A DNA stretch of 64,000 nt, from assembly GCF_002583555.1 (NCBI RefSeq), contig NZ_BEGX01000009.1:62001-126000 (forward strand), given 5' to 3'. Origin of the DNA: Pseudonocardia sp. N23. Lineage in GTDB: Bacteria > Actinomycetota > Actinomycetes > Mycobacteriales > Pseudonocardiaceae. A program made the translations under genes and the position numbers. This document shows, one piece after another, positions 1 to 64,000 of this stretch; the stretch's first letter is position 1, and each line of letters opens with the position of its first letter. The notes beneath the pieces were generated by a model. The model was not told the DNA's origin. It saw nothing but the letters and a program-made list of their open reading frames with translations, and did not search any database.

Positions 1-424
1 CGTCGACGATGCGCATCAGGGCCTCGTCGACCCAGCCGCGGACGAACCCGGCCAGCAGCCCCACCAGCCCGCCCGCGACGAGCGCGACCGCGACGGCGAC
101 CACCGTGGCCTGCAACGACAGTGCCGCGCCGTGCACGACCCGGGTCCAGATGTCGCGGCCGAGGTAGTCGGTGCCGAACCAGTGTCCGGGAGCCGGTGGG
201 CGCAGCTTCTGCGCGGGCAGGCCGGCCGACGGGTCCCCCGGCGCGAGCACGTGCGGCGCGAACGCTGCGACCAGCACGGTGAGGACGACCAGCACGGCGA
301 CGACGAGCCCGGGCCGGTGCAGCAGGAACCGGCCGAGCCGGCGCCACCGCCCACCCGGGTGCGGCACCGGGACCGGTGGCGCCCCGGTCCCGGTGGCGAT
401 CTCCCGCACGAGCAGTTCGGTCAC
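1..424 (-). CDS. ABC transporter permease, DppC/OppC-like (partial, cut by window start)
   Basis: Second inner-membrane permease of a peptide/nickel-type ABC importer. Only the first 141 codons are in the window. The reading frame starts with GTG at 422-424, which overlaps the TGA of the upstream permease by 4 bp (GTGA), so the start is well fixed. One hydrophobic helix lies near residues 38-58. It is followed by the DppC family signature in which the periplasmic loop ends in FGTDYLGRDIWTRVVHGA and a second helix begins. No ATPase gene is visible; by family rule it should lie beyond the left edge. Substrate cannot be told from sequence. Confidence 0.9.
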   Translation of the reverse strand, partial: MTELLVREIATGTGAPPVPVPHPGGRWRRLGRFLLHRPGLVVAVLVVLTVLVAAFAPHVLAPGDPSAGLPAQKLRPPAPGHWFGTDYLGRDIWTRVVHGAALSLQATVVAVAVALVAGGLVGLLAGFVRGWVDEALMRIVD

Positions 425-1380
425 GCGTACACCCCCGTCGCGATCCTCGGGTCGAGCAGCGGGTGGACCAGGTCGACCACCAGGTTGACCACGACGAACA
501 CCAGCGCCGCGAACACGACGATCCCCTGCACCAGCGGGATGTCCTGGGCCCCGACCGCGGTCACGGTGAGCCGGCCCAGCCCGGGCCGGGTGAACACCGT
601 CTCGACGACGACCGTGCCCGCCAGCAGGTTGCCGGTGACGTAGCCGAGCACCGTCAGCGCGGGCACCGCCGCGTTGGGCAGCGCGTGGCGCAGGTGCACC
701 GCGACCGGGTCGGCACCCTTCGCGCGTGCGGTCGTCGTGTACGGCTGGTCGAGCGCCTGGCTCAGGCTCTTGGCCAGCACCTGCGCGACGAGCGCCCCAG
801 TGGTCAGCCCCAGCGTGACCGCGGGAAGGATCGCCGACGCCGGGCCCGCGACCCCGCCCGACGGCAGCAGCCGCCAGCCGAACGCCACGATCTGCACGAG
901 CATCAGCCCGACCCAGAACACCGGCAGCGACACCGCGAGCGACGGCAGCGCCAGCAGGGACTGCCGCAGCCAGCGCGCCCGCGTGTACGTCGCCAGCAGC
1001 GCGAGCGCGCCGCCGAAGACGATCGCGAACCCGAGGCCGAGCACCGCGATCTCCAGCGTCGGCGGCAACGTCTGTGCCACCGCGACGCCGACGTCCTGCC
1101 CGTTCTGGATCGAGGCCCCGAAGTCGCCGGTCAGGGCGGCACCGAGGCGGTGCAGGTACTGCACGGCGAACGGCTCGTCGAGCCCGTAGCGGGCGCGCAG
1201 CTCCGCGAGCTGCGCCGGGCTCACCGGCTCGCCGTCGAGCCCGCCGCTCGCCATCGTCGCGACCGGGTCGCCCGGCAGCAGGTAGAGCACGACGAACGAC
1301 ACCGTGAACGCCGCCCACAGCACCCCGGCCGCCAGCACGACTCGCCGGAGGAGGTAGCGGGCCAGCGGCGGAACCGTCAC
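421..1380 (-). CDS. ABC transporter permease, DppB/OppB-like
   Basis: First permease of the same importer, 319 residues, about the usual length for DppB. The N-terminus (VTVPPLARYLLRRVV) leads straight into the first membrane helix, as in the family, then comes LPGDPVATM and the large periplasmic loop. The EAA-type cytoplasmic loop that docks the ATPase is seen as ARAKGADPVAVHLRHALPNA. Its GTG start overlaps the TGA of the binding-protein gene (GTGA), and its own stop overlaps the next permease, so all three genes are translationally coupled. Peptide, nickel or sugar-oligomer uptake are all possible. Confidence 0.93.
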   Translation of the reverse strand: MTVPPLARYLLRRVVLAAGVLWAAFTVSFVVLYLLPGDPVATMASGGLDGEPVSPAQLAELRARYGLDEPFAVQYLHRLGAALTGDFGASIQNGQDVGVAVAQTLPPTLEIAVLGLGFAIVFGGALALLATYTRARWLRQSLLALPSLAVSLPVFWVGLMLVQIVAFGWRLLPSGGVAGPASAILPAVTLGLTTGALVAQVLAKSLSQALDQPYTTTARAKGADPVAVHLRHALPNAAVPALTVLGYVTGNLLAGTVVVETVFTRPGLGRLTVTAVGAQDIPLVQGIVVFAALVFVVVNLVVDLVHPLLDPRIATGVYA

Positions 1381-3017
1381 TGCGACTTCCAGGCGTCGTG
1401 GAGCTGGATGCGCGACGACGCGTCGAACGTGACACCGTGCGTGGTGGACGCCAGCGCCAGGACCGTCGTCAGCTCGACGACGGGGACGACGTAGTACTGG
1501 GCCAGCAGGTTGCGCTGGGCGTCGGCGACCAGCGTGCTGCGCGTCGCCGGGTCGGCCGCCGAGGCCTGCGCGGTCAGCGGCTGGTCGAGCGGGCTCGGCG
1601 GGAACCGCAGGATGTTGACCCCGCCGCTCCAGTACTGGCTGCGCAGGATGTCGGGGTCGGCCCGGGTGAGGTTGAACCACAGGCCGGAGAAGTCGCCGCT
1701 CTGCTGGATCGCCGCGACGTCGGAGATCTGTTTCTCGTCGAGCTGAAGGTCGATACCCGCCGCTGCGGCCTGCTGCTGCAGCAGCTCCAGGGTCGGCTTC
1801 ACGCTGCCCAGGTTGTTCGCGTAGACCACCGGGATCGTCAGGCGCTGCCCGTCCTTGGCGCGGATGCCGTCCGGTCCGCGGGCCCAGCCTGCGCTGTCGA
1901 GGGTCTGCTGCGCCTTCGCGAGGTCGAACCCGAGCTGCGCCGACTGGTCGGTGTAGTCCGGGGTGCTCGACGCGAGCGCGCTCGTCGCCGGCTTGGTCTG
2001 CGAGGTGTAGATCGCCGAGACGACCTCGGGCCGGTTGATCGACAGCGACAACGCGGTCCGCACCGCCGGGTCGGACACGACCGGCTTGGACAGGTTGAAC
2101 GCGATCTGGAACGGCAGGCCGGGGTTGGCCCGCGCCAGCAGCTGGACGCCCGCGGCCGTCAAGGGCGCCTCGTCCTGCTGGCCGATGCTGGTGATCGCGT
2201 CGACCTCGTTCGACTGCAGCGAACCGGTGCGCACCCCGGACTCGGGGACGACGCGGAACTCCAGCTTGTCGAGATAGGCCTCGCCGGGGTGGGCGAACAG
2301 CGCCGAGCCCCACGCGTACCCCGCCCGCTTGGCGAGGACGGTCGACTGGTTCTTCGTGTAGCTCTCGACGACGAACGGGCCCGATCCGACGACCGCGGCG
2401 CACCGTTCGTCATCGCTCTCCGCGACCGTCGCCGCCGACAGGATGCCCAGGCTGTGGGTCGACGTCGCCTGCAGGAACTGGACGTTCGGGACCGAGAACG
2501 AGACGGTGAAGGTGTCCGGCCCGGTCACGGTCGTGCCGGTGTAGCCCGCGAGGTAGCCCTTGGGCAGCGACGCCCGCACACCCAGCTTCGGTACCGCGTC
2601 GAAGTTCGCCTTCACGACGTTCGCGTCGAGCGGGGTGCCGTCGCTGAAGGTGACGCCCGGGCGCAGCGTGAACGTGTAGGACGTCGCGTCGGGCGCCACC
2701 GTCCATGTCGTCGCCAGCCAGGGCTTGATGTCGCCCGTCGCCGGGTCCTGGTCGGTGAGCGAGTCGACCAGCTGGCGCACCGAGTAGACCGAGTCGTTGC
2801 TGGTGACCTGCTGGGGGTCGAGGCATCCCTGGTCGCTGGACACGGCGAAGCGCAGCGTGCCGCCCGCAGTGGGCGGGCCGGCGTCGGCGGCCGGGCCGGT
2901 CGCGGCGCCGGAGCCGCACGCGGCCAGCAGCAGTACGGCGGATGTCGTGAGGGCCGCGGCGGCGGCGCGCAGCCTGCCGGGGCCGCGCCGGGAGCCGGCG
3001 AGGTGGATCGTGCGCAT
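1377..3017 (-). CDS. ABC transporter solute-binding lipoprotein, SBP family 5
   Basis: Extracytoplasmic binding protein of the importer, 546 residues, typical for the DppA/OppA family. The N-terminus has a basic segment, a hydrophobic stretch and a lipobox (LLLAACG, lipidated Cys34), so it should be anchored to the outer face of the membrane. Family features follow: LRFAVSSDQGCLDPQ near the mature N-terminus, FTLRPGVTFSDGTPLDANVV, and a SINRPEVV helix in lobe 2. The ATG start is followed directly by a standard signal peptide. It is the first gene of the operon; no clear promoter motif was found upstream. Ligand unknown. Confidence 0.93.
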   Translation of the reverse strand: MRTIHLAGSRRGPGRLRAAAAALTTSAVLLLAACGSGAATGPAADAGPPTAGGTLRFAVSSDQGCLDPQQVTSNDSVYSVRQLVDSLTDQDPATGDIKPWLATTWTVAPDATSYTFTLRPGVTFSDGTPLDANVVKANFDAVPKLGVRASLPKGYLAGYTGTTVTGPDTFTVSFSVPNVQFLQATSTHSLGILSAATVAESDDERCAAVVGSGPFVVESYTKNQSTVLAKRAGYAWGSALFAHPGEAYLDKLEFRVVPESGVRTGSLQSNEVDAITSIGQQDEAPLTAAGVQLLARANPGLPFQIAFNLSKPVVSDPAVRTALSLSINRPEVVSAIYTSQTKPATSALASSTPDYTDQSAQLGFDLAKAQQTLDSAGWARGPDGIRAKDGQRLTIPVVYANNLGSVKPTLELLQQQAAAAGIDLQLDEKQISDVAAIQQSGDFSGLWFNLTRADPDILRSQYWSGGVNILRFPPSPLDQPLTAQASAADPATRSTLVADAQRNLLAQYYVVPVVELTTVLALASTTHGVTFDASSRIQLHDAWKSQ

Positions 3018-3569
3018 CGGGGGTGTGCGTCCTTCGGGGTGCCCTGCCCGGTCCGCGCCACGCAGGTGCGGCGCCGACGGGGTCGGGTGGGGTGAGCGGG
3101 AGGGGTCGACGACCTGCTCAGGCCGGACAGGCCGCGCTGGTCACTCGCAGGAGATCGACGTGCAGCCGGTATGCACCCCGGTATGTCCCCATGACCGCCT
3201 CCATCGTTCCCGGCATGAGCACCCTCGCCCGCGGTCGCGGGGGGTTGCTGCGGCGTCGTCGAGCCAGGTCTCTCGGCCGCTCTGGATGGTCCCGGCGGTC
3301 ACCCGCCGTGAGCCGACAGTACGGAGCGGGCGGCGGTTCCTGTCAATCCGGACATCTGATCCCGTGATGTGGAACGGCTCCGCAACCGGTCCGGTCCTCT
3401 CCGACCCCGAGCGGGTCGTCGCAGGTCGGCGAGGGTGCGGCCGATCATCTCCTGTCCCCCGGACAGGGCGGAACCACGACCGGAGTGGCGACGGCCACGT
3501 GCGGACTCGCGCAGCGAGATACACGTGAGCGCCCTCCGTCGGCCCGCGGACCGCGGTGGTGCGCCTCGC
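3018..3569. other. gene-less stretch before the HpaB-like relic
   Basis: About 550 bases with no reading frame that has family-like sequence on either strand. It lies upstream of the minus-strand importer, so it should hold that promoter, but no convincing -10/-35 pair stands out. The right end may contain further, unrecognisable decay products of the HpaB-like relic. Confidence 0.5.
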
Positions 3570-4150
3570 GTGTGGCCGGCGGCGCGACGTGCTCGAGGAG
3601 GTCGGCTCCGACGCGCTGTTCGCCCTGTTGCGGGCCACCGAGGGTGGAGGGGCTGGCCAACGCCCGCGCCTGCGTCGACCGCTGCCGCCGCGACGACCTC
3701 GCGCCCGCCGTCGCCCAGACCGACGTCAAGGGCGACCGGTCGCTCGGCCCGTCGCAGCAGGCGGCTCCCGACCTCTACCTGCGCATCGTCGACAGCGACG
3801 CGGACTCCATCACCGTGCGCGAGACCAAGACCCACACCTCGTTCTCGGCCGATGCCGACGAGATCGTCGTGCCGCCCACCCGCGCGACGGGCCCAGGCGA
3901 CGCCGACTGGGCCGTGTCGTTCGCGGTGCCCGTCGACACCCCGGAACTGAGCCGCCACGTCTCCGCCTACCTCCCGGGCGAGCTCGACGGGTTCGGCTTA
4001 CCGATCCCGTCGCGGCACAAGCTGCTCGGGTCGCTGACCGTGTTCGACGACGTCCCCATCCCCCGCGACCGCGTCTTCCGCGACCGCCGCCCCGAGCTCG
4101 CCGGCTCGTCGCGGACGTCCCCGACGGGCATGTCGAGCGCCGCCGCGATC
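3570..4150 (+). pseudogene. relic of a HpaB / 4-hydroxybutyryl-CoA dehydratase family flavoprotein
   Basis: Fragments of a 4-hydroxyphenylacetate 3-monooxygenase (HpaB) / 4-hydroxybutyryl-CoA dehydratase family enzyme, normally about 480-540 residues. The first piece (EEVGSDALFALLRATE, from about 3595) is in one frame. Near 3645 the reading shifts to a second frame that carries AVAQTDVKGDRSLGPSQQ, PDLYLRIVDSDADSITVRETK, AVSFAVPVDTPEL and VFDDVPIPRDRVFRD in family order. The N-terminal third, and everything after about 4115, is missing. No start codon with a ribosome site precedes it. It is read as a dead gene. Which of the two enzyme activities the ancestor had cannot be decided. Confidence 0.75.
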
Positions 4151-4268
4151 AGGCCGATCACACCGGATGTCGATCACGCGCGACTGCGGCGGACAGTACG
4201 CCGCGTCCAGACAAACACGACACCTGGGGGTGACGACGGATCGACTACCCAACATGTAGTGTCTGGAT

Positions 4269-4459
4269 CACTGGTGGTTCGCCTCGCATCCCGCGGGGCG
4301 GAGCAAGAGGGAACCCGGTGCGAGTCCGGGACTGCCCCGCAGCGGTGAGTGGGAACGACCGCCGTCATGACGCACTGGGCGAGAGCCCGGGAAGCGACGG
4401 TCAGTAGGTCCGGCAGGTGTCCCTGCCACGCCCGCGAGTCCGAAGACCTGCCATCAGTG
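4269..4459 (+). promoter_or_regulatory. cobalamin riboswitch upstream of nrdAB
   Basis: Adenosylcobalamin-binding aptamer. The closing P1 helix pairs CACTGGTGG (4269-4277) with CCATCAGTG (4451-4459) over 9 bp. Conserved core elements occur in order: GAGGGAACCCGGTGCGAGTC, GACTGCCCCGCAGCGGTGAG, CACTGGGCGAGAGCCCGGGAAG, and the 3-prime B12 box GAGTCCGAAGACCTGCC. The nrdA start is about 125 bases further on, which leaves room for an expression platform. B12 binding is expected to lower nrdAB expression, as known for Streptomyces class I reductase operons; here this is inferred from position and orientation. Confidence 0.95.
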
Positions 4460-4525
4460 CGCGCACCTCCGGTGCGCGCGTCCGGAGCCTCGAGGGAAGG
4501 CGCCACGGACGGGCGCCGGTCCCCG

Positions 4526-4585
4526 GCCCTCTCCGCGCGTGCCCCCACGGCTCCGGCTCCGGTCGAGCTCGCGAGGAGAGAGCCC
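4526..4585 (+). promoter_or_regulatory. probable expression platform of the nrdA riboswitch
   Basis: The nrdA ribosome site AGGAGAG (4574-4580) sits in CTCGCGAGGAGAGAGCC. About 40 bases upstream is GGCCCTCTCCGCGCG, whose CTCTCC and CGCG can pair with GGAGAG and CGCG of the ribosome-site segment (with a bulged A). This would hide the ribosome site, so control may act on translation. The pairing was found by eye; no folding energy was computed. Confidence 0.5.
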
Positions 4586-7489
4586 GTGGCAGCACCGACG
4601 ATGCCCGATACACCCGTCCGTACCGACACACCCCCCGAACAGCTGCGCGTCGTGCGCCGCGACGCGAGCGTCTCCGACTTCGACGCCTCGAAGATCTCCG
4701 TCGCGCTGACGAAGGCGTTCGTCAACACCGAGGGCGCGGCCGGCGGGGCGTCGCGGGTGCGCGAGCTGGTCGAGGACCTCACCGGCCAGGTCATCGCCGC
4801 CCTGCGCCGGTTCCCGGTGCCCGCGGTGCACGTCGAGCAGATCCAGGACCAGGTCGAGCTCTCGCTGATGCGCGGCGGGCATCACAAGGTCGCCCGCTCC
4901 TACGTGCTCTACCGGGAGGAGCACGCCCGGGCCCGCGAGGCCGCGGCTCCGGCCGCCGCCGAGGCGACGCTGCACGTCACCGACCGCGGCGGCAGCCGCG
5001 TCCCGCTCGACTGGGACCGGGTGGAGACGGTCGTCGGGGAGGCCGTGACCGGCGTCGACGACGTGAGCGCAGGGCCCGTGCTCGCCGAGGTCCGTCGCAC
5101 CCTCTACGACGGCATCGCCGCCACCGAGCTCGCACAGGCCCAGGAGATGGCCGCGCGCACGCTCGTCGAGCGGGAGCCGAACTACTCCCTCGTCGCCGCC
5201 CGGCTGCTGCTCGACCGGCTACGCGGGGAGACCCTGACGTACCTGGCCGACACGCCGCGCGCGCTCGGCCACGCCGGGATGCGGGAAGAGTACCCCGCGT
5301 ACTTCCGCGCCTACCTGCGCCGCGCGGTCGAGCTGGAGCTGGTCGACCCGGAGCTGGAACGGTTCGACCTCGACCGCATGAGCGCCGCGATCCGCGCCGA
5401 CCGGGATCTCGACTTCGGTTTCCTCGGCCTGCAGACCCTCTACGACCGCTACTTCCTGCACCACCACACCACCCGGTTCGAGCTGCCGCAGGCGTTCTTC
5501 ATGCGGGTCGCGATGGGGCTGGCGGTGCGCGAGATCGACCGCGAGGCCCGCGCGATCGAGTTCTACGAGCTGCTGTCCTCGTTCGACTTCATGGCGTCCA
5601 CCCCGACGCTGTTCAACTCCGGGACCACGCGGCCCCAGCTCTCGTCGTGCTTCCTCACCACCGTCGACGACGACCTCGACTCGATCTTCCAGGCCTACAA
5701 GAACAACGCGCTGCTCGCCAAGTACTCGGGCGGCCTCGGCAACGACTGGACACCGGTCCGCGGCCTCGGCGCGCACATCAAGGGCACCAACGGCGAGTCC
5801 CAGGGCGTCGTCCCGTTCCTCAAGATCGCCTCGGACACCGCGGTCGCGGTCAACCAGGGCGGCAAGCGCAAGGGTGCGGCGGCCGCGTACCTGGAGACGT
5901 GGCACGTCGACATCGAGGAGTTCCTCGACCTGCGCAAGAACACCGGTGACGACCGGCGTCGCACCCACGACATGAACACCGCGAACTGGGTGCCAGACGA
6001 GTTCCTGCGCCGTGTCGAGGCCGACGCGCACTGGACGCTGTTCTCCCCCGACGAGGTCCCCGACCTGCACGATCTCTACGGCACCGCCTTCGCCCGCCGC
6101 TACCGCGAGTACGAGGCCGCCGCGGAGCGCGGCGGGATCCGGGTGTCGAAGCGGGTGCGCGCCGTCGAGCTGTGGCGCCGGATGCTCACGATGCTGTTCG
6201 AGACCGGGCACCCGTGGATCACGTTCAAGGACCCGTGCAACGTGCGCTCCCCGCAGCAGCACGTGGGCGTCGTGCACTCGTCCAACCTGTGCACCGAGAT
6301 CACGCTCAACACCTCGGCAGGCGACGAGGTGGCCGTCTGCAACCTGGGCTCGGTCAACATGCTCCGCCACGTCACCGCCGACGGGCTGGACACCGAGAAG
6401 CTGCGCCGCACCGTGACCACGGCCGTGCGGATGCTCGACAACGTGATCGACATCAACTTCTACACGATCCCCGACGCCCGCCGGTCGAACCTGCGCCACC
6501 GGCCGATCGGGCTGGGGCTGATGGGCTTCCAGGACGCGCTGTTCGCCCAGGGCATCCCGCTGGCCTCGGACGCGGCCGTCGAGTTCGCCGACCGGAGCAT
6601 GGAGCACCTGAGCTACCACGCCATCGCGGCGTCCAACGGCCTCGCGGTCGAGCGCGGCCGCTACGCGAGCTTCGACGGCTCGCTGTGGAGCCAGGGCGTG
6701 CTGCCGATCGACTCGCTCGCGCTGCTCGACGCCGCGCGTGCGGGCGACGGGCTCGACGTCGACCGGTCGACGACCCTGGACTGGGACGGGCTGCGCTCGC
6801 GCGTACGGGAGACCGGCATGCGCAACTCCAACGTCATGGCCATCGCGCCGACGGCGACGATCTCCAACATCTGCGGCGTCGGCCAGTCGATCGAGCCGCA
6901 GTTCCGCAACCTGTTCGTGAAGTCCAACATGTCCGGCGACTTCACGGTCGTCAACCCGCACCTGGTCGCCTCGCTCAAGGACCGGGGCCTGTGGGACGAG
7001 GTGATGGTCGCCGACCTCAAGTACTTCGACGGCAGCCTCGCCGAGATCGACCGGGTGCCCGCGGACCTCAAGGCGCTCTACGCCACGGCCTTCGAGATCG
7101 AGCCGCACTGGCTGGTCGACGCGGCGTCGCGGCGGCAGAAGTGGATCGACCAGGCGCAGTCGCTGAACCTGTACCTGGCCGCCCCCAGCGGCCGCAAGCT
7201 CGACGAGCTGTACCGGCTGGCCTGGCACAAGGGCCTCAAGACCACCTACTACCTGCGTGCGCAGTCGGCGACCCACGTCGAGAAGAGCACGCTGCGCGGC
7301 ACCGACGGCAAGCTGCGCGGCGTGACGGCCGCGCCGGGGACGGCCACCGCGACGACGTCCGCCGATGCCCCGTCGACCGTGACCGCGGTACCCGTCCCGC
7401 CCACTCCCCCGTCGGCGCTCGGGGACACCCCGTTCGCCGCGCCCCTCACCTGCCGCATCGAGGACCCCGAATGCGAGGCCTGCCAGTGA
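4586..7489 (+). CDS. nrdA: ribonucleoside-diphosphate reductase, alpha subunit (class I)
   Basis: Large catalytic subunit that reduces ribonucleotides to deoxyribonucleotides, 967 residues. The GTG start is chosen because AGGAGAG lies 5 bases upstream; the open frame extends further upstream only through the riboswitch. An ATP-cone allosteric domain covers about residues 20-115 ([16 protein letters not shown]). Catalytic residues are visible: Cys355 in QLSSCFL, Asn567-Leu-Cys569-Thr-Glu571 for the thiyl radical site, a second half-cystine in VCNLGSVNM, the radical-transfer pair in [10 protein letters not shown], and a C-terminal redox Cys pair (CEACQ). It is coupled to nrdB by a GTGA overlap and lies behind a cobalamin riboswitch, so it should be expressed when B12 is scarce. 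Confidence 0.97.
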
Positions 7490-8559
7490 CCGCGACCGAG
7501 CCCCTCTCCCTCACCGGGCTGGAGAGCATCGACCGCGGCGGCGAACGCGTCGCCGCCGACGCCAAGCGGATGATCAACGGCCGCGCCGACGTCAACCAGC
7601 TGCTGCCACTGAAGTACCGCTGGGCGTGGGACAAGTACCTGGCCGGATGTGCCAACCACTGGATGCCGACCGAGGTCTCGATGCAGGCCGACATCGCGCT
7701 GTGGAAGTCCCCCACGGGGCTCACCGCCGACGAGCGCTTGATGCTGAAGCGGAACCTGGGCTTCTTCGCGACGGCGGAGTCGTTGGTGGCCAACAACATC
7801 GTGCTGGCCGTCTACCGCAACCTCACCAACCCGGAGTGCCGGCAGTACCTGCTGCGCCAGGCGTTCGAGGAGGCCGTGCACACCCACACGTTCGAGTACG
7901 TGTGCGAGAGCCTGGGGCTCGACGAGGGCGAGCTGTTCAACATGTACCGGGAGGTCCCGTCGATCACCGACAAGGACGCCTGGGCGCTCGAGCACACCCG
8001 CGCGCTGTCGGACCCGGACTTCCGCACCGGCACGCCCGAGGCCGACCGCGCGTTCCTGCGTGACCTCGTCGCGTTCTACGTGATCTTCGAGGGCATGTGG
8101 TTCTACACGGGCTTCGTGCAGATCCTCTCGCTCGGGCGGCGCACCAAGATGGTGGGCATCGCCGAGCAGTACCAGTACATCCTGCGCGACGAGTCGATCC
8201 ACCTGAACTTCGGCATCGACGTCATCAACATGATCAAGATCGAGAACCCGCACCTGTGGACGGCGGAGTTCGCCGAGGAGATCCGCGGCATGCTGCGGGA
8301 GGCGTGCGCGCTCGAGGTCGCGTACGCCCACGACACGATGCCGCGCGGCATCCTCGGACTCTCGGCCGACCTGTGCGAGCAGTACCTGCACTTCATCACC
8401 GACCGCCGGGCCGAGCAGATCGGCCTCGCCCCGCTGTTCGGTCAGACCGAGAACCCGTTCCCGTGGATGAGCGAGGCCATGGACCTCAAGAAGGAGAAGA
8501 ACTTCTTCGAGACCCGCGTCATCGAGTACCAGACGGGCGGCGGCCTGGACTGGGACTGA
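7486..8559 (+). CDS. nrdB: ribonucleoside-diphosphate reductase, beta subunit, class Ic-type metal site
   Basis: Radical-generating subunit, 357 residues. The GTG start overlaps the nrdA stop. Ligands of the first metal half are Glu98, Glu129 and His132; those of the second half lie in IFEGMWFY and RDESIHLNF. The radical tyrosine position is Phe136 ([12 protein letters not shown]), and the Asp84 position of the E. coli protein is Glu98. Spacing 98-129-132-136 equals that of Chlamydia NrdB (Glu89, Glu120, His123, Phe127), the class Ic Mn/Fe enzyme. The Trp of the electron-transfer path is kept in HWMPTEV. A Mn(IV)/Fe(III) cofactor instead of a tyrosyl radical is therefore the best reading; it is inferred from residues only. 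Confidence 0.96.
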
Positions 8560-8565
8560 GGCCCT

Positions 8566-8605
8566 GTGAGTGGCGATGGTCGCTGCGGCGACCATCGCCA
8601 CTCAC
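8566..8605. terminator. bidirectional hairpin between nrdB and metE
   Basis: A perfect 18-bp inverted repeat (8566-8583 with 8588-8605) with a 4-base TGCG loop, only 6 bases after the nrdB stop and 4 bases from the metE stop. There is no U-run, as is common in high-GC actinobacteria. Its position between convergent genes and perfect symmetry suit a shared transcription terminator. Confidence 0.85.
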
Positions 8606-8609
8606 GAGA

Positions 8610-10898
8610 TCAGCCCGCGGCGCGGACCTGCGCCGCGGCAGCCACCAGGTTGCGCAGGGTCGCGACGACCTCGGTCTCGCGGCGGGTCTTGAGCCCGCAG
8701 TCCGGGTTGGCCCACAGCCGCTGCGCACCGATCCGGTCGAGCGCGGCTCGGAGCAGGACCGTCATCGTCGCGGCCGACGGCACCTCCGGCGAGTGGACGT
8801 CGTACACACCCGGGCCGAGACCCCGCGGCACACCGCTGCCCAGCGCGTCGAGCACCTCCATGCGCGAGCGGGCGGCCTCGACGGTCGTGACGTCGGCGTC
8901 GAGGGCGTCGATCGCCGCCACGACCTCACCGAACTCCGAGTAGCAGAGGTGGGTGTGGATCTGGGTCGAGTCGGCGACCCCGCCGGTGACGAGCCGGAAC
9001 GCGTCGACCGCCCAGTCGACGTACGCGGGCTGGTCGGCGCGGCGCAGCGGCAGGGTCTCCCGCAGCGCCGGCTCGTCGACCTGCACGATCCGCAGCCCCG
9101 CAGCCTCCAGGTCGCGCACCTCGTCGCGGAGCGCGAGGCCGACCTGCCGGGCCGTCTCGCCCAGCGGCTGGTCGTCGCGGACGAACGACCACGCGAGGAT
9201 CGTGACCGGTCCGGTCAGCATGCCCTTCATCGGACGGTCGGTCAGCGACTGCGCGTACGTGCTCCAGCCGACGGTGATCGGGGCCGCGCGGGAGACGTCG
9301 GAGTGCAGGATCGGCGGACGGACGCACCGGGACCCGTAGGACTGCACCCAGCCGTGCTCCGTCGCGGCGAACCCGGCGAGGTGCTCGGCGAAGTACTGCA
9401 CCATGTCGTTGCGCTCCGGCTCACCGTGCACCAGCACGTCGAGCCCGATCCCCTCCTGCAGGCGCACGACCCGCTCGATCTCGGCGCGCATGCGGCGCAC
9501 GTACTCGGCGTCGTCGATGCGGCCGGCCTTCAGTGCGGCGCGGTCCTTGCGGATCTCCCCGGTCTGCGGGAACGAGCCGATCGTGGTCGTCGGCACCGTC
9601 GGGAGGTCCAGCGCGGAGGCCTGGGCCTTCGCACGCACCTCGCCGTCGGCCCGCCGGTAGTGGTCGGCGCCGAGCGCGTCGAGGCGGGCCCGGACGCGGT
9701 CGTCGCGACCTGCCGGACGCGCGGCCCGGGCCCGCGCCGCGTCGAGCTCGGCGGTGACGTCCTCTCCGTCGAGGGCGCGTCCGAGCAGCACGACCTCGGT
9801 GACCTTCTCGCGGGCGAACGCGAGCCGTTCGACGAGGTCGGCGGGCAGCGTGGTCTCCCGCGACGCGTCGTAGGGCACGTGCAGCAGCGAGCAGGACGTC
9901 GAGATCTCGACGCGGCCCGCCGACCCCAGCAGCCGCGCCGCCCGCGACAGCGCGACGTCGGGGTCGGTGCGCCAGACGTTGCGGCCCTCGACCACCCCGG
10001 CGAGCACGGTCTTGTCGCGCAGCCCGGTGAGGGCGCCGGCGGCGTCGACGTCCGCCGTGCCCGCGACCAGGTCGAGCGCGATCGCGTCGACGGGCGAGTC
10101 GGCCAGGATCGGCAGCGCCTCCCCCAGCGAACCGAAGTACCCGGCGACGAGCAGTCCCGGCCGCTCGGCGACATCGCCGAGGCGGGCGTAGGCGCGGCGC
10201 AGCGCGCCGAGCTCCGCCGGAGTGCGGTCCGCGGCGAATGCGGGCTCGTCGAGCTGCACCCACTCCGCGCCCGCCCACGACAGCTCCGTCAGCAGCTGCG
10301 CGTAGACCTCCAGCAGCGGGTCGAGCAGGTCCAGGGGCGCGAAGCCGTCGGGCGCGCCGTCGGCCGCCTTGGACAGCAGCAGGAACGTCACCGGACCCAC
10401 GAGCACCGGGCGGGTCGGGATGCCCTGCTCACGGCCTTCGACGACGTCGTCGACCGGGGTGCGGCCCGCGAGCCGGAACCGGGTGCCGGGCCCGATCTCG
10501 GGGACCAGGTAGTGGTAGTTGGTGTCGAACCACTTGGTCATCTCCAGCGCAGGCACACCCTCGGCGCCGCGGGCCATCGCGAACAGCAGGTCGAGCGGGT
10601 CTCCCGCGGCGTGCCCGGCGAACCGGGCCGGGACGGCGCCCACGGTCAGCGCCGCATCGAGCATCTGGTCGTAGAACGAGAACGTGTTGCCCGGCACCGA
10701 GCCGAGACCCGCGTCGCGCAGCTCGGCGCGGGTGGCCGCACGCAGCTCGGCGGCGGTGGCGCGCAGCTCGTAGGCGGTGGTCTCACGTCGCCAGTAGCGT
10801 TCGACGGCGCGCTTGAGCTCCCGGTCGGGCCCGATGCGGGGATACCCCAGCACGGTCGTACCCAGGCGGGGACGGTTCGTCCCCTGTGTGTCGGTCAC
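8610..10898 (-). CDS. metE: 5-methyltetrahydropteroyltriglutamate-homocysteine methyltransferase (B12-independent methionine synthase)
   Basis: Transfers the methyl group of methyl-tetrahydrofolate polyglutamate to homocysteine without B12; cytosolic, last step of methionine synthesis. 762 residues, normal length. The GTG start has GAGGAGAG 4 bases upstream. The N-terminal half begins with [20 protein letters not shown]; the C-terminal catalytic half has [29 protein letters not shown] (zinc/homocysteine region), [23 protein letters not shown], and THLCYSEF with a zinc-ligand Cys. A cobalamin riboswitch lies on its leader, so it is expected to be repressed when B12 permits MetH to work. Confidence 0.97.
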
Positions 10899-10953
10899 GG
10901 CTCTCTCCTCGCGAGCGGTGGGGAGATCGGTGACACCGCAGCGAGGGGACGTA

Positions 10954-10973
10954 CCGGGCACACGTGTGCCCGG
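10954..10973. repeat. 20-bp perfect palindrome in the metE leader
   Basis: CCGGGCACACGTGTGCCCGG reads the same on both strands. It sits between the riboswitch aptamer and the metE start. As RNA it would form an 8-bp stem with a 4-base loop. It could be part of the expression platform or a dimeric protein site. Confidence 0.6.
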
Positions 10974-11024
10974 GGTCCGTCCGGCCCACCCGCGAGGCCA
11001 CGGATCCGCGCACGCCGGACGGCG

Positions 11025-11225
11025 CACGCACCGGCGGCAGGTGTTCGGACTCGTGGGCGTGACAGGTCGTCCTGCCGGACCTACTGGCCGTCGCTTCCCG
11101 GGCTCGTTCCCAGTGCTGATGACGGCGGTCGTTCCCACTCACCGCTGCGGGGCAGTCCCGGACTCACACCGGGTTCCCTCTTGCCTCGCGACGCTCCCTG
11201 GGGAACGGCGCGAACCGTCGGCGTG
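11025..11225 (-). promoter_or_regulatory. cobalamin riboswitch upstream of metE
   Basis: Second adenosylcobalamin aptamer, on the minus strand. It carries the same blocks as the nrdA switch: GAGGGAACCCGGTGTGAGTC, GACTGCCCCGCAGCGGTGAG, GCCCGGGAAGCGACGG and the 3-prime box GAGTCCGAACACCTGCC. P1 is closed by CACGC (11225-11221) with GCGTG (11029-11025). The metE start is about 125 bases downstream, like the spacing at nrdA. The core is nearly base-for-base identical to the nrdA switch. Confidence 0.95.
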
Positions 11226-11245
11226 ATCACGATAGCCGAGCGGGC

Positions 11246-11693
11246 CGGGTTCAACCATGCGCTGCCCGAGCTGTTGCAGGCGCAGCGCCAGCGCGACGTT
11301 CGGACCGTCGTCGTCGCCCATCCGCACGACGACGGTGCCGCACGACCGGCTGACGACCATGACCTGGCCCTGGTCGCCCATCCCTACCAGGCCTCGGCAG
11401 GACCCACCAGCCGTTGCGGTGGCCGACGTCGCACCGTCCTGGGTGAACGCCGGTTCGCCCGGCATCCCGCTGCGGGCCAGGAACTCCGGCGGCACCCGGC
11501 CGTCCAGGACCGCCTGCCCCACCCGGGCGAGGTCGCGGGCGGGCACCACGAGGCCGCTCTCGTGATACGGGAAACCGTTGTCGTCGACGGTCCACAGGGC
11601 CGGGTCCTGCGCGCCGGGGGCGGCTCGGAGCCGCTGCAGGGCCGCGCCCGTGAGCAGCTCACCGGTGAGGCGCTCGTGCGGGCCGGTCCCGCT
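11246..11693 (-). pseudogene. C-terminal relic of a serine beta-lactamase-like hydrolase
   Basis: About 150 codons that match the C-terminal half of beta-lactamase-fold hydrolases of the EstB/6-aminohexanoate-dimer hydrolase type. Visible in order: GAALQRL, DPALWTVDDNGFPYHESG, ARDLARVGQAVLDG, RVPPEFLARS, GEPAFTQDG, then GQVMVVSR, GTVVVRMGDDDGPNVALALRL. The N-terminal half with the SxxK nucleophile is gone, and the expected YRNGWWV piece is in another frame (RNGWWVLP near 11400), so there are at least two frame changes. It lies directly after the stop of the reductase gene. No start or ribosome site is seen. Confidence 0.7.
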
Positions 11694-11700
11694 GGACGGG

Positions 11701-12843
11701 TCAGCGGTGCGAACCGGACGGCGCGCCGGTGCGGACGAGGTCGCCGCCGCGTTCGTAGTCGTCGTCGGCACCGTGCGCGGCAACGCCGACGACAACGCCG
11801 TTGCGTCCGTACCAGGCGGTGAACGCGCCGTCGCCGTGGTCGACGACGTCGATCTCGTCGTGGCCGTCGCCCCAGGCCGCGTACTTCAGCGTGTGCCTCC
11901 CGACGACGGTCCAGAACCCGGGCGGTCCGTCCCAGACGGCGTCGCCGCCCGCGGCGGTGATGCCCGCGACAGTCCCCATCGACTCGGCGTCACCCCAGTG
12001 CTCGACGGCGAGGTGCCGCCCGGCGGAGGCGTTGAGGGCGTATGCGACGTCACCGGCGGCGAGGATGCCCTCGGCGCCGGTCCGCATGTGGTCGTCGACG
12101 ACGATGCGCCCGTCGTGGGTGTCGAGCCATCCGGCGGGTCCGGTGCGCGGCCGGGCACCACCGGCGACGAGGACGAGATCGGCGTCGAGGGTCCGGCCCG
12201 GGATCCGGACGCGGCGGCCGCCGTCGATCGACTCGACCTGCGCACCGGTGACCAGCTCGATGCCGAGCTCGCGCAGCCAGCCGGCGATCCGCCCCGCGAC
12301 CTCCGCACCGAGCCGGTCCTGCTGGGGCGCCTCCTCGGCGCTGACGACCGTCACCGACACGCCCGTCGACACGAGTGACGCCGCGACCTCGCAGCCGATG
12401 AACCCTGAGCCCACGACGACGGCGGTCCCGGCCTTGCCGGCTCGTTCGCGCAGTGTGCGGGCGGTGGCGAGAGTGCGCAGGTACGCGACGTCGGGATGGT
12501 CGGCGCCGGGGACGGGCAGCGTCACGGGTTCGGCGCCGGTGGCGAGGACGCAGGAGCCGAACGTCAGCCGCTCGTGACCGTCGAGGGTGACCGATGCGGT
12601 GTCGAGACCGGTGACGGTGCGGCCGGTACGCAGGTCGACGCCCGCGGAAAGCTCGAGCGGGAACTCACCCTCGGCGGTCTCGCCGCGCAGGTACTCCTTC
12701 GACAGCGGCGGACGCTCGTAGGGCGCGGCGTCGTCGTCGGTGACCATCACGACCGCGCCGGCACCATCGTTCTCGCGGTAGGCGCGGGCCGCGGCGACGG
12801 CGGCGGGGCCGGTTCCGATGACGAGCAGATCGGCGTCGGGCAC
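11701..12843 (-). CDS. FAD/NAD(P)H-dependent ferredoxin reductase-like oxidoreductase
   Basis: Two-dinucleotide-binding flavoprotein, 380 residues, of the rubredoxin/ferredoxin reductase (AIF-like) family. It would pass electrons from NAD(P)H through FAD to a ferredoxin or oxygenase. The FAD fold starts at residue 4 (LLVIGTGPAAVAAARAY), PYERPPLSKEYLRG is the family loop, the NAD(P)-binding fold is VVVGSGFIGCEVAASL, and the second FAD contact is GILAAGDVA. GTG start with AGAGGA 5 bases upstream. No ferredoxin or oxygenase gene is next to it, so the partner is unknown. Confidence 0.85.
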   Translation of the reverse strand: MPDADLLVIGTGPAAVAAARAYRENDGAGAVVMVTDDDAAPYERPPLSKEYLRGETAEGEFPLELSAGVDLRTGRTVTGLDTASVTLDGHERLTFGSCVLATGAEPVTLPVPGADHPDVAYLRTLATARTLRERAGKAGTAVVVGSGFIGCEVAASLVSTGVSVTVVSAEEAPQQDRLGAEVAGRIAGWLRELGIELVTGAQVESIDGGRRVRIPGRTLDADLVLVAGGARPRTGPAGWLDTHDGRIVVDDHMRTGAEGILAAGDVAYALNASAGRHLAVEHWGDAESMGTVAGITAAGGDAVWDGPPGFWTVVGRHTLKYAAWGDGHDEIDVVDHGDGAFTAWYGRNGVVVGVAAHGADDDYERGGDLVRTGAPSGSHR

Positions 12844-12940
12844 GGGAGTCCTCTCGGGTCGGTCGGTCACGGCCGGGGCCACGGAAGCACGCTGCTGTAC
12901 CCCCGTGACCGCGGACGGCGTACCCGGTGGCGGGCGCGAA

Positions 12941-13213
12941 TCACCCGTTGCCGGGCAGGAACTCCCGCAGTTTCGTGCGCACCCCCTGCGCCACGAGGTG
13001 CCGCGCGTCGGGGTCGCCCTTGAGGACGGCCTGCAGCACCGAGATCGCCTGTTCGGGGGTCGCGTGCGGCGGGATCGGCGGCACGTCGGGCCGGACGTCG
13101 CCGCGCACACCCCGACGCCGCCGGAGAACTTGGCGTACCCGACGGCGGCCGACGTCGCGCAGCCGCGCGAGCATCACGTCGCCGACGGTGTCCGTCACGT
13201 CCCACCTCGCCAT
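12941..13213 (-). pseudogene. internally deleted relic of a thiamine-diphosphate enzyme (pyruvate oxidase/PoxB-like)
   Basis: Three pieces of one family are joined in order. The N-terminus MARWDVTDTVGDVMLARLRD matches the start of PoxB/acetolactate-synthase-like enzymes. Near 13082-13141, in another frame, comes GYAKFSGGVGVCAATSGP, the family motif normally near residue 60-75. It is fused directly, after a further frame change, to the far C-terminus DVPPIPPHATPEQA ... LREFLPGNG. About 450 residues are missing between them. An open frame of 90 codons still spans most of it, which could mislead an automatic annotation into calling a small gene. Confidence 0.75.
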
Positions 13214-13280
13214 CCGCCTCGATCGGTGCGGCGACCCGGTCGGGCCGCCGACCAGCGTCGGCTACCCGTGTGGCGGGCGT

Positions 13281-14888
13281 TCACAGACTGCGCGACGGTG
13301 CGTACAGGCGGCGGTGGATCGCCCGCGTCGCAGCCCGGTAGAGCGGGCCGGCCGCGCCCGCCGCGGCGAGCGCCGCACGGGCGGCGTTGGCTCCCGGCGC
13401 GCCGTGGACGGCACCGCCGGGATGGGCGGAGGCGCCCGCGAGGAAGAGCCTGTCGACCGGGGTGTCGGCGCGGCCCGTGCCGGGGACGGGCCGGAAGACG
13501 AGCTGCTGATGGATCGAGGCGGTCCCGGCGTTGATGGCGCCGTCGACGAGGCTCGCGTTGCGGCCCTGCAGGTCGGCGGGCCCGGCGACGCTCCGGGCGC
13601 GGATCATGGCGCGGAACCCGGGGGCATTGCGTTCGACGGCGTTCTCGACGAGGTCGGCGTGGCGGCGTACGTCGTCACCCGCCCAGCCGAGGTCGCGCGG
13701 CACGTGGGTGTAGGCCCAGGCCGACTCGGTGCCGGCGGGCGAGCGGGTCGGGTCGGCCGTCGTCATCTGGCCGAACAGCACGAACGGCTCGCGCGGCACC
13801 CGGCCCGCGGCGAGGTCGGCGGCGTAGCCGCGCATCCCGTCTGTGCCGACGCCGAGGTGCACGGTGCCGGCGCCCCGGGCGCCGGGCGCCGTCCACGGGA
13901 CAGGGCCGTCGAGAGCCCAGTCGAGCTTGACGGTCGCGAAGTCCCACTCGAACCGGCGCAGGTCGTCGACGAACCGGCCCGGCAGGTGCTCCTCCCCCAC
14001 CAGGTCGCGGTAGAGGACCGGGGCGGCGACGTCGGCGAGGACCGCGCGCCGGGCGCGCACGGCGACGCCGCCGGCGTCGCGCACCCCGAGCGCGCGCCCG
14101 CCCGCGACGAGCACCCGCCGCACGGGGCGCCCGACGTCGAGCCGGCCACCGCGGGAGCCGAGACGGGCGACGAGGGCGTCGGTGAGCCGGCCCGCACCGC
14201 CCTGCGGCACCGGGAAGCCGACATCCTGGCCGAGCATCGCGAGCAGCCAGCCGAACACGGCGCTGCCCGCGGCGTCGGGCCCGAGGTCGGTGTGCAGGGC
14301 GTTGCCCGCCAGCAGCAGCGCGGCGCCGTCTCCGGTGAAGTGCTCGCGGGTGAACCGGGCGACGGGCTCCACGAGCATCCGCGCGAACCGCAGCGCGTCG
14401 GCGGTGCCCAGGGCGCGCAGCAGCCGCGGCGCGGAACGCACCGGGGGGAAGGGCCGCAGCACGGTTTCCAGCAACGGATCCCTGATGCGCTGCCACTGTG
14501 CGGCGAGCTCGCGCCACGCGTCACCGTCGCCCGGTGCCCAGGCGTCGAGCCCGGCGGCGGTGACGTCGAGGTCGCGCGACAGCACGGCGCAGCGATCGTC
14601 GGGGGTGACGTGCGCCAGCACTGCCGGGGCGTGGCGCCAGCGCAGGCCGTGGGCCGCCAGGTCGAGCTCGCGCAGCACCGGCGACGCCGCGCCCAGCGGG
14701 TAGAAGGCGCTGAACAGGTCGCTGGTGAACCCAGGTGCGGTGATCTCGGCGCTGCGCACCGCACCGCCGGGCGCGTCGGCCGCCTCGCACACCAGCACCT
14801 CCCACCCGGCGTCGGCGAGCAGGTTCGCGGCGACGAGACCGTTGTGCCCGCCACCGACGACGACCGCGTCGACCTCGGAGTCGCTCAC
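13281..14888 (-). CDS. FAD-dependent phytoene desaturase-like oxidoreductase
   Basis: Flavin amine-oxidase/carotenoid-desaturase-type enzyme, 535 residues. The N-terminal dinucleotide fold is VDAVVVGGGHNGLVAANLLADAG, followed by the second family motif (APGGAVRSAE). The C-terminal FAD contact is DRLFLAGASAHPGGAVHG. This is the CrtI-related branch often named NAD(P)/FAD-dependent oxidoreductase in actinobacteria. No phytoene synthase or other carotenoid gene lies nearby, so a carotenoid role is not supported. The GTG start overlaps the stop of the SRPBCC gene (GTGA), which suggests that both act on one small hydrophobic substrate. Confidence 0.85.
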   Translation of the reverse strand: MSDSEVDAVVVGGGHNGLVAANLLADAGWEVLVCEAADAPGGAVRSAEITAPGFTSDLFSAFYPLGAASPVLRELDLAAHGLRWRHAPAVLAHVTPDDRCAVLSRDLDVTAAGLDAWAPGDGDAWRELAAQWQRIRDPLLETVLRPFPPVRSAPRLLRALGTADALRFARMLVEPVARFTREHFTGDGAALLLAGNALHTDLGPDAAGSAVFGWLLAMLGQDVGFPVPQGGAGRLTDALVARLGSRGGRLDVGRPVRRVLVAGGRALGVRDAGGVAVRARRAVLADVAAPVLYRDLVGEEHLPGRFVDDLRRFEWDFATVKLDWALDGPVPWTAPGARGAGTVHLGVGTDGMRGYAADLAAGRVPREPFVLFGQMTTADPTRSPAGTESAWAYTHVPRDLGWAGDDVRRHADLVENAVERNAPGFRAMIRARSVAGPADLQGRNASLVDGAINAGTASIHQQLVFRPVPGTGRADTPVDRLFLAGASAHPGGAVHGAPGANAARAALAAAGAAGPLYRAATRAIHRRLYAPSRSL

Positions 14889-15322
14889 CGCCCGCCCCGC
14901 CGGGTCGCGATGGCCGCCAGGCGGGCCAGCGACTCCCGGTTGCGCGGCGCGATCACCATGTCCTGCACCACCCGCGGCACCAGGGTGGCGGGCCCGGAGT
15001 CGGCGAACTCGTCCATCTCGACGCGCGTCCCGGCGCTGTCCGCGTGCAGGGCCAGCACGATCCGGGCCGAACCCGTCGGCCACAGCCGGGCCCGCAGCTC
15101 CAGCATCTCCCCCGGGCGCACGTCGACGACCTCCGTCGTGTCGTGGGCCTGCAACGGCCACACCCCGACGCTGTGGTGCAGCCGGGTCCCGACGGCGGGC
15201 CAGCCGTCGTCGACGTCACGCATGTGCGTCGCACCCACCACCCACAACGGGTAGCTCCAGCCGTCGGCAAGAACGGCGAAGACCTGGCCGGGCGTCGTCG
15301 GCACGGTCAGCTCGACCACCAT
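14885..15322 (-). CDS. SRPBCC (START-like) family protein
   Basis: Small helix-grip protein of 145 residues that probably binds a hydrophobic ligand. Family features: it begins MVVELTVPTTPGQVFAVLADGWSYP, has a WVVGATHMRDVD turn and a strand-rich middle, and ends in an amphipathic helix (RNRESLARLAAIATRR). ATG at 15322 is used; a GTG one codon upstream fits the GGAGG ribosome site slightly better, so the protein may be one residue longer. Coupled to the downstream desaturase-like gene. Exact ligand unknown. Confidence 0.85.
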   Translation of the reverse strand: MVVELTVPTTPGQVFAVLADGWSYPLWVVGATHMRDVDDGWPAVGTRLHHSVGVWPLQAHDTTEVVDVRPGEMLELRARLWPTGSARIVLALHADSAGTRVEMDEFADSGPATLVPRVVQDMVIAPRNRESLARLAAIATRRGGR

Positions 15323-15692
15323 CACGCACCACCTCCGCCGGTCGCCTACCCCGTGGCGTCCCCCGGAACCGCCCTGTGCGGCGGACGGTACGTCGCCTCG
15401 CCGCGTGCCGCACGAGCGTGTCCCCCGGGAGCGGCGTCCAGCACGCCTCGCCTCGATCGGGCGGGTGACGGTCGACCACCCGGCTCGGTGTCTTCGGCCA
15501 CCTGTCCCTCCCGGCCTGGAGGGCGCGGGCGACTTCGGGCTAACCGACCAGATGCTCGCCACCCGCTGGGCCCGCGACGGGGCCCGGCGGGTGCGACGCT
15601 GCAGCGCGCGCCCGCCGACATCGCCGCCGAGCACCGGTGCGGGTTCTGGCAGTCGGTCGGGCGGTGAGCGCCGGCGCCGTCGGGAGCAGCCG
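15323..15692. other. gene-less stretch between SRPBCC and STAS genes
   Basis: About 370 bases without a supportable gene. Two short plus-strand segments in different frames look protein-like (FGLTDQMLATRWARDGARRV near 15535 and ADIAAEHRCGFWQSVGR near 15617), which may be another worn-out relic. The family was not recognised. Confidence 0.4.
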
Positions 15693-16010
15693 TCAGCCGA
15701 TCGTGACGACCTCGGCGAGCCCCGACAGGTCGACCGCCCGGCGCACCACCGACCCCGGCGGTACCCGCAGGTCGAGCCGCACCTGCAGCAGCTCCAGCCG
15801 TGAGGCCAGTGCGAACAGCAGCCGCAGGCCGGCGCTGTCGAGGTAGTCCAGACCGGAGAGGTCGACGGTCACGGACTCCGTCGTGTTGGCGACGAGGTCG
15901 TTGACCCGGCGTTCCGTCGTGTCGGCGTTCTGCAGGTCGATCTCGCCCGACAGTGTGATCTCGACGTGCCCGCCGCCCGTCTCGCGTGAGGTCACGAGTG
16001 CCTCGGTCAT
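15693..16010 (-). CDS. STAS-domain anti-sigma factor antagonist
   Basis: Partner-switching protein of the RsbV/SpoIIAA type, 105 residues. Its conserved serine is phosphorylated by a kinase and removed by a PP2C phosphatase; the unphosphorylated form frees a sigma factor by binding the anti-sigma kinase. The STAS core is visible: EITLSGEIDLQNAD, VTVDLSGLDYLDSAGLRLLFALA, where the Ser of YLDSAGL is the phosphorylation site. The ATG overlaps the stop of the preceding phosphatase/kinase fusion (ATGA). Which sigma factor it controls is not shown; a SigF-type gene is 12 kb away. Confidence 0.93.
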   Translation of the reverse strand: MTEALVTSRETGGGHVEITLSGEIDLQNADTTERRVNDLVANTTESVTVDLSGLDYLDSAGLRLLFALASRLELLQVRLDLRVPPGSVVRRAVDLSGLAEVVTIG

Positions 16011-17611
16011 CGGTCCCTCTCCCGTTCGCCGCCGATCGTCGTCGTCAGCACGACGCGAGTGCCCGTCGGGTGCCGGTGGACCTGCACCTCGTCGACCAGC
16101 TCCCGGATCATCGCCGTCCCCCGGCCGCGGTTGACGCCACGGGCGTCGCGCCACGAGCCGGTGTCGGCGACGGTGATCGTGAGCCGGTTCCCGTCGCGGT
16201 CCAGTTCCACCTCCAGCATGCCACCCGCGGGCCCGTAGGCATGCTCGACCACGTTGGCCGCGGCCTCCCCCACCGCCAGGACGATGTCCGCGACGTTCTC
16301 CGGACTCGCACCCGCGGCGCCCAGGTAGGTGCGGACGGCGTGGCGCACCACCCGCAGCGACCGCGGCACGGCCGGCTCGACCAGCCGCAACGACCCGTCG
16401 GGCGGCCCCGGCGTGCGCATCACGACGAGCAGCGCGACGTCGTCGACGGCCAGCTCGCCGCCGATCATCCGGCCCATCACCGCGGCGCAGACCACCTCGG
16501 CCGGCCCCGGGGACACGGCGTCGGCCAACCGGTCGAGGCCGGCATCCAGCGGCTCGTGGCGGCGTTCGACGAGGCCGTCGGTGTAGAGGACCAGCCCGCC
16601 GCCGACGGGCAGGTCGACGGTGACCGAGCGCCGGGTGCGCGGGCGCGGCAGCCCGACGGGTGGGTCGGTCGGCACGTCGACGAGCTCGCTGCGCCGCCCC
16701 GGGGCCGCGTACACCGGCGGGGGGTGCCCGGCCGAGGAGATGCGCACGGTGTGCTGGGTGGGCTCGACGACCGCACACAGGACCGTCGCCAGGACGTCGC
16801 GCTCGAAGTGACGGACCTGCTCGTCGAGCCGCCGCAGGATCTCGGCGGGGTCGTCGCTGACCAGCGCGTACGCGCGGACGGCGCTGCGCAGCCTGCCCAT
16901 GGCGACCGACGCGGGAAGGCCGCGGCCGACGACGTCACCGACCACCACGCACAGGCGACCGGACGGCAGGTCGAACACGTCGTACCAGTCGCCGCCGACG
17001 TCGCCCCCGCCACCGGGCACGTAGCGCGCCGCGAACTCCAGCCCCGGGATGTCGGGGAGCAGCCCCGGCAGCAGGCTGCGTTGCAGCGCGGACGCCGCCG
17101 TCTTCTCGGCCACGGTCATCCGTGCTCGCGTGGCCGGCGCGATCCGGTCGGCGGCCAGCTGCAGCAGCTCGGCGTCGTCGTCGGTGAACACCCGCGGCGC
17201 GAGCGTCCCGACGTGCAGGACGCCGATGAGGTCCTCCCCCACGCACAGGGGCACGCCGAGCAGGGAACGGATCCCCTTCTCGCGCAGGATCGGGTTGAGG
17301 ACGTTGCCGTGGTCGACCTCGTCGATCGTCACCGGCGACCGTTCCTGCGCGATGCGCCCGGCGAACCCCCGCCCGACGGGGATACGGACGCCCTGGCGGG
17401 TCTCCTCCTCGAGGCCGAGTGTCGCCGTCGCGACCAGGTACGCACCCGACGGGTCGAGCAGCAGGACCGCGCCGGTGTCGACCGACAGCAGGTCGCGGAC
17501 CCGTTCGAGCACGACGTCGAGCAGTTCGTCGACGCCGAGCCGTGCCAGGTCCGCGTCGGTCAGCGCCTGCAACCGGCGCAGCCGCTTTCCGTACGTGTCG
17601 GCCGGGTGCAC
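16007..17611 (-). CDS. GAF - SpoIIE phosphatase - HATPase fusion regulator
   Basis: Signalling protein of about 534 residues that joins three parts: a GAF sensor (about 30-165; AGRIAQERSPVTIDEVDHGNV), a PP2C/SpoIIE phosphatase (about 200-395; GDWYDVF, VVGDVVGRGLPASVAMGRL, VLYTDGLVERR) and an RsbW-like ATPase (about 405-534; GEAAANVVEHAYG, DARGVNRGRGTAMI). One polypeptide thus holds both the phosphatase and kinase folds that act on STAS proteins. The STAS gene follows with an ATGA overlap and is the likely target. The start is uncertain: GTG 17611 has AGGAT 7 bases upstream; GTG 17626 is an alternative. Confidence 0.88.
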   Translation of the reverse strand: MHPADTYGKRLRRLQALTDADLARLGVDELLDVVLERVRDLLSVDTGAVLLLDPSGAYLVATATLGLEEETRQGVRIPVGRGFAGRIAQERSPVTIDEVDHGNVLNPILREKGIRSLLGVPLCVGEDLIGVLHVGTLAPRVFTDDDAELLQLAADRIAPATRARMTVAEKTAASALQRSLLPGLLPDIPGLEFAARYVPGGGGDVGGDWYDVFDLPSGRLCVVVGDVVGRGLPASVAMGRLRSAVRAYALVSDDPAEILRRLDEQVRHFERDVLATVLCAVVEPTQHTVRISSAGHPPPVYAAPGRRSELVDVPTDPPVGLPRPRTRRSVTVDLPVGGGLVLYTDGLVERRHEPLDAGLDRLADAVSPGPAEVVCAAVMGRMIGGELAVDDVALLVVMRTPGPPDGSLRLVEPAVPRSLRVVRHAVRTYLGAAGASPENVADIVLAVGEAAANVVEHAYGPAGGMLEVELDRDGNRLTITVADTGSWRDARGVNRGRGTAMIRELVDEVQVHRHPTGTRVVLTTTIGGERERDR

Positions 17612-17855
17612 CGGGTGATCCTGCACCTCGTGCGCGTGCCCGTCACGCTCGGCGGGCGCCGGACCGGCCGTGGATGCGCGGCCCGGGATCGTCGGCGTAC
17701 CACGTCGCCACGCCGCCGGCGGGTCTGCGGGTGTCCGGCACCGCCGGGCGGCCGGTCGACGACCCGATGGCCTGACGACCGGGCAACGCAGCACCCGGAT
17801 CTTCCGCGACGCCGATCGCGACTCCGCGGCGCCGCGCTCTGACGGCATGCCCGGC

Positions 17856-18428
17856 TCAGGTGCCGGGCGTCGCGCGTGGGCCGGGCGCCCGCCTGCTGCC
17901 CACCCACGCCAGCGTGCACGCCAGCGCGTCCTCGGCGAGCGCTCCGGGCACGTCGGATCCCAGCCGTCGCGCGAGCACGGCCCGCATCCGCACGCCCCCG
18001 AGCGCGGCCGCCGCCGCAGCGGCCCCGGCGACCAGCGCGTACACCGCCGTCCAGGCGTCGGGCCCGGCATCGTCGCGGTGGTCGGCGGCGACGGCGACGG
18101 CGGGGGCCAGCAGCAGACGCGGGATCAGCCCCGTCGGCCGGGTACGAGGTGGGGCGATCGGCAGCTTGTCGGCCGTGAGCTCACCGAGCACGGCCGCCGA
18201 CGCCGCGAGCCTGGCGGGAGTCGTCGCGAGCCGGTGCAGCGGTGAGCGGTCCGTCGGCATCGAGGACAGCACGAGTGCGGCGGCCGCCGTCGTGCTGCGC
18301 GCACCGGTGGCGAGGCCCAGCGCCGCCGCCCGGGCCGCCACCGCCAGGGCCGACGTGCGCATCGCGTCGGGGTCGGCGCCGTTCGGTGTGACGACGTCGG
18401 CGGCGGGGTCTCCTCGCAGTGGTCCCAT
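17856..18428 (-). CDS. DUF4126 family membrane protein
   Basis: 190-residue protein rich in Ala/Leu helices. It matches the DUF4126 layout: ARAAALGLATGARSTTAAAAL at the start, GELTADKLPIAPPRT in the middle (the family ADKLP motif), then RMRAVLARRLGSDVPGALAEDALACTLAW at the end. Three or four membrane segments are likely. Function is unknown for the family. ATG start with a G-rich GGGGGGA directly upstream. It stands alone on its strand before Dps. Confidence 0.75.
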   Translation of the reverse strand: MGPLRGDPAADVVTPNGADPDAMRTSALAVAARAAALGLATGARSTTAAAALVLSSMPTDRSPLHRLATTPARLAASAAVLGELTADKLPIAPPRTRPTGLIPRLLLAPAVAVAADHRDDAGPDAWTAVYALVAGAAAAAAALGGVRMRAVLARRLGSDVPGALAEDALACTLAWVGSRRAPGPRATPGT

Positions 18429-18618
18429 TCCCCCCGCCTACCCGGCCCGGCCCCGTCGGAACCCGAGCGTCGTCGGCGCCGGCACGTTTGACCCCCGGTG
18501 CAGCGGGCACGCCGCCTCCGTGCCGGACCGCTGAGGCGGCCACGGCGGCGGTACCCCGCTGAACCTTCCATCCGTACCGGTGGCACGACGAGCCGGATCA
18601 CATCGAGAGAGAGGACCC

Positions 18619-19170
18619 ATGACCCACACCGACCGCGTCCACTACACCGTTCCCGGCCTGGGCCAGGACGCCGCCGGCGAGGTGATCACGCTCCTGCAGG
18701 GCAGGCTCGACGCACTGAACGACCTGGCGCTGACCCTCAAGCACGTGCACTGGAACGTGACCGGACCGAACTTCATCGCCGTGCACACCATGCTCGACCC
18801 GCAGGTCGACGGTGTCCGGGTGATGGTCGACGATCTCGCCGAACGCATCGCCACCCTCGGCGGCTCGCCCGTCGGAACGCCTGGCGCGCTCGTCGAGCAG
18901 CGGACCTGGGACGACTACTCCATCGGCCGCGCCGACGCGATCGCGCACCTGGGTGCACTCGATCTCGTCTACACCGGGGTGGTCGGCGACCACCGGTCCG
19001 CCATCGACGCGACCGAGAAGCTCGACCCGGTCACCCAGGACATGCTGATCTCGCAGTCCGGGGACCTCGAGCAGTACCAGTGGTTCGTCCGCGCGCACCT
19101 GGAGACCTCCGACGGTCGGCTGAGCACCGCCTCCGCCGGCACCGAGCGGGAAGCGGCCCAGCAGGCCTGA
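18619..19170 (+). CDS. dps: Dps-like DNA-binding ferritin
   Basis: Twelve-subunit iron-oxidising and DNA-protecting protein, 183 residues. The four-helix core is clear; ferroxidase ligands come from HVHWNVTGPNF (His in HWN) and VMVDDLAERI (Asp, Glu), which are bridged between subunits in the family. The N-terminal and C-terminal tails (ending TEREAAQQA) are polar. ATG start with AGAGG 5 bases upstream. A strong hairpin follows the gene. It fits a stress theme with the partner-switching genes upstream. Confidence 0.95.
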   Translation: MTHTDRVHYTVPGLGQDAAGEVITLLQGRLDALNDLALTLKHVHWNVTGPNFIAVHTMLDPQVDGVRVMVDDLAERIATLGGSPVGTPGALVEQRTWDDYSIGRADAIAHLGALDLVYTGVVGDHRSAIDATEKLDPVTQDMLISQSGDLEQYQWFVRAHLETSDGRLSTASAGTEREAAQQA

Positions 19171-19187
19171 CTCCCGAACGACCCGGG

Positions 19188-19216
19188 CGGGCGGGCACCG
19201 ACACGGTGCCCGCCCG
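19188..19216 (+). terminator. hairpin terminator after dps
   Basis: A perfect 13-bp stem (CGGGCGGGCACCG, 19188-19200, with its complement at 19204-19216) and a 3-base ACA loop, 17 bases after the dps stop. It also lies just beyond the end of the convergent glycosyltransferase gene, so it may serve both strands. Confidence 0.85.
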
Positions 19217-19234
19217 TTCGCGTGCGCTCCCGGA

Positions 19235-20017
19235 TCAGCCGGCGGTACGAGCGCCGAGATCGCGCAGCAGGTCCGCGAGACCGCCTGCCGCCCGACCGTG
19301 TGTGCGGGCGCTGGTGCGGACACGCAGGCCCACCGGCGTCACGATCCGCCGGCCCGCCCCGCGCAGCGCCGCGAGGAGCGCGTGCTCCTCCCCCGCCGCG
19401 ACCACGGGGAACCCGCCGACGGCCTGGAACGCGTCGGCCCGTACCCCCAGGTTCGCGGCATAGGCGTGCGTGTGCGCGTCGGGCGTGATCCCGGCGTCGA
19501 CGAGGTCTGTGTAGCGGCACTGCACGTCGTCGGGCAGCAACGTCAGCCCGTCGAGGTCGACCATGCCCACCACCGCGTCCGCGCCTGCGCCGGCGTGCCT
19601 CAGGTGGTCCCGGACCCAGGTGGGTGGGACGCGGGTGTCGGCGTCGGTCGAGAGCAGCCACACCCGGCCGGGCGGGACGTCGCCGAGACGGCGCACCGCG
19701 TCGTCGAGCCCGAGGGTGCGCAGCTCGCCGACCGTACGGTCACCGGTGGTCACGACCGTCCGCACTACCGCGGGCCGGTGCCACCGCCCGACGGCGTCGC
19801 GCACGACCCGCGGGGTCGCGTCGCTGCACCGGTCCAGGACCACACACACCGCGATCCGCAGGTCGGCGACCTCCCGTACCGCTGCGTCCAGCGCCTCGTC
19901 CAGTGCCTCGAGACATCCCCCGACCAGCGCCTCCTCGTCGTGGGCCGGGACCACCACGGCCACCGCGTCGATGCCCACGGCGGAGTGGCGACGCGGTGGG
20001 ACGTGTTCGGCGGTCAC
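19235..20017 (-). CDS. glycosyltransferase family 2
   Basis: GT-A fold transferase of 260 residues. The nucleotide-sugar site is seen as AVAVVVPAHDEEALVGGCLEAL at the start and the DxD-like metal motif in LLSTDADTRVPPTW. The acceptor-side motif GGFPVVAAGEEHALLAAL resembles GGF...GEDxxL of GT2 enzymes. No membrane helix. It is the last gene of a three-gene coupled operon: its GTG overlaps the stop of the PIG-L/methyltransferase gene. Likely adds a sugar to a product made by that operon; donor and acceptor unknown. Confidence 0.87.
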   Translation of the reverse strand: MTAEHVPPRRHSAVGIDAVAVVVPAHDEEALVGGCLEALDEALDAAVREVADLRIAVCVVLDRCSDATPRVVRDAVGRWHRPAVVRTVVTTGDRTVGELRTLGLDDAVRRLGDVPPGRVWLLSTDADTRVPPTWVRDHLRHAGAGADAVVGMVDLDGLTLLPDDVQCRYTDLVDAGITPDAHTHAYAANLGVRADAFQAVGGFPVVAAGEEHALLAALRGAGRRIVTPVGLRVRTSARTHGRAAGGLADLLRDLGARTAG

Positions 20018-21309
20018 CGGCGGCGGCGGACGTGCAGGGCGAACTCGCCGTCGAGGTGCTCGACGAGCGGGACGAACCGGTCGTCGGCGTCGAACCGCGC
20101 CCGGACCGCGCGCGTGTCGTGCGGGGCGTCGGCGGGCCAGCCGCGCCAGTGCACGACGACGACGTCCCCGCCGGGGTCGACGGCGTCGGCGAGCCGGTCG
20201 ATCGTGGCGTCCAGGTCGGGTGCCGAGAGGTAGTAGAGGACCTCCGACAGGACGGCCAGGTCGAGCCCGTCGGGCAGGGCCGCAGCAGTGGGCAGCGCGG
20301 CCTGCGACACGGTGACGTGGCCCGACGCCGCGACCGCCGCGCCGGCCGTCGCGACGGCGGCGGGTGCGAAGTCCGAGGCGTGGAGGGTGTCGCAGCGCCC
20401 GGCGAGCTCGCGGGTCAGCTCACCCGTCCCGCAGCCCGGCTCGGCGGCCCGCCGGTAGTGCTCGCGGGGCAGGCACGCCATCGTCACGGCGCGCTTGCGA
20501 CGCTCGTACCAGCTGGTCCGGGTCGACCAGGGGTCACCATCGGCGGTGGCGTAGAGGTCGGCGAACCGCGACGCGGGGGCACCGGTGCGACGTGGTGACC
20601 GCAGGAAGAGCTCGACGCCGGTGTCGAAGTGCGCCAGCACCTCCGGCGGGAGGACGGGTGCTCCGCCACCGGGCGGCGCGCCGACCTGCGTGGCGAACCG
20701 GGCGACGGCGTCGCGCTTGTCCTGCGTGGCCGTCGCGCCCAGGTCGTGGCGGGCCGCCCGGTCCCACGGCAGCGCGACGTCGTCGGGAGTCCCCCGGACA
20801 CACGCCCAGATCGGGAACGCCCAGCAGTGCGTGGTGAGCGGCGCCGCTGCGGTCGTGGCCGCCCCGACGGCGGCGTGGTCGGGGTGCGGGTCGTCCGACC
20901 ACGGGGCCAGGCACGTCGTCGCGCCGTCGAGGAGCGGGCGCAGCGCGTCGACGAGGGTGTCGTGGTGGGCGGCGAGGCCGGAGTCGGGCAGGCCGAGCCA
21001 GGTCACGTCGACATCGGCCAGTCCCAGCGTGCGCAGCGCGTCGCGCAGCTCCTCGCGCCGGGCCCGTCCCAGCGCGGCGCGCCCGTCGGGGTCGAGGTCG
21101 GGGTAGGCGGCCTCGCCGTCGGTGGCGACGACGAGCCGCACCTCGGCACCGGCCGAGTGGACCGCGGCGACGTACCCGCCGGCGCCGAGGGTCTCGTCGT
21201 CGGGGTGAGCGGCGACCACGACGAGGGGTCCCGCTCCGGCGACGTCCATCGGCGGCAGGTCGTGCGTGGCGAGGGCGTCGGCCCACACCTGAGGAGCCGT
21301 GAGGGTCAT
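20014..21309 (-). CDS. PIG-L deacetylase / SAM-dependent methyltransferase fusion
   Basis: 431-residue bifunctional protein. The N-terminal 230 residues are a zinc-dependent N-deacetylase of the PIG-L/MshB type: VVVAAHPDDETLGAGG (zinc ligands His, Asp, Asp) and DDPHPDHAAVG (zinc-ligand His). The C-terminal 190 residues are a class I methyltransferase: AAEPGCGTGELTREL binds SAM and LAVLSEVLYYLSAPDL is motif III-like. Such a fusion implies that one N-acetylated sugar-containing molecule is first deacetylated and then methylated. Coupled to both neighbours through 4-bp overlaps. Confidence 0.9.
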   Translation of the reverse strand: MTLTAPQVWADALATHDLPPMDVAGAGPLVVVAAHPDDETLGAGGYVAAVHSAGAEVRLVVATDGEAAYPDLDPDGRAALGRARREELRDALRTLGLADVDVTWLGLPDSGLAAHHDTLVDALRPLLDGATTCLAPWSDDPHPDHAAVGAATTAAAPLTTHCWAFPIWACVRGTPDDVALPWDRAARHDLGATATQDKRDAVARFATQVGAPPGGGAPVLPPEVLAHFDTGVELFLRSPRRTGAPASRFADLYATADGDPWSTRTSWYERRKRAVTMACLPREHYRRAAEPGCGTGELTRELAGRCDTLHASDFAPAAVATAGAAVAASGHVTVSQAALPTAAALPDGLDLAVLSEVLYYLSAPDLDATIDRLADAVDPGGDVVVVHWRGWPADAPHDTRAVRARFDADDRFVPLVEHLDGEFALHVRRRR

Positions 21310-22337
21310 CGGTCACCGTCCGTGGCGAGTACCGCGGCCCCGAGGGCGGCGAGGTCGCGCTCCCCGTGGTGCTGACGGACGTAGACACCGAGGTCGGCGA
21401 GCCGCCCGGCGAGTGGGCCGCCGCGGGTGAGGGCGGCGACCCCGGCGAGTCGCGGCGCGACGTCGAGCACCCGGCGGCAGGCGAGCTCGACGGCGGCACG
21501 GACGGTCCAGGCGGCGTCGCGGTGCGGGGCGGCGGGTGTGTCGTCGATCTCCGACGCCGTGGCCGACAGCAGCGCGTCGCACGCCGCGAGGTGCGCGTGC
21601 AGCTCCGCGAACAGGGCGAGCCGGTGCTCGTCGGGGTCGGTCTCCAGGAGGGCGGTACGCAGGTCGTCGAGCACACCCGCGGCACCTCCCAGCCAGACCG
21701 CCGCGACGCCGGCGCCGCCGTGCCAGAAACCGGGGCGCGCGGTATACCAGCGCGGGCCGCCGACCAGGGCGTCGTCGCCGACGGGCACGTCGTCGAGCTC
21801 GACGTCGACGCTGTCGCTGCGGGCCATCCCGACCGTCTCCCACGTACCGGGGACCCGGTGGACGCCGGCGCGGTCGAGCGCCACGTCGGCGACGCGGGCG
21901 CCGTCGGCCGTGAGCGCGACGACCAGCGCCCGGTCGAGTCCGTGCGCGCCGGAGCAGAACCGCACGCGACCCTGCAGCCGCCACGAACCGGGTCCGCCGG
22001 TGAGGACCGCACCGGTGCCGCCGGAGCGGGCTGCCCACACCCCGTACGTCGCTCCCGGCACGGGCTCACGACCGGCCTCGGCGAGGATCGCGACGGCATC
22101 GGCGTGTCCTTCGCCCAGTCGCGCCAGCGAGAGATCGGTCCGGCCCCACCGGGCGAGGGCGGCCCAGCGCGCCGGCGTCGCACCGCTGCCCGGCGCCGGC
22201 AGATCGGCCGTCCCCTCGGCCAGGAGGGCACGCAGCTGCGGCACGGCCGACGGCGGGTCACCGGCCGGGCCCGACGCGGCGGGCGGCGGGGTGCGGTCGA
22301 GCAGGCGTGGGCAGACCGCGGGCGGCGACACCGACAT
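21306..22337 (-). CDS. acyl-CoA dehydrogenase-like protein
   Basis: 343 residues, of the short, divergent acyl-CoA dehydrogenase branch found beside PIG-L genes. The flavin-binding middle domain reads SLARLGEGHADAVAIL and WRLQGRVRFCSGAHGLDRALV, then the helical C-terminal domain begins near RPGFWHGGAGVAAVW. The usual catalytic Glu is not obvious, so it may not be a true dehydrogenase. ATG at 22337 is chosen for the AGGAGG site 9 bases upstream; an in-frame ATG lies 7 codons earlier. First gene of the operon. Confidence 0.75.
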   Translation of the reverse strand: MSVSPPAVCPRLLDRTPPPAASGPAGDPPSAVPQLRALLAEGTADLPAPGSGATPARWAALARWGRTDLSLARLGEGHADAVAILAEAGREPVPGATYGVWAARSGGTGAVLTGGPGSWRLQGRVRFCSGAHGLDRALVVALTADGARVADVALDRAGVHRVPGTWETVGMARSDSVDVELDDVPVGDDALVGGPRWYTARPGFWHGGAGVAAVWLGGAAGVLDDLRTALLETDPDEHRLALFAELHAHLAACDALLSATASEIDDTPAAPHRDAAWTVRAAVELACRRVLDVAPRLAGVAALTRGGPLAGRLADLGVYVRQHHGERDLAALGAAVLATDGDR

Positions 22338-22492
22338 GGAGCAGGACCTCCTCAGCACCGCCTCGGGGGCGGCGCGACGACCGGGCCGAGCTTCGTGGCT
22401 GAACCCGACGGATCAAGCACAGCACTACCCCGTCCGCACCGGATCAATCGTCACCCGCGGCCGGCCGAGCGGTCATGCCCGCGGCCTGCGAG

Positions 22493-22762
22493 TCACCGGC
22501 GCGGATCGGCCGCGGTCACGGGCGGCGCGGTCACGGGCGGCGGGGTCACGACGAGCACGCGCTCACCGCCGACGGCGACGACCGGCTCGTCGGCGCGGCT
22601 CACCACGACCCGCTCGACACGACCCGCTCGACGCCCTCGTGGCGCAGCCCGCATCGCGGGCGGCCCCGCCAGCACGGCAAGCCCTGACGAGTCGATCCTG
22701 TCGTCGTTCGCCACGAGTGCGCGTGTCACGAACCGGACGTACCCGGCGTCGTCGCCGCTCAC
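22493..22762 (-). CDS. small hypothetical protein
   Basis: Possible 89-residue protein, not recognised. It begins MSGDDAGYVRFVTRALVAND and has a basic middle and a Pro/Val/Thr-rich tail made by a 15-base repeat in the DNA (PPVTA units). GTG start 6 bases after the stop of the next upstream gene, which is the only real support; the ribosome site is weak. Codon use is normal for the window. It might be a chance frame. Confidence 0.4.
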   Translation of the reverse strand: MSGDDAGYVRFVTRALVANDDRIDSSGLAVLAGPPAMRAAPRGRRAGRVERVVVSRADEPVVAVGGERVLVVTPPPVTAPPVTAADPRR

Positions 22763-22768
22763 GCCCGG

Positions 22769-23179
22769 TCAGGCGGGGCGGTGTGGCACTCCGCGCAGCG
22801 TGCACCAGAAGGCCGCGACCTCCGCGGTGCTCAGCTCCGTCCGGACCCGCGCGGACATGTCCGTGCCGAACCTGTCGTGCAACGACCGCCGGACGATCTT
22901 GCGGACACGCCTGTCGAGCCGGCGCGGCGGTCCGCCGTCACCGAAGGTCAGGATCGCGACGAACCCGTGCGGCCGTGACGAGCCGCGCTGCGACGGGGTC
23001 AGCACGTCGCGCGCGAACGCGATCTCCGCTGTCATCCGGTGCTTGCGATGCCCGCTGACGGCACGGCTCAGCTCTGCGGCGATCAAGTGTGGGTCGACGT
23101 CGACGGGTGCCCTGACGTGCAGGACCGCCATCACCTCGGACGGAACCGCGGTACCAGCCCCGGTGTGCTCGACGGTCAT
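22769..23179 (-). CDS. hypothetical protein
   Basis: 136 residues, family not recognised. The first part is strand-rich (SEVMAVLHVRAPVDVD, then HLIAAELSRAVSGHRKHRM); the middle is basic (GGPPRRLDRRVRKIVRRSLHDRF); the end is SARVRTELSTAEVAAFW. ATG start with GGGAG 5 bases upstream, so translation is likely. A longer frame upstream has no ribosome site. No neighbour suggests a role. Confidence 0.6.
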   Translation of the reverse strand: MTVEHTGAGTAVPSEVMAVLHVRAPVDVDPHLIAAELSRAVSGHRKHRMTAEIAFARDVLTPSQRGSSRPHGFVAILTFGDGGPPRRLDRRVRKIVRRSLHDRFGTDMSARVRTELSTAEVAAFWCTLRGVPHRPA

Positions 23180-23291
23180 CCGTGCTCCCTTCGCCGACGG
23201 CGAGGCAGCGTGCTGCACCCCGGTTCGATCGTAGACGGCGCCGACGACCTGGGCCGACGCCGGCCAGGCGGACCGCGGCGCCCGGTCCGGC

Positions 23292-23642
23292 TCACCCTCC
23301 GATGATCGCGCGCGGATCGAACGTCACCCGGATCCGTGCGATGCGCCCGTCCTCGACGTGCATCCAGTTCGCCGTCGGCGCGGGTGGGGCGTCCTCGGTG
23401 TGCAGGTCGAACCAGGTCACGACATCGGGCCCGTTCGTGAACACCTTCAGGACACGGACCTCGGTCATGATCTCCGACATGCCCCGCAGCCCGGCCACGC
23501 ACTCGTCGCCGCTGTCGGCGGTGCCGAGCGGGCCGCGGAAGGTGGCGTCGTCGGTGAGGATCGACCGCAAGGTGTCGAAGTCCCGCTCCTGCCACGCGGC
23601 GAAGTAGGTCTCGGCGACGACCTTCGGATCCGTTCTCGGCAT
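23292..23642 (-). CDS. SnoaL-like / NTF2-fold protein
   Basis: 116-residue cone-shaped alpha+beta barrel of the SnoaL/NTF2 superfamily: VVAETYFAAWQERDFDTLRSIL opens with the family helix, followed by LTDDATFRGPLG, and the end is a strand WMHVEDGRIARIRVTFDPR. Members bind or isomerise small ring compounds, or have no known substrate. ATG start with a strong GGAGGAG 6 bases upstream. It is a single gene with no clear partner. Confidence 0.85.
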   Translation of the reverse strand: MPRTDPKVVAETYFAAWQERDFDTLRSILTDDATFRGPLGTADSGDECVAGLRGMSEIMTEVRVLKVFTNGPDVVTWFDLHTEDAPPAPTANWMHVEDGRIARIRVTFDPRAIIGG

Positions 23643-23740
23643 CGGCTGCTCCTCCGGTTGCGCATCGGCGACGACGGACGTCGATCGTCGACGGGCCACG
23701 CGTGCCCTGCAACCGGTGGCACCGCTGCGGCGCATCCGGA

Positions 23741-24439
23741 TCAGCGGGCGGGCGCCTGACCCGACGCCTGCAGGTGCAGCCCGCTCGGGTCGACGATGCG
23801 GATCCCGGCCGGGTGCCGCTCCACGAGGCCCGCCTCCCGCAGCTTGCGCAGCGCGCGGGCCACGACCTCCCGGACGGACCCGATCGCGTCGGCCAGCTCC
23901 TGCTGCTCGACCTCGACGACGAGCCCGTCAGGCGAGTTCGACGCGAGATCGAGCAGGTGCCTGCTGACCCGTTGCTGGACCGAGCCGAACAGGTTGTCCC
24001 CCAGGAAGTCCATCGTCTCGTACAGGATCTGGCAGGCCTGCTGGGCGAGCAGCCAGGCCACCGTCGCGTCGGCCACCGCGAACCGGCGCAGCGTCGAGAC
24101 GTTGAGCATCGACGCCTCGCAGACGGTGACGGCGTCGGCGCCGACGGGTGCGCCCTGGGCGATCGCCGCGGGCAGGCCGATGACCTGGCCCGCCCCGGCG
24201 TACCGGACGGCGACGGCCCGGCCCTCCTTCGACACCATCTTCACCCGGGCCTGCCCCCGGTGCAGCAGGGCGAGCTTGGGGACGCCGAAGGCCTCGTAGA
24301 TCGGTTGCCCCGCAGGGATGGTGACGACGAAGGCGTCGCACAGCATCGCGTCGCGGAAGTCGGCCGACAGTGCGGCGAAGTAGCTGCTCTCCCAGGCCGT
24401 GACCGTCGCAGCGGGCGGACCTCCGCGGACCGTGGGCAT
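23741..24439 (-). CDS. Crp/Fnr-family transcriptional regulator
   Basis: 232 residues. Cyclic-nucleotide-binding-like beta-roll in the N-terminal half (VVTIPAGQPIYEAF, then KLALLHRGQARVKMVSKEGRAVAVRYAGAGQVIGLP), a long dimer helix (VQQRVSRHLLDLA), and a winged helix with QQELADAIGSVREVVARALRKLREAGLV as recognition part. The cAMP-contact Arg-Ser is not clearly kept, so another ligand or none is possible. ATG start with GGAGGGAGG just upstream. Its neighbours to the right form a catabolic-type group that it may control; a GTGA-N6-TCAC site lies before that group. Confidence 0.9.
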   Translation of the reverse strand: MPTVRGGPPAATVTAWESSYFAALSADFRDAMLCDAFVVTIPAGQPIYEAFGVPKLALLHRGQARVKMVSKEGRAVAVRYAGAGQVIGLPAAIAQGAPVGADAVTVCEASMLNVSTLRRFAVADATVAWLLAQQACQILYETMDFLGDNLFGSVQQRVSRHLLDLASNSPDGLVVEVEQQELADAIGSVREVVARALRKLREAGLVERHPAGIRIVDPSGLHLQASGQAPAR

Positions 24440-24552
24440 GCCGCCTCCCTCCGGGCGCCGGGCATCGAGCCTAACCGTGGCCGAACCCGGTCACCTGCCG
24501 CACCTGCGTCCGGATCCGTCGACGTGGACGACGCCGTCGCGACGCCTGCCGC

Positions 24553-25707
24553 TCAGACGCCGGCGCCATGCGGGCTGAACATGGCGTCGATCGCGGGCTT
24601 GACCTCATCTGCGAACGTCCGGATGCCACGGACGGTCTCGTCGTGCTCGAGGAACCCGGCCTGTCCCATCAGCAGCAGGTGGCCGAAGCCGCCGACCCGC
24701 TCGTGGAACTTCTCGATCTGGCCGCGCACCGTCGCCGGGCTGCCGGCGAAGACGATGCCCTCGTCGATGAGGTTCTCCAGGGTCAGCGAGGAGAAGTCGT
24801 ACGCCGACTTCTGACCGGCGAGGCCGGCGGCGCGCACGAAGTAGGGCGTGTAGCCGGGCGGCTGGACGAACTCGAAGGGCACCTTGTTGGCCTTGACATA
24901 CCACATGAGCTTGCGGGCGCCCTCCAGTCCTTCCTCGTCGGTGCGCCCGGTGTAGGTGAGCGCGGCGTAGGCGAAGCGGTCGTCGCCGGGAGCGGGCCGG
25001 CCCGTGTCGGCGAGGCGGTCCCGGTAGGCCTGGAACACCTTGCGGGTGCCTTCGTAGCCGGTCAGGAAGGAGGCGACGACGAAGCCGTTGTCGGCGATGC
25101 GCGCGGCGCTGCCGGGCGTCATCGCGGTGACCCACACCGGCGGGGCGGGCTGCTGGTGGGGCCGCGGCCAGATGTTGACGTGGCGCTGCTGGAAGAACCG
25201 GCCCTCCCAGTTGAAAGGTCCGTCGTGGGTCGTCCATGCCTTCTGGATGAGCTCGATGGCCTCCCACATCCGCTCGCTCATCTGGACCGGCCGGCTGTTG
25301 ACGGCGGAGACCTCGTACGGGACCCCCCGCACGAACCCGACCTCGAGGCGGCCGTGGCTGAGCAGGTCGACGAGGGCCATCTCCTCCGCGACCCGGACCG
25401 GGTCCTTGCGGTTGGCCACCGGGTTGCCGAGCACGAGGATCCGGGCGTCGGTCGTGATGCGGCCGAGGATCCCGGCGATCACCGGCGCCGCGGGGTCCAT
25501 GCAGGTGGCCGTCGCGTGGTGCTCGTTGATCATGACATTGATGCCGCACTCGTCGGCGATCTGCCATTCGTCGAGGTAGCGGTCCCAGAGAGCCGCCGCC
25601 TTCGCCGGGTCGACCACGCCGTTGGGCAGGGTGACCCGGACGGAGTCGTAGGTCCCCTCCGGCGGGAGGTACGGGTAGGCGGTCTCGCTGAAGTGCCAGT
25701 ACTGCAT
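24553..25707 (-). CDS. LLM-class flavin-dependent oxidoreductase
   Basis: Luciferase-like monooxygenase of 384 residues, TIM-barrel, FMN- or F420-using. It starts MQYWHFSETAYPYLPP and has the active-site His pair in INEHHATATCMDPA, the DLLSHGRLEVGFVRGVPYE strand typical for the class, and VWVTAMTPGSAARIADNG. The C-terminal part ends in FHERVGGFGHLLLMGQAGF. ATG with GAGGGGAC upstream. It follows the alpha/beta hydrolase gene by 11 bases, so both should form one transcript. Probably a Baeyer-Villiger-like or oxygenolytic catabolic step; substrate unknown. Confidence 0.9.
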   Translation of the reverse strand: MQYWHFSETAYPYLPPEGTYDSVRVTLPNGVVDPAKAAALWDRYLDEWQIADECGINVMINEHHATATCMDPAAPVIAGILGRITTDARILVLGNPVANRKDPVRVAEEMALVDLLSHGRLEVGFVRGVPYEVSAVNSRPVQMSERMWEAIELIQKAWTTHDGPFNWEGRFFQQRHVNIWPRPHQQPAPPVWVTAMTPGSAARIADNGFVVASFLTGYEGTRKVFQAYRDRLADTGRPAPGDDRFAYAALTYTGRTDEEGLEGARKLMWYVKANKVPFEFVQPPGYTPYFVRAAGLAGQKSAYDFSSLTLENLIDEGIVFAGSPATVRGQIEKFHERVGGFGHLLLMGQAGFLEHDETVRGIRTFADEVKPAIDAMFSPHGAGV

Positions 25708-25718
25708 CGGCTGTCCCC

Positions 25719-26540
25719 TCAGTGTGCGCCGGCGCGGACGGCGGCGTGCTCCGCGACCAGCCTGGCGATGGTGTCGGGCCGCTCGACCTGGGCGCGGTGG
25801 CCGGCGCCGTCGACGACCTCGAACCTCGCCCCGGGGATCGCGGCGGCGTACGCGCGGCCGTAGCCGACGTCGACGATCCCGTCCTGCGCGCCCCAGGCGA
25901 CGAGGGTCGGCACGTGGACCCGCGGCAACCACCGGCGCAACCGCGGGTTGTGCAGGTAGGGCTCCCAGCCGTAGAGCGCGAGCGCCTCCTCGTTGCGGGC
26001 GATGTGCAGGACCTGCTCGCGCGGGGCACGGGTGAGGTCGCCGGGCCCGTGGCGTGCGGGGTCGGCGTGGTTGCGGGCGTCGACCTCGGTGCGGGGCATC
26101 GCGAACACGTCGGCGATGTCGCGGTCCGCGCAGCCCCCGACCTTGATCCCGACGGGATCGACCAGGACGAGCCGACCCAGCCGCGACCGGTCGCGCACCG
26201 CCATCTCCGCCGCGATCCAGCCACCGAACTGCAACCCGACGAGGACCACGTCGCGCAGGTCCTGGCGCTCCAGCCACTCGAGGTAGAGCAGGGCGAGGTC
26301 CTCGACGGAGTCGCACCAGTCGGGCCGTGGCGACAGGCCGAACCCCGGGTGGCTGGGCGCGAGGACGGTGAACCGCTCGGCCAGTGCGTCGACGAACGCG
26401 GCGTCGGCCTCGCGGCCCTCGACACCGTGCAGGAGCAGCAGGGTCGGTCCGGTCCCGGACGTGTGGACGTCGAGAACGACGTCGGCGTCGTCCACCCGCC
26501 CCACCACGGTTCCGTCGCCGGAGTCGACGAGTGTCAGCAT
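25719..26540 (-). CDS. alpha/beta-hydrolase-fold protein with Gln at the nucleophile position
   Basis: 273 residues with a complete alpha/beta hydrolase layout: TLLLLHGVEG (oxyanion region), the nucleophile elbow, WGAQDGIVD (acid) and GAGHRAQVERPD (catalytic His). The elbow reads VLVGLQFGGW: the residue that should be Ser/Asp/Cys is Gln104 (codon CAG). The protein may thus be a pseudo-enzyme, or use a cofactor-free or addition-type chemistry. ATG with GAAGGGAA upstream. It lies between the epimerase and LLM genes on the same strand. Confidence 0.88.
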   Translation of the reverse strand: MLTLVDSGDGTVVGRVDDADVVLDVHTSGTGPTLLLLHGVEGREADAAFVDALAERFTVLAPSHPGFGLSPRPDWCDSVEDLALLYLEWLERQDLRDVVLVGLQFGGWIAAEMAVRDRSRLGRLVLVDPVGIKVGGCADRDIADVFAMPRTEVDARNHADPARHGPGDLTRAPREQVLHIARNEEALALYGWEPYLHNPRLRRWLPRVHVPTLVAWGAQDGIVDVGYGRAYAAAIPGARFEVVDGAGHRAQVERPDTIARLVAEHAAVRAGAH

Positions 26541-26589
26541 GCGTGGGTTCCCTTCGTGGGGTCGTCGGGCCGGTGGACGAGCGCCGGGG

Positions 26590-27582
26590 TCAGGCGCCGT
26601 TCCACGGGGCCGACCGGGCGGGCAGGAGCTCCAGCCGGTCGAGCGTCATGAGGTAGTGCTCGACCGCCGCGGGCAGGGTGAACTGCGGTGTCCAGCCGAG
26701 GTCGGCGTGGGCTCGGGCGCTGTTCAGCGCGCCGTAGTAGCTCGCGTCCATCCGCATCGGGTCCAGGCCGGGACCGATCCGGATCGTCGCGCCCGGCACG
26801 GCGTCGCGGACGGCCTCGGCGAGGTCCTCCAGCGCGACGACGCGTCCGGTGCCGACGTTGTAGGCGTCGTGCGGGAGTCGGCCCGGCGTCAGCACCGCCG
26901 CCACGACCGCGTCGGCGACGTCGGCCACGTAGACGACGTCGTCGCGTTCGTCGCCACCCTGCTCCAGGTGGACCGGCTCACCCGCGGCGGGCAGCTCGAT
27001 CATCGAGCTGTAGACGCCGAACCCGCCGTGCCGCTGCAGCTTGCCGGGGCCGAAGATCGTCGAGAAGCGCAGCGACACGAACTCGAGGCCGCGGCTGCGT
27101 GCGTACCAGCCGCCGATCTCCTCGCACGCCAGCTTGGTGACGTCGTAGAGGCCGACGGGGCGACGGGGATGGTCCTCGGTGATCGGCGTGTAACCGGGGT
27201 GGCCGTGAGGTCCGGTCAGTGCGCCGTAGACGGCCCGGGAGCTCATGTATACGACGCGGCCGACGCCTGCCCGTGCGGCGGCCTCGCACACCGCGACCGT
27301 CCCGGACACGTTGACGCGCACCGCGGCGACGGGGTCGGCACCCGCGGCGATCACCGCGGCCGCGTGGACGATGCGCTCCGGGCGGAACCGGTCGACCTCG
27401 GCCCGGACCGCGTCGGCGTCGGCCACGTCGGCGACGGCGACCCGGATGTCGTCGGCCACGTCGGGCAGCAGGGTCCGGTCGTCGTGGGCGTCGAGCACGA
27501 GCACCTCGTGTCCGAGCTGGACGAGCCGGCGGGTGATCCAGGAGCCGTTGACCCCGAACCCGCCCGTCACCAGTGCCCGCAT
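26590..27582 (-). CDS. NAD-dependent epimerase/dehydratase
   Basis: Extended short-chain dehydrogenase of 330 residues. The NAD site is ALVTGGFGVNGSWITRRL, the catalytic Ser is in YMSSRAVYG and the active pair is YDVTK (Tyr-xxx-Lys). The C-terminal substrate domain contains YNVGTGRVVALEDL. ATG with GGGAGG 9 bases upstream. In this setting, with an LLM oxidoreductase and a hydrolase, it may act on a small catabolic substrate and not on a nucleotide sugar. First gene of the group. Confidence 0.9.
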   Translation of the reverse strand: MRALVTGGFGVNGSWITRRLVQLGHEVLVLDAHDDRTLLPDVADDIRVAVADVADADAVRAEVDRFRPERIVHAAAVIAAGADPVAAVRVNVSGTVAVCEAAARAGVGRVVYMSSRAVYGALTGPHGHPGYTPITEDHPRRPVGLYDVTKLACEEIGGWYARSRGLEFVSLRFSTIFGPGKLQRHGGFGVYSSMIELPAAGEPVHLEQGGDERDDVVYVADVADAVVAAVLTPGRLPHDAYNVGTGRVVALEDLAEAVRDAVPGATIRIGPGLDPMRMDASYYGALNSARAHADLGWTPQFTLPAAVEHYLMTLDRLELLPARSAPWNGA

Positions 27583-27983
27583 GTCCGATCGCCTCCCGCA
27601 GGTCCGCGGCTCCGTCCCCGGACGGCCGTCCGCGGTCACGTCGACCGTACGACGGGCATCGCCCATCCCGAGTGACCTGAGTCACGCGACGCTGTGACCG
27701 CCGTGCGGTCGGCCGCCGCCCCGGAGGTCGGTCACCCGGCCGCGACGTGGTCGGCCGTCCTGCGCAGCCGCCCCAGCGCCGGAGCAGCAGTGTCGGCCCC
27801 AGCCGCACGCGTCGCCGGTCCAGCCGCCGGTCAGCGACCGACCACGGTGCCGACCGTGCTCACCCGCACGCCACGGCAGGAGCCGGAGCAGGTCGACGCC
27901 GTTCCGCGTTCCTCCGACGTCGACCGGCCCGAGGCGGTCGGCCCCGAGGACTGAAACGGCCGGACTCGTTCAGCGGCCCTCGT
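27583..27983. other. gene-less stretch between the epimerase group and the sigma factor gene
   Basis: About 400 bases. The right edge is the end of the sigma gene; the left part is the upstream region of the epimerase and carries a CRP-type site at 27672-27685. No supportable gene was seen; a possible 86-codon plus-strand frame has no family features and no ribosome site. Confidence 0.5.
27672..27685. promoter_or_regulatory. candidate CRP/GlxR-type operator
   Basis: GTGACCTGAGTCAC matches the core GTGA-N6-TCAC of actinobacterial CRP-family sites, with both half-sites perfect. It lies 90 bases upstream of the epimerase start. The Crp/Fnr gene at 23741-24439 is a possible, unproven binder. Confidence 0.45.
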
Positions 27984-27993
27984 TCAGCGGCCC
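27966..27993. repeat. 14-bp tandem duplication across the sigma gene stop
   Basis: TCGTTCAGCGGCCC occurs twice without a gap. The second copy contains the stop codon of the sigma factor gene (27984-27986), so the duplicate past the stop is a spare copy of the gene end. Confidence 0.8.
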
Positions 27994-28970
27994 CGGGCCA
28001 CCGCGGCCTCACGGCCGGGTGGCGGGGTGTCGGCGGTGAGCCCCTCACGCAGCGTCGCCAACGTCCGCGCGAGCAGCCGCGACACGTGCATCTGGGAGAC
28101 CCCCACCTGCTCGGCGATCCGGGACTGCGACTGGTCCTCGAAGAACCGCAGCCGCAGGATGCGCCGCTCCCGCTCGGGCAGCTCGTCGATCAGCGGCCGC
28201 AGCGCGAGCTCGTACTCCACCCGCTCGTAGGCCCTCTCGACGGAGCCGATCCGCTCCTCGCCGGAACCGTCGTCGTCGACCGGGTACAGCGGCGCCGAGT
28301 GCCGGTCGGCGGTCGCGGCCAGCGCGTCGATGATCTCCTCGCGGTCGACGTCGAGGTGCGCGGCAAGCTCGCTGGGCCGGGGTGCGCGGCCGAGCTTCTG
28401 GGTCAGCGGTCCGGTCGCCTTGGCGATCGAGACGCCGAGGTCCTTGAGCCGGCGCGGGACCCGCATCGACCAGGTCCGGTCGCGGAAGTAGCGCAGGATC
28501 TCCCCGCGCACGCACGGGATGAGGTAGCCGAGGAACTCGCCCTTGGCCCGCTCCGGGTCCCAGCGGTCGATCGCGGTGATCAGGCCGACGGTGCCGGTCT
28601 GGACGAGGTCGTCGTAGCTCGCGACCCGGTACCCGTTTCCGTGCCGGCGGGCGAGGTGCTCGACGACCGGCAGGAATGCCAGCACCAGCTCCGAGCGGAT
28701 TCCGTCGCGCTCGGGATGGTCGTCGGGCAGCCCGGCGTAGCGGCGCAGCAACGGCATCCGGTCCGCGTACTCGCTCGGGCCCAGGTTCGACGACCCCTGG
28801 TCGACCGGCGCGGGTTCGGCAGGGATCGGCTCGGCGCGGGTCGGGTCCGATGGTGTCGGGTCCGATGGTGTCGGGTCCGATGGTGTCGGGTCCGATGGTG
28901 TCGGGTCCAGCGTGACGGGCTCGGCCCGGGGTGTCGGGATGTCGACCTTCGGCCTGGCAGCATTCAGCAC
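27984..28970 (-). CDS. RNA polymerase sigma factor, SigB/SigF/SigG family
   Basis: Group 3 sigma factor of 328 residues. Region 2 is seen as SYDDLVQTGTVGLITAIDRWDPERAKGEFLGYLIPCVRGEILRYFRD (split for reading: core binding, then -10 recognition), region 3 as LGRAPRPSELAAHLDVD, and region 4 as PERERRILRLRFFEDQSQSRIAEQVGVSQMHVSRLLA (helix-turn-helix for -35). The N-terminal 75 residues are a Pro-rich, disordered extension with four DPTPS repeats, unusual for the family. GTG start with GAGGAGG 5 bases upstream. The adjacent RsbW-like gene on the same strand is its likely anti-sigma factor. Confidence 0.9.
   Translation of the reverse strand: MLNAARPKVDIPTPRAEPVTLDPTPSDPTPSDPTPSDPTPSDPTRAEPIPAEPAPVDQGSSNLGPSEYADRMPLLRRYAGLPDDHPERDGIRSELVLAFLPVVEHLARRHGNGYRVASYDDLVQTGTVGLITAIDRWDPERAKGEFLGYLIPCVRGEILRYFRDRTWSMRVPRRLKDLGVSIAKATGPLTQKLGRAPRPSELAAHLDVDREEIIDALAATADRHSAPLYPVDDDGSGEERIGSVERAYERVEYELALRPLIDELPERERRILRLRFFEDQSQSRIAEQVGVSQMHVSRLLARTLATLREGLTADTPPPGREAAVARGR
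28841..28908. repeat. 15-bp tandem repeat, 4.5 copies, inside the sigma gene
   Basis: Unit TCGGGTCCGATGGTG at 28841, 28856, 28871 and 28886, plus a partial copy. It codes for DPTPS units in the N-terminal tail of the sigma factor. The unit is a multiple of three, so changes in copy number would keep the frame. Confidence 0.95.
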
Positions 28971-29151
28971 AGGGCCCTCCTCGCGGATCGCCAACGGGAG
29001 GCAGCTGTCTGTACCTCGATGGGGCCGGCGCGCGGGGCGGCCGGTCGGTCTCGCACGGCGGCCCCTCGACTCCGGGCCGCGATACCGGCGAGTACCCGCC
29101 GCGCCGGGTGCCAACCCCATACCGCGAAACTCGCACTCCCACCTGCGAGAA

Positions 29152-29568
29152 CTATGCGGGCGGCAACAGCTCCTCGTCGTCGGTCCACACGGTCACCCGG
29201 GTCCCCGCCGCGTCCGTCGCCACCGACATCCCCAGCGCGATCGAGCGGATCAGCGCGAGCCCGTTTCCGCGACCTCCGGGTCGGGCGCCCTGGTCCCGCC
29301 AGCGCCCGGCGTCGGCGACGACAGCCGTTGCCCGCCGTCGCCCGGGTGCGGTCGACTCCACCGCGACATCGATCGTCACCCGGCCCTCGTCGAACCCGCT
29401 GTAGGCGTGCTCGACGCTGTTGCCGAACGCCTCCACGACCGCGAACACCAGTGCGTCCGCCGCCGAGACGGGCCACTCCTGTGCCGCGAGCCACGTCTGG
29501 ACCGCGCGCCGGACGAGGCCGAGCTCGGCCGGCTGTGCATCGACCCGCAACTGCAGCTGCGTGACCAT
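29152..29568 (-). CDS. RsbW-like anti-sigma factor / serine kinase
   Basis: 138-residue GHKL ATPase. The N-box is VVEAFGNSVEHAYSGF and the G1/G2 boxes are DAGRWRDQGARPGGRGNGLALI. The product should bind and block the sigma factor coded 180 bases downstream, and phosphorylate an STAS antagonist. ATG start with GGAGGTGA only 3 bases upstream, the whole ribosome site being very strong. The antagonist is not next to it; the STAS gene at 15693 is one candidate. Confidence 0.88.
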   Translation of the reverse strand: MVTQLQLRVDAQPAELGLVRRAVQTWLAAQEWPVSAADALVFAVVEAFGNSVEHAYSGFDEGRVTIDVAVESTAPGRRRATAVVADAGRWRDQGARPGGRGNGLALIRSIALGMSVATDAAGTRVTVWTDDEELLPPA

Positions 29569-29671
29569 CGGTCACCTCCGTCTGGTGAGGGGTTCCCGTA
29601 CCGGACGCGATGAAGCATCCGCGGGTGTCCGGGTGTGTCGGGCGGCGACGATCAGCCGCGGGACGGCCCGG

Positions 29672-30172
29672 TCAGGACAGGACCGCGTCGACGGTCTTCT
29701 TGAGCGCGCTGGGCTGCTCCGGCCGGCGCGGGGCCTTCTCCCGGGCCGCGGTCATGCGTTCCCCGATCTCCTGCAGCTCCTTGCGGCCCAGCGCCTCCCG
29801 CACCTGCGGGAACCACTCCTTCTCCTCCTCCTCGATGTGGTGTGAGACGTTCTCGATCAGGACGGCGGTCTTGGCGTCGAAGCGCTCGTCGCCGGGGCGC
29901 ATGGCCGACAGCTCCGCGCACAGCACATCCGCGACGTGGTGCTCCTCGTACGACTCGAGCACGTCGTCCTCGAGCGCGGGCACGCGCTCGCGGACCTCGG
30001 GGTACATGACCTCGTTCTCGATGTAGGTGTGCACGGTGAGCGCCTCGAGGATCGACTCGACGATCCGGCCCTTGGTCTTCTCGGCGTTCTCGCCGGCGTT
30101 CTCGAAGTCGCGGAACAGTGTGCGGATGTTCTTGTGGTCGTCCTTGAGCAGCACGATCGCATCGGTGGACAT
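29672..30172 (-). CDS. hemerythrin HHE-domain protein
   Basis: 166 residues with a hemerythrin-like four-helix bundle. Di-iron ligands are visible in KDDHKNIRTLFRDFEN, VHTYIENEVMYPEV, YEEHHVADVLCAEL and VSHHIEEEEKEWFPQVRE (His and Glu pattern H-HxxxE-HH-HxxxE). Such proteins bind oxygen or NO, or sense redox stress. A Lys-rich tail follows (SALKKTVDAVLS). ATG 30172 is used since the protein motif begins there; an upstream ATG at 30208 has no better ribosome site. It is consistent with the stress genes next to it. Confidence 0.9.
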   Translation of the reverse strand: MSTDAIVLLKDDHKNIRTLFRDFENAGENAEKTKGRIVESILEALTVHTYIENEVMYPEVRERVPALEDDVLESYEEHHVADVLCAELSAMRPGDERFDAKTAVLIENVSHHIEEEEKEWFPQVREALGRKELQEIGERMTAAREKAPRRPEQPSALKKTVDAVLS

Positions 30173-30408
30173 GGTGGTGGGCTCCAGCCTGGGTGGTGGT
30201 GACAACATGTGGGCCGGTCCGGGACGGACGGACCCATCGGGGTGCGTAGCCCGTTGCGGCCGGGTCCAACCCCCGACGCCCGCCCCGATGTGCGCCGCGT
30301 CGACGGAACCGGACCCGGCGGTTTCCGCCGGGCCGGCCTGGGTATCGCCTGCGCCGTGACACCGACCCCCACCACTGCCCGGCGGCGCAGCGACACGGCC
30401 GGGACGCC

Positions 30409-31521
30409 ATGAGCAACCCCGTCGTCGCCCAGACGGCGCGCCACGATGTCGTCACCGTCGCGTCCGTGCCGGAGGGTCACGTCTACGTCCGGCACCTGTC
30501 CGACCCGGTGGATCGCGACCGGGTGCGCCGGCTCCCCGATCCGCGTCCCTGTCCCGCGCCGAGCGACCAGTCCGTCTGGTGGCCCCCGGTGATGCTCGAT
30601 CCCGAATGGGTCGCCGCGAACCACCGCTGCTTCGACGTGTACCACCTCCACTTCGGATTCGACGCGCAACCGGTCGAGGAACTCGACGCGCTGGTCCGCA
30701 CCTTGCAGGCGACCGGGACACCTCTGGTGCAGACCGTCCACGATCTCCGCAACCCGCACCACGCCCGTCGCGACGAGCACGACCGCCATCTCGACGTCCT
30801 GATCCCTGCCGCCGACGAGATCGTCACGCTGACCCACGGTGCGGCCGACGAGATCGCCCGCCGCTGGGGTCGCGACGCGCTCGTACTGCCGCACCCGCAC
30901 GTGGTGGACCTCCCGTCGATCGACACACCTCGGGCCCCACACGACGGCGTCGTCGTCGGGATCACCCTCAAGAGCCTGCGCGCCAACATGGATCCGCTCC
31001 CCGTGGTGGAGACGGCAGCGGTAGCGGTCGCGGGGCTGGACGACGTGGTCCTGCGCGTCGACGTCCACACCGACGTCATGGACCCCGCGGGTGAGCACCA
31101 CGACCCCGCGCTCGCGAACCGGCTGCGGGAGGCCGAGCGGCGCGGACTCCTGACGCTCTCGGTGCACGGCTTCCTCTCCGACGCCGAGCTGTGGACCCAC
31201 CTGCGCGACGAGATCGACGTATCGGTGCTGCCGTACCGCTTCGGAACCCATTCCGGCTGGTTGGAGGCCTGCCACGACCTGGGGACGGCCGTCGTCGCGC
31301 CGGACTGCGGCTTCTACCGCGAGCAGCGCCCGTGCCTGACCTACCGCAACAACGAGCAGGACGGCCTCGACCCGGGCTCGCTGGCCGACGCGATCGGGGC
31401 GGCAGCCCGCACCGCGCCGCCGGCCCGTCCTGGGCGGGCCCGGCGCACCACCGAGCGGACCGCGCTCGCGCGCGCCCACGACCGCGTCTACGCCCGCGCG
31501 CTCGAACGGGCACGCGGATGA
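30409..31521 (+). CDS. glycosyltransferase, GT-B-like
   Basis: 370 residues, first of four coupled transferase genes. Rossmann-like halves are recognised from YHLHFGFDAQPVEEL, GTPLVQTVHDLRNPHH, ADEIVTLTHGAADEIARRWG and VVVGITLKSLRANMDPLP, and a C-terminal donor-side segment VSVLPYRFGTHSGWLEACHDLGTAVVAPD, which resembles the E-x7-E region of GT4 enzymes in position but lacks both Glu. The ribosome site is weak. Its stop overlaps the next start (ATGA). Donor sugar unknown; intracellular, no membrane helix. Confidence 0.75.
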   Translation: MSNPVVAQTARHDVVTVASVPEGHVYVRHLSDPVDRDRVRRLPDPRPCPAPSDQSVWWPPVMLDPEWVAANHRCFDVYHLHFGFDAQPVEELDALVRTLQATGTPLVQTVHDLRNPHHARRDEHDRHLDVLIPAADEIVTLTHGAADEIARRWGRDALVLPHPHVVDLPSIDTPRAPHDGVVVGITLKSLRANMDPLPVVETAAVAVAGLDDVVLRVDVHTDVMDPAGEHHDPALANRLREAERRGLLTLSVHGFLSDAELWTHLRDEIDVSVLPYRFGTHSGWLEACHDLGTAVVAPDCGFYREQRPCLTYRNNEQDGLDPGSLADAIGAAARTAPPARPGRARRTTERTALARAHDRVYARALERARG

Positions 31522-32579
31522 CCCCGTTACGGATCGCGCTCATCGCCTCGTCGAACCATCCGCTCGCCGAGCCCTTCGCCGGTGGTCTGGAGGCGCACAC
31601 CGCGCTGCTGGCCCGGGGGCTGACGAGCCGCGGGCACCACGTCACGGTGTTCGCCGCGCCCGGCTCGGACCCGGTGCCCGGCGCCCGCGTCGAGGAGATG
31701 CGGGCGCTCTCGTTCAGTGCTGCCGCCCGCACCGACGTCTCGATGCCCGCGGCCCGGTTCATGGCCGAGCACCACGCCTACCTGGACCTCATGCTGCGCC
31801 TGGCCCACGGGCACGAGTTCGACGTCGTGCACAACAACAGCCTCCACCACCTCCCGGTGGTGATGGCGCGGACGCTCGCCGTCCCACTGGTCACGACCCT
31901 GCACACCCCACCGACACCATGGCTCGAGTCCGCGATCATCGCCGCGGCCGGCCGGCACGGGACGCTGACGGCCGTCAGTGGCCACACCGCCGGGGCGTGG
32001 CGCCACGTCGCAGACGGGATCACCGTGATCCACAACGGCGTCGACGTCACGACGCGCACGCCCGGCCCGGGTGGCGGACCGCTCGTGTGGGCGGGCCGGA
32101 TGGTCCCCGAGAAGGGCCCCCACCTGGCGATCCTCGCCGCCCGCACGGCGGGCCGGGCGCTGTTGCTCGCGGGTCCGGTCAGCGACCGCACGTACTTCGA
32201 CACGACGGTCGCCCCGCTGATCGGCGGGGACGTCCGCCACGTGGGTCACCTGTCCCACTCCGAGCTCACCCGGCTGGTGGCAGAGGCCTCGGCGATGCTC
32301 GTGACGCCGTCGTGGGAGGAGCCGTACGGGCTGGTCGTCGCGGAGGCGCTGGCGTGCGGCACGCCCGTCGCCGGGTTCGCCGTGGGCGCGCTGCCGGAGA
32401 TCGTCGACGACTCGTGCGCACGGCTCGTGCCCGCGGGCGACGTCGCTGCCCTGGCCGCGGTCGTGCCGACCGTGGAGGCGCTGCCGCGCACCGCCGCCCG
32501 GCGACGGGCCGAGCGGTGCTGGAGCCACCGTCGCATGGTCGACGACTACGTGGCGCTCTACTCCCGGGTCGCGGCGTGA
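31518..32579 (+). CDS. glycosyltransferase family 4
   Basis: 353-residue GT-B enzyme. Acceptor side: IALIASSNHPLAEPFAGGLEAHTALLARGL (the Gly-Gly-x-Glu loop). Donor side: GITVIHNGVDV, LVWAGRMVPEKGPHLAI, and the nucleotide-sugar motif PSWEEPYGLVVAEALACGTPVAGF with both conserved Glu. Retaining mechanism by family. ATG overlaps the stop of the first transferase and its own stop overlaps the third gene (GTGA). Confidence 0.93.
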   Translation: MTPLRIALIASSNHPLAEPFAGGLEAHTALLARGLTSRGHHVTVFAAPGSDPVPGARVEEMRALSFSAAARTDVSMPAARFMAEHHAYLDLMLRLAHGHEFDVVHNNSLHHLPVVMARTLAVPLVTTLHTPPTPWLESAIIAAAGRHGTLTAVSGHTAGAWRHVADGITVIHNGVDVTTRTPGPGGGPLVWAGRMVPEKGPHLAILAARTAGRALLLAGPVSDRTYFDTTVAPLIGGDVRHVGHLSHSELTRLVAEASAMLVTPSWEEPYGLVVAEALACGTPVAGFAVGALPEIVDDSCARLVPAGDVAALAAVVPTVEALPRTAARRRAERCWSHRRMVDDYVALYSRVAA

Positions 32580-33619
32580 TCGGCTACTACGTGCACCACC
32601 AGGGCCGGGGCCACCTCACCCGGGCGCTCGGGATCCTCGGGACCCACGGCGGCCCCGCCACCGTGCTGACCAGCCTGCCCCGGCCTGCCGACGCGCCGGC
32701 GACCCGGCTCGGCTGGGTGGCGCTCCCCCGCGACGACGAGGGTCTGCCGCCGCAGGACCCGACCGCGGGCGGGGCGTTGCACTGGGTGCCCCGCCACGAC
32801 CCGGGGCTGCGCGGGCGGATGGCCACGATCGCGGCGTGGGTCGAACGAGCCGCGCCGCGCCTGGTCGTCGTCGACGTGTCGGTCGAGGTGGCGCTGCTGT
32901 GCCGGCTCATGGGTGTGCCGGTGCTGGTCGTCGCGATGCCCGGTGACCGCACCGACCGGGCCCACCGGCTCGGCTACGACGTCGCCGACGCGCTGCTCGC
33001 GTGCTGGCCGCGCGAGGTTCTCGACCCGCCGTGGCCCTCGGCGTGGACGGCGAAGGCACGGTTCGTCGGCGCCCTGTCCCGCTACGACGACCGGATCGGC
33101 AGCGGGGACCCGGCCGTCGGCGCGGACCAGGCCGGGGCGGGTCGACCCCGGCGACGCAGCGTCGTCGTGCTGCTCGGGGCCGGCGGACGCGACGTCGCCG
33201 ACGCCGAACTGGCCGCGGCCGCGCGCGCCACACCGGGCTGGGACTGGACGGTCCTCGGCGGCAGCGACGTGTGGGTCGCCGACCCGTGGACGCTGCTGCG
33301 TGCCGCCGACGTCGTCGTCACCCACGCCGGCCAGAACGCGCTCGCCGAGGTCGCCGCGGCCCGCAGGCCCGCGATCGTCGTCCCCCAGCGCCGACCTCAC
33401 GACGAACAGTTCGCTGCGGCTGCGGCGCTCGCGCGGGCCGGGCTCGCCACGGTCTGTCCACACTGGCCGGACCCGGCCGCCTGGCCGTCGCTGCTCGACG
33501 ACGCCACCGCCGACGACGGCAGCCGCTGGCAGCTCTGGTGCCCCGGTGGTGCGACCGCCGCTGCGGCGGACCTGATCCACGAGCTGACCGGGGACGAGTC
33601 GCCGTGCACGTCACGCTGA
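32576..33619 (+). CDS. MurG-like glycosyltransferase (GT28 type)
   Basis: 347 residues. The N-terminus VIGYYVHHQGRGHLTRALGI resembles the G-x-GH-x-x-R/P start of GT28/UDP-glycosyltransferases, and the C-terminal donor site is RAADVVVTHAGQNALAEVAAARRPAIVVPQ followed by PHDEQFAAAAALA. It is an inverting enzyme by family, using a UDP- or similar activated sugar. GTG start in a GTGA overlap. The fourth gene starts within its last 16 bases. Confidence 0.87.
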   Translation: MIGYYVHHQGRGHLTRALGILGTHGGPATVLTSLPRPADAPATRLGWVALPRDDEGLPPQDPTAGGALHWVPRHDPGLRGRMATIAAWVERAAPRLVVVDVSVEVALLCRLMGVPVLVVAMPGDRTDRAHRLGYDVADALLACWPREVLDPPWPSAWTAKARFVGALSRYDDRIGSGDPAVGADQAGAGRPRRRSVVVLLGAGGRDVADAELAAAARATPGWDWTVLGGSDVWVADPWTLLRAADVVVTHAGQNALAEVAAARRPAIVVPQRRPHDEQFAAAAALARAGLATVCPHWPDPAAWPSLLDDATADDGSRWQLWCPGGATAAAADLIHELTGDESPCTSR

Positions 33620-34455
33620 TCACCGTGGTCCACGGGCGCCACGAGCACCTGCGTCGTCACCAGGAGGGCCTCGCCGATGTCGACGAACCACCCGCCACCC
33701 GCATCGTCGTCGCCGTCGACGATCCGGCCGTCGCGCCGATCGTCGGCGACGGGCCCGACGTCTGCACCGTGCCGGTGGCCTCCTCCGTCGCGGCCGGGGG
33801 CAGCGGCGACGGGCTGCCGATCGCGCACGCCCGCAACGTCGGCGCGGACACCGCGATCGTCCGTGGCGCCGATCTGCTCGTCTTCCTCGATGTCGACTGC
33901 ATCCCCGGCCCCGGGCTGTTCCGGCGCTACCGCGAGGCCGCGTCCGGTGCGCGGGACCGCCTGCTCTGCGGCCCCGTCGCCTACCTGCCGCCGCGACCCT
34001 CCGGCGGCTACCGGGCCGATGCGCTCACGACGAGCGCGCAACCGCATCCCGCCCGGCCTGCCCCCGCCGACGGCACCCACCTCGACTCGGACGGCCACGA
34101 CCTGTTCTGGTCGTTGTCGTTCGCGCTGACCACACCCCTGTGGTCGGTGCTCGGCGGGTTCCACGAGGGCTACCGGGGCTACGGCGCCGAGGACACCGAC
34201 TTCGGGCAGCAGGCTCGCGCGGCCGGCGTCGGGCTGCGCTGGGTCGGCGGCGCCACGGCCTATCACCAACACCACCCGGTGAGCGACCCACCGGTCGAGC
34301 ACCTCGACGACATCCTGCGCAACGGCGCGTTGTTCCGCCGGCGGTGGGGCCGGTGGCCGATGACGGGCTGGCTGGAGGCGTTCGCGGCGGCCGGGCTGGT
34401 CAGCCACGACCCGGTGACGGACCGGTGGGCGCGGACCGGCGTCGCGAGCGGATGA
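33604..34455 (+). CDS. glycosyltransferase, GT2/GT7-like with galactosyltransferase-type C-terminus
   Basis: 283 residues. GT-A fold: HVTLITVVHGRHEHLRRHQEGL at the start, ADLLVFLDVDCIPGPGLFRRY with the metal-binding DVD, and a C-terminal GGFHEGYRGYGAEDTDFGQQARAAGV, which is the GGNxE...GWGxEDxD motif of GT7-like transferases. GTG at 33604 overlaps the previous gene by 16 bases; no ATG is available. Last of the four-transferase operon. No polymerase, flippase or sugar-nucleotide gene accompanies it. Confidence 0.87.
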   Translation: MHVTLITVVHGRHEHLRRHQEGLADVDEPPATRIVVAVDDPAVAPIVGDGPDVCTVPVASSVAAGGSGDGLPIAHARNVGADTAIVRGADLLVFLDVDCIPGPGLFRRYREAASGARDRLLCGPVAYLPPRPSGGYRADALTTSAQPHPARPAPADGTHLDSDGHDLFWSLSFALTTPLWSVLGGFHEGYRGYGAEDTDFGQQARAAGVGLRWVGGATAYHQHHPVSDPPVEHLDDILRNGALFRRRWGRWPMTGWLEAFAAAGLVSHDPVTDRWARTGVASG

Positions 34456-34505
34456 TCGCGTGCGGTCCCGGCCGTCGCCGGGCAGGTGGCGCCCGCCCGC
34501 GCCGA

Positions 34506-35213
34506 TCACGTCGGGGGCAGGCTGCCGGTGTCGAGCAGGTCCTTCGCGACGTCGGCGACCTTGCGCCTGCGGTTGCGCGACGCGCGGCGCAACAGGTCGA
34601 ACGCCGTCACCGCGTCGACCCGCCTGGCCGCCATCAGGTACCCGACGGCGCGTTCGATGAGGACGCGGTAGTCCAACGCGTACTGGAGCTGGCGGGCGAG
34701 CTCGTCGGAGTGCCGCGCCACCAGCAGCGACCGCAGCGTCGTCTCCAGCACGTCGGAGTAGCGGGTGAGGGCGGACCGTTCGGAGTCGTCCCAGCGATGC
34801 GGGCGGTCGAGGTAGACGTCGAGGGAGCCGACCGTGACGCCGCCGAGCCGGACCGGCACGCCCAGCACCGCGTGCACCCCGTGGTCGACGAGCACACCGC
34901 GGCTCTCGGGCCACCGGTCCTCGCAGGTGAGGTCGTCGGTGCCGACCGGTTCACCGTTGACGAACGTGTCGATGCACGGGCCCTGCCCCGTCTCGGTCTG
35001 GACCTTCTCCAGGACGCGGCCCGGGCCGTCGGTCGCCGCGGCGTAGCGAAGAGAGTCCTGTTCGTCGGCGACCATCAGGCCGGCGCCGGTGACGGCGAAC
35101 AGGTCGACGCAGGCGGTGACGACGGCGTCGAGCGCGCCCGAGAGGTCCGCGTCGTCGGCCGGCTGGAGGCCACGCAGGCTCGCAGCGAGCTGGTCGACGT
35201 CGATGTTCGGCAT
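34506..35213 (-). CDS. GAF-ANTAR regulator
   Basis: 235 residues. GAF sensor about 25-160 (AVTGAGLMVADEQDSLRYAAATD, TGQGPCIDTFVNGEPV) and an ANTAR RNA-binding domain about 170-228 (QLQYALDYRVLIERAVGYLMAARRVDAVTAFDLLRRASRNRRRKVADVA, with the conserved A..GxLM and AF..LR residues). ANTAR proteins stop premature termination by binding paired hexaloop hairpins. ATG with AGGAGACC 8 bases upstream. Its partner at 35468 is transcribed away from it. Confidence 0.92.
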   Translation of the reverse strand: MPNIDVDQLAASLRGLQPADDADLSGALDAVVTACVDLFAVTGAGLMVADEQDSLRYAAATDGPGRVLEKVQTETGQGPCIDTFVNGEPVGTDDLTCEDRWPESRGVLVDHGVHAVLGVPVRLGGVTVGSLDVYLDRPHRWDDSERSALTRYSDVLETTLRSLLVARHSDELARQLQYALDYRVLIERAVGYLMAARRVDAVTAFDLLRRASRNRRRKVADVAKDLLDTGSLPPT

Positions 35214-35467
35214 CGGTACGAGGTCTCCTGACGGTGTCGCGACGGCGGTCGCCGGGGCTCACCCCGGCACCTCTGACGGACCGGAGTGCCCCGTAGGTCG
35301 GCCGGGCATGCACGCGTCGCTGTCCGTGCGCGCTCCCCCGCACGTGCCTACAATTTTCGGCTACGGGCCCCTGCGCCCCCGCCACCGTCGCCCTGTGTCC
35401 GCGACAACCGGCTGCCGATCGTCTCGCTCGGCCGGCCGGTCGACGTGTACCCGAACGGCGACCATCG

Positions 35468-36169
35468 ATGACCTCGACCACCGCGGCCGACCTCGCCGCA
35501 CACCTCCTCGACCTCGCTATCCTGCTCGCGGCACCCGACCCGCTCGACCGGGCCCGGTCCGAGACCGCGGTGCTGGGCCTGCTCCGCGACCACGTCCCCG
35601 GCGTGGCCTCGGTGAGCGTGACGCGGGGCCCGGCCCACCGCCCCGTCACCGTGGCGAGCAGCGATGCCCTCGCCGCGCGCGCCGACCGCATCCAGTACGA
35701 GAGCGGCGCGGGCCCGTGCCTGCACGCGCTCGCCCACGACGAGATGGTCGTCGTCGACCTGACCGGCGGTTCCGACGACGAGCGCTGGCCCGCGTTCCGC
35801 CGCCGGATGACGGCCGAGGCCGGGATCGGCGGGGTGCGGAGCCACCCGCTGCGCGACGGTTCCCCGGGCAGTCTCAACATCTACCTGGGAGTTCCCGGCC
35901 CGGACCCGGACCTGGTGGCCACTGCCGCCGCAGCGGCCCGTCTCGCGCTGTTCGCCGTCGCGACCCGGGCCCGTGCCGACCAGCTGTCCGACGCGCTCGC
36001 CACGAGCCGCACGATCGGTGCCGCGATCGGGATGCTGATGGCCCGGCACGGGTGGTCCCGGGACGCTGCCTTCACCGCGTTGCGGGAGGCCAGCCAGCAC
36101 ACGAACCGCAAGCTGCGCGACGTCGCCGCGGACGTCGTCGCCGACAGGGTGGACGCCGGTCCCGGCTGA
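35468..36169 (+). CDS. GAF-ANTAR regulator
   Basis: 233 residues, same architecture as the divergent neighbour but only moderately similar to it. GAF: DHVPGVASVSVTRG, YESGAGPCLHALAHDEMVVVDLTG, DERWPAFRRRM. ANTAR: QLSDALATSRTIGAAIGMLMARHGWSRDAAFTALREASQHTNRKLRDVA. Its 250-base shared upstream region should carry both promoters; no ANTAR target hairpin pair was recognised there. Signal unknown. Confidence 0.92.
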   Translation: MTSTTAADLAAHLLDLAILLAAPDPLDRARSETAVLGLLRDHVPGVASVSVTRGPAHRPVTVASSDALAARADRIQYESGAGPCLHALAHDEMVVVDLTGGSDDERWPAFRRRMTAEAGIGGVRSHPLRDGSPGSLNIYLGVPGPDPDLVATAAAAARLALFAVATRARADQLSDALATSRTIGAAIGMLMARHGWSRDAAFTALREASQHTNRKLRDVAADVVADRVDAGPG

Positions 36170-36184
36170 CCGCGGGCGGTGCCG

Positions 36185-36946
36185 TCAGCCGGCGCTGCCC
36201 TTGGTGTTCCAGCCGCCGTCGACGGGGAGGATCTCACCGGTGCAGAAGCTCGCGTCGTCCGACAGCAGGAACGCGGCGGCCGCGGCGATGTCCTGCGCGG
36301 TGCCCAGGCGCGGGATCAGGTGGGCGGAGACGAAGTTCTCCCGCATGCTCTCGGTGATCCCGGCAAGTATCGGGGTGTCGATCGTGCCCGGGCAGATGCA
36401 GTTGACCCGGATGCCGCGCGGGCTGTACTCCATCGCGACCTGCTGGGTCAGGCTGACGACGCCGCCCTTCGCCGCGGAGTAGGCCGCCAGGTTCTCCAGT
36501 CCCTTCAGCGCGGCCATCGACCCGATGTTGACGATCGCCCCGCCGCCGTTGTCCAGCATCCGCGGGATCACTGCCTGCATGCCCAGCCAGACGCCCTTGA
36601 GGTCGGTGTCGATGACCAGGTTCCAGCCGGTCTCGTCCAGGTCGACGACGTTGTCCGGGCCGACGGAGTTGACGACGCCCGCGATGTTGCCCAGCACGTC
36701 GATCGTGCCGAATCCGCCCACGGCCTCGTCGACGAGCCGCTTCCAGTCGCCCGGCTTGCGGACGTCCATCACGACGTGGGTGGCGCGGCCACCGTCGGCG
36801 ACGATCTGCGCGGCGGTGGAGTCGTCCTCCTGGAGGTCGCCCACCACGACGGCGGCGCCCTCGGAGGCGAGCCGCAGTGCGACGCCACGCCCGATCCCCT
36901 GCACCCCGCCGGTGACGACCGCGACCTTGCCCTCGAACCTGTTCAC
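36185..36946 (-). CDS. short-chain dehydrogenase/reductase
   Basis: Classical SDR of 253 residues. NAD(P) site VAVVTGGVQGIGRGVALRLASEG; Asp after strand 2 (VVVGDLQEDD) favours NAD(H). Structural IAGVVNSVG replaces the usual NNAG; catalytic Ser in IVNIGSMAALKG and Tyr-xxx-Lys in YSAAKGG. The C-terminal FCTGEILPVDGGWNT is typical. GTG at 36946 is chosen for AGGAG 5 bases upstream. Divergent from another SDR across about 300 bases, so both may share a regulator. Substrate unknown. Confidence 0.92.
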   Translation of the reverse strand: MNRFEGKVAVVTGGVQGIGRGVALRLASEGAAVVVGDLQEDDSTAAQIVADGGRATHVVMDVRKPGDWKRLVDEAVGGFGTIDVLGNIAGVVNSVGPDNVVDLDETGWNLVIDTDLKGVWLGMQAVIPRMLDNGGGAIVNIGSMAALKGLENLAAYSAAKGGVVSLTQQVAMEYSPRGIRVNCICPGTIDTPILAGITESMRENFVSAHLIPRLGTAQDIAAAAAFLLSDDASFCTGEILPVDGGWNTKGSAG

Positions 36947-37251
36947 GTCCACTCCTGTCCCACGACGATGTGACGACCGGCGGCGAGCCACCCACCTCGT
37001 TGGCAAACGACGGGTTGCTTATCGCCACCGTCAGCGTGGCTGCGATCGTGGAGAGTGTCAACGGTGGCGTGGTCCGACCTGGTATCGGTGAAAACCCGTT
37101 CAGCGGTAGGCAACCACGTGTTCGCCTACATCCATCCGTGCCTGCCGGCCGGTCCGGAGTGATTGACCCCGGCCCGGCCCCCTGCGAGCATCGGCTCAAC
37201 CGACCGGTCGGTCGACAGCGACCGGTCCTCACCAACGGCCAGGAGGACGAC
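36947..37251. promoter_or_regulatory. divergent control region between two SDR genes
   Basis: About 300 bases with no gene. It should contain both promoters. A 12-bp perfect palindrome CCGACCGGTCGG lies at 37200-37211, 41 bases before the plus-strand start, followed by a similar CGACCGGTC, and is a possible operator. No regulator gene is adjacent, so this is only positional evidence. Confidence 0.4.
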
Positions 37252-38037
37252 GTGACACTCGACGGTGAGATCGCGGTGGTGACCGGCGGCGCGAGCGGTA
37301 TCGGCCTCGCGTGTGCCCAGCTGCTCGCCGAACGCGGGGCCCGCGTCGTGCTCACCGACATCAACGAGTCGGCGCTGCAGGAGGCCGTCGGCACCCTCAA
37401 GGGCGCCGACCACGTCACCCTCACCCTCGACGTCACCGACGACGATGCCGTGCGCGCGACCGCGGACCGCGTCGAGCAGGAGGTCGGGGCCGTCTCGATC
37501 GTCGTCACCGCAGCCGGCATCACCCACCTGCCCGTCCCCGCCGAGGAGCTCGCCACCGAGACCTGGGACGAGGTCATGCGCGTCGACGTGCGCGGCACCT
37601 GGTCGGCCGCGGTCGGGTTCGGCCGGGCCATGGTGGCGCGGCGCAGGGGCACCGTCGTCACCATCTCGTCCATCACCGGGCTGCGCTCGACGCCGCTGCA
37701 CTCCTACGGCATCGGTAAGGCCGCGGTCATCCGCATGACCGAGAACCTCGCCGGCGAGTGGGGCCGCGCCGGGGTGCGGGTCAACGGTGTCGCACCCGGT
37801 TACACGCTGACCCCGCTCGTCCGTCGGCTCCTCGAGTCCGGAGAACGCGACGCCTCGGCGATCACCGAGGCCAGCGCCATGGGCCGCATGATCGAACCCG
37901 AGGAGATCGCCAGCGCCGTCGCCTTCCTCGCCGGCCCCGAGTCGTCGGCGATCACCGGCGTGACGATCCCCGTCGACGCGGGCTGGCTCATCTCCCCCAC
38001 CTGGCAGACCTACGGTGGCGTCCGCCCCCACGACTGA
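37252..38037 (+). CDS. short-chain dehydrogenase/reductase
   Basis: Classical SDR of 261 residues. Cofactor site IAVVTGGASGIGLACAQLLAERG with Asp in VVLTDINESAL (NAD preference), Ser in TISSITGLRS and catalytic YGIGKAA. C-terminus SSAITGVTIPVDAGWLISP. GTG start with a full AGGAGG 5 bases upstream. It differs clearly from the divergent SDR, so the two probably act on different intermediates of one pathway; that is inference. Confidence 0.93.
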   Translation: MTLDGEIAVVTGGASGIGLACAQLLAERGARVVLTDINESALQEAVGTLKGADHVTLTLDVTDDDAVRATADRVEQEVGAVSIVVTAAGITHLPVPAEELATETWDEVMRVDVRGTWSAAVGFGRAMVARRRGTVVTISSITGLRSTPLHSYGIGKAAVIRMTENLAGEWGRAGVRVNGVAPGYTLTPLVRRLLESGERDASAITEASAMGRMIEPEEIASAVAFLAGPESSAITGVTIPVDAGWLISPTWQTYGGVRPHD

Positions 38038-38092
38038 CCTCGGTCCCACGATCCGGCGCGCGGAACGACGGAGTCGTCGCCCACGCACCGGC

Positions 38093-40510
38093 TCAGTGCG
38101 CCCTGGCCGGAGTCGCCGCGTCCGGCACCGACGGCGTCGGGTGGTCGCGTTCCAGCGAGGCCCCCTCGACGTCGACGTTCGGCAGGAGCCGGTCGAGCCA
38201 CCTCGGCAGCCACCAGGCGGCGTCGCCTGCCAGGTGCATCAGCGCGGGGATGACGAGCATCCGGACGACGAAGGCGTCGAACAGCACGCCGAAGGCCAGC
38301 CCGAAGCCCATCGGCCGGATCATCGCGAGGTGGGAGAACACGAACCCGCCGAAGACCGAGAACATGATGATCGCGGCGGCGGTGACGACGGCACGGCCTG
38401 CGTGCAGGCCCTCGGTGACGGCACGCCGCGCCGGTGAGCCGTGCACGAACGCCTCGCGCATGCCCGAGACCAGGAACAGCTGGTAGTCCATCGCCAGCCC
38501 GAACAGGACACCGACCAGCAGCGTCGGCAGGAAGTTCAGCACCGGCCCCGGGTCGTGGACGCCGAACACCGGACCGAGCCAGCCCCACTGGTAGATCGCG
38601 ACGACGGCACCCATCGCCGCGAAGTAGGACAGGACGAAACCGGCGGTGGCGGTGACCGGCACCAGGATCGACCGGAACACGACGATCATGACCAGCAACG
38701 ACAGCCCGACGACGACCGCCAGGTAGATCGGCAGGGCCGCGGCCAGTTTGGCGGAGATGTCGATGTTGCCCGACGCCGATCCCGCAACGCCCAGCGGCGT
38801 GTTCGGCGCGGACGGGGTGGTCATCGACCGCAGCTCGTCGACGAGCTGCTCGGTCGCCTCGCTGGTCGGCCCGTCGGTGGACAGCACCTGGAACAACGCG
38901 AACGACCCGTTCGGCGCGACGGCGACCGGGGCGACGGCCGTGACGTGACCGGCGCCGCCGATCTCCTCGGCGATGCGTGCCTGTGCCGCGGTGCGCGCCT
39001 GCTCGTCGAGGTCCGGGGGCAGGTCGGCGACGACGACGAGCGGGCCGTTGGCGCCCGGCCCGAACTTCTCCGCGACCGTCGCGTAGGCCTGGTACTGCGT
39101 GGACTCCCGCGGTTCCGAGGAGCCGTCCGGCAGGCCGAGGCGCATCGACAGCGCGGGGACGGCGATCACCACGAGCAGCGCGATCCCACCGACGGCGCGC
39201 AGTACGGCCGTCGCCGTCGACATCGGGGAGCGTTGTGCGGTCGTCGGGGTGGCAGGCTGCGCCCGGGCCCTGCGCGACAACAGCCGCGGCCCGATCAGCG
39301 AGAGCAGCGCCGGGGTGAGCGTCACCGCGACCAGCACGGCGACGGCGACGCAGACCGCGCCGACGATGCCCATCAGCCCGAGGAACGGGATGCCGGTGAT
39401 GGTGAGCGCCACGAGCGCGATCACGACGGTGAACCCTGCGAACACGACGGCGTTGCCGGACGTGCCGGTGGCCAGCGCGATCGACTCGCGCAGGGGGACT
39501 CCCGCGCGCAGCTGCCTGCGGTGGCGGTTCACGACGAACAGGGCGTAGTCGATACCGACGGCCAACCCCAGCATGAGCCCCAGGATCGGGGTCACCGATG
39601 TCATCTCGACGATCCCGGAGAACGCCATCGCCCCGGCGACGCCGACCCCGACGCCGACGAGCGCGGTGAGGATGGGCAGCCCGGCCGCGACGAGCGTGCC
39701 GAGCATGACCAGCAGCACGATCGCGGCGATCGCCACGCCGACGACCTCCGCCGGGCCGGCGATGCCGTCGATGCTCTGGGTGATCTCGGAGGAGAAGTCG
39801 ACGTCGACGCCCGGGATCGCGGCGTCGCGGACGGCGGCGACGACGGCGTCCTTGGTCTCCGTCGGGATCGCGGTCTGCGACGCCCCGAACGCGACGGTGG
39901 CGACGGCCGCGGAGCCGTCCTGGGAGACCGTGCGGATGCCGGCCGCCAGGGCCGCGAGGGACTGCCCCGCGGTGAGCTGCGCGGCGCCGGCCTGCAGGCC
40001 CGCGCGGGCCTGGTCGAGCTGTTGCTGCTGCGCGGCGAGTGCCGCGGCGGGGGCTCCGGCGGCACGGGCGGCGTCGAGCTGGGCCTGTCCCTGGTCGAGC
40101 TGGGCCGTCGCCCGGTCGAGCTGCGCGCGGCCGCCGGCGAGCTGCTGTTCCTGGGCTGACCTGGTGGCGGCGACCGCGAACGGGTCGACGACCTGGGTGA
40201 CGCCCTCGATCCCGCCGACGCGCTGCAGCGCCGCCGACACCGCGGCGCGTTGCTCCGCGGTGAAGGGCGTTCCGTCCGCGGTGCGCAGGACGACCAGGCC
40301 CGTGCCGCCGCCCGCGCCGGGCAGCTCGGCCTGGAGCCGGTCGGACACCTGTTCGGTCGGGGTGCCGGGGATCGAGGTCGCTCCCGTCAGCGAGACCCCG
40401 GTGACGAGGACGGCGACGACCGCCGCGACCAGCGCGACGGCCCAGGCGGTCACGACCCGCCACGGGCGGCGGGCCGCGAAGTGGCCGAGGCGGTACAGCA
40501 GTTCTGCCAT
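38093..40510 (-). CDS. MMPL/RND-family transporter
   Basis: 805-residue RND-type inner-membrane transporter, proton-driven export of lipids or drugs. Two repeats, each with a periplasmic loop after helix 1 and 6 membrane helices. The signature acidic residues in the helix-4 region are GLAVGIDYALFVVNRHR in the first half and GLAMDYQLFLVSGMRE in the second. The first loop contains an Ala/Gln-rich coiled-coil segment (about residues 113-180). It follows the TetR gene by 27 bases on the same strand and is the likely target of that regulator. Confidence 0.94.
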   Translation of the reverse strand: MAELLYRLGHFAARRPWRVVTAWAVALVAAVVAVLVTGVSLTGATSIPGTPTEQVSDRLQAELPGAGGGTGLVVLRTADGTPFTAEQRAAVSAALQRVGGIEGVTQVVDPFAVAATRSAQEQQLAGGRAQLDRATAQLDQGQAQLDAARAAGAPAAALAAQQQQLDQARAGLQAGAAQLTAGQSLAALAAGIRTVSQDGSAAVATVAFGASQTAIPTETKDAVVAAVRDAAIPGVDVDFSSEITQSIDGIAGPAEVVGVAIAAIVLLVMLGTLVAAGLPILTALVGVGVGVAGAMAFSGIVEMTSVTPILGLMLGLAVGIDYALFVVNRHRRQLRAGVPLRESIALATGTSGNAVVFAGFTVVIALVALTITGIPFLGLMGIVGAVCVAVAVLVAVTLTPALLSLIGPRLLSRRARAQPATPTTAQRSPMSTATAVLRAVGGIALLVVIAVPALSMRLGLPDGSSEPRESTQYQAYATVAEKFGPGANGPLVVVADLPPDLDEQARTAAQARIAEEIGGAGHVTAVAPVAVAPNGSFALFQVLSTDGPTSEATEQLVDELRSMTTPSAPNTPLGVAGSASGNIDISAKLAAALPIYLAVVVGLSLLVMIVVFRSILVPVTATAGFVLSYFAAMGAVVAIYQWGWLGPVFGVHDPGPVLNFLPTLLVGVLFGLAMDYQLFLVSGMREAFVHGSPARRAVTEGLHAGRAVVTAAAIIMFSVFGGFVFSHLAMIRPMGFGLAFGVLFDAFVVRMLVIPALMHLAGDAAWWLPRWLDRLLPNVDVEGASLERDHPTPSVPDAATPARAH

Positions 40511-40537
40511 GACGAGGGAGCTCTCCCGGTACGAGGG

Positions 40538-41173
40538 TCAGGTGGCGAAGCCGGTGCGAAGGGCGGTGGTCAGTCGGTGCAGGAGGCGGTCCCACTCCCG
40601 CCGGGACGCGTCGTCGTCGACGGCGCCGGTGCGGTCCCACCAGTGCCCGTGCAGGACGTGCACGCCGGAGAGCAGGCAGCCGAGGACGAGCTCCGCGTCG
40701 AGCGGGTCGACGTCGGGGTAACGGTCGGCGACGGCACCGAGCAGGTGCCGGCGGCACCGTCCGAACGCGGCCTCGACGATCACCTCGACGCGGGCGTCCT
40801 GCCCGGCGCGGGCGCCGACGACGTGGGTCAGACAGGCCATCGGCCCGACGAGGTCGGTGGCGTGCACGGCGCGGACGACGTCATCGACGACCGCGGCGAG
40901 GCCCGGTTGCCCGGGCGGGGCGGCGGCCGCGGCCTCGACGAACCCGTCGACGAGGACGTCGAGCATCTCGGTGCAGGCGGCGAGCACGATCTCGTCGAGC
41001 GTCGCGAAGTGGTTGAAGACGGTGCGGCGTGAGACCCCGGCCCGCTCGGCGACCGCATCGACGGTCAGCCCGTGGCGGCCTCGCTCACCGGTCAGCGACA
41101 GCGCCGCGTCGATCAGTGCCCGGCGGGTGCGCGCCTTCTGCACGTCACGCACGGTGGGCGTCTCGGTCGTCAC
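40538..41173 (-). CDS. TetR-family transcriptional regulator
   Basis: 211 residues. Helix-turn-helix at about 20-65: ALIDAALSLTGERGRHGLTVDAVAERAGVSRRTVFNHFATLDEIV (usual GVS..T.F.HF pattern). The C-terminal ligand domain is divergent. GTG start, weak ribosome site. A palindrome TGCACTGAGTGCA lies 24 bases upstream and may be its own operator, which would also control the MMPL gene in the same transcript. Confidence 0.92.
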   Translation of the reverse strand: MTTETPTVRDVQKARTRRALIDAALSLTGERGRHGLTVDAVAERAGVSRRTVFNHFATLDEIVLAACTEMLDVLVDGFVEAAAAAPPGQPGLAAVVDDVVRAVHATDLVGPMACLTHVVGARAGQDARVEVIVEAAFGRCRRHLLGAVADRYPDVDPLDAELVLGCLLSGVHVLHGHWWDRTGAVDDDASRREWDRLLHRLTTALRTGFAT

Positions 41174-41196
41174 CCGATCGAGAGTAGGAATCTCGC

Positions 41197-41209
41197 TGCA
41201 CTGAGTGCA
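41197..41209. promoter_or_regulatory. candidate TetR operator
   Basis: TGCACTGAGTGCA, two perfect 6-base arms around a central G, between the TetR start and the convergent 53-residue gene region. Size and position suit autoregulation of the TetR-MMPL operon. No binding data. Confidence 0.5.
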
Positions 41210-41359
41210 ATGAGTCGCGTGCCACTCCGGCGCCGCGCCGTCAGCGGTTGCCGAACGCCCCGCCCACTCCGGACGATCATGGTGTGGGACCAGGGCTCGT
41301 CGGCCTCCGCGACCCTGCCGACGTCACCGCCCCGACCACACAGAGCGATCGCGGCGGCG

Positions 41360-41521
41360 TCAGCAGTGCAGGTACTGCGCGTTCGGCGGGGGCGGCTGGA
41401 CCTGGCAGGCGTCGGGCCGCACGTCCTGCACCAGGATCGCCCACCCGATGCAGGCGAGCAGCACCACGAGACCGAAGACGACGACCGCGCGGCTGGTGCG
41501 GAGCTCACGGTGGCTGCTCAT
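41360..41521 (-). CDS. small single-pass membrane protein coupled to the reductase gene
   Basis: 53 residues, below common gene-finding limits. ATG at 41519-41521 overlaps the TGA of the flavocytochrome gene (ATGA). The protein starts with a short basic head (MSSHRELRTSR), then one membrane helix (AVVVFGLVVLLACIGWAIL), then an outer tail with two Cys (DACQVQPPPPNAQYLHC). Codon use is normal. The tight coupling suggests a subunit or assembly partner of the reductase. No family recognised. Confidence 0.75.
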   Translation of the reverse strand: MSSHRELRTSRAVVVFGLVVLLACIGWAILVQDVRPDACQVQPPPPNAQYLHC

Positions 41522-42882
41522 ACCATCGAGAACCTCTCACTGTGGACGGCGCGCGGCGCGATGCCTGCCGCCTGGGCTGCGGCGCAGGCGGCGTCGGTCA
41601 TGCCGGGCGGGCCGCACACGAAGGCGTGCACCTCGCCGAGGTCGGCGGGGAGGTATCGACGCAGGTGGTCGGGATCGACACGGCCGCGCTCACCCGTCCA
41701 TGTCGCCGCCGGGCGGCTGAGGATCGGCACGACGGTCACGCCCGGGTCGGCGGCGAGCTCGGCGAGCAGGTCCTGCGCGACGAGCGACTCCTCGTCGCGG
41801 GCCGCCTGGAACAGCCACACGGGCCGGTGGTCGCCGCGGTCGCGGCGCGTCAGCAGGATCGAGAGCATCGGGGTGATCCCGACGCCGCCGGCGATCAGCA
41901 CCCACGCCGACGCGTCGACGCGATCGGGGCTGAAGTGCCCCCACGGACCGTCGACGTAGACGTCCGCCCCGGCGCGGACGTCGCCGATGCCGGCGGTGAA
42001 CGGCCCGATGCCCCGGATGACGAACCGCACGCGCTCGGGGTGCTCGGCGCTGGAGGCGTAGGAGAACGGGTGGTAGGTCAGCGCGAACGGTGAGCGGCCG
42101 ACCATGATCCAGGCGAACTGGCCGGGCGCGAACGCGCGGGCCGCCGCCGGCGTCACGGGTTCGAGCTCGAGGCCGTGGCTGCCGCCGCCCTCGGCGGTCA
42201 CCGCGACGACCCGGAACCGGCGCCGGTACCGTCCGATCGGCTTCACGACGCGCACGTACACCCCGACCCAGACGAACGCGGCGGTGTAGGCGATCCAGAG
42301 CACCTGCTCCCAGCGCTGGTCGACGTAGTAGCCGATCATGATCACGTGTGCGAGCGCGGCGCCCGCGACCACGAGCGCGAGGCCGGCGTGCAGCGTCTGC
42401 CAGGCCGGGTAGCTCAGGCGCAGAGTGGTCCGCCAGATCGACGTCGCAACCAGCACGAGCAGGGCGACCACCGACAGCACCGCCAGCTTCGCACGCATCG
42501 GGGCGGAGACGACGTCGAGCAGGCCGAGGAAGCGGCTGTCCCACACGAACAGCACGGTCGGGTGCCCGAGCGCCAGCACCACGATCAGCACCGTGACCTG
42601 CCGATGGAACTGCAACAGCACATCGGCGCCGAACGGTGTCGTCGCCCGCGGCCAGCGGGCGGCCAGCAGGAACTGCAGCCCGAGCAACGACAGGGCCACG
42701 AACCCTGCCGCGACCGACAGGTTGACCCAGAACCCGCGGCCGGGGTCGAGGTCGATCAGGCAGAGCGCGAGCGGGGCGAGGGCGAGGGTGAGGTAGCCGA
42801 GCCGCCACGCCACGACCCGCGCCTGCCTGCCCTCCCACTGGGCCCGTGCGGGCGCCGCGGCCGGGACCACCCGTCGGGTCAC
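41518..42882 (-). CDS. ferric reductase-like transmembrane flavocytochrome (NOX/FRE type)
   Basis: 454 residues. Six or so membrane helices with candidate heme b His in FHRQVTVLIVVLALGHP and TLHAGLALVVAGAALAHVIMIGYY. The cytosolic part is a ferredoxin-NADP reductase module: FAD site TYHPFSYASSAEHPERVRFVIRG, NAD(P) site VLIAGGVGITPMLSILL and C-terminal VCGPPGMTDAACAA ... RAVHSERFSMV. It moves electrons from NAD(P)H across the membrane to metal or oxygen. GTG start. Followed by the coupled 53-residue membrane protein. Confidence 0.9.
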   Translation of the reverse strand: MTRRVVPAAAPARAQWEGRQARVVAWRLGYLTLALAPLALCLIDLDPGRGFWVNLSVAAGFVALSLLGLQFLLAARWPRATTPFGADVLLQFHRQVTVLIVVLALGHPTVLFVWDSRFLGLLDVVSAPMRAKLAVLSVVALLVLVATSIWRTTLRLSYPAWQTLHAGLALVVAGAALAHVIMIGYYVDQRWEQVLWIAYTAAFVWVGVYVRVVKPIGRYRRRFRVVAVTAEGGGSHGLELEPVTPAAARAFAPGQFAWIMVGRSPFALTYHPFSYASSAEHPERVRFVIRGIGPFTAGIGDVRAGADVYVDGPWGHFSPDRVDASAWVLIAGGVGITPMLSILLTRRDRGDHRPVWLFQAARDEESLVAQDLLAELAADPGVTVVPILSRPAATWTGERGRVDPDHLRRYLPADLGEVHAFVCGPPGMTDAACAAAQAAGIAPRAVHSERFSMV

Positions 42883-43119
42883 GGTACGAACCGGTCACAC
42901 GGGCGACGACGACGTTCCACGCGGTGCAGTCCATCAGCCTGCGGTCCGCGGCGACACCGGTGCGCCGTCACACGTCCGGGTGACGCGAGGCTCGCTCCCG
43001 CCCGGCACGCGCTGGGCCTGCGCGTCGACGCGACCGCCGGCCCGTCCCGCCAGGAACCCGGCCCGGCGCAGCGCCGCCGCAGCCGGCGTGGACGGCCGTG
43101 GATCGGGGAACCCGCCCGG

Positions 43120-43602
43120 ATGCACACCTTCTCGACCACCCGGGCGTCGGAGATCGTCGTCGCCGCCGACCGCGACGCCATCTGGGACACCCTCACCGAC
43201 CCCGGCCTGCTCGCCCGCCTGACACCCCTGCTGCGGCGCATCGACGCCGACGGCGACGTGTGGCGCTGGCACATGTCCGGCGTGTCGGTGCTGGGCGTCG
43301 GGATCAGCCCGTCGTTCACCGAGAAGATGGCCTTCGACCCTCGACGCCGGATCGGCTACGCCCACAGCCCGCCGCCCGGCACGGTCGAACGCACCGGCGC
43401 CGACGGCTGGTACTCCCTCGACGACGCACCGGGTGGTACCCGGCTCGGGATCAGCCTGACGTTGCGCGTCGAGCTGCCGCTCGCCCGCGTCACCGCCCCT
43501 GCCGTCGTCGCCGGCATGAACGCCACGCTGCAGCGGACCGGTGACCGGTTCACCGCGAACCTGCTCCGTCACCTCGGGGCCCCGTCGCCGGACCGGACGT
43601 GA
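43120..43602 (+). CDS. SRPBCC-family protein
   Basis: 160-residue helix-grip fold: ASEIVVAADRDAIWDTLTDPGLLARLTPLLRRIDADGDVWRW is the family start, with a polyketide-cyclase/DUF1997-like middle (FTEKMAFDPRRRIGY) and C-terminal helix (VAGMNATLQRTGDRFTANLLRHLG). ATG start with GGGGA upstream. It ends immediately before the BisC-like relic. Ligand unknown. Confidence 0.85.
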   Translation: MHTFSTTRASEIVVAADRDAIWDTLTDPGLLARLTPLLRRIDADGDVWRWHMSGVSVLGVGISPSFTEKMAFDPRRRIGYAHSPPPGTVERTGADGWYSLDDAPGGTRLGISLTLRVELPLARVTAPAVVAGMNATLQRTGDRFTANLLRHLGAPSPDRT

Positions 43603-43617
43603 CACCGACGCCCGCCG

Positions 43618-44118
43618 GCCCGGAACACCCAGGTCGACCCCGGCGGTATCGGCCGCCACACCAACCTGCGCGAGCAGGGACGGGCCCGCGGGCAGGGCGC
43701 GGAGTTCGCATCGATCTCCCCCTGCACTCCGACGTCGACGACGCACTCGGCGCCACCGGCTGCCCGCCCGGCCGGGCATCGACGTCGCGATCATGCTGGT
43801 ACTCGTCCACGAGCAGGTCGCCGCGGGCATGCACGACGCCGACTTCCTGCAGCCGTGCACCGTCGGCCGGGACCGGTTCGACGCCCACCTGCTCGGCCGC
43901 ACCGACGGCGTGCCCAAGACCCCCGGGTGGGCGGCGCGGATCAGCGGGCTGCCCGTACGGGACACGGCAACGCGAACGTCCTGACCCGCCACGTCGGCAC
44001 GTCGGGGCTCGCGCAGGGCCCGAGCACCCACACCTGCCTGGTCCCGATCGAGCCCTACGACGGGGTCCCGCCGCGGGTCACCGCCTTCGACCCGCTCCGC
44101 ACCGCACCCGACGGCTGA
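43618..44118 (+). pseudogene. relic of a BisC/DMSO-reductase-type molybdopterin oxidoreductase
   Basis: Family pieces in correct order but in several frames: NTQVDPGGIGRHTNLREQ and GAEFASISP (frame 1), LHSDVDDALGAT (frame 2), GIDVAIMLVLVHEQVAAGMHD ... RFDAHLLGRTDGVPKTPGWAARISGLP (next frame), then a direct jump to the extreme C-terminus NVLTRHVGTSGLAQGPSTHTCLV ... DG stop. The intact enzyme has about 750 residues; roughly 500 are missing, including most of the cofactor-binding body. Remaining text is near-consensus, so the loss looks recent. Confidence 0.75.
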
Positions 44119-44180
44119 GCTCCCGCCGACCTGTCCGGGCGCGCCCGGTGCCGGCCCGCCGCGGGGGCTACGGTGCCGCG

Positions 44181-45230
44181 ATGCGGGTTCTGGTCACGGG
44201 TGGGGCGGGATTCATCGGGTCGCACGTCGCGGATCTGCTTGCGGCGCAAGGCCACCAGCTGGTCGTGCTCGACGCGCTGCTGCCCCAGGCGCACGGCGCG
44301 GACGTCCCGGGGTGGACCGCGGAGCACGAGTTCGTCCGTGGCGACGTCCGCGACCCGCAGGTCCTGCAGCGCCTGCTGCCCGGTGTCGACGCCGTGTGTC
44401 ACCAGGCGGCGATGGTCGGGCACGGCGTCGACCCCTTCGACGCCCCGGACTTCACGACGCACAACGACCTCGGTACCGCCGTGCTGCTCGCCGAGATGCA
44501 CCGGGCCGGGATCGGCCGCCTGGTCCTGGCGGGGTCGATGGTCGTCTACGGAGAGGGCCGCTACGACTGCGCCGAGCACGGCGTCGTCCGACCCGGACCG
44601 CGCACGCAGCGCGACGTCGACGCCGGGGTGTTCGAGCCGCGCTGCCCGCGGTGCGGGCGGGAGCTCACCTCCGGGCTGGTTCCCGAGGACGCACCGCTCG
44701 ACCCGCGCAGCACCTACGCTGCGACGAAGCTCGCCCAGGAGCACCTGGCGAGCGCCTGGGCCCGGCAGACGGGCGGGTCGGTGTGGTCGCTGCGCTACCA
44801 CAACGTCTACGGCGCCCGGATGCCGTTCGGGACCCCGTACGCGGGGGTGGCGTCGATCTTCCGGTCGTCGCTGGAGCGGGGCGAGGCACCACGGGTGATG
44901 GAGGACGGCCGGCAGCGACGCGACTTCGTGCACGTCAGCGACGTCGCCGCCGCGAACCTCGCCGCGCTGACCACCCCCGTCGACGGGTTCGCGGCGGCCA
45001 ACGTCTGTTCCGGCGAGCCGCACACGGTCGGTGACCTGGCCTCGGAGCTGGCGCGGGCGATGGGCGGGCCGGCGCCGGAGGTGGTCGGCGGGGCGCGGCC
45101 CGGGGACGTGCGCCACGTCGTCGCCGACCCGGCCTTCGCCCGCGAGCGCCTCGGGTTCGCGGCGCGGACGTCGTTCGCCGACGGGGTGGCGGCGTTCGCC
45201 ACCGACCCGCTGCGCTCCCCGATCGGGTGA
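44181..45230 (+). CDS. NAD-dependent epimerase/dehydratase with zinc-knuckle-like insert
   Basis: 349-residue extended SDR of the nucleotide-sugar type. NAD site MRVLVTGGAGFIGSHVADLLAAQG, Ser in LAGSMVVYG, active pair YAATK. Between them is an insert of about 45 residues with Cys130, His133, Cys155 and Cys158 (CPRC), able to bind one zinc; ordinary 4-epimerases lack it. C-terminal substrate region includes DFVHVSDVAAANLAAL and NVCSGEPHTVGDL. The ATG lies 6 bases after a TACGGT -10-like box, so the mRNA may be leaderless. It opens the glycan cluster. Confidence 0.9.
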   Translation: MRVLVTGGAGFIGSHVADLLAAQGHQLVVLDALLPQAHGADVPGWTAEHEFVRGDVRDPQVLQRLLPGVDAVCHQAAMVGHGVDPFDAPDFTTHNDLGTAVLLAEMHRAGIGRLVLAGSMVVYGEGRYDCAEHGVVRPGPRTQRDVDAGVFEPRCPRCGRELTSGLVPEDAPLDPRSTYAATKLAQEHLASAWARQTGGSVWSLRYHNVYGARMPFGTPYAGVASIFRSSLERGEAPRVMEDGRQRRDFVHVSDVAAANLAALTTPVDGFAAANVCSGEPHTVGDLASELARAMGGPAPEVVGGARPGDVRHVVADPAFARERLGFAARTSFADGVAAFATDPLRSPIG

Positions 45231-45247
45231 CCGGCGGGGACGTCATC

Positions 45248-45257
45248 GATCGGTAAG
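45248..45257. promoter_or_regulatory. candidate response-regulator site before the GT2 operon
   Basis: GATCGGTAAG, identical to an arm of the inverted repeat at 49106-49141, ends 47 bases before the GT2 start. ATCGATC occurs at 45245 and 45266 (21 bases apart), a spacing that would suit two helical turns. Confidence 0.45.
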
Positions 45258-45303
45258 CACACGACATCGATCCGCTCGGCCCTCCGGGATCGAAGATCGG
45301 TGT

Positions 45304-45951
45304 GTGTACCGTCCTGAGATCGTCCTGCCCTGTCTCGACGAGGCGGAGGCGCTGCCGGGAGTCCTGGCAGCGCTGCCACCGGGCTGGCCCGTGCTCGTGG
45401 TCGACAACGGATCGGTCGACGACACCGCGGACGTCGCGCGGGCACACGGCGCGCGGGTGGTCGTCGAGCCGCGCCGCGGGTACGGCGCCGCCGTCCACAC
45501 CGGCCTGGACAACGCCGAGGCCGAACTGGTCGCGTTCCTCGACGGGGACGGCTCGCTCGACGCGGGCGCCCTGCCCGACATGGCCGAGACGGTCGGGTCG
45601 GGCCGGGCCGACCTGGCCGTCGGGCGACGGGTCCCCGAGCGCGGCAGCTGGCCGTGGCATGCCCGCGCGGGCAACGCGCTGATCGCGGCCGAGCTGCGGC
45701 GGCGCGGCGTGCCCGTGCACGACATCGCCCCGATCCGGGTCGCCCGCCGCGAGGCGCTGCTGGAGCTGGGCATCACCGACCGCGCGTTCGGATATCCGCT
45801 CGAGCTGCTGCTGCGGGCGGGGTCGGCGGGCTGGCGGATCGACGAGCGCCCGGTCCGGTACTCGCGGCGCGCGGGCGGGCGGTCGAAGGTCTCCGGCTCG
45901 GTGACCGGGACCGCGCGGGCGGTGCGGGACATGGCAGGGCTGCTGCGGTGA
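45304..45951 (+). CDS. glycosyltransferase family 2 (dolichol-phosphate-mannose-synthase-like)
   Basis: 215-residue GT-A enzyme. VYRPEIVLPCLDEAEALPGVLAAL, VLVVDNGSVDDTADVARAHGA, GYGAAVHTGLDNAEAELVAFLDGDGSLDAG (DGD metal site) and YSRRAGGRSKVSGSVTGTARAV, the last being the lipid-side loop of the family. GTG at 45304 is the only fitting start; the ribosome site is weak. Followed by a DUF2064 protein 28 bases on, the same pairing as in rSAM/selenodomain-type transferase pairs 1 and 2. Confidence 0.88.
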   Translation: MYRPEIVLPCLDEAEALPGVLAALPPGWPVLVVDNGSVDDTADVARAHGARVVVEPRRGYGAAVHTGLDNAEAELVAFLDGDGSLDAGALPDMAETVGSGRADLAVGRRVPERGSWPWHARAGNALIAAELRRRGVPVHDIAPIRVARREALLELGITDRAFGYPLELLLRAGSAGWRIDERPVRYSRRAGGRSKVSGSVTGTARAVRDMAGLLR

Positions 45952-45979
45952 GGGCGGCGTCGGCGGAAGGACAGCAGCG

Positions 45980-46663
45980 GTGAGGGCGATGCTGATCGTG
46001 CTGGCGAAGTCGCCCGTGCCGGGACGGGTGAAGACGCGGCTGTGCCCGCCGGCGACGCCCGCCGAGGCCGCCGAGGTCGCCGCCGCCGCGCTGCTCGACA
46101 CCCTCGACGCGACGGCGGCGGTGCCCGGAACGCGGACGGTGGTGGCGTTCACCGGCGACGTGGACGCGGCGGTGCACGGGCCCGAGGTCGGCGCGGCGCT
46201 CGCCCGGGTCGATGTGGTCGCCCAGCGCGGGCCGGACCTGGGCTCGCGGATCGCAGCCGCGCACGCCGACGCCGCGGCCCTCCGCCCCGGTGTCGCGTCG
46301 CTGCAGATCGGGATGGACACCCCGCAGGTCGACCCCACCCTGCTCACGCGCTGCCTGGACGCGCTCGACCGCCCCGGGACCGACGCCGTCCTCGGGCTCG
46401 CCTCCGACGGCGGCTGGTGGGCGCTCGGGCTGCACGACCCCGCGTCCGCGGCAGCGATCGCCGAGGTGCCGACGTCACGGTCCGACACCGGGGTGCGGAC
46501 GCTGGAGGCGCTGCGCCGCAGTGGGTTGCGTGTCGCTCTCCTGCCGAAGCTGACCGACGTGGACACTGCCGCCGACGCGCGCGCCGTCGCCGCGACGGTG
46601 CCGGGTTCGCGGTTCGCGGCGGCCGTCGAGTCGATCGCCGCGTTCGCCGGGGTCGCGTCGTGA
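45980..46663 (+). CDS. DUF2064 / TIGR04282-type nucleotidyl- or glycosyltransferase
   Basis: 227 residues. Family signature LIVLAKSPVPGRVKTRLCPPATPAEAA at the start, MDTPQVDPTLLTRCLDAL in the middle and LASDGGWWALGL near the active site. The fold is that of CofC/MobA-like nucleotidyltransferases; the biochemical role is unproven for the family (some are annotated for arsenosugar synthesis). GTG start with GGAAGGA 8 bases upstream. Its stop overlaps the methyltransferase start (GTGA). Confidence 0.9.
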   Translation: MRAMLIVLAKSPVPGRVKTRLCPPATPAEAAEVAAAALLDTLDATAAVPGTRTVVAFTGDVDAAVHGPEVGAALARVDVVAQRGPDLGSRIAAAHADAAALRPGVASLQIGMDTPQVDPTLLTRCLDALDRPGTDAVLGLASDGGWWALGLHDPASAAAIAEVPTSRSDTGVRTLEALRRSGLRVALLPKLTDVDTAADARAVAATVPGSRFAAAVESIAAFAGVAS

Positions 46664-47289
46664 CCGCGGCCGTCGACGAACCCTTCGACGCGCTACTGGC
46701 CGGCCGCGCCGGGCACCTGCACCGCGACGACGGCGTCGTCGTCCCGATGGACGCGGGCCGCTGGCGCGCCACGGCCGGACCGGCGGACACCTGGGTGCTG
46801 GACCGGTGCTCGGGACCGGTCGTCGACCTCGGCTGCGGACCAGGACGGCTGGTCGCGGCACTCGCCGACCGCGGGGTCACCGCGCTGGGCGTGGACACCT
46901 CCCCCGTGGCCCGCACACTGTGCCGGCGCCGCGGGGCCCCGATGGTCCGGCGCAATGTCTTCGACCCCCTCCCGGGCGAGGGGACGTGGGCGCACGTGCT
47001 GCTCGTCGACGGCAACATCGGCATCGGTGGTGACCCGGTGCGGTTGCTGGGCCGGGCGGTGGCGCTGCTCGCGCCGGGTGGGACGGTGCTCGTCGAGACG
47101 GGACCGCAGCCGGGTGAGTGGTGGTGCGGGACCGTGCGGACCTGCGCCGACGGGACGCTGGGCGAGCCGGTGCCGTGGGCGTGCGTCGGCGCCGCGGCGC
47201 TGCACGCGCACGCACCGGGCGCGGGGCTGCGGGTGAGCGAGGTCGCCCGCGCGGGCGGCCGGTGTTTCACCGAGCTGGTCGCGGTGTGA
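46660..47289 (+). CDS. class I SAM-dependent methyltransferase
   Basis: 209 residues. SAM motif I is VVDLGCGPGRLVAAL, the acidic residue after strand 2 is in ALGVDTSPVA, and motif III-like GGTVLVETGPQPGEWW. An N-terminal piece precedes the fold (FDALLAGRAGHLHRDDG). Coupled to the DUF2064 gene, it is the last plus-strand gene before the histidine kinase. Substrate unknown; by context a sugar or lipid-linked sugar. Confidence 0.88.
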   Translation: MTAAVDEPFDALLAGRAGHLHRDDGVVVPMDAGRWRATAGPADTWVLDRCSGPVVDLGCGPGRLVAALADRGVTALGVDTSPVARTLCRRRGAPMVRRNVFDPLPGEGTWAHVLLVDGNIGIGGDPVRLLGRAVALLAPGGTVLVETGPQPGEWWCGTVRTCADGTLGEPVPWACVGAAALHAHAPGAGLRVSEVARAGGRCFTELVAV

Positions 47290-47294
47290 GCGGG

Positions 47295-48344
47295 TCAGGC
47301 CCGCAGCGCGGCACGCGGTGCCATCGCGTGCGGAAGTGCCAGCTCGAACACGCAGCCCGGGCCCCGGTTGCGGACCCCGATGGTGCCGCCGTGCGCCTCG
47401 GCGAACGCGCGTGCGATCGCCAGCCCGAGACCCGCCCCGGGCCCCTCGCCGGGGGTGCGGGCGCCACCGCCGCCGCGGAACCCGACGGTGAACAGCCGCG
47501 GCAGGTCCTCCTCGGCGATGCCGCCGCAGCCGTCCTGGACCCGCAGCCAGGCGTGGTCGTCGCGCAACCCGGCGGTGAGCTCGATGCGTCCGCCGGCCGG
47601 GGTGTGGCGCACGGCGTTGGCCAGCAGGTTGCGCACGGTCCGGGTCAGCTCGGAGTCGCTGCCGCGCACCACCGGCCACACCTGTGGCGAGTCCGCGACG
47701 ATCTCGATTCCCGCCGCCGTTGCCGCCGGACCTTCGGCGGCCACTGCGTCGGACACGACCTCGCCCAGTGCCAGGGGCACCAGCGACAGGTTCAGCGCCG
47801 CCGACGTCGCCCGCGACAGCTGGAACAGGTCCTCGACCATGGCGGCCATGCGGTCGGACTCGCGGCGGATGCGCGCCAGGTAGTCGGCGACGTCGGCGGG
47901 CTCGGCGACGATGCCGTCGGCGAGCGCATCGGTCATACCGCGGATGCCGGCCAGCGGCGAGCGCAGGTCGTGGCTCATCCACGCGACGAGCTCACGGCGG
48001 GCCGCCTCGGCGTCACGGACCGCCTCGAGCTCCGCGACGTCTGCCTCTCGCTGCCACGTCGCCTCACGGGCGAAGCGGCGCCCCAGCCACCACGCGACCG
48101 GCACCGTGACGACGCCGACGACGCCGCACACCGCGATCGTCCCGACCAGCTGCGGGGTGTACATCAGCCCGCTGACCCCGACGACGCCGCCGAGTGCTGC
48201 GGCCAGCGGCACGAGCCCGAGAGTGACCATCGCGGCGGTGATCGACCTGCGCCGCATGACGTGCAGCAGCACCCCGCCGACCACGGCGACGGGCAGCGCG
48301 AACAGCAGTGCGAGCGGGACGGCGTGCGCGAGGTCGGTCAGCAC
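47295..48344 (-). CDS. sensor histidine kinase
   Basis: 349 residues. The N-terminal 90 residues hold three to four membrane helices with hardly any outer loop, so the signal may be in the membrane or internal. No PAS or HAMP domain was recognised; a linker coiled coil runs to the H-box [17 protein letters not shown] (His phosphoacceptor). ATPase: N-box [18 protein letters not shown]-box [14 protein letters not shown]-boxes [30 protein letters not shown] start 3 bases after the response-regulator stop, so the two form one transcript. Confidence 0.93.
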
Positions 48345-48347
48345 GGC

Positions 48348-49058
48348 TCAGTCCCCCGTTCCCGCCGGCGTTCCCGTCGGCTCGGCGTCGTAGCGGTAGC
48401 CGGTGCCCCAGATCGTGGCGATCCGGCGCGGGGCCGTCGGGTCCTGCTCGATCTTCTCCCGCAGCCGACGCACGTGGACGGTGACGGTCGAGCGGTCACC
48501 GAACTCCCAGCCCCACACCCGCGACAGCAGCTCCTCGCGGGTGAACGCCTGGCCGGGGTGCGCGAGCAGGAACGCGAGGAGGTCGAACTCGCGGGTCGTC
48601 AGTGCGAGCACCCGGTCGCGCAGCGTGGCGACGCGGGCGGCCGGGTCGAGGCGCAGCCCACCGTCGGTCAGCACCGGCGACCCCGGCTGCGCGGCGGTGC
48701 GGCGCAGGATCGACGCGACCCGCAGCACCAGCTCGCGCGGGCTGAACGGCTTGGTGACGTAGTCGTCGGCGCCCAGCTCCAGGCCGAGGAGGCGGTCGTC
48801 CTCCTCGCCGAGCGCGGTGAGCATGACGATCGGTGGGAGCTCGCCGTCGGCGCGCAGCGCCCGGCACACCTCGAGGCCGCCGAGGCCGGGCAGCATGAGG
48901 TCGAGTACGACGACGTCGGGCCGGGTCGCGCGGGCCGCCCGCAACGCGGCGTGCCCGTCGGCGACCAGGGCGACGTCGTGACCCGCGGCGCCGAGGTAGC
49001 GGCCGACGACGTCACGGACGGTCTCGTCGTCGTCGACCACCAGGACGTGTGCGCACAC
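48348..49058 (-). CDS. OmpR-family response regulator
   Basis: 236 residues. Receiver: VLVVDDDETVRDVVGRYL, phospho-acceptor Asp in PDVVVLDLMLPGLGG, Thr in IVMLTALGEEDD and Lys in DYVTKPFSPRELVLRV. Winged-helix output: LALTTREFDLLAFLLAHPGQAFTREELLSRVWG ... RSTVTVHVRRLREKIEQDP. GTG 49058 is chosen because a TAGCGT box ends 7 bases upstream, which makes it leaderless; a GTG three codons earlier overlaps that box. It likely binds the inverted repeat just upstream. Confidence 0.93.
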   Translation of the reverse strand: MCAHVLVVDDDETVRDVVGRYLGAAGHDVALVADGHAALRAARATRPDVVVLDLMLPGLGGLEVCRALRADGELPPIVMLTALGEEDDRLLGLELGADDYVTKPFSPRELVLRVASILRRTAAQPGSPVLTDGGLRLDPAARVATLRDRVLALTTREFDLLAFLLAHPGQAFTREELLSRVWGWEFGDRSTVTVHVRRLREKIEQDPTAPRRIATIWGTGYRYDAEPTGTPAGTGD

Positions 49059-49065
49059 GCGGCCC

Positions 49066-49071
49066 ACGCTA
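49066..49071 (-). promoter_or_regulatory. -10 box of a leaderless promoter for the response regulator
   Basis: TAGCGT on the minus strand, 7 bases before GTG 49058. The distance puts the start of transcription on the start codon. No ribosome site exists in this region, which supports a leaderless mRNA. Confidence 0.5.
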
Positions 49072-49105
49072 GCGCCGGTCGGGGCCGCCGCCGGGTTCCG
49101 TCACG

Positions 49106-49141
49106 GATCGGTAAGGCCGTCTCACGGGATGCTTACCGATC
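49106..49141. promoter_or_regulatory. inverted repeat between the response regulator and Mo-enzyme genes
   Basis: GATCGGTAAG (49106-49115) and its exact complement CTTACCGATC (49132-49141), 16-base spacer. The arms end 48 and 49 bases from the two divergent start codons, so the site is placed symmetrically for both genes. A likely operator for the OmpR-type regulator coded next to it. Confidence 0.65.
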
Positions 49142-49175
49142 GCCCGGATCCCGGATGCCGACGCGGTGGCGGTCC

Positions 49176-49181
49176 TAGTGT
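49176..49181 (+). promoter_or_regulatory. -10 box of a leaderless promoter for the Mo-enzyme gene
   Basis: TAGTGT ends 8 bases before ATG 49190. No ribosome site lies in between. This mirrors the divergent response-regulator promoter. Confidence 0.45.
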
Positions 49182-49189
49182 CGCCGACC

Positions 49190-50386
49190 ATGCGGATCCG
49201 TTGGCGCAGCCCGATCCGGGGCCCCTGGTTGACCTCGGTGTTCGGCCTCGTCCTGCTCTGTGCCCTGCCGGTGGTCATCGTGACGGGGCTGCTCGACCGG
49301 GTCGCGTACGGGTCCGCCCCGATCCCGGCCGACGTCGGTGGCCTGCACCTGCCGCGCTTCGACTGGCCGACCCGGCCGGCGTGGCTGTTCCGGCTGACGC
49401 AGGGCCTGCACGTCGGGCTGGGGATCGTGCTGGTCCCGGTGGTGCTCGCGAAGCTGTGGTCGGTGATCCCGAAGCTGTTCACCCGGCCCGACCGGAACCT
49501 GCTGAAGCTGGCCGAGCGGGCCACGCTGGTGCTGCTCGTGGGCGGGATCCTGTTCGAGATCGTCACCGGGCTGCTCAACATCCAGTACGACTACGTGTTC
49601 GGGTTCAGCTTCTACGCCGCGCACTACGTCGGGGCGTGGGTGTTCATCGCCGGGTTCGTGCTGCACGTCGCGTTCAAGCTGCCGACGATGGTGCGCAGCC
49701 TGCGGTCGCGGTCGCTGCGGACCGAGCTGCGCACCCCGCTCGCCGGGACGGTGCCGGAACCGCCCGACGAGGGCGGCCTCGTCGCGCCCGAGCCGGATCC
49801 GCCGACGATGAGCCGCCGCGGCGCGCTCGCCCTCGTCGGCGGCGGAACGCTGCTGCTCGCCGGGCTGACGGTCGGCCAGACCCTCGACGGTCCGCTGCGC
49901 TCCACCGCGCTGCTGCTCCCCCGCGGCCGCACCGCGCCGGGCGACTTCCCGGTCAACCGCACCTTCGTCGCCTCCGGCATCTCCCCCGGCGCGGTGGGCG
50001 AGAGCTGGCACCTCGACCTCGGCACCGTGCAGCTGACCCGCGACGAGCTGGCCGCACTCCCCCAGCACACCGCCGACCTGCCGATCGCCTGTGTGGAGGG
50101 GTGGTCGACGCAGCAGACGTGGAGCGGGGTCCGGTTGCGCGACCTCGCAGCGCTCGCCGGTGTCCCGGAGCCGTCGGGGGCGTCGGTGCGGTCGGTCGAG
50201 GAGGGCCCGTTCGCCCAGGCCCCGCTCACCGCCGGCCAGGTGCTGCACCCCGACTCGCTGCTCGCCCTGCGCGTCAACGGGTCCGACCTCACCCGCGACC
50301 ACGGCTACCCGGCTCGGGTGATCGTCCCGGCGCTGCCCGGGGTGCACTGCACGAAGTGGGTCGCCGCGATCGGGTTCGCCCGATGA
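49190..50386 (+). CDS. membrane cytochrome b-like / molybdenum-cofactor oxidoreductase fusion (MsrPQ-like)
   Basis: 398 residues in two parts. Residues 1-165 form four membrane helices with His74, His145 and His159 (HVGLG, AAHYVGAW, FVLHVAF), fit to bind heme b. After a Pro-rich linker comes an internal twin-arginine-type segment SRRGALALVGGGTLLLAGL (Arg209-Arg210), then a sulfite-oxidase/YedY-type Mo domain from about 250, whose Mo-ligand is Cys301 in IACVEGWS and whose end is VHCTKWVAAIGF. The Mo domain should lie outside the membrane. It may reduce or oxidise a small sulfur or other substrate. Divergent from its two-component system. Confidence 0.88.
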   Translation: MRIRWRSPIRGPWLTSVFGLVLLCALPVVIVTGLLDRVAYGSAPIPADVGGLHLPRFDWPTRPAWLFRLTQGLHVGLGIVLVPVVLAKLWSVIPKLFTRPDRNLLKLAERATLVLLVGGILFEIVTGLLNIQYDYVFGFSFYAAHYVGAWVFIAGFVLHVAFKLPTMVRSLRSRSLRTELRTPLAGTVPEPPDEGGLVAPEPDPPTMSRRGALALVGGGTLLLAGLTVGQTLDGPLRSTALLLPRGRTAPGDFPVNRTFVASGISPGAVGESWHLDLGTVQLTRDELAALPQHTADLPIACVEGWSTQQTWSGVRLRDLAALAGVPEPSGASVRSVEEGPFAQAPLTAGQVLHPDSLLALRVNGSDLTRDHGYPARVIVPALPGVHCTKWVAAIGFAR

Positions 50387-50820
50387 GGACCGTCGCCCGC
50401 GCCGCGGGGCTCCTCGGCTGCGTCGCCCTCGCCGGGTACGCGGCGACGATCATCCTGCGCGACCCGACGTTGCACCCGTCGATCCCCGGGATGCTGATCT
50501 GGTTCGTGGGCGCGCTGCTGCTGCACGACCTCGTGCTCTTCCCGCTCTACGCCGCCGCCGACCGGGCCCTCACGCTGCTGCCCGCGACGCGGGTGCCGCT
50601 GGTCAACCACGTCCGGCTGCCGCTGCTCGGCGCGGGGCTGACGTTCCTGGTCTACCTGCCGGGCATCGTCCGGCAGGGCGAGCCGGTCGTCCTCGGGGCG
50701 TCGGGGCTCGGCCAGGCGCCGTTCCTCGCCCGCTGGCTGTGGCTCGTGCTGGCGATGACGGCGGTGTCGGCGCTGGTCTGGGTCGTGCGCGTCACCAGAC
50801 GGTCAGCAGCAGGTGGTTGA
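50383..50820 (+). CDS. small membrane protein coupled to the Mo-enzyme
   Basis: 145 residues with about four membrane helices (GLLGCVALAGYAATIIL, GMLIWFVGALLLHDLVLFPLYAAAD, LPLLGAGLTFLVYLPGIV, WLWLVLAMTAVSALVWVV). ATG overlaps the Mo-enzyme stop (ATGA), which suggests a subunit or anchoring role. Its last 29 bases overlap the end of the convergent GT-C gene. Family not recognised. Confidence 0.8.
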   Translation: MRTVARAAGLLGCVALAGYAATIILRDPTLHPSIPGMLIWFVGALLLHDLVLFPLYAAADRALTLLPATRVPLVNHVRLPLLGAGLTFLVYLPGIVRQGEPVVLGASGLGQAPFLARWLWLVLAMTAVSALVWVVRVTRRSAAGG

Positions 50821-52126
50821 CGGCGAGCGCCAGCACGGCCTGGGCGACCAGCCACCGCCGGGGATGCGGCAGGGCCCCGCACGCCACGACGGCCCACACG
50901 GCGAACGGCAGCCAGATCCGCTCGACCTCGGCCTTCGACATCCCCGACAGGTCGGCCAGCACGATCGCCGTGACCGCGGCAGCGACCAGCCACGCCGCCG
51001 CCCGGGGCAGGGACGGTGTGCGGCGCAGGCCCGCGACCGTCGCCGGGCCGAGCGCGAACGCGAGCGCCGCGAGGTTCGCCCACACGAAGTAGCCGTAGGG
51101 CCGCGTCGACGCGATGCTCGCGGCGTAGATGACCTTCACGTCCGCGTAGCCGGTGAGCCACCAGAACCCCGCGGCGGTGAAGGCCGCCACCACCGCGGCC
51201 ACCCCCACCAGCGCGGGCACCAGCAGCCGCCACCGCCGGGTCGCGACGAGCACCGCGAGTGGGAACAGCCCACCCAGCACGAGCCCGTAGGACAGGTACA
51301 GGGCGTAGCCCAGGACGACGCCCGCCCCGACGGCGACCGCCGTGCTCCTGGCGTCGCGCCGGGCCGCCGCCACCGCCAGCAGCGCCACGCCCCACGCGAG
51401 CCAGCCCGCGAAGAGCCCGTCGGCCGACACCCCCACCCACACCGCGCCGGGGAACAGCACCGAGAACGGCAGCACCCGCCGGGCGAGGTCCTCGTGCCCC
51501 AGCGCCCGCAGCGTCACCGCGACCGCGACCGCCACCGACGAGCCGATCGCCATCACGACGACACCCGCCGCGCCCCCGGAGCCGAGCCCGACCCGGTCGA
51601 GCACCGTGAACAGCAGGAACGCGCCCGGTGGGTGGCCGCCGACGTGCGTCGTCCAGAACCACGTCTGTGCCGGGTCGACGGCCGTGGTCAGGATGTGGTC
51701 GGAGAACACCCGCAGCATCGGGCCGATCCCGCCCAGCTCGGCGACCCGCGGCACGTCGTGCAGGTACTCCTCGCCGCTGGTCAGCCGCTCGACGACACCG
51801 CGCTGCCAGCCGTCGACCAGCGCGAGCGAGACCGTCCACGCGAACGCGGCCGCCCAGCCCGCCCACAGCAGCGGGGCCCACCGCATGCGCGCGGCCAGGT
51901 CCGGCCCCCGTGTGACGGTCGCGACCGCCACGACGACCGCGGCCGGGGTGCCGGGCCCGACGTGCGGCAGCCACTCCGCCAGCAGCGGCGGCCACACCAG
52001 GAAGATGTCGACGCCCTCGGCCAGCAGCCGGCGCCCCACGACGACCGACGCGACCGCGAGCGCGACGACGCCCCCGACGACCAGCAGGTCCGTCCGGAGG
52101 CCGGTCCGCTCCCGAATGGCGCGCAC
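50792..52126 (-). CDS. polytopic membrane protein, GT-C glycosyltransferase-like
   Basis: 444 residues with about eleven membrane helices. After helix 1 there is a large outer loop with acidic and aromatic residues (GEEYLHDVPRVAELGG, ILTTAVDPAQTWFWTTHVGGHPPGAF), typical of GT-C enzymes that use polyprenyl-phosphate sugars; the classical DE/DD motif is not obvious. GTG 52126 is selected because TAGCGT lies 7 bases upstream, giving a leaderless start; a GTG three codons earlier is inside that box. It could accept the lipid-linked sugar made by the GT2. Confidence 0.8.
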   Translation of the reverse strand: MRAIRERTGLRTDLLVVGGVVALAVASVVVGRRLLAEGVDIFLVWPPLLAEWLPHVGPGTPAAVVVAVATVTRGPDLAARMRWAPLLWAGWAAAFAWTVSLALVDGWQRGVVERLTSGEEYLHDVPRVAELGGIGPMLRVFSDHILTTAVDPAQTWFWTTHVGGHPPGAFLLFTVLDRVGLGSGGAAGVVVMAIGSSVAVAVAVTLRALGHEDLARRVLPFSVLFPGAVWVGVSADGLFAGWLAWGVALLAVAAARRDARSTAVAVGAGVVLGYALYLSYGLVLGGLFPLAVLVATRRWRLLVPALVGVAAVVAAFTAAGFWWLTGYADVKVIYAASIASTRPYGYFVWANLAALAFALGPATVAGLRRTPSLPRAAAWLVAAAVTAIVLADLSGMSKAEVERIWLPFAVWAVVACGALPHPRRWLVAQAVLALAVNHLLLTVW

Positions 52127-52270
52127 GCCGATCACGCTATCGGCCCAGCCGCGCGCTCACCCCGCGCGAACCCTTACGAGGTGCTGACGAGGCGCATATC
52201 CTGGCGGATCCTCGCACGTCACACGCCTATCGTCGGTACCGGCCGATCCCACGTGACACCCGAGGCGACC

Positions 52271-52490
52271 ATGCGATCCCCACTGTTCTGCGACGCCGGA
52301 CCGGCCGCGCGCATCGAGCGCCGAGGCCGGTCTCATCGAGGTCGTCAGCCGCGCCGCGCAGGCGCGGTCCGGGGTGGACGGATTCCTCACCGCGATCGCG
52401 GGCGGCACGGCGAGCTTCGCCGGGGTGGACTCGCCGTACACCACGCTGCCCGACACCCGCGCGACGCTGGTCAGGCCGGTGGACCGGGAC
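52271..52490 (+). pseudogene. N-terminal relic of a GNAT-like protein
   Basis: MRSPLFCDAGPAARIER in one frame, then after a one-base shift AEAGLIEVVSRAAQARSGVDGFLTAIAGGTASFAGVDSPYT in another. This resembles the N-terminus of actinobacterial GNAT-type proteins, where it is followed by a KVxGLGF strand. Nothing further is present. An ATG starts the first piece. Family assignment is from memory of the motif and is the weakest of the relic calls. Confidence 0.45.
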
Positions 52491-52743
52491 GGACCCCGGG
52501 CAGGCAGGACTCGCACGGGTCCGCCCGCCTGCTCAGCGACCGGGCCGCGGGGAACGTGTGCGGGAACCGGCTGCGCGGCAGTCCGCACAGGGTCCGCGTG
52601 GCGTCGTCGCCGGCGGCGAGGTGGGTCTGTCCGCCGGCGTGCCTCGTCAGGTCGGGCTTGCCCGCATACAGCCGCCCTGCCCGCATGCCCGGGTAGTCCG
52701 ACCACACGTAGGTCTCGGCGACGACGACGTTCTCCCCGTGCAC
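52471..52743 (-). CDS. small hypothetical protein with a C-terminal Cys pair
   Basis: 90 residues. Order-rich sequence: VVVAETYVWSDYPGMRAGRLYAGKPDLTRHAGGQTHLAAGDDATRTLCGLPRSRFPHTF and then CESC near the end, giving Cys, Cys-x2-Cys with His residues, a possible zinc or redox site. GTG start, no strong ribosome site; an internal ATG could give a 70-residue form. It overlaps the end of the GNAT-like relic on the other strand. Function unknown. Confidence 0.55.
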   Translation of the reverse strand: MHGENVVVAETYVWSDYPGMRAGRLYAGKPDLTRHAGGQTHLAAGDDATRTLCGLPRSRFPHTFPAARSLSRRADPCESCLPGVRPGPPA

Positions 52744-52836
52744 AACGGTCCCCTCGTCGTCGGCAGCCCGAAGCGTAGCGGCCCCGCGAGACCGACTCCG
52801 ACGCGCCGACGCCCCCAGCCGGACCGCGGTGTCGGG

Positions 52837-53631
52837 TCAGGGACCCGACCGCGTGGGCAGGGTGAGGATCTCCGCGCCGTCGTCGGTGATGGCGATCGTG
52901 TGCTCACTGTGGGCGGTGCGGCAGCCGGTGGCGCTGCGCAGCGTCCAGCCGTCGGCGTCGGTGACGAGCTCGGCGGTGTCGGCCATGATCCACGGCTCCA
53001 GCGCCAGCAACAGGCCGGGGCGCAGCTTGTACCCGCGCCCGGCCCGGCCCTTGTTGGGGATGTGCGGGTCCTGGTGCATCGTCGAGCCGACGCCGTGCCC
53101 GCCGAACTCGGTGCTGACCGGGTAGCCCTCCGCCTCGAGGACCGTGCCGATGGCGTGGGAGAGGTCGCCGATGCGGGCCCCGGGCGCGGCCGCGGCGATC
53201 CCCGCGCCCAGCGCCCGCTCGGTCGCGCGGATCATCGCGATGCTGCCCGGCGGAGTCGTGTCGCCCACGACGAAGCTGACCGCCGAGTCCGCGACGACCC
53301 CATCGAGCGACACGGCCAGGTCGAGCGTCACCAGGTCGCCGTCGGCCAGCGTGTGGTCGTAGGGCTTGCCGTGGAGCACCGCGTCGTTGACCGACGTGCA
53401 GATGTAGTGCCCGAAGGGCCCGCGCCCGAAGGACGGCTCGTAGTCGACGTAGCAGGACTGCGCGCCGGCGTCGACGATCATCGACCGGGCCCAGCCGTCG
53501 ATGTCGAGCAGGTTGGTACCGACCTCGCTGCGACTCCTCGTCGCCTGCAGGATGTCGGCGACGAGCGCGCCGGCCCGCCTGGCCCGGGGCAGGTCGGCAG
53601 GATTCAGGATCTCGATCAATGCAACACCCAA
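52837..53631 (-). CDS. map: methionine aminopeptidase, type I
   Basis: 264 residues; removes the initiator methionine from new proteins. Metal ligands are visible: Asp in LVTLDLAVSLDG, Asp in VVADSAVSF, His in GHGVGSTMHQDP, Glu in LALEPWIM and Glu in AHSEHTIAITDDG; substrate His is in FGHYICTSVNDAVLHG. The start is TTG at 53631, or possibly TTG at 53619; no ATG or GTG fits and no ribosome site is present. Divergent from a small XRE regulator, so this is probably an accessory copy under its own control. Confidence 0.92.
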   Translation of the reverse strand: MGVALIEILNPADLPRARRAGALVADILQATRSRSEVGTNLLDIDGWARSMIVDAGAQSCYVDYEPSFGRGPFGHYICTSVNDAVLHGKPYDHTLADGDLVTLDLAVSLDGVVADSAVSFVVGDTTPPGSIAMIRATERALGAGIAAAAPGARIGDLSHAIGTVLEAEGYPVSTEFGGHGVGSTMHQDPHIPNKGRAGRGYKLRPGLLLALEPWIMADTAELVTDADGWTLRSATGCRTAHSEHTIAITDDGAEILTLPTRSGP

Positions 53632-53648
53632 CTCGGTGTACCAATAAG

Positions 53649-53679
53649 TATCCCGGCCATACTATCCCGGTACTACTAT
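53649..53679. promoter_or_regulatory. direct repeats and leaderless promoter between map and the XRE gene
   Basis: TATCCCGG at 53649-53656 and 53663-53670, then TACTAT (53674-53679) which lies 7 bases before the XRE ATG, consistent with a leaderless transcript. The repeats cover the expected -35 area, so they could be the XRE operator. Confidence 0.5.
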
Positions 53680-53686
53680 CGGCGTC

Positions 53687-53974
53687 ATGGTCAGGTTGCC
53701 GCTCACCCCCGCCGAGGTCGAGCGTGGGCAACGCCTCGGCACACTCCTGCGCCGTGCACGCGGCCGACGATCGATGCTCGAGACCGCGCTCGACGCCGGA
53801 GTCTCCCCGGAGACGCTGCGCAAGATCGAGTCCGGGCGCGTCGCCACCCCCGCGTTCCCGACCATCGCCGCGATCGCCGACGTCCTGGGCCTCTCCCTCG
53901 ACGAGGTGTGGTCGGAGATCAGCCGTGCCGGAGACCGCCGCCGGTCACGCGCGGTCACCGCAGACCACCCGTGA
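53687..53974 (+). CDS. XRE-family helix-turn-helix regulator
   Basis: 95 residues, almost only the DNA-binding domain: ERGQRLGTLLRRARGRRSMLETALDAGVSPETLRKIESGRVATPAFPTIAAIADVLGLSLDEVW (five helices of the Cro/C1 type). ATG is the only start. No effector domain. It probably represses itself and the divergent map gene via the repeats between them. Confidence 0.92.
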   Translation: MVRLPLTPAEVERGQRLGTLLRRARGRRSMLETALDAGVSPETLRKIESGRVATPAFPTIAAIADVLGLSLDEVWSEISRAGDRRRSRAVTADHP

Positions 53975-54303
53975 ACGGCGGGCCCCGCCCGACACGCCGA
54001 GGCCGGTCGCGAGGTATGTGACCGGAACCACCCGGGCGGGTGGTTCCGCGCTCCTCGGCCGGATCGAGGTCGTTGAACTGGGCAGGGATGGGCGGCGTCC
54101 TGATGCCCCGGCGATGCCGCCCATCCGTTCGTCCTCCGGTGCCTGTCGGTTCGACGGCGCGAGGGTCACGCCTCGAGGCATGGCTCGGCCGACAGATGCA
54201 CGCGGCGGTACTCCCCCGCGCCGGCTGACCACCGGGACCGGACCGGATGCCGGTCCGGCAGTCCCGCTTGTGCGCTCACGCATCCGGGACCTCGCCCGGG
54301 GGC
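53975..54303. other. gene-less stretch between the XRE and PEBP genes
   Basis: About 330 bases without a supportable gene. A GC-rich imperfect hairpin near 54232-54276 may end the XRE transcript. Nothing else was seen. Confidence 0.45.
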
Positions 54304-54335
54304 CGTGGCGACGACCACCGACGGTCGTCGCCACG
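54304..54335 (-). terminator. hairpin terminator after the PEBP gene
   Basis: Perfect 13-bp stem (CGTGGCGACGACC at 54304-54316 with its complement at 54323-54335), 6-base loop, 7 bases past the PEBP stop. No U-run. Confidence 0.8.
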
Positions 54336-54342
54336 CACGGTC

Positions 54343-54888
54343 TCACCTCTCGTAGACGGCGGTGATCCGCGCCCGCGCCAGCGTGTGGGTGAACAGCATG
54401 AACCCGAGGAACGCGGGGGTCGCACCCGTCGGGATGCCCAGCGTCGCGACGTCGACGGCGTGCACGACGAAGTGGTAGCTGTGCACCCCATGGCCCTCCG
54501 GCGGGGCGGCGCCGAGGTAGCGGCGCAGCCCCGCGTCGTTGGGCAGGGTGATCGCGCCCTGCGGCAGGCCCGCGCCGTCGGGGTCACCGGCACCGGCGGG
54601 CAGCCCGATGGTGTCCGCGGGCAGGTCGGCGACGGCCCAGTGCCAGAACCCGCTGCCCGTCGGGGCGACCGGGTCGTAGCAGGTGACGGCGAAGCTGCGG
54701 GTGGCCGTCGGGAAGTCGCGCCAGGTCAGCTGCGGCGAGCGGTCCTGGCCGCCCGCGCCGAAGATGCCGCTGACCTGCGGACTCGCCAGCGGGACGCCGT
54801 CGGCGACGTCGGTGCTGCTCAGGGTGAACGCCGGCAGGTCCGGCAGGAACGAGTAGGGGTCGGGTGGTGCGGCCGTTGCGGTGGTCAT
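54343..54888 (-). CDS. YbhB/YbcL family (PEBP-like) protein
   Basis: 181-residue phosphatidylethanolamine-binding-protein-like fold. Motifs: [40 protein letters not shown] (the DPDxP and HW sites in bacterial form) and [19 protein letters not shown]. The cellular role of bacterial PEBPs is unclear. ATG with GGAGG 5 bases upstream. A hairpin terminator follows. No signal peptide, so cytosolic. Confidence 0.92.
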
Positions 54889-54904
54889 GTGTGCCTCCGA
54901 TCGG

Positions 54905-56473
54905 TCAGGCGAGCGTCGCGGCGAGCTCGGTGGCGATGTAGTCGGCCTGCCGGATGGCGAGCGCGACGATGGTGAGCGTCGGGTTCGCCGCCGCGCCGGT
55001 GGTGAAGACGCTGCCGTCGGTGACGAACAGGTTCGGCACGTCATGGGCGCGGCCGAACCGGTCGACGACGCCCTCCCCCGGCCGCCGGCTCATCCGGCAG
55101 GAGCCGAGGTTGTGCGTCGACGGGTACGGCGGGGTCTCGATGGTCCGCGACGCCCCGACCGCCTCGTAGACCGCGGCCCCCTGCCGGAGCCCGTGCGCAC
55201 GCATCGCGACGTCGTTGGCGTGGTCGTCGACGTGCACGTTGGCCACCGGCAGCCCGTACTGGTCGACGGTGTCGCCGCTGAGGGTGATCCGGTTGGTCTC
55301 CTGTGGCATGTCCTCACCGACGATCCACATGCCGGCGGTGTTGAGGTAGCCGTCGACGATCTCGGTGAGGTTCGGACCCCACGCTCCGGGGGCGACGAAT
55401 TTCGCGAAGAACGCGGGCCCGAGGGCGATCGTCTCCATGTAGTAGCCGCCGGCGAAACCGCGGTCGGTGTCGAGCCGCGACTCGTCGGCGATGACTCCCG
55501 CCATCGTCTCGCCGCGGTACATCCGGACCGGCTTGTCGAACTGCCCCCACACCGTTCCGGTGGTGTGGCGCATGTAGTTGCGGCCCACCTGGCCCGAGGA
55601 GTTCGCGAGACCGTCGGGGAACTGCGCCGACGCCGAGAGCAGCAGCAGCCGGGGCGTCTCGATCGAGTTGCCGGCGATGCACACGACGGCGGCGCGCTGG
55701 CGGCGCAGGGTGCCGTTGCGGTCGACGTAGAGCACACCGGTGGCTCGGCCGCTCGCGTCGTGCAGGATCTGCGCGACGTGGCTGTCGGGGCGCAGGTCGA
55801 GGTTGCCGGTCTTCTCGGCCTTGGGCAGCTCGGCGACCAGCGTCGACCACTTCGAGCCGTTCTTGTCACCCTGGAAGTTGAAGCCGTCCTGGATCGAGGC
55901 GGGGCGGCCGTCGTAGGGCTCGGCGTTGGTCGCGTACGGCCCGGTGGCGTACTTGCGGTAGCCGACCTTCTCCGCGCCGTTGGCGAACACCTTGTAGTTG
56001 TTGTTGGCCGGCAACGGGGGCCGGCCGTGGCGGTGGGTGACCCCCATCTTGATCTCGGCCTTGTCGTAGTACGGCTCGAGCTCGGTCAGGTCGATCGGCC
56101 AGTCCAGCAGGTTCGCGCCGTCGATGTCGCCGTAGGTGGTGCGGGCGGCGAACTCGTGGGGCTTGAACCGTGGGCAGGCACCCGCCCAGTGCGTCGTGGT
56201 ACCGCCGACGGCCTTCACGATCCACGCCGGCAGGTTCGGGAAGTCCTTCGCCACGCGCCAGCTGCCCGACGTCGTCCGCGGGTCGGTCCAGGCCATCTGG
56301 CCGAAGGCCTGCCACTCGTCCTGGTGGTAGTCCTCGCCGGTCAGGTGCGGTCCGGCCTCGAGCACCACGACCTTGATGCCACGCCGGCACAGCTCGTTGG
56401 CGACCGTTCCGCCACCGGCTCCGGAACCGACGACGACCACCACGTCGGAGTCGTCGTAGTCGAATCGGGTCAT
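54905..56473 (-). CDS. GMC-family oxidoreductase
   Basis: 522-residue FAD enzyme (glucose/choline-dehydrogenase type, gluconate-2-dehydrogenase flavoprotein branch). FAD site [25 protein letters not shown]-binding [15 protein letters not shown], and C-terminal catalytic His in [11 protein letters not shown] and [22 protein letters not shown]. It probably oxidises a sugar or alcohol. No Tat signal is seen on this subunit. The ATG lies 2 bases after the stop of the subunit-3 gene, so the pair is coexpressed. No cytochrome c subunit was found nearby. Confidence 0.92.
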
Positions 56474-56475
56474 GA

Positions 56476-56904
56476 CTACGCCACCTCGTTGTCGATGCTG
56501 GGATCGGGGAGCCAGTCCAGATCGTCGAAACCGCGGTCGATGTAACCGCCCTTGTCGAAGGAGGCACCCTCGTAACCGAGGATCTCCCACACCTCGTGGT
56601 CGTCGTAGAGCGCGACCACCGCGACGTCGACGATGCCGGTCAGGAACGGGGTGCGGTCGAGACCGCGCAGCACCAGCGCCGCGGTGGCCGCCGGCAGCTC
56701 CGAGAAGGGGACCTCGCGCTCCTCGTCGACGTCGCTGAGCCCCTGCACCAGCAGGCCGTGCAGCCGCGGGTCGCCCGCGGCCTTGTCGAGGACCGCCTGC
56801 GCGGTCCGCTCGTAGGCGCCGAGCGGGAAATTGTCGTGCGGAAATGCGACCCGCAACAGATCGACGAGCGTGCGCCGCTGTCGGTCGGCTATCAGACCGG
56901 TCAT
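56476..56904 (-). CDS. gluconate 2-dehydrogenase subunit 3-like protein
   Basis: 142 residues, the small partner of GMC oxidoreductases (PF13618-like): ADRQRRTLVDLLRVAFPHDNFPLGAYERTAQAVLDKAA, then VVALYDDHEVWEILGYEGASFDKGGYIDRGF, the family end motif. ATG 56904 is chosen because AGGAAAGG lies 9 bases upstream; the ATG three codons earlier directly abuts that site. Family members usually carry a Tat signal to export the complex; here none is visible, so the pair may be cytosolic. Confidence 0.85.
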   Translation of the reverse strand: MTGLIADRQRRTLVDLLRVAFPHDNFPLGAYERTAQAVLDKAAGDPRLHGLLVQGLSDVDEEREVPFSELPAATAALVLRGLDRTPFLTGIVDVAVVALYDDHEVWEILGYEGASFDKGGYIDRGFDDLDWLPDPSIDNEVA

Positions 56905-57060
56905 GTAACCCATCCTTTCCTGCGTCCGAACTCCACTGTCACAATTCCGGTCGATCATGGCAAGAGGTGAGATTCCGGCTCACCTGAAAACTTGTTTCCC
57001 CTGCTCACGCGCACACCGAAGGAGCCCGCGTCGGCGGGCTTTCGTGGTGGGATCAGTGCG

Positions 57061-57822
57061 TCAGGACGTTTCGAGAACGGCCGAGACGCGTGTTGCCCCG
57101 GCCCGCACAGCGTTCTGCAGATCTGTACGCCGAATTGTGAACAACGGCGTCGGTTCCGAGAGTGCGACGGCGCCGACGACCCGGCCGTCCGGTCCCCGCA
57201 CCGGTGCCGCGACACACGCCAGGTCCGCTCGGAACTCCCCCACCTCGTGGGCCAGACCGGTCCGCGCGACCTGCGCGAGCTCCTGCTCGAGGCGGTCGCT
57301 CGACAGCAGGCCGGCCGCGGCCAGGTGCGCGCGGCGTTCGTCGCGGCGCAGCGCCGCGAGCATCACCTTGCCGAAGGCCGTAGCGTGCGACGCCTCGTGC
57401 AGTCCGCGGTCGAACTCCCCCGTCCGGACCGCGGCGGGACCGACGGCCTCGGCCACGACGGCCCGCCCCGCCCGGAACACCGCGAAGTACACGGCCGCCC
57501 CGGTCCGGCGGTGCAGCTCGCGCAGTGCGGCCCGCACCTCGTCACCGGCGTCGACGGTCTCGCGCAGGCGGCTGAACAGGCCACCGATCTTCCACCCCAG
57601 CCCGAAGCCGCGGCCGTGCCCGAGGCTGACCAGGTATCCCTCGTGGACCAAGGTGTTGAGCAGGTGATACGTCGTGCCCAGGGTGTACCCGGCGCGGCGG
57701 GCCACGGCCTTCGCGGCGATCCCGTCGCCGGCCGCCGCCACCACCTCCAGGACCCGTAGCGCGCGCTGCGCGGATGCGATGAGCCCAGGCGGCTCGGCCA
57801 GCGTGGCCGCCGCGACGCTCAT
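57061..57822 (-). CDS. IclR-family transcriptional regulator
   Basis: 253 residues. N-terminal winged helix ALRVLEVVAAAGDGIAAKAVARRAGYTLGTTYHLLNTLVHEGYL and a C-terminal effector domain (GAAVYFAVFRAGRAVVAEAVG, ATAFGKVMLAAL, ACVAAPVRGPDGRVVGAVALS). ATG overlaps the stop of the AcoR-like gene (ATGA); having two regulators in one transcript is unusual and suggests that both act on one regulon. Targets may be the GMC genes on the same strand. Confidence 0.92.
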   Translation of the reverse strand: MSVAAATLAEPPGLIASAQRALRVLEVVAAAGDGIAAKAVARRAGYTLGTTYHLLNTLVHEGYLVSLGHGRGFGLGWKIGGLFSRLRETVDAGDEVRAALRELHRRTGAAVYFAVFRAGRAVVAEAVGPAAVRTGEFDRGLHEASHATAFGKVMLAALRRDERRAHLAAAGLLSSDRLEQELAQVARTGLAHEVGEFRADLACVAAPVRGPDGRVVGAVALSEPTPLFTIRRTDLQNAVRAGATRVSAVLETS

Positions 57823-59309
57823 CCGGCGTCCCGGCCATGCGTGCGGATGCCGTACTGGGCGATCCGGCGATAGATCGTCGCCCGGCTGATGCCCAGCTTC
57901 GCGGCCGCACCGGCGACCGTCGCGCCCGGCTCGGTGAGGCAGTGCACGATCTCGTCGCGCTCCATCGTCTCCAGCCGCGTGAGCCTGCGGTTCGCGCCGC
58001 TGAACACCTCTGCGGCGAGGTGGCGGGCGTCGACGACGTCGCCGCGCGTCGCCGCCTCGCGCACGATCTCGCGCAGCTGCGCGACGTTGCCGGGCCAGTG
58101 GAAGCTCGTCAGCGCGCGGGCCGCGGCCGCGGTGAACCGGACCGACCGGCCACGGGCCACCTTGCCGAAGTGGTGGGCCAGCGGGAGCACGTCGTCGGGG
58201 CGGTGCCGCAACGCCGGGAGCTCGACGAACGTGTCGAACACCGCCGCCAGCGGGGCCGGGACGCCGCTGTGGCGGCGGGCGGTCAGCGAGAACGGGTGTG
58301 CGACCCGCGTCGCGGTCGTCGTGAACAGGTCCGCCAGCTCCGAGGCCGCCCACAGCGGCAGCGAGTCGACGCGCCCCAGGATGACGCCGGTGTTCGCCTT
58401 GCCCACCTCGGGGCCCCACAGCGACAGCCACGACTGCGCGTCCTGTGGTTCCGGTGGGCGCGCGGTGAGCACCCGGTCGTACGGACGCAGGGCGCGGTGC
58501 GCAGCAGCCAGCAGCGTCGTCTTGCCGACGCCCGTCTCCCCCAGCACCCCGACTGCCCGCCCCTGTGCCAGCGCCGTCTGGACCTCGGCGAGCGCGGTGT
58601 TCCACGCGTCCGACAGCTCGGGCAGCGCGACGCCGTCGTCCGCGTGCGGCAGCTGGACCCGGAACACCTCGCCCCGGGCGACCGGGCGCGGGGTCCGGCC
58701 CCGGCCGCGCGCCAGCATCAACGCCGCGGTGTTGCCCGCTGCCATCTGTGCGAGCGCCAGCAGCAGGTTGTCCGACTGCTGGGCCCAGGTCGTCAGGTTG
58801 ACGCTGCCGACGAGCTCGCCGGTCACCGGGTCGGTCACGGGGACCGCCGCGCAGGTGTAGCCCCACAGGCCGGTGCAGTAGTGCTCGTCCGCACGCACCA
58901 GCGACGGTGCCCTGTCGGCCAGCGCCAGCCCCAGGCCGGTCGTACCCGCGTCGCGCTCGGCGTAGCCGAAGCCCGGCGCGAGATGGACGGCGTCGAGCGC
59001 CCGGACCAACGACCGCTCGGCACAGACCCGGCTGAGCACCAGGCCCTCGGCGTCGGTGAGCATCAGGCTCACCGGCTCGTTGGCCAGCGTGCCGTGCAGG
59101 CTGGCCAAGACCTCCTGGCCGCACTCGTAGAACAGCGAGCCCTCGTCGACGCCGCCGGCGAACACCGGGCTGACCGAGTCGAGGGAGATGCCGTAGGTCG
59201 CGCTGCGCCGCCACGACTCCGACAGCCGCGACGGGACCGTGGGCGCGCCCGACACCCGCCGCGGCAGGGCGATCTGCTCGCGGTCCGACAGCTCCACCTG
59301 CTCGTCCAC
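57819..59309 (-). CDS. AcoR-like regulator: GAF, AAA+ and Fis-type HTH
   Basis: 496 residues. N-terminal SRLSESWRRSATYGI and GAF-like sensor (LMLTDAEGLVLSR ... GTTGLGLALADRAPSLVRADEHYCTGLWGYTCAAVPVTDP, typical of AcoR). AAA+ part with Walker A GETGVGKTTLLAAA near residue 265 and FHWPGNVAQLREIVREAA near the end; the GAFTGA loop that contacts sigma-54 is absent. C-terminal Fis helix-turn-helix AAAKLGISRATIYRRIAQYGI. GTG start with a G-rich site upstream. Such forms occur in actinobacteria, which lack sigma-54. Confidence 0.88.
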   Translation of the reverse strand: MDEQVELSDREQIALPRRVSGAPTVPSRLSESWRRSATYGISLDSVSPVFAGGVDEGSLFYECGQEVLASLHGTLANEPVSLMLTDAEGLVLSRVCAERSLVRALDAVHLAPGFGYAERDAGTTGLGLALADRAPSLVRADEHYCTGLWGYTCAAVPVTDPVTGELVGSVNLTTWAQQSDNLLLALAQMAAGNTAALMLARGRGRTPRPVARGEVFRVQLPHADDGVALPELSDAWNTALAEVQTALAQGRAVGVLGETGVGKTTLLAAAHRALRPYDRVLTARPPEPQDAQSWLSLWGPEVGKANTGVILGRVDSLPLWAASELADLFTTTATRVAHPFSLTARRHSGVPAPLAAVFDTFVELPALRHRPDDVLPLAHHFGKVARGRSVRFTAAAARALTSFHWPGNVAQLREIVREAATRGDVVDARHLAAEVFSGANRRLTRLETMERDEIVHCLTEPGATVAGAAAKLGISRATIYRRIAQYGIRTHGRDAG

Positions 59310-59753
59310 CCGCCACCCCCGCCTCGACGCGCCGTCGCGTTGTGCCCGACGCGTCGACTGTGACACAGCCGATGTTCCGTGGGTGATGACCGGAGTCTCA
59401 GCCTGAGACAGTCCCCGGACCGGGGACGTGCACGTCGCGGCACACGTGGTCGGCGATGCGTCAGGGCTGCGCGGTGCTGAAGTCGACCGTGCCGGCCGTC
59501 GACCTCGGTGACGGTGACGGTGACGTCCACCGATCGCGCGACGCCCGGACGGAATCCGACAATCGTGCCGAGAAGTTTGCGGCGGGGGTTCGTCGGGAAT
59601 CGCACGTGCGGAATCCTGCGTCGCGACCGCACGTACTCGGACGCCCCTCGGGTCGGTTCTGCCACGGAATGCCGACCGTGATCCCACGTGCGTGTCGCGA
59701 AGACCCCCGGCTCCTGACCACCCGGGCCGGTCGTCCGGCGCCGGCGGCCGCCG
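59310..59753. other. gene-less stretch upstream of the AcoR-like gene
   Basis: About 440 bases. It should hold the AcoR-IclR promoter. Local A/T content is higher near 59555-59580. A minus-strand frame beginning VRFPTNPRRKLLGTIVGF is protein-like for about 40 codons but has no ribosome site and no family match. No gene is called. Confidence 0.4.
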
Positions 59754-60593
59754 TCAGCCGGCCGAGCCCCCGTCGTCGGGTCCGGGGTCGGGCACCGACG
59801 CGGGCCGCGTGCTGCTGAGCTCTGCGCTGAGCACGGCCGAGACGACGAGCAGCAGACCGAGCACGACCAGCCACGACAGCAGCGCGACGGCCACCCCGAC
59901 GAGTCCGTAGCGCTCCGCCTCGCGCCCGACCACGAGCGGCAGGTAGAGCCCCGACACCACCACGACGACGGCCTGGCCCACCCCGGTGAGCGCAGCCCCC
60001 GGCAACAGCGGCCGCCAGCCGACCCGCCCCCCGAGCAGCAGGTACTGCACCGGCCACCACAGCAGTGTCGCGCCGGTCGCTTGCGCGACCACGCCGGTCG
60101 CCCAGCTGCCGAGGACGATCGCCAGCAGCGGCCCGAGGACCGTGAGGGCGACGAACTCGACGATGAGGGCGACGGCCGCGAGCAGCCCGTACCCCAGCCC
60201 CCACACGCCGCGCGACGGCAGCCCCCACGCCGCCGCGTAGGTCCGCTGCAGCGTCCTGGTGAAGCCCAGCACCGACAGCACGAGCAGTACCACCCCGACG
60301 ACGGTGGTCCCGCCCGCGTCGGGAGGCCGGTCGAGCAGCTCCGCCACCGCTGCCGCCGCCTTCTCCGACAGGCCGAGCCCGGCGAACAGCGTCTGCTCGG
60401 CCGCGCCCTGCGCGTCGTCAGGGAGCGCCGCCGCGACCACCACCAGCATCGGGACCAGCGCCACGAACGCCTGCGCGGACAGGGCCAGCGCCCGGTCGTA
60501 GCCACCGATCCCGATCATGCGCCGGGACGCGCGGACGACGAGCGAGCCCCCGTAGCGGCTCAGCATCCGGTCCCGGCGGGCGCCGAAGGTCAC
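59754..60593 (-). CDS. YihY/virulence factor BrkB family membrane protein
   Basis: 279 residues with six membrane helices in the YihY layout: ALALSAQAFVALVPMLVVVAAAL (the family AA..FF.LFP.L segment, altered), VVGVVLLVLSVLGFTRTLQRTYAAAWGL, and YGLVGVAVALLSWLVVLGLLLVVSAVLSAEL. Function of the family is unclear (possible lipid or ion transport). The GTG start overlaps the stop of the AI-2E-type gene, so both are cotranslated. Confidence 0.85.
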   Translation of the reverse strand: MTFGARRDRMLSRYGGSLVVRASRRMIGIGGYDRALALSAQAFVALVPMLVVVAAALPDDAQGAAEQTLFAGLGLSEKAAAAVAELLDRPPDAGGTTVVGVVLLVLSVLGFTRTLQRTYAAAWGLPSRGVWGLGYGLLAAVALIVEFVALTVLGPLLAIVLGSWATGVVAQATGATLLWWPVQYLLLGGRVGWRPLLPGAALTGVGQAVVVVVSGLYLPLVVGREAERYGLVGVAVALLSWLVVLGLLLVVSAVLSAELSSTRPASVPDPGPDDGGSAG

Positions 60594-61759
60594 GCCGGGC
60601 CGCGGTCCGCGGCGGGATCGGGGTCGGCGGGATCGGGGTCGGGGTCGGCGCCGAGGGCGGGCGGTGCGTCGTCCACCGCGGGGGCGGGGCCGGGCGGCTC
60701 CGGTGCGGGTCCGCTGGAGAGCAGCCCGGAGATCCAGCGGGTGTCCGGGTCGGCGTCGAGCAGCAGCGCCTTGGCCAGCAGGGTCAGCGGGATGGCCAGC
60801 ACCGCGCCGAGCGGGCCGATCGCGAACGACCAGAAGACCAGCGACAGGAACGTCAACGTCAGCGAGAGGTTCACGGCATCGCTGAGGAACTTGGGCTGGA
60901 TCACCGACTGGATGACGAAGTTGATGATCACGTACGCCACGACCACGATGATCATCAGCTGCGGGCCGCCCTCGAGCAGCGCCAGCAGGGCGGGCGGCAG
61001 CAGCCCGATCACGAAGCCGATGTTCGGGATGTAGTTGGTGACGAACGCGAGCAACGCCCACAGCAGCGGCAGCGGCACCCCCAGCGCCCAGAGGAGGGCG
61101 CCGTCGACGACCGCGACGATCAGCCCGAACACCGTCGTGACGAGCAGGTAGCTGCGGGTCCCGTGGACGAAGTCGCCCAGCGCGGCGACGACCGCGTTGC
61201 GCTCACCGCGCAGGCCCTCCAGCCGGTGTGAGAAGTGCAGGGCGTCGAGTCCCATGAACGCGACGACGAAGAGCAGGAAGAGCAGGTTCGACAGGGTGCC
61301 GGCGAGCCCGGCCAGGATGTCACTGACGATCCCCAGGAGGGTGCCGAACGACAGCCCGTCCAGTGCCGCCCGGAACTGGTCGGGCCCGACACCGAGCTGC
61401 TGCAGCCAGGCGGTGACGTCGGCGATGAGCGTCGCGAACCGGTCCTGGTAGGCGGGCAGCAGCGACGCGAGCTCGGCGACGGACAGCGCGAACGCCGCGG
61501 CCAGGCCGATGACCACGGCGAACACCGCCACGAGGGTGGCCGTCACGGCGAGCCACATCGGCGCCCCGCGGCGGCGGAGGATGCCGGTCAGCGGATGCAC
61601 GCCGATCACGAGGACCAGGGCGAGCAGCGTCGGGGCGAGGATCGACGAGATGCCCTGCAGCCCGGCGACGATGATCACGAACGCGGCCAGTCCGAGCACC
61701 ACGATCAGCCCCCGCGGCAGCATCCAGCGGGGCTCGGGGGAAGGGCGGACGGTTGTCAT
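60590..61759 (-). CDS. AI-2E family transporter (PerM-like)
   Basis: 389 residues with seven or eight membrane helices: RGLIVVLGLAAFVIIVAGL, SILAPTLLALVLVIGVHPLTGILRRRG, then the family signature LLPLLWALLAFVTNYIPNIGFVIGLLPPALLALL (seen here as PLPLLWALLAFVTNYIPNIG) and VIINFVIQSVIQPKFLSDAVNLSLTLTFLSLVFW. The acidic, Pro-rich tail (DPDPDPADPDP) is low complexity. ATG with a weak ribosome site. Substrate unknown; few family members move autoinducer-2. Confidence 0.9.
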   Translation of the reverse strand: MTTVRPSPEPRWMLPRGLIVVLGLAAFVIIVAGLQGISSILAPTLLALVLVIGVHPLTGILRRRGAPMWLAVTATLVAVFAVVIGLAAAFALSVAELASLLPAYQDRFATLIADVTAWLQQLGVGPDQFRAALDGLSFGTLLGIVSDILAGLAGTLSNLLFLLFVVAFMGLDALHFSHRLEGLRGERNAVVAALGDFVHGTRSYLLVTTVFGLIVAVVDGALLWALGVPLPLLWALLAFVTNYIPNIGFVIGLLPPALLALLEGGPQLMIIVVVAYVIINFVIQSVIQPKFLSDAVNLSLTLTFLSLVFWSFAIGPLGAVLAIPLTLLAKALLLDADPDTRWISGLLSSGPAPEPPGPAPAVDDAPPALGADPDPDPADPDPAADRGPA

Positions 61760-61886
61760 GCGGCGACGATCCCACCTCGCACCGCTCCTGCCTCGTCCGC
61801 CCCGGGTCGACCGACTGTCCACTGTCGGCAGTGCGGACCGGCTCGTGTGGACGCTGTAGTCAGGCGCGCGGCGGGCTCAGGCCCGA

Positions 61887-62783
61887 TCAGCCCAGTGTCA
61901 CCAGCGCACCCGCCGCGATGTCGACCTGCACCCGGGTGTCCGCGTCGAGCTCGACGACCTCGCCGTCGAGCTGCATCGGGGTCGGCTGCCGGACGACGAA
62001 CCCGTAGTGGGTGGCGCTGGGCTGCCTCCCGAGCCCGCGCACCGCCGCCCTGATCGCGACGCCCAGGACCTTCCACCGGGACACGTGCGGCAAGGCGATC
62101 ACCTCGAACCGGCCGTCGTCGGGCCGGCCGGCGTCGCTCAGCGTCGCGTACTTCGCCATCCGCCGGATGTTCGCGAAGAGCAGGCTGTCGAAGTCGCGCC
62201 GGGTGCCGTCGTCGAGGGTGACGGTGAACGGGTGGAGCCGCCCGAACGTCCGCACGACCGACACGATCTCCCGCAGTGACCCCTTGCCGCCCTTCTCGAG
62301 GTCTACGGCGACGATCGGCGTCAACCCCAGGCCGACGTAGGAGTGCGCGTAGCGGACGACGGCGTCGGGTCCCTCGCCGATCGTGAGCCGCAGGAGGTCG
62401 TGACGGCGGACCTCGCCCGCCACGATGGCGTCGCCGAGGGGGCGGTCGCGGGTGGCACTGCGGTGGTCGTTGGCGTTGCCCGCGGCCATGACCGCGCAGA
62501 CCGCGTCGCTCCCCTCGGCCTGCTGCACCCCGTCGACGACCTCGTTGTAGCCGCCGTCGCCGCTCACCGACACGATCAACGACCGCGGGACGGCGGCCGC
62601 GTCGCGGGCGAGGTCGCGGGCGTGACCGGCGTGTTCGGTGGGCCTCAGGGTGACCGGCACTCCCGGCAGCCGGCGGTCGAGGTCGGCGCGGAGCTCCTCG
62701 GCCAGGTCGGCGGCCGGTCCGGTGCTGTGCGGGTTGAAGATCAGGACGACGTGGTCGAACGGGCTGTCGGTCTGGATGGTCAT
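61887..62783 (-). CDS. diacylglycerol kinase-family protein
   Basis: 298 residues of the DAGK/sphingosine-kinase-type fold. Nucleotide site: HVVLIFNPHSTGPAADLA at the start (family IxNPxSG), SVSGDGGYNEVVDGV (family GDGTxxEV with Tyr in place of Thr-Val) and VMAAGNANDHRSATRD (family GTxNDFAR with Asn for Thr). C-terminal beta domain ends in QLDGEVVELDADTRVQVDIAAGAL. ATG 62783 has AGGA 8 bases upstream; ATG three codons earlier is possible. The lipid substrate is not known; it may act on diacylglycerol or a related lipid. Confidence 0.85.
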   Translation of the reverse strand: MTIQTDSPFDHVVLIFNPHSTGPAADLAEELRADLDRRLPGVPVTLRPTEHAGHARDLARDAAAVPRSLIVSVSGDGGYNEVVDGVQQAEGSDAVCAVMAAGNANDHRSATRDRPLGDAIVAGEVRRHDLLRLTIGEGPDAVVRYAHSYVGLGLTPIVAVDLEKGGKGSLREIVSVVRTFGRLHPFTVTLDDGTRRDFDSLLFANIRRMAKYATLSDAGRPDDGRFEVIALPHVSRWKVLGVAIRAAVRGLGRQPSATHYGFVVRQPTPMQLDGEVVELDADTRVQVDIAAGALVTLG

Positions 62784-62792
62784 CGACTGCAT

Positions 62793-63089
62793 CCTGTCCT
62801 CGCGCGAGACTCAGCCCATTTGTACCCGCTCGCGCCGTCGGCCGCGCTCGCTGCCGCGCCCTCCCGAGGGTCGTCACCGCGTGCGGCGGACGCGGTGGCG
62901 GAGGTGGGACCCATCGGTCGGTCGCGATCCGCCGCCCCTCCGCACGGCCGCATGTACGTCTGCAGCACCATGGCGCAGAGTGCCGGCAGACGCGGACCAG
63001 TGACGCGGAGGTGTCATGTTCGGCGACGAGATCGTGCTCGCCACCATCGACAGGGGCGAGCGTCCGGGGTGCGCTGCATCCACGGTCCG
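62793..63089. other. gene-less stretch before the partial regulator
   Basis: About 300 bases. A 35-codon plus-strand frame at 63016-63123 has a good GGAGG site 4 bases upstream of its ATG, but it runs into the end of the opposite gene and looks like no known family. It is not called as a gene. Confidence 0.4.
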
Positions 63090-64000
63090 TCAGGTGAGCC
63101 CGAACTCCCGCATCTTCCGGTAGAGGGTGTTGCGGCCGATCCCGAGCGCTGCTGCGGCCCTGCTCCGGTTGCCCTCGGCAGCGCGTAGCGCCTCCGCGAC
63201 CGCGTCCCGCTCGGCGGACTCCATCAGGCCCGACGTCGGACGTGCCGTCCGCAGCTCGTCGGGCAGGTCGTCGACCTCGACGATGCGGCCCCTCGCCCGC
63301 CGGGCGAGCAGCCGAACGGTCATGTCCAGCTCGGCCAGGTTCCCCGGCCAGCGCCAGCCGGCCAGCCGTTCCCACACCGCGGCGGACAGGGTGGTGGCCG
63401 ACTCCGGCTCCGGCAGGGCCGCCAGCGTCGCCCGGACCAGTGCGGGGATCCGTTCACGACGCTGGTCGAGGGAGGGCAGCCGCACGGTGGTGGCGACCCG
63501 GCGGACGACGGCGAGAGCGTCGTCGTCGGCCGCGTCGAGGTCCGCGGTCAGCGCGACGGGGGCCCCGGTGTCGATCAGCGCCTGCAGCTGCGCCGCCGAG
63601 GGCACCGGGTCGGCGTGCACCCGCCGGACGATCACGGCACGCCCCGTGGAGGTGGCCGAGCGGGCGGCGTCGAACCATCCGGGGTCCAGCTGTGGTTCGG
63701 CCACCAGCGGATCCCCGGCACCCCGCTCGCGCAGGGCCCGCAGCGCCGTCCGCAGCTTCCCGGTCCCGGCCGCGCCGGTCACCGCCAGGGTCTCGCCGTG
63801 GCGGACCGCCACCTCGAGCTCCCTGTGCACAGCGGGATCGTCGTGCAGCGGAGCGTGGGGCGGGCGAGGGCCGCTCCTGCGTTCCGACGGTGCCCGGTGC
63901 GGCAGGGGACGCACGCTGAACGCCCGCCTGCCGCCCTCGTCGATGGGCTCGACGAGGGCGTCGTGCAGCCCGTCGGCCAGCGGGACCCGCATCCGTCCGG
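63090..64000 (-). CDS. AcoR-like regulator, C-terminal part (cut by window end)
   Basis: About 303 codons of the end of a GAF/AAA+/Fis-type regulator. A shortened P-loop is seen as VTGAAGTGKLRTALRAL, then ALTADLDAADDDALAVVRRVATTVRLPSLDQRRERIPALV, WRWPGNLAELDMTVRLLA and the Fis helix-turn-helix AAEGNRSRAAAALGIGRNTLYRKMREFGLT. The AAA+ core is small and lacks GAFTGA. The frame is still open at the right edge, so the GAF part is probably outside; an internal ATG at 63992 is unlikely to be the true start. Targets unknown. Confidence 0.8.
   Translation of the reverse strand, partial: GRMRVPLADGLHDALVEPIDEGGRRAFSVRPLPHRAPSERRSGPRPPHAPLHDDPAVHRELEVAVRHGETLAVTGAAGTGKLRTALRALRERGAGDPLVAEPQLDPGWFDAARSATSTGRAVIVRRVHADPVPSAAQLQALIDTGAPVALTADLDAADDDALAVVRRVATTVRLPSLDQRRERIPALVRATLAALPEPESATTLSAAVWERLAGWRWPGNLAELDMTVRLLARRARGRIVEVDDLPDELRTARPTSGLMESAERDAVAEALRAAEGNRSRAAAALGIGRNTLYRKMREFGLT

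Follow-up and report, generated by a model that had tools for sequence, protein, structure and literature searches.

The locus considered here raises the question of what four different glycosyltransferases, encoded in one run of overlapping genes, might build together and upon which acceptor. The genes, referred to as A, B, C and D, lie in a stretch of 64,000 nucleotides from Pseudonocardia sp. N23, hereafter the window (Table 1). The original prediction held that they form a coupled operon without partner genes, that they may assemble a fixed oligosaccharide of a few sugars upon a soluble acceptor and that a nearby operon encoding a PIG-L deacetylase could belong to the same product. Taken as a whole, this interpretation is partly supported. 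In our best reading, to which we would give an even chance, A-D form the heart of a conserved pathway in the cytosol, which assembles a short oligosaccharide of fixed length, including a modified amino sugar, upon a small soluble acceptor and is turned on by a general-stress sigma factor of SigF/SigB type. Among the open-access papers listed, none treats the cassette, as judged by titles and the starts of abstracts.

Table 1. Features of the window discussed in the text
Feature	Position	Strand	Remarks
PIG-L operon	19235-22358	-	Three genes with 4-base overlaps; 8 kb from the cassette
GT2 glycosyltransferase of the PIG-L operon	19235..20017	-	
Fusion of a PIG-L deacetylase with a NodS-like SAM methyltransferase	20014..21309	-	
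Acyl-CoA-dehydrogenase-like gene	21306..22358	-	Leading gene of the PIG-L operon; uncertain start
Weak SigF/SigB-like site GATT-N14-GGGTAG	22426..22449	-	91 bases upstream of the start taken for the PIG-L operon; possibly a chance match
Sigma factor, regions 2, 3 and 4	27984..28757	-	Type recurring in relatives; possible regulator
HATPase_c_2, anti-sigma kinase-like	29152..29568	-	Possible regulator
Hemerythrin-like gene adjoining A	29672..30172	-	Pfam; context only
SigF/SigB-type promoter-like site GGTTT-N15-GGGTAT	30320..30345	+	89 bases upstream of the start codon of A, counted between first bases
Cassette A-D	30409-34455	+	
Gene A, GT-B glycosyltransferase	30409..31521	+	GT4-like fold in the model; no Pfam family
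Gene B, GT4	31518..32579	+	Related to TeGSS (glucosylsucrose synthase) and to tetrahydrobiopterin glucosyltransferase
Gene C, MurG/YjiC-like	32576..33619	+	GT28-type C-terminal domain; GTG start
Gene D, GT2/GT7C-type	33604..34455	+	Motifs DVD and GYG[GA]EDTD; GTG start
GAF-ANTAR regulator past D	34506..35213	-	Pfam; context only

The cassette and its relatives

Successive genes of the cassette overlap by 4, 4 and 16 bases and, together with the family and fold assignments described below, these overlaps confirm the original observation of four different, overlapping glycosyltransferase genes. Overlaps of exactly 4 bases recur across relatives (34/59 adjacent A-B pairs, 52/62 B-C pairs and 42/65 C-D pairs, counted from the output of a crude gene caller in the best 80 of at least 567 named loci), so the coupling is more than chance.

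A-B-C-D is a conserved cassette. When actinobacterial loci are chosen by D alone and matches under 120 bits are left out, the best 80 of at least 567 named loci carry C in 80, B in 78 and A in 69, leaving A absent from 11, and the crude gene caller places ABCD contiguously in 53 of the 80. The converse search, in a sample of 200 genomes from a larger group (the 'order' searches), finds A in all 33 B-positive genomes; among 40 regions taken around A, drawn from 39 of the 52 A-positive genomes, all four genes are present in 29 and A stands without the others in 10. Related gene sets occur in two phyla, some of them plasmid-borne, in genera that include Streptomyces, Rhodococcus, Mycobacterium and Novosphingobium; A is the best match to no region of 15 alphaproteobacterial loci. 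Variable neighbourhoods and plasmid-borne copies would suit tailoring enzymes of a secondary metabolite, but we regard this as very improbable given the spread of related sets over two phyla and a list of recurrent neighbours (best 80 of at least 567 loci) in which no polyketide or peptide synthase family was identified.

A Pfam scan of 30 of the window's 59 called genes, all between 19235 and 50386, found no flippase or polymerase of the sort that marks a Wzx/Wzy surface polysaccharide locus, and one MMPL membrane protein (38093-40510). The claim that the four genes lack partners is too strong, since partners occur in relatives and the window holds two nucleotide-sugar-type epimerase genes (26590-27582 and 44181-45230). 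A role of these epimerases as partners is itself not supported; used as queries they gave few, weak matches, and a stronger match lay in a control stretch.

In relatives an optional WcbI-GT4-GT2 arm joins the cassette, and in a genome of the same genus both WcbI and the E enzyme of this arm lie beside it. WcbI is not found in the window's genome, nor is the E enzyme at E values up to 1e-40, and we do not count the arm among the components of the copy studied here. One genome whose B fell short of 1e-60 was treated as cassette-positive when WcbI and the E enzyme were tallied. WcbI takes its name from a polysaccharide biosynthesis enzyme and C resembles MurG, whose acceptor is a lipid, so that A-D might be thought to make a surface glycan or glycolipid whose carrier, flippase and polymerase are encoded elsewhere. 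We consider this distinctly unlikely. Besides the absence of WcbI here, the neighbours found in at least 6 of the best 80 of at least 567 named loci include an ABC ATPase (11) and an amino acid permease (7), with no flippase, polymerase or lipid-carrier gene among the recurrent families identified, for which reason a surface polysaccharide is not our first choice; the solved enzymes nearest to B use soluble acceptors, and the product of the sucrose enzyme found beside some relatives is a soluble sugar.

The four enzymes and their acceptor

Gene A belongs to no family in Pfam or NCBIfam and its best profile match among PDB sequences (E 0.02) is an unrelated chain, a glycosyltransferase following at 0.08; the A-protein set comprised 39 of the 56 proteins listed and the window's A. 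Its AlphaFold model is confident (pLDDT 91.4) and, as modelled, A is a GT-B glycosyltransferase of GT4 type. The model aligns over 313 residues with both BshA (3mbo; Z 21.4, rmsd 4.0) and MshA (3c4q; Z 20.9, rmsd 4.0), and the nearest structures, BshA, MshA, GlgM, SPS, SenB and BGluT among others, are tied within about 1 Z.

C carries Glyco_tran_28_C (1e-8; PF04101 35.7 bits, cut-off 22) and lies below the whole-protein equivalog level of MurG, an enzyme that works on a lipid acceptor (TIGR01133 32.5 bits, cut-off 250.25). D matches Glyco_transf_7C (2e-5; PF02709 24.7 bits, cut-off 23) and its DxD motif, D96-V97-D98, is invariant in 17 rows.

B is assigned to Glyco_transf_4 (2e-19; PF13439 70.6 bits, cut-off 28.5) and Glycos_transf_1 (PF00534 59.6 bits, cut-off 26.4), and aligns at full length (B residues 4-352, E 5e-37) with TeGSS, which makes glucosylsucrose (PMC9909042). 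By alignment the UDP-contacting Arg179 and Lys184 of TeGSS correspond to Arg194 and Lys199 of B, which are invariant in 17 rows, while Trp10 and Tyr18 of the sucrose site are replaced in the window's B by Asn13 and Ala21. None of the aligned rows of B that were listed, those linked to a sucrose-phosphate synthase included, has Trp or Tyr at these places. BGluT matches over most of the length of B (E 1.6e-28); both it and TeGSS, the nearest solved relatives, are glucosyltransferases with soluble acceptors. To this extent the predicted short oligosaccharide on a soluble acceptor gains support; the identity of the acceptor and of the product, and the solubility of the latter, stay at the level of prediction.

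The likeness of B to BGluT, the presence of BshA, MshA and BGluT among the structures nearest to the A model, and neighbours that include a catalase and an iron redox enzyme would also agree with a cassette that, like BGluT and BshA, glycosylates a small redox metabolite (a pterin, a thiol or similar) in place of a sugar. This we think improbable, as matches to the GT4 fold are general and unspecific and, in part of the alphaproteobacteria, linkage to a sucrose enzyme points to sucrose.

That enzyme is a fused sucrose-phosphate synthase/phosphatase (SPS/SPP); of the 17 plasmid loci read, 9 have it next to C or D. The cyanobacterial pathway combines SPS (tll1590) with TeGSS (tll1591) and yields a sucrose-based oligosaccharide that accumulates in salt stress (PMC9909042). 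The SPS-linked loci resemble it in that SPS adjoins a GT4 of B's type and in the full-length alignment of B with TeGSS; they differ in that the cassette adds two or more glycosyltransferases and the PIG-L set, that B lacks Trp10 and Tyr18, and that the window's genome has no match to S6PP. Sucrose as the acceptor is consequently unsupported in this genome, and for actinobacteria at large it was set aside, S6PP (E below 1e-30) occurring in 2 of the 200 genomes, both cassette-positive but too few.

The PIG-L operon and a proposed amino sugar

In the fused protein of the neighbouring operon, the PIG-L domain scores 97.4 bits against PF02585 (cut-off 28.2), with weak scores against the BshB and MshB models, and the methyltransferase domain matches NodS (PF05401 37.2 bits, cut-off 24; E 1.6e-13) below the NCBIfam equivalog level (50.8 bits, cut-off 300). 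In rhizobial Nod factor GlcNAc is deacetylated and then N-methylated by NodS. The likeness to Nod factor tailoring lies in this pair of steps, as proposed here, and in the methyltransferase; PIG-L stands in place of NodB, and no acyltransferase is among the genes of the operon. Mycothiol and bacillithiol synthesis (MshA/BshA with MshB/BshB) shares the GT4-type fold modelled for A and a PIG-L deacetylase, whereas the present system has at least four glycosyltransferases, together with an acyl-CoA-dehydrogenase-like protein and a methyltransferase resembling NodS, and the identified neighbours of the cassette include no comparable ligase.

The acyl-CoA-dehydrogenase-like protein has no Pfam match in the window, its Marihabitans relative matching Acyl-CoA_dh_1. 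The six best Foldseek rows for its model (pLDDT 74.6) are the nitrososynthases KijD3, DnmZ and a Micromonospora carbonacea enzyme, at 21-22% identity, and DszC, TdsC and acyl-CoA dehydrogenases come next, with E values no more than about tenfold higher. KijD3 is an amino-sugar N-oxygenase and the substrates of nitrososynthases are dTDP-sugars; dTDP ligands are present in the nitrososynthase rows.

The linkage of the PIG-L operon to the cassette is supported. The PIG-L/methyltransferase gene is found in 28 of 33 cassette-positive genomes and 41 of 167 others (Fisher p 9e-11), and a within-genus permutation, in which the genome with B short of 1e-60 was counted both ways, gives p 0.0006-0.001; the co-occurrence from which the original prediction could be judged is therefore strong. 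Knoellia and Marihabitans hold a single run, ACAD-PIGL/MT-GT2-B-C-D, and plasmids of Novosphingobium and Sphingobium an interleaved one, B-GT2-C-ACAD-PIGL-MT-D.

The same data must be weighed against the view that the PIG-L set and A-D make two different molecules, sharing a stress response and often a genome. Of the 120 actinobacterial loci, which include 10 A-only regions and the best 80 of at least 567 named loci, just 6 have a PIG-L gene within the stretch, so linkage is usually loose in actinobacteria; the PIG-L/methyltransferase gene occurs in cassette-negative genomes as well; the set is missing from 8 of the 9 SPS-linked loci; and, among the plasmid records read (17 of the 27 with D, 3 of the 24 with the acyl-CoA-dehydrogenase-like gene), those of Acinetobacter, Pandoraea and Kitasatospora carry it without B-D. 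The interleaved and contiguous arrangements and the within-genus association argue to the contrary, and more than one backbone may be decorated by the PIG-L set, so we judge two molecules unlikely. The association behind the proposal of one product is thus borne out by co-occurrence and, in several lineages, by physical linkage; the common product itself is a prediction.

Stress context and a proposed pathway

Upstream of A lies a promoter-like site with 11/11 consensus letters. The pattern GTTT-N13..17-GGGTA has its only match on either strand of the window here (30321-30344), with 0.06 expected and one or more matches in 6 of 100 shuffles, figures to be read knowing that the pattern was picked from the SigF/SigB consensus after the upstream letters had been seen and that loose matches are frequent by chance. 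For M. smegmatis SigF the published consensus is GTTT-N(14-19)-GGGTA (PMC4694148). We rejected the idea that the PIG-L operon shares a strong promoter of this type, its own site being weak. Other loci give an uneven promoter picture: before leading core genes a loose site is found in 10/52 vs 11/334 (p 1e-4) and 11/106 vs 52/977 (p 0.04), a middle form in 4/52 (p 0.05) and 5/106 (p 0.2), and the strict form in 0/52 and 4/106.

With families grouped by single linkage, the further recurrent neighbours in the best 80 of at least 567 named loci are an SDR (25), GAF-ANTAR (17), a zinc alcohol dehydrogenase (17), a SigB/SigF-type sigma factor (14), the iron redox enzyme (9) and catalase (8). The SDR and ANTAR families are both large; one 153-residue and one 68-residue family without a name also recur. 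Sigma, ANTAR, catalase and similar genes accompany 7 of 30 'order' loci (the 10 A-only regions excluded) and 30 of the best 80 of at least 567 named loci, vs 1 of 40 control stretches, some of the queries having been drawn from these very loci; none of the 30 has catalase. Anti-sigma, hemerythrin and LigD are not supported as conserved neighbours (0, 0 and 1 of the best 80 of at least 567 named loci; 0/30 'order' loci). The original prediction did not include the stress context, the SigF/SigB-type site before A, the link to sucrose or the WcbI-GT4-GT2 arm found in relatives.

In the stress-induced, cytosolic pathway that we favour, a stress sigma factor would transcribe A-D from the site upstream of A. 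A and B, the GT-B enzymes, would attach the first sugars to the acceptor, which is probably sucrose wherever an alphaproteobacterial relative has the sucrose enzyme; C and D may add one sugar each, so that the number of enzymes would set the length. To judge from the families of its proteins, the PIG-L operon could supply or finish the amino sugar, the GT2 adding a HexNAc from which PIG-L would strip the acetyl group, the NodS-like domain methylating the amine so exposed, while the protein with the acyl-CoA-dehydrogenase fold would oxidise nitrogen or a ring carbon. Given the lack of flippase, polymerase and lipid-carrier genes among the recurrent neighbours identified, the product would stay inside the cell, presumably as a protectant. 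A bolder reading, which we offer tentatively and with some doubt, is that of a widespread class of stress metabolite in actinobacteria and alphaproteobacteria, a non-reducing oligosaccharide of fixed length made by soluble enzymes throughout and bearing an N-methylated or N-oxidised amino-sugar cap, whose genes travel on plasmids in the company of those for catalase and DNA repair.

If the favoured pathway is right, many genera of soil and plant-associated bacteria would make a small stress sugar besides trehalose and glucosylsucrose, and a function could be assigned to genes whose annotation goes no further than 'galactosyltransferase-related protein' or 'PIG-L family deacetylase'. Should the acyl-CoA-dehydrogenase-like protein be an amino-sugar N-oxygenase, such chemistry would also occur outside antibiotic pathways.

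The four-gene cassette and its neighbours

Four tightly packed glycosyltransferase genes, A to D (together, the cassette), are confirmed on a single strand, with overlaps of 4 (A/B), 4 (B/C) and 16 (C/D) bases. The AlphaFold model of A, built from 40 sequences, has a mean pLDDT of 91.4, and the solved structures closest to it, separated from one another by only about 1 Z, belong to GT4-type GT-B enzymes; examples include BshA, MshA, GlgM, sucrose-phosphate synthase, SenB and the tetrahydrobiopterin glucosyltransferase BGluT.

Features of the window
Feature	Position	Strand	Description
PIG-L operon	19235-22358	-	acyl-CoA-dehydrogenase-like (ACAD-like) gene, PIG-L/methyltransferase (MT) fusion, GT2
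Side observation	24553-27582	-	consecutive luciferase-like monooxygenase, alpha/beta hydrolase, GalE-like epimerase
Promoter-like site	30321-30344		directly precedes A
A	30409-31521	+	no Pfam or NCBIfam model matched
B	31518-32579	+	GT4
C	32576-33619	+	GT28-type C-terminal domain
D	33604-34455	+	GT7C-type domain
Side observation	44181-47289		operon of NAD-dependent epimerase, GT2, DUF2064, SAM methyltransferase; second possible sugar pathway

Among 200 genomes sampled from the order, A is present in 52 and B (E <= 1e-60) in 33, all within those 52. Forty regions around A, from 39 genomes, divide into 29 with all four genes, one with three and 10 with A alone. A occurs in 43/296 genomes of the class and D (E <= 1e-50) in 8/246 of the phylum; three of the latter lie outside the class and their D regions also carry A, B and C. 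Two side observations concern A: nine genomes of one family (loci L062-L070) hold a relative without B, C or D and with its own recurrent neighbours, and stretches L235-L237, from outside the class, hold a second A-like gene in addition to A, B, C and D.

When named genomes were searched with D as the only query, at least 567 loci were returned, of which the best 80 were kept; these include Pseudonocardia, Mycobacterium, Rhodococcus, Streptomyces, Nocardioides, Agreia, Solirubrobacter, Conexibacter and others. C is present in 80/80 of them, B in 78/80 and A in 69/80 and, as judged by a crude gene caller, ABCD are contiguous in 53/80 with a median spacing of a 4-base overlap. An optional arm recurs in the same 80 loci, comprising WcbI, a GT4-like gene and an MftF-like GT2/7C gene, and is frequently divergent from A. 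WcbI is found in 22/200 order genomes and the arm GT2/7C (E <= 1e-40) in 26/200, all cassette-positive if G066, with a weaker B, is counted; neither was found at these settings in the window's own genome, and both adjoin the cassette in G188, of the same genus. Single-linkage clustering of every gene in the best 80 loci yielded these further families with members in at least 8 loci: SDR dehydrogenases (25/80), GAF-ANTAR regulators (17/80), zinc alcohol dehydrogenases (17/80), SigB/SigF-type sigma factors (14/80), an ABC ATPase (11/80), an iron-containing redox enzyme (9/80), catalase (8/80) and an unnamed 153-residue family (8/80); an amino acid permease was present in 7/80. No flippase, polymerase or lipid-carrier gene was seen among the identified recurrent families.

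Linkage to the PIG-L operon

The PIG-L operon has a 4-base overlap at each junction, and its triplet is complete in 13/13 PIG-L regions fetched and in 7/7 shorter regions, three from the same genomes as the 13. The original prediction depended on co-occurrence across genomes, and this is what we find: PIG-L/MT (E < 1e-20) is present in 28/33 B-positive vs 41/167 B-negative genomes (p 9e-11), with p 0.0006 to 0.001 under within-genus shuffling. PIG-L lies within the stretch at six of 120 actinobacterial loci (ten of the 120 being A-only). At Knoellia L131 the run reads ACAD, PIG-L/MT, GT2, B, C, D, and at Marihabitans L141 genes for an alcohol dehydrogenase and an SDR precede the same run; A is absent from both.

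The clearest linkage is on alphaproteobacterial plasmids. D relatives occur in 27 plasmid records, and the 17 examined carry C in 17/17 and B in 16/17. Six Novosphingobium/Sphingobium records share one run of B, GT2, C, ACAD, PIG-L, MT and D, in this order; PIG-L is annotated in five, the sixth (L279) being unannotated and matched only in its methyltransferase part, and all but one of the six have a catalase gene next to the run. A fused sucrose-phosphate synthase/phosphatase (SPS/SPP) adjoins C or D in 9/17 records; the three of these nine proteins checked all match PF05116, two also matching TIGR02472 (1e-94 and 4e-92). Jiella has both the PIG-L-interleaved and the SPS/SPP form, and the last two records come from actinobacteria, with ABCD in Rhodococcus and B, C and D in Arthrobacter. 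Four alphaproteobacterial plasmids (L267, L278, L283, L284) encode a sulfotransferase close to the SPS/SPP-C-D run, and the product of this run may therefore be sulfated. On Sphingobium xenophagum p1 the C gene is split in two (L255:8601-9649), with whole neighbours and an IS1380 transposase upstream.

Of 24 ACAD-selected plasmids, the three examined carry the PIG-L set and GT2, and B-D were not found on them. The Acinetobacter set is flanked by catalase and trehalose synthesis genes; in A. ursingii one stretch (L260:3461-16817) holds catalase, an iron-containing redox enzyme, ACAD/PIG-L/methyltransferase/GT2 and trehalose synthesis genes.

Putative chemistry and stress context

The closest solved relatives of B are the glucosylsucrose synthase TeGSS (5e-37 by sequence, 1e-59 by profile) and BGluT (1.6e-28 and 3e-51). 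According to an excerpt of PMC9909042, TeGSS transfers glucose to sucrose, and a product of this type is found in a salt-stressed cyanobacterium. The Arg and Lys that contact UDP are conserved in B, whereas Trp10 and Tyr18 of the sucrose site are not, and we therefore regard it as a TeGSS relative and at most a putative glucosylsucrose synthase. S6PP had no match in the window's genome, so sucrose would be only a candidate acceptor there.

The PIG-L operon hints at a product capped with an amino sugar. NodS methylates the amine freed by a deacetylase; the MT part of the fusion matches it (4e-9; 1.6e-13 in a second search), as does the separate Novosphingobium methyltransferase (7e-22). A profile search placed the ACAD-like protein closest to 5gj7 and 5z8t (2e-13), with ColB1, TdsC and DszC next; the title of 5z8t names a flavin-containing monooxygenase. 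For its AlphaFold model (pLDDT 74.6, from 4 sequences), KijD3, DnmZ and a nitrososynthase from Micromonospora fill the six best Foldseek rows, and DszC and others score only slightly worse. That it may be a sugar N-oxygenase, an idea predating the model, is suggestive only.

The promoter-like site is the only GTTT-N13..17-GGGTA in the window (expected 0.06) and matches 11/11 letters of GGTTT-N15-GGGTAT, a pattern picked from a consensus after the site was seen upstream of A. The same consensus has been published for M. smegmatis SigF (excerpt of PMC4694148), and S. coelicolor SigB-type promoters resemble it (excerpt of PMC8346170). At other loci, a looser form precedes 10/52 leading cassette genes vs 11/334 other genes (p 1e-4) and, in a second set, 11/106 vs 52/977 (p 0.04); the GTTT form precedes 4/52 (p 0.05) and 5/106 (p 0.2) leading genes, and the strict form 0/52 and 4/106 (p 0.04). 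In the window, two ANTAR genes and genes for a sigma factor, an anti-sigma-type kinase and a hemerythrin surround A-D. Genes for sigma factors, ANTAR regulators, catalase or alcohol dehydrogenase, or related genes, are present in 7/30 order cassette loci (catalase 0/30) vs 1/40 control stretches (p 0.017), and in 30 of the 80 best D loci, out of at least 567, vs 1/40 (p 1e-5), a comparison biased by queries partly drawn from the tested loci and by controls solely from order genomes. Regulation of the cassette thus points to general stress.

The proposal that A-D build a short oligosaccharide on a soluble acceptor, with the PIG-L operon contributing to the same product, is partly supported: the data show co-occurrence, gene order and the promoter-like site, and the substrates, products, regulation and localisation are inferred. 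Most likely, A-D would build a stress-induced soluble oligosaccharide that the PIG-L set would finish, a product that would stand, in kind, next to the known compatible-solute oligosaccharides.
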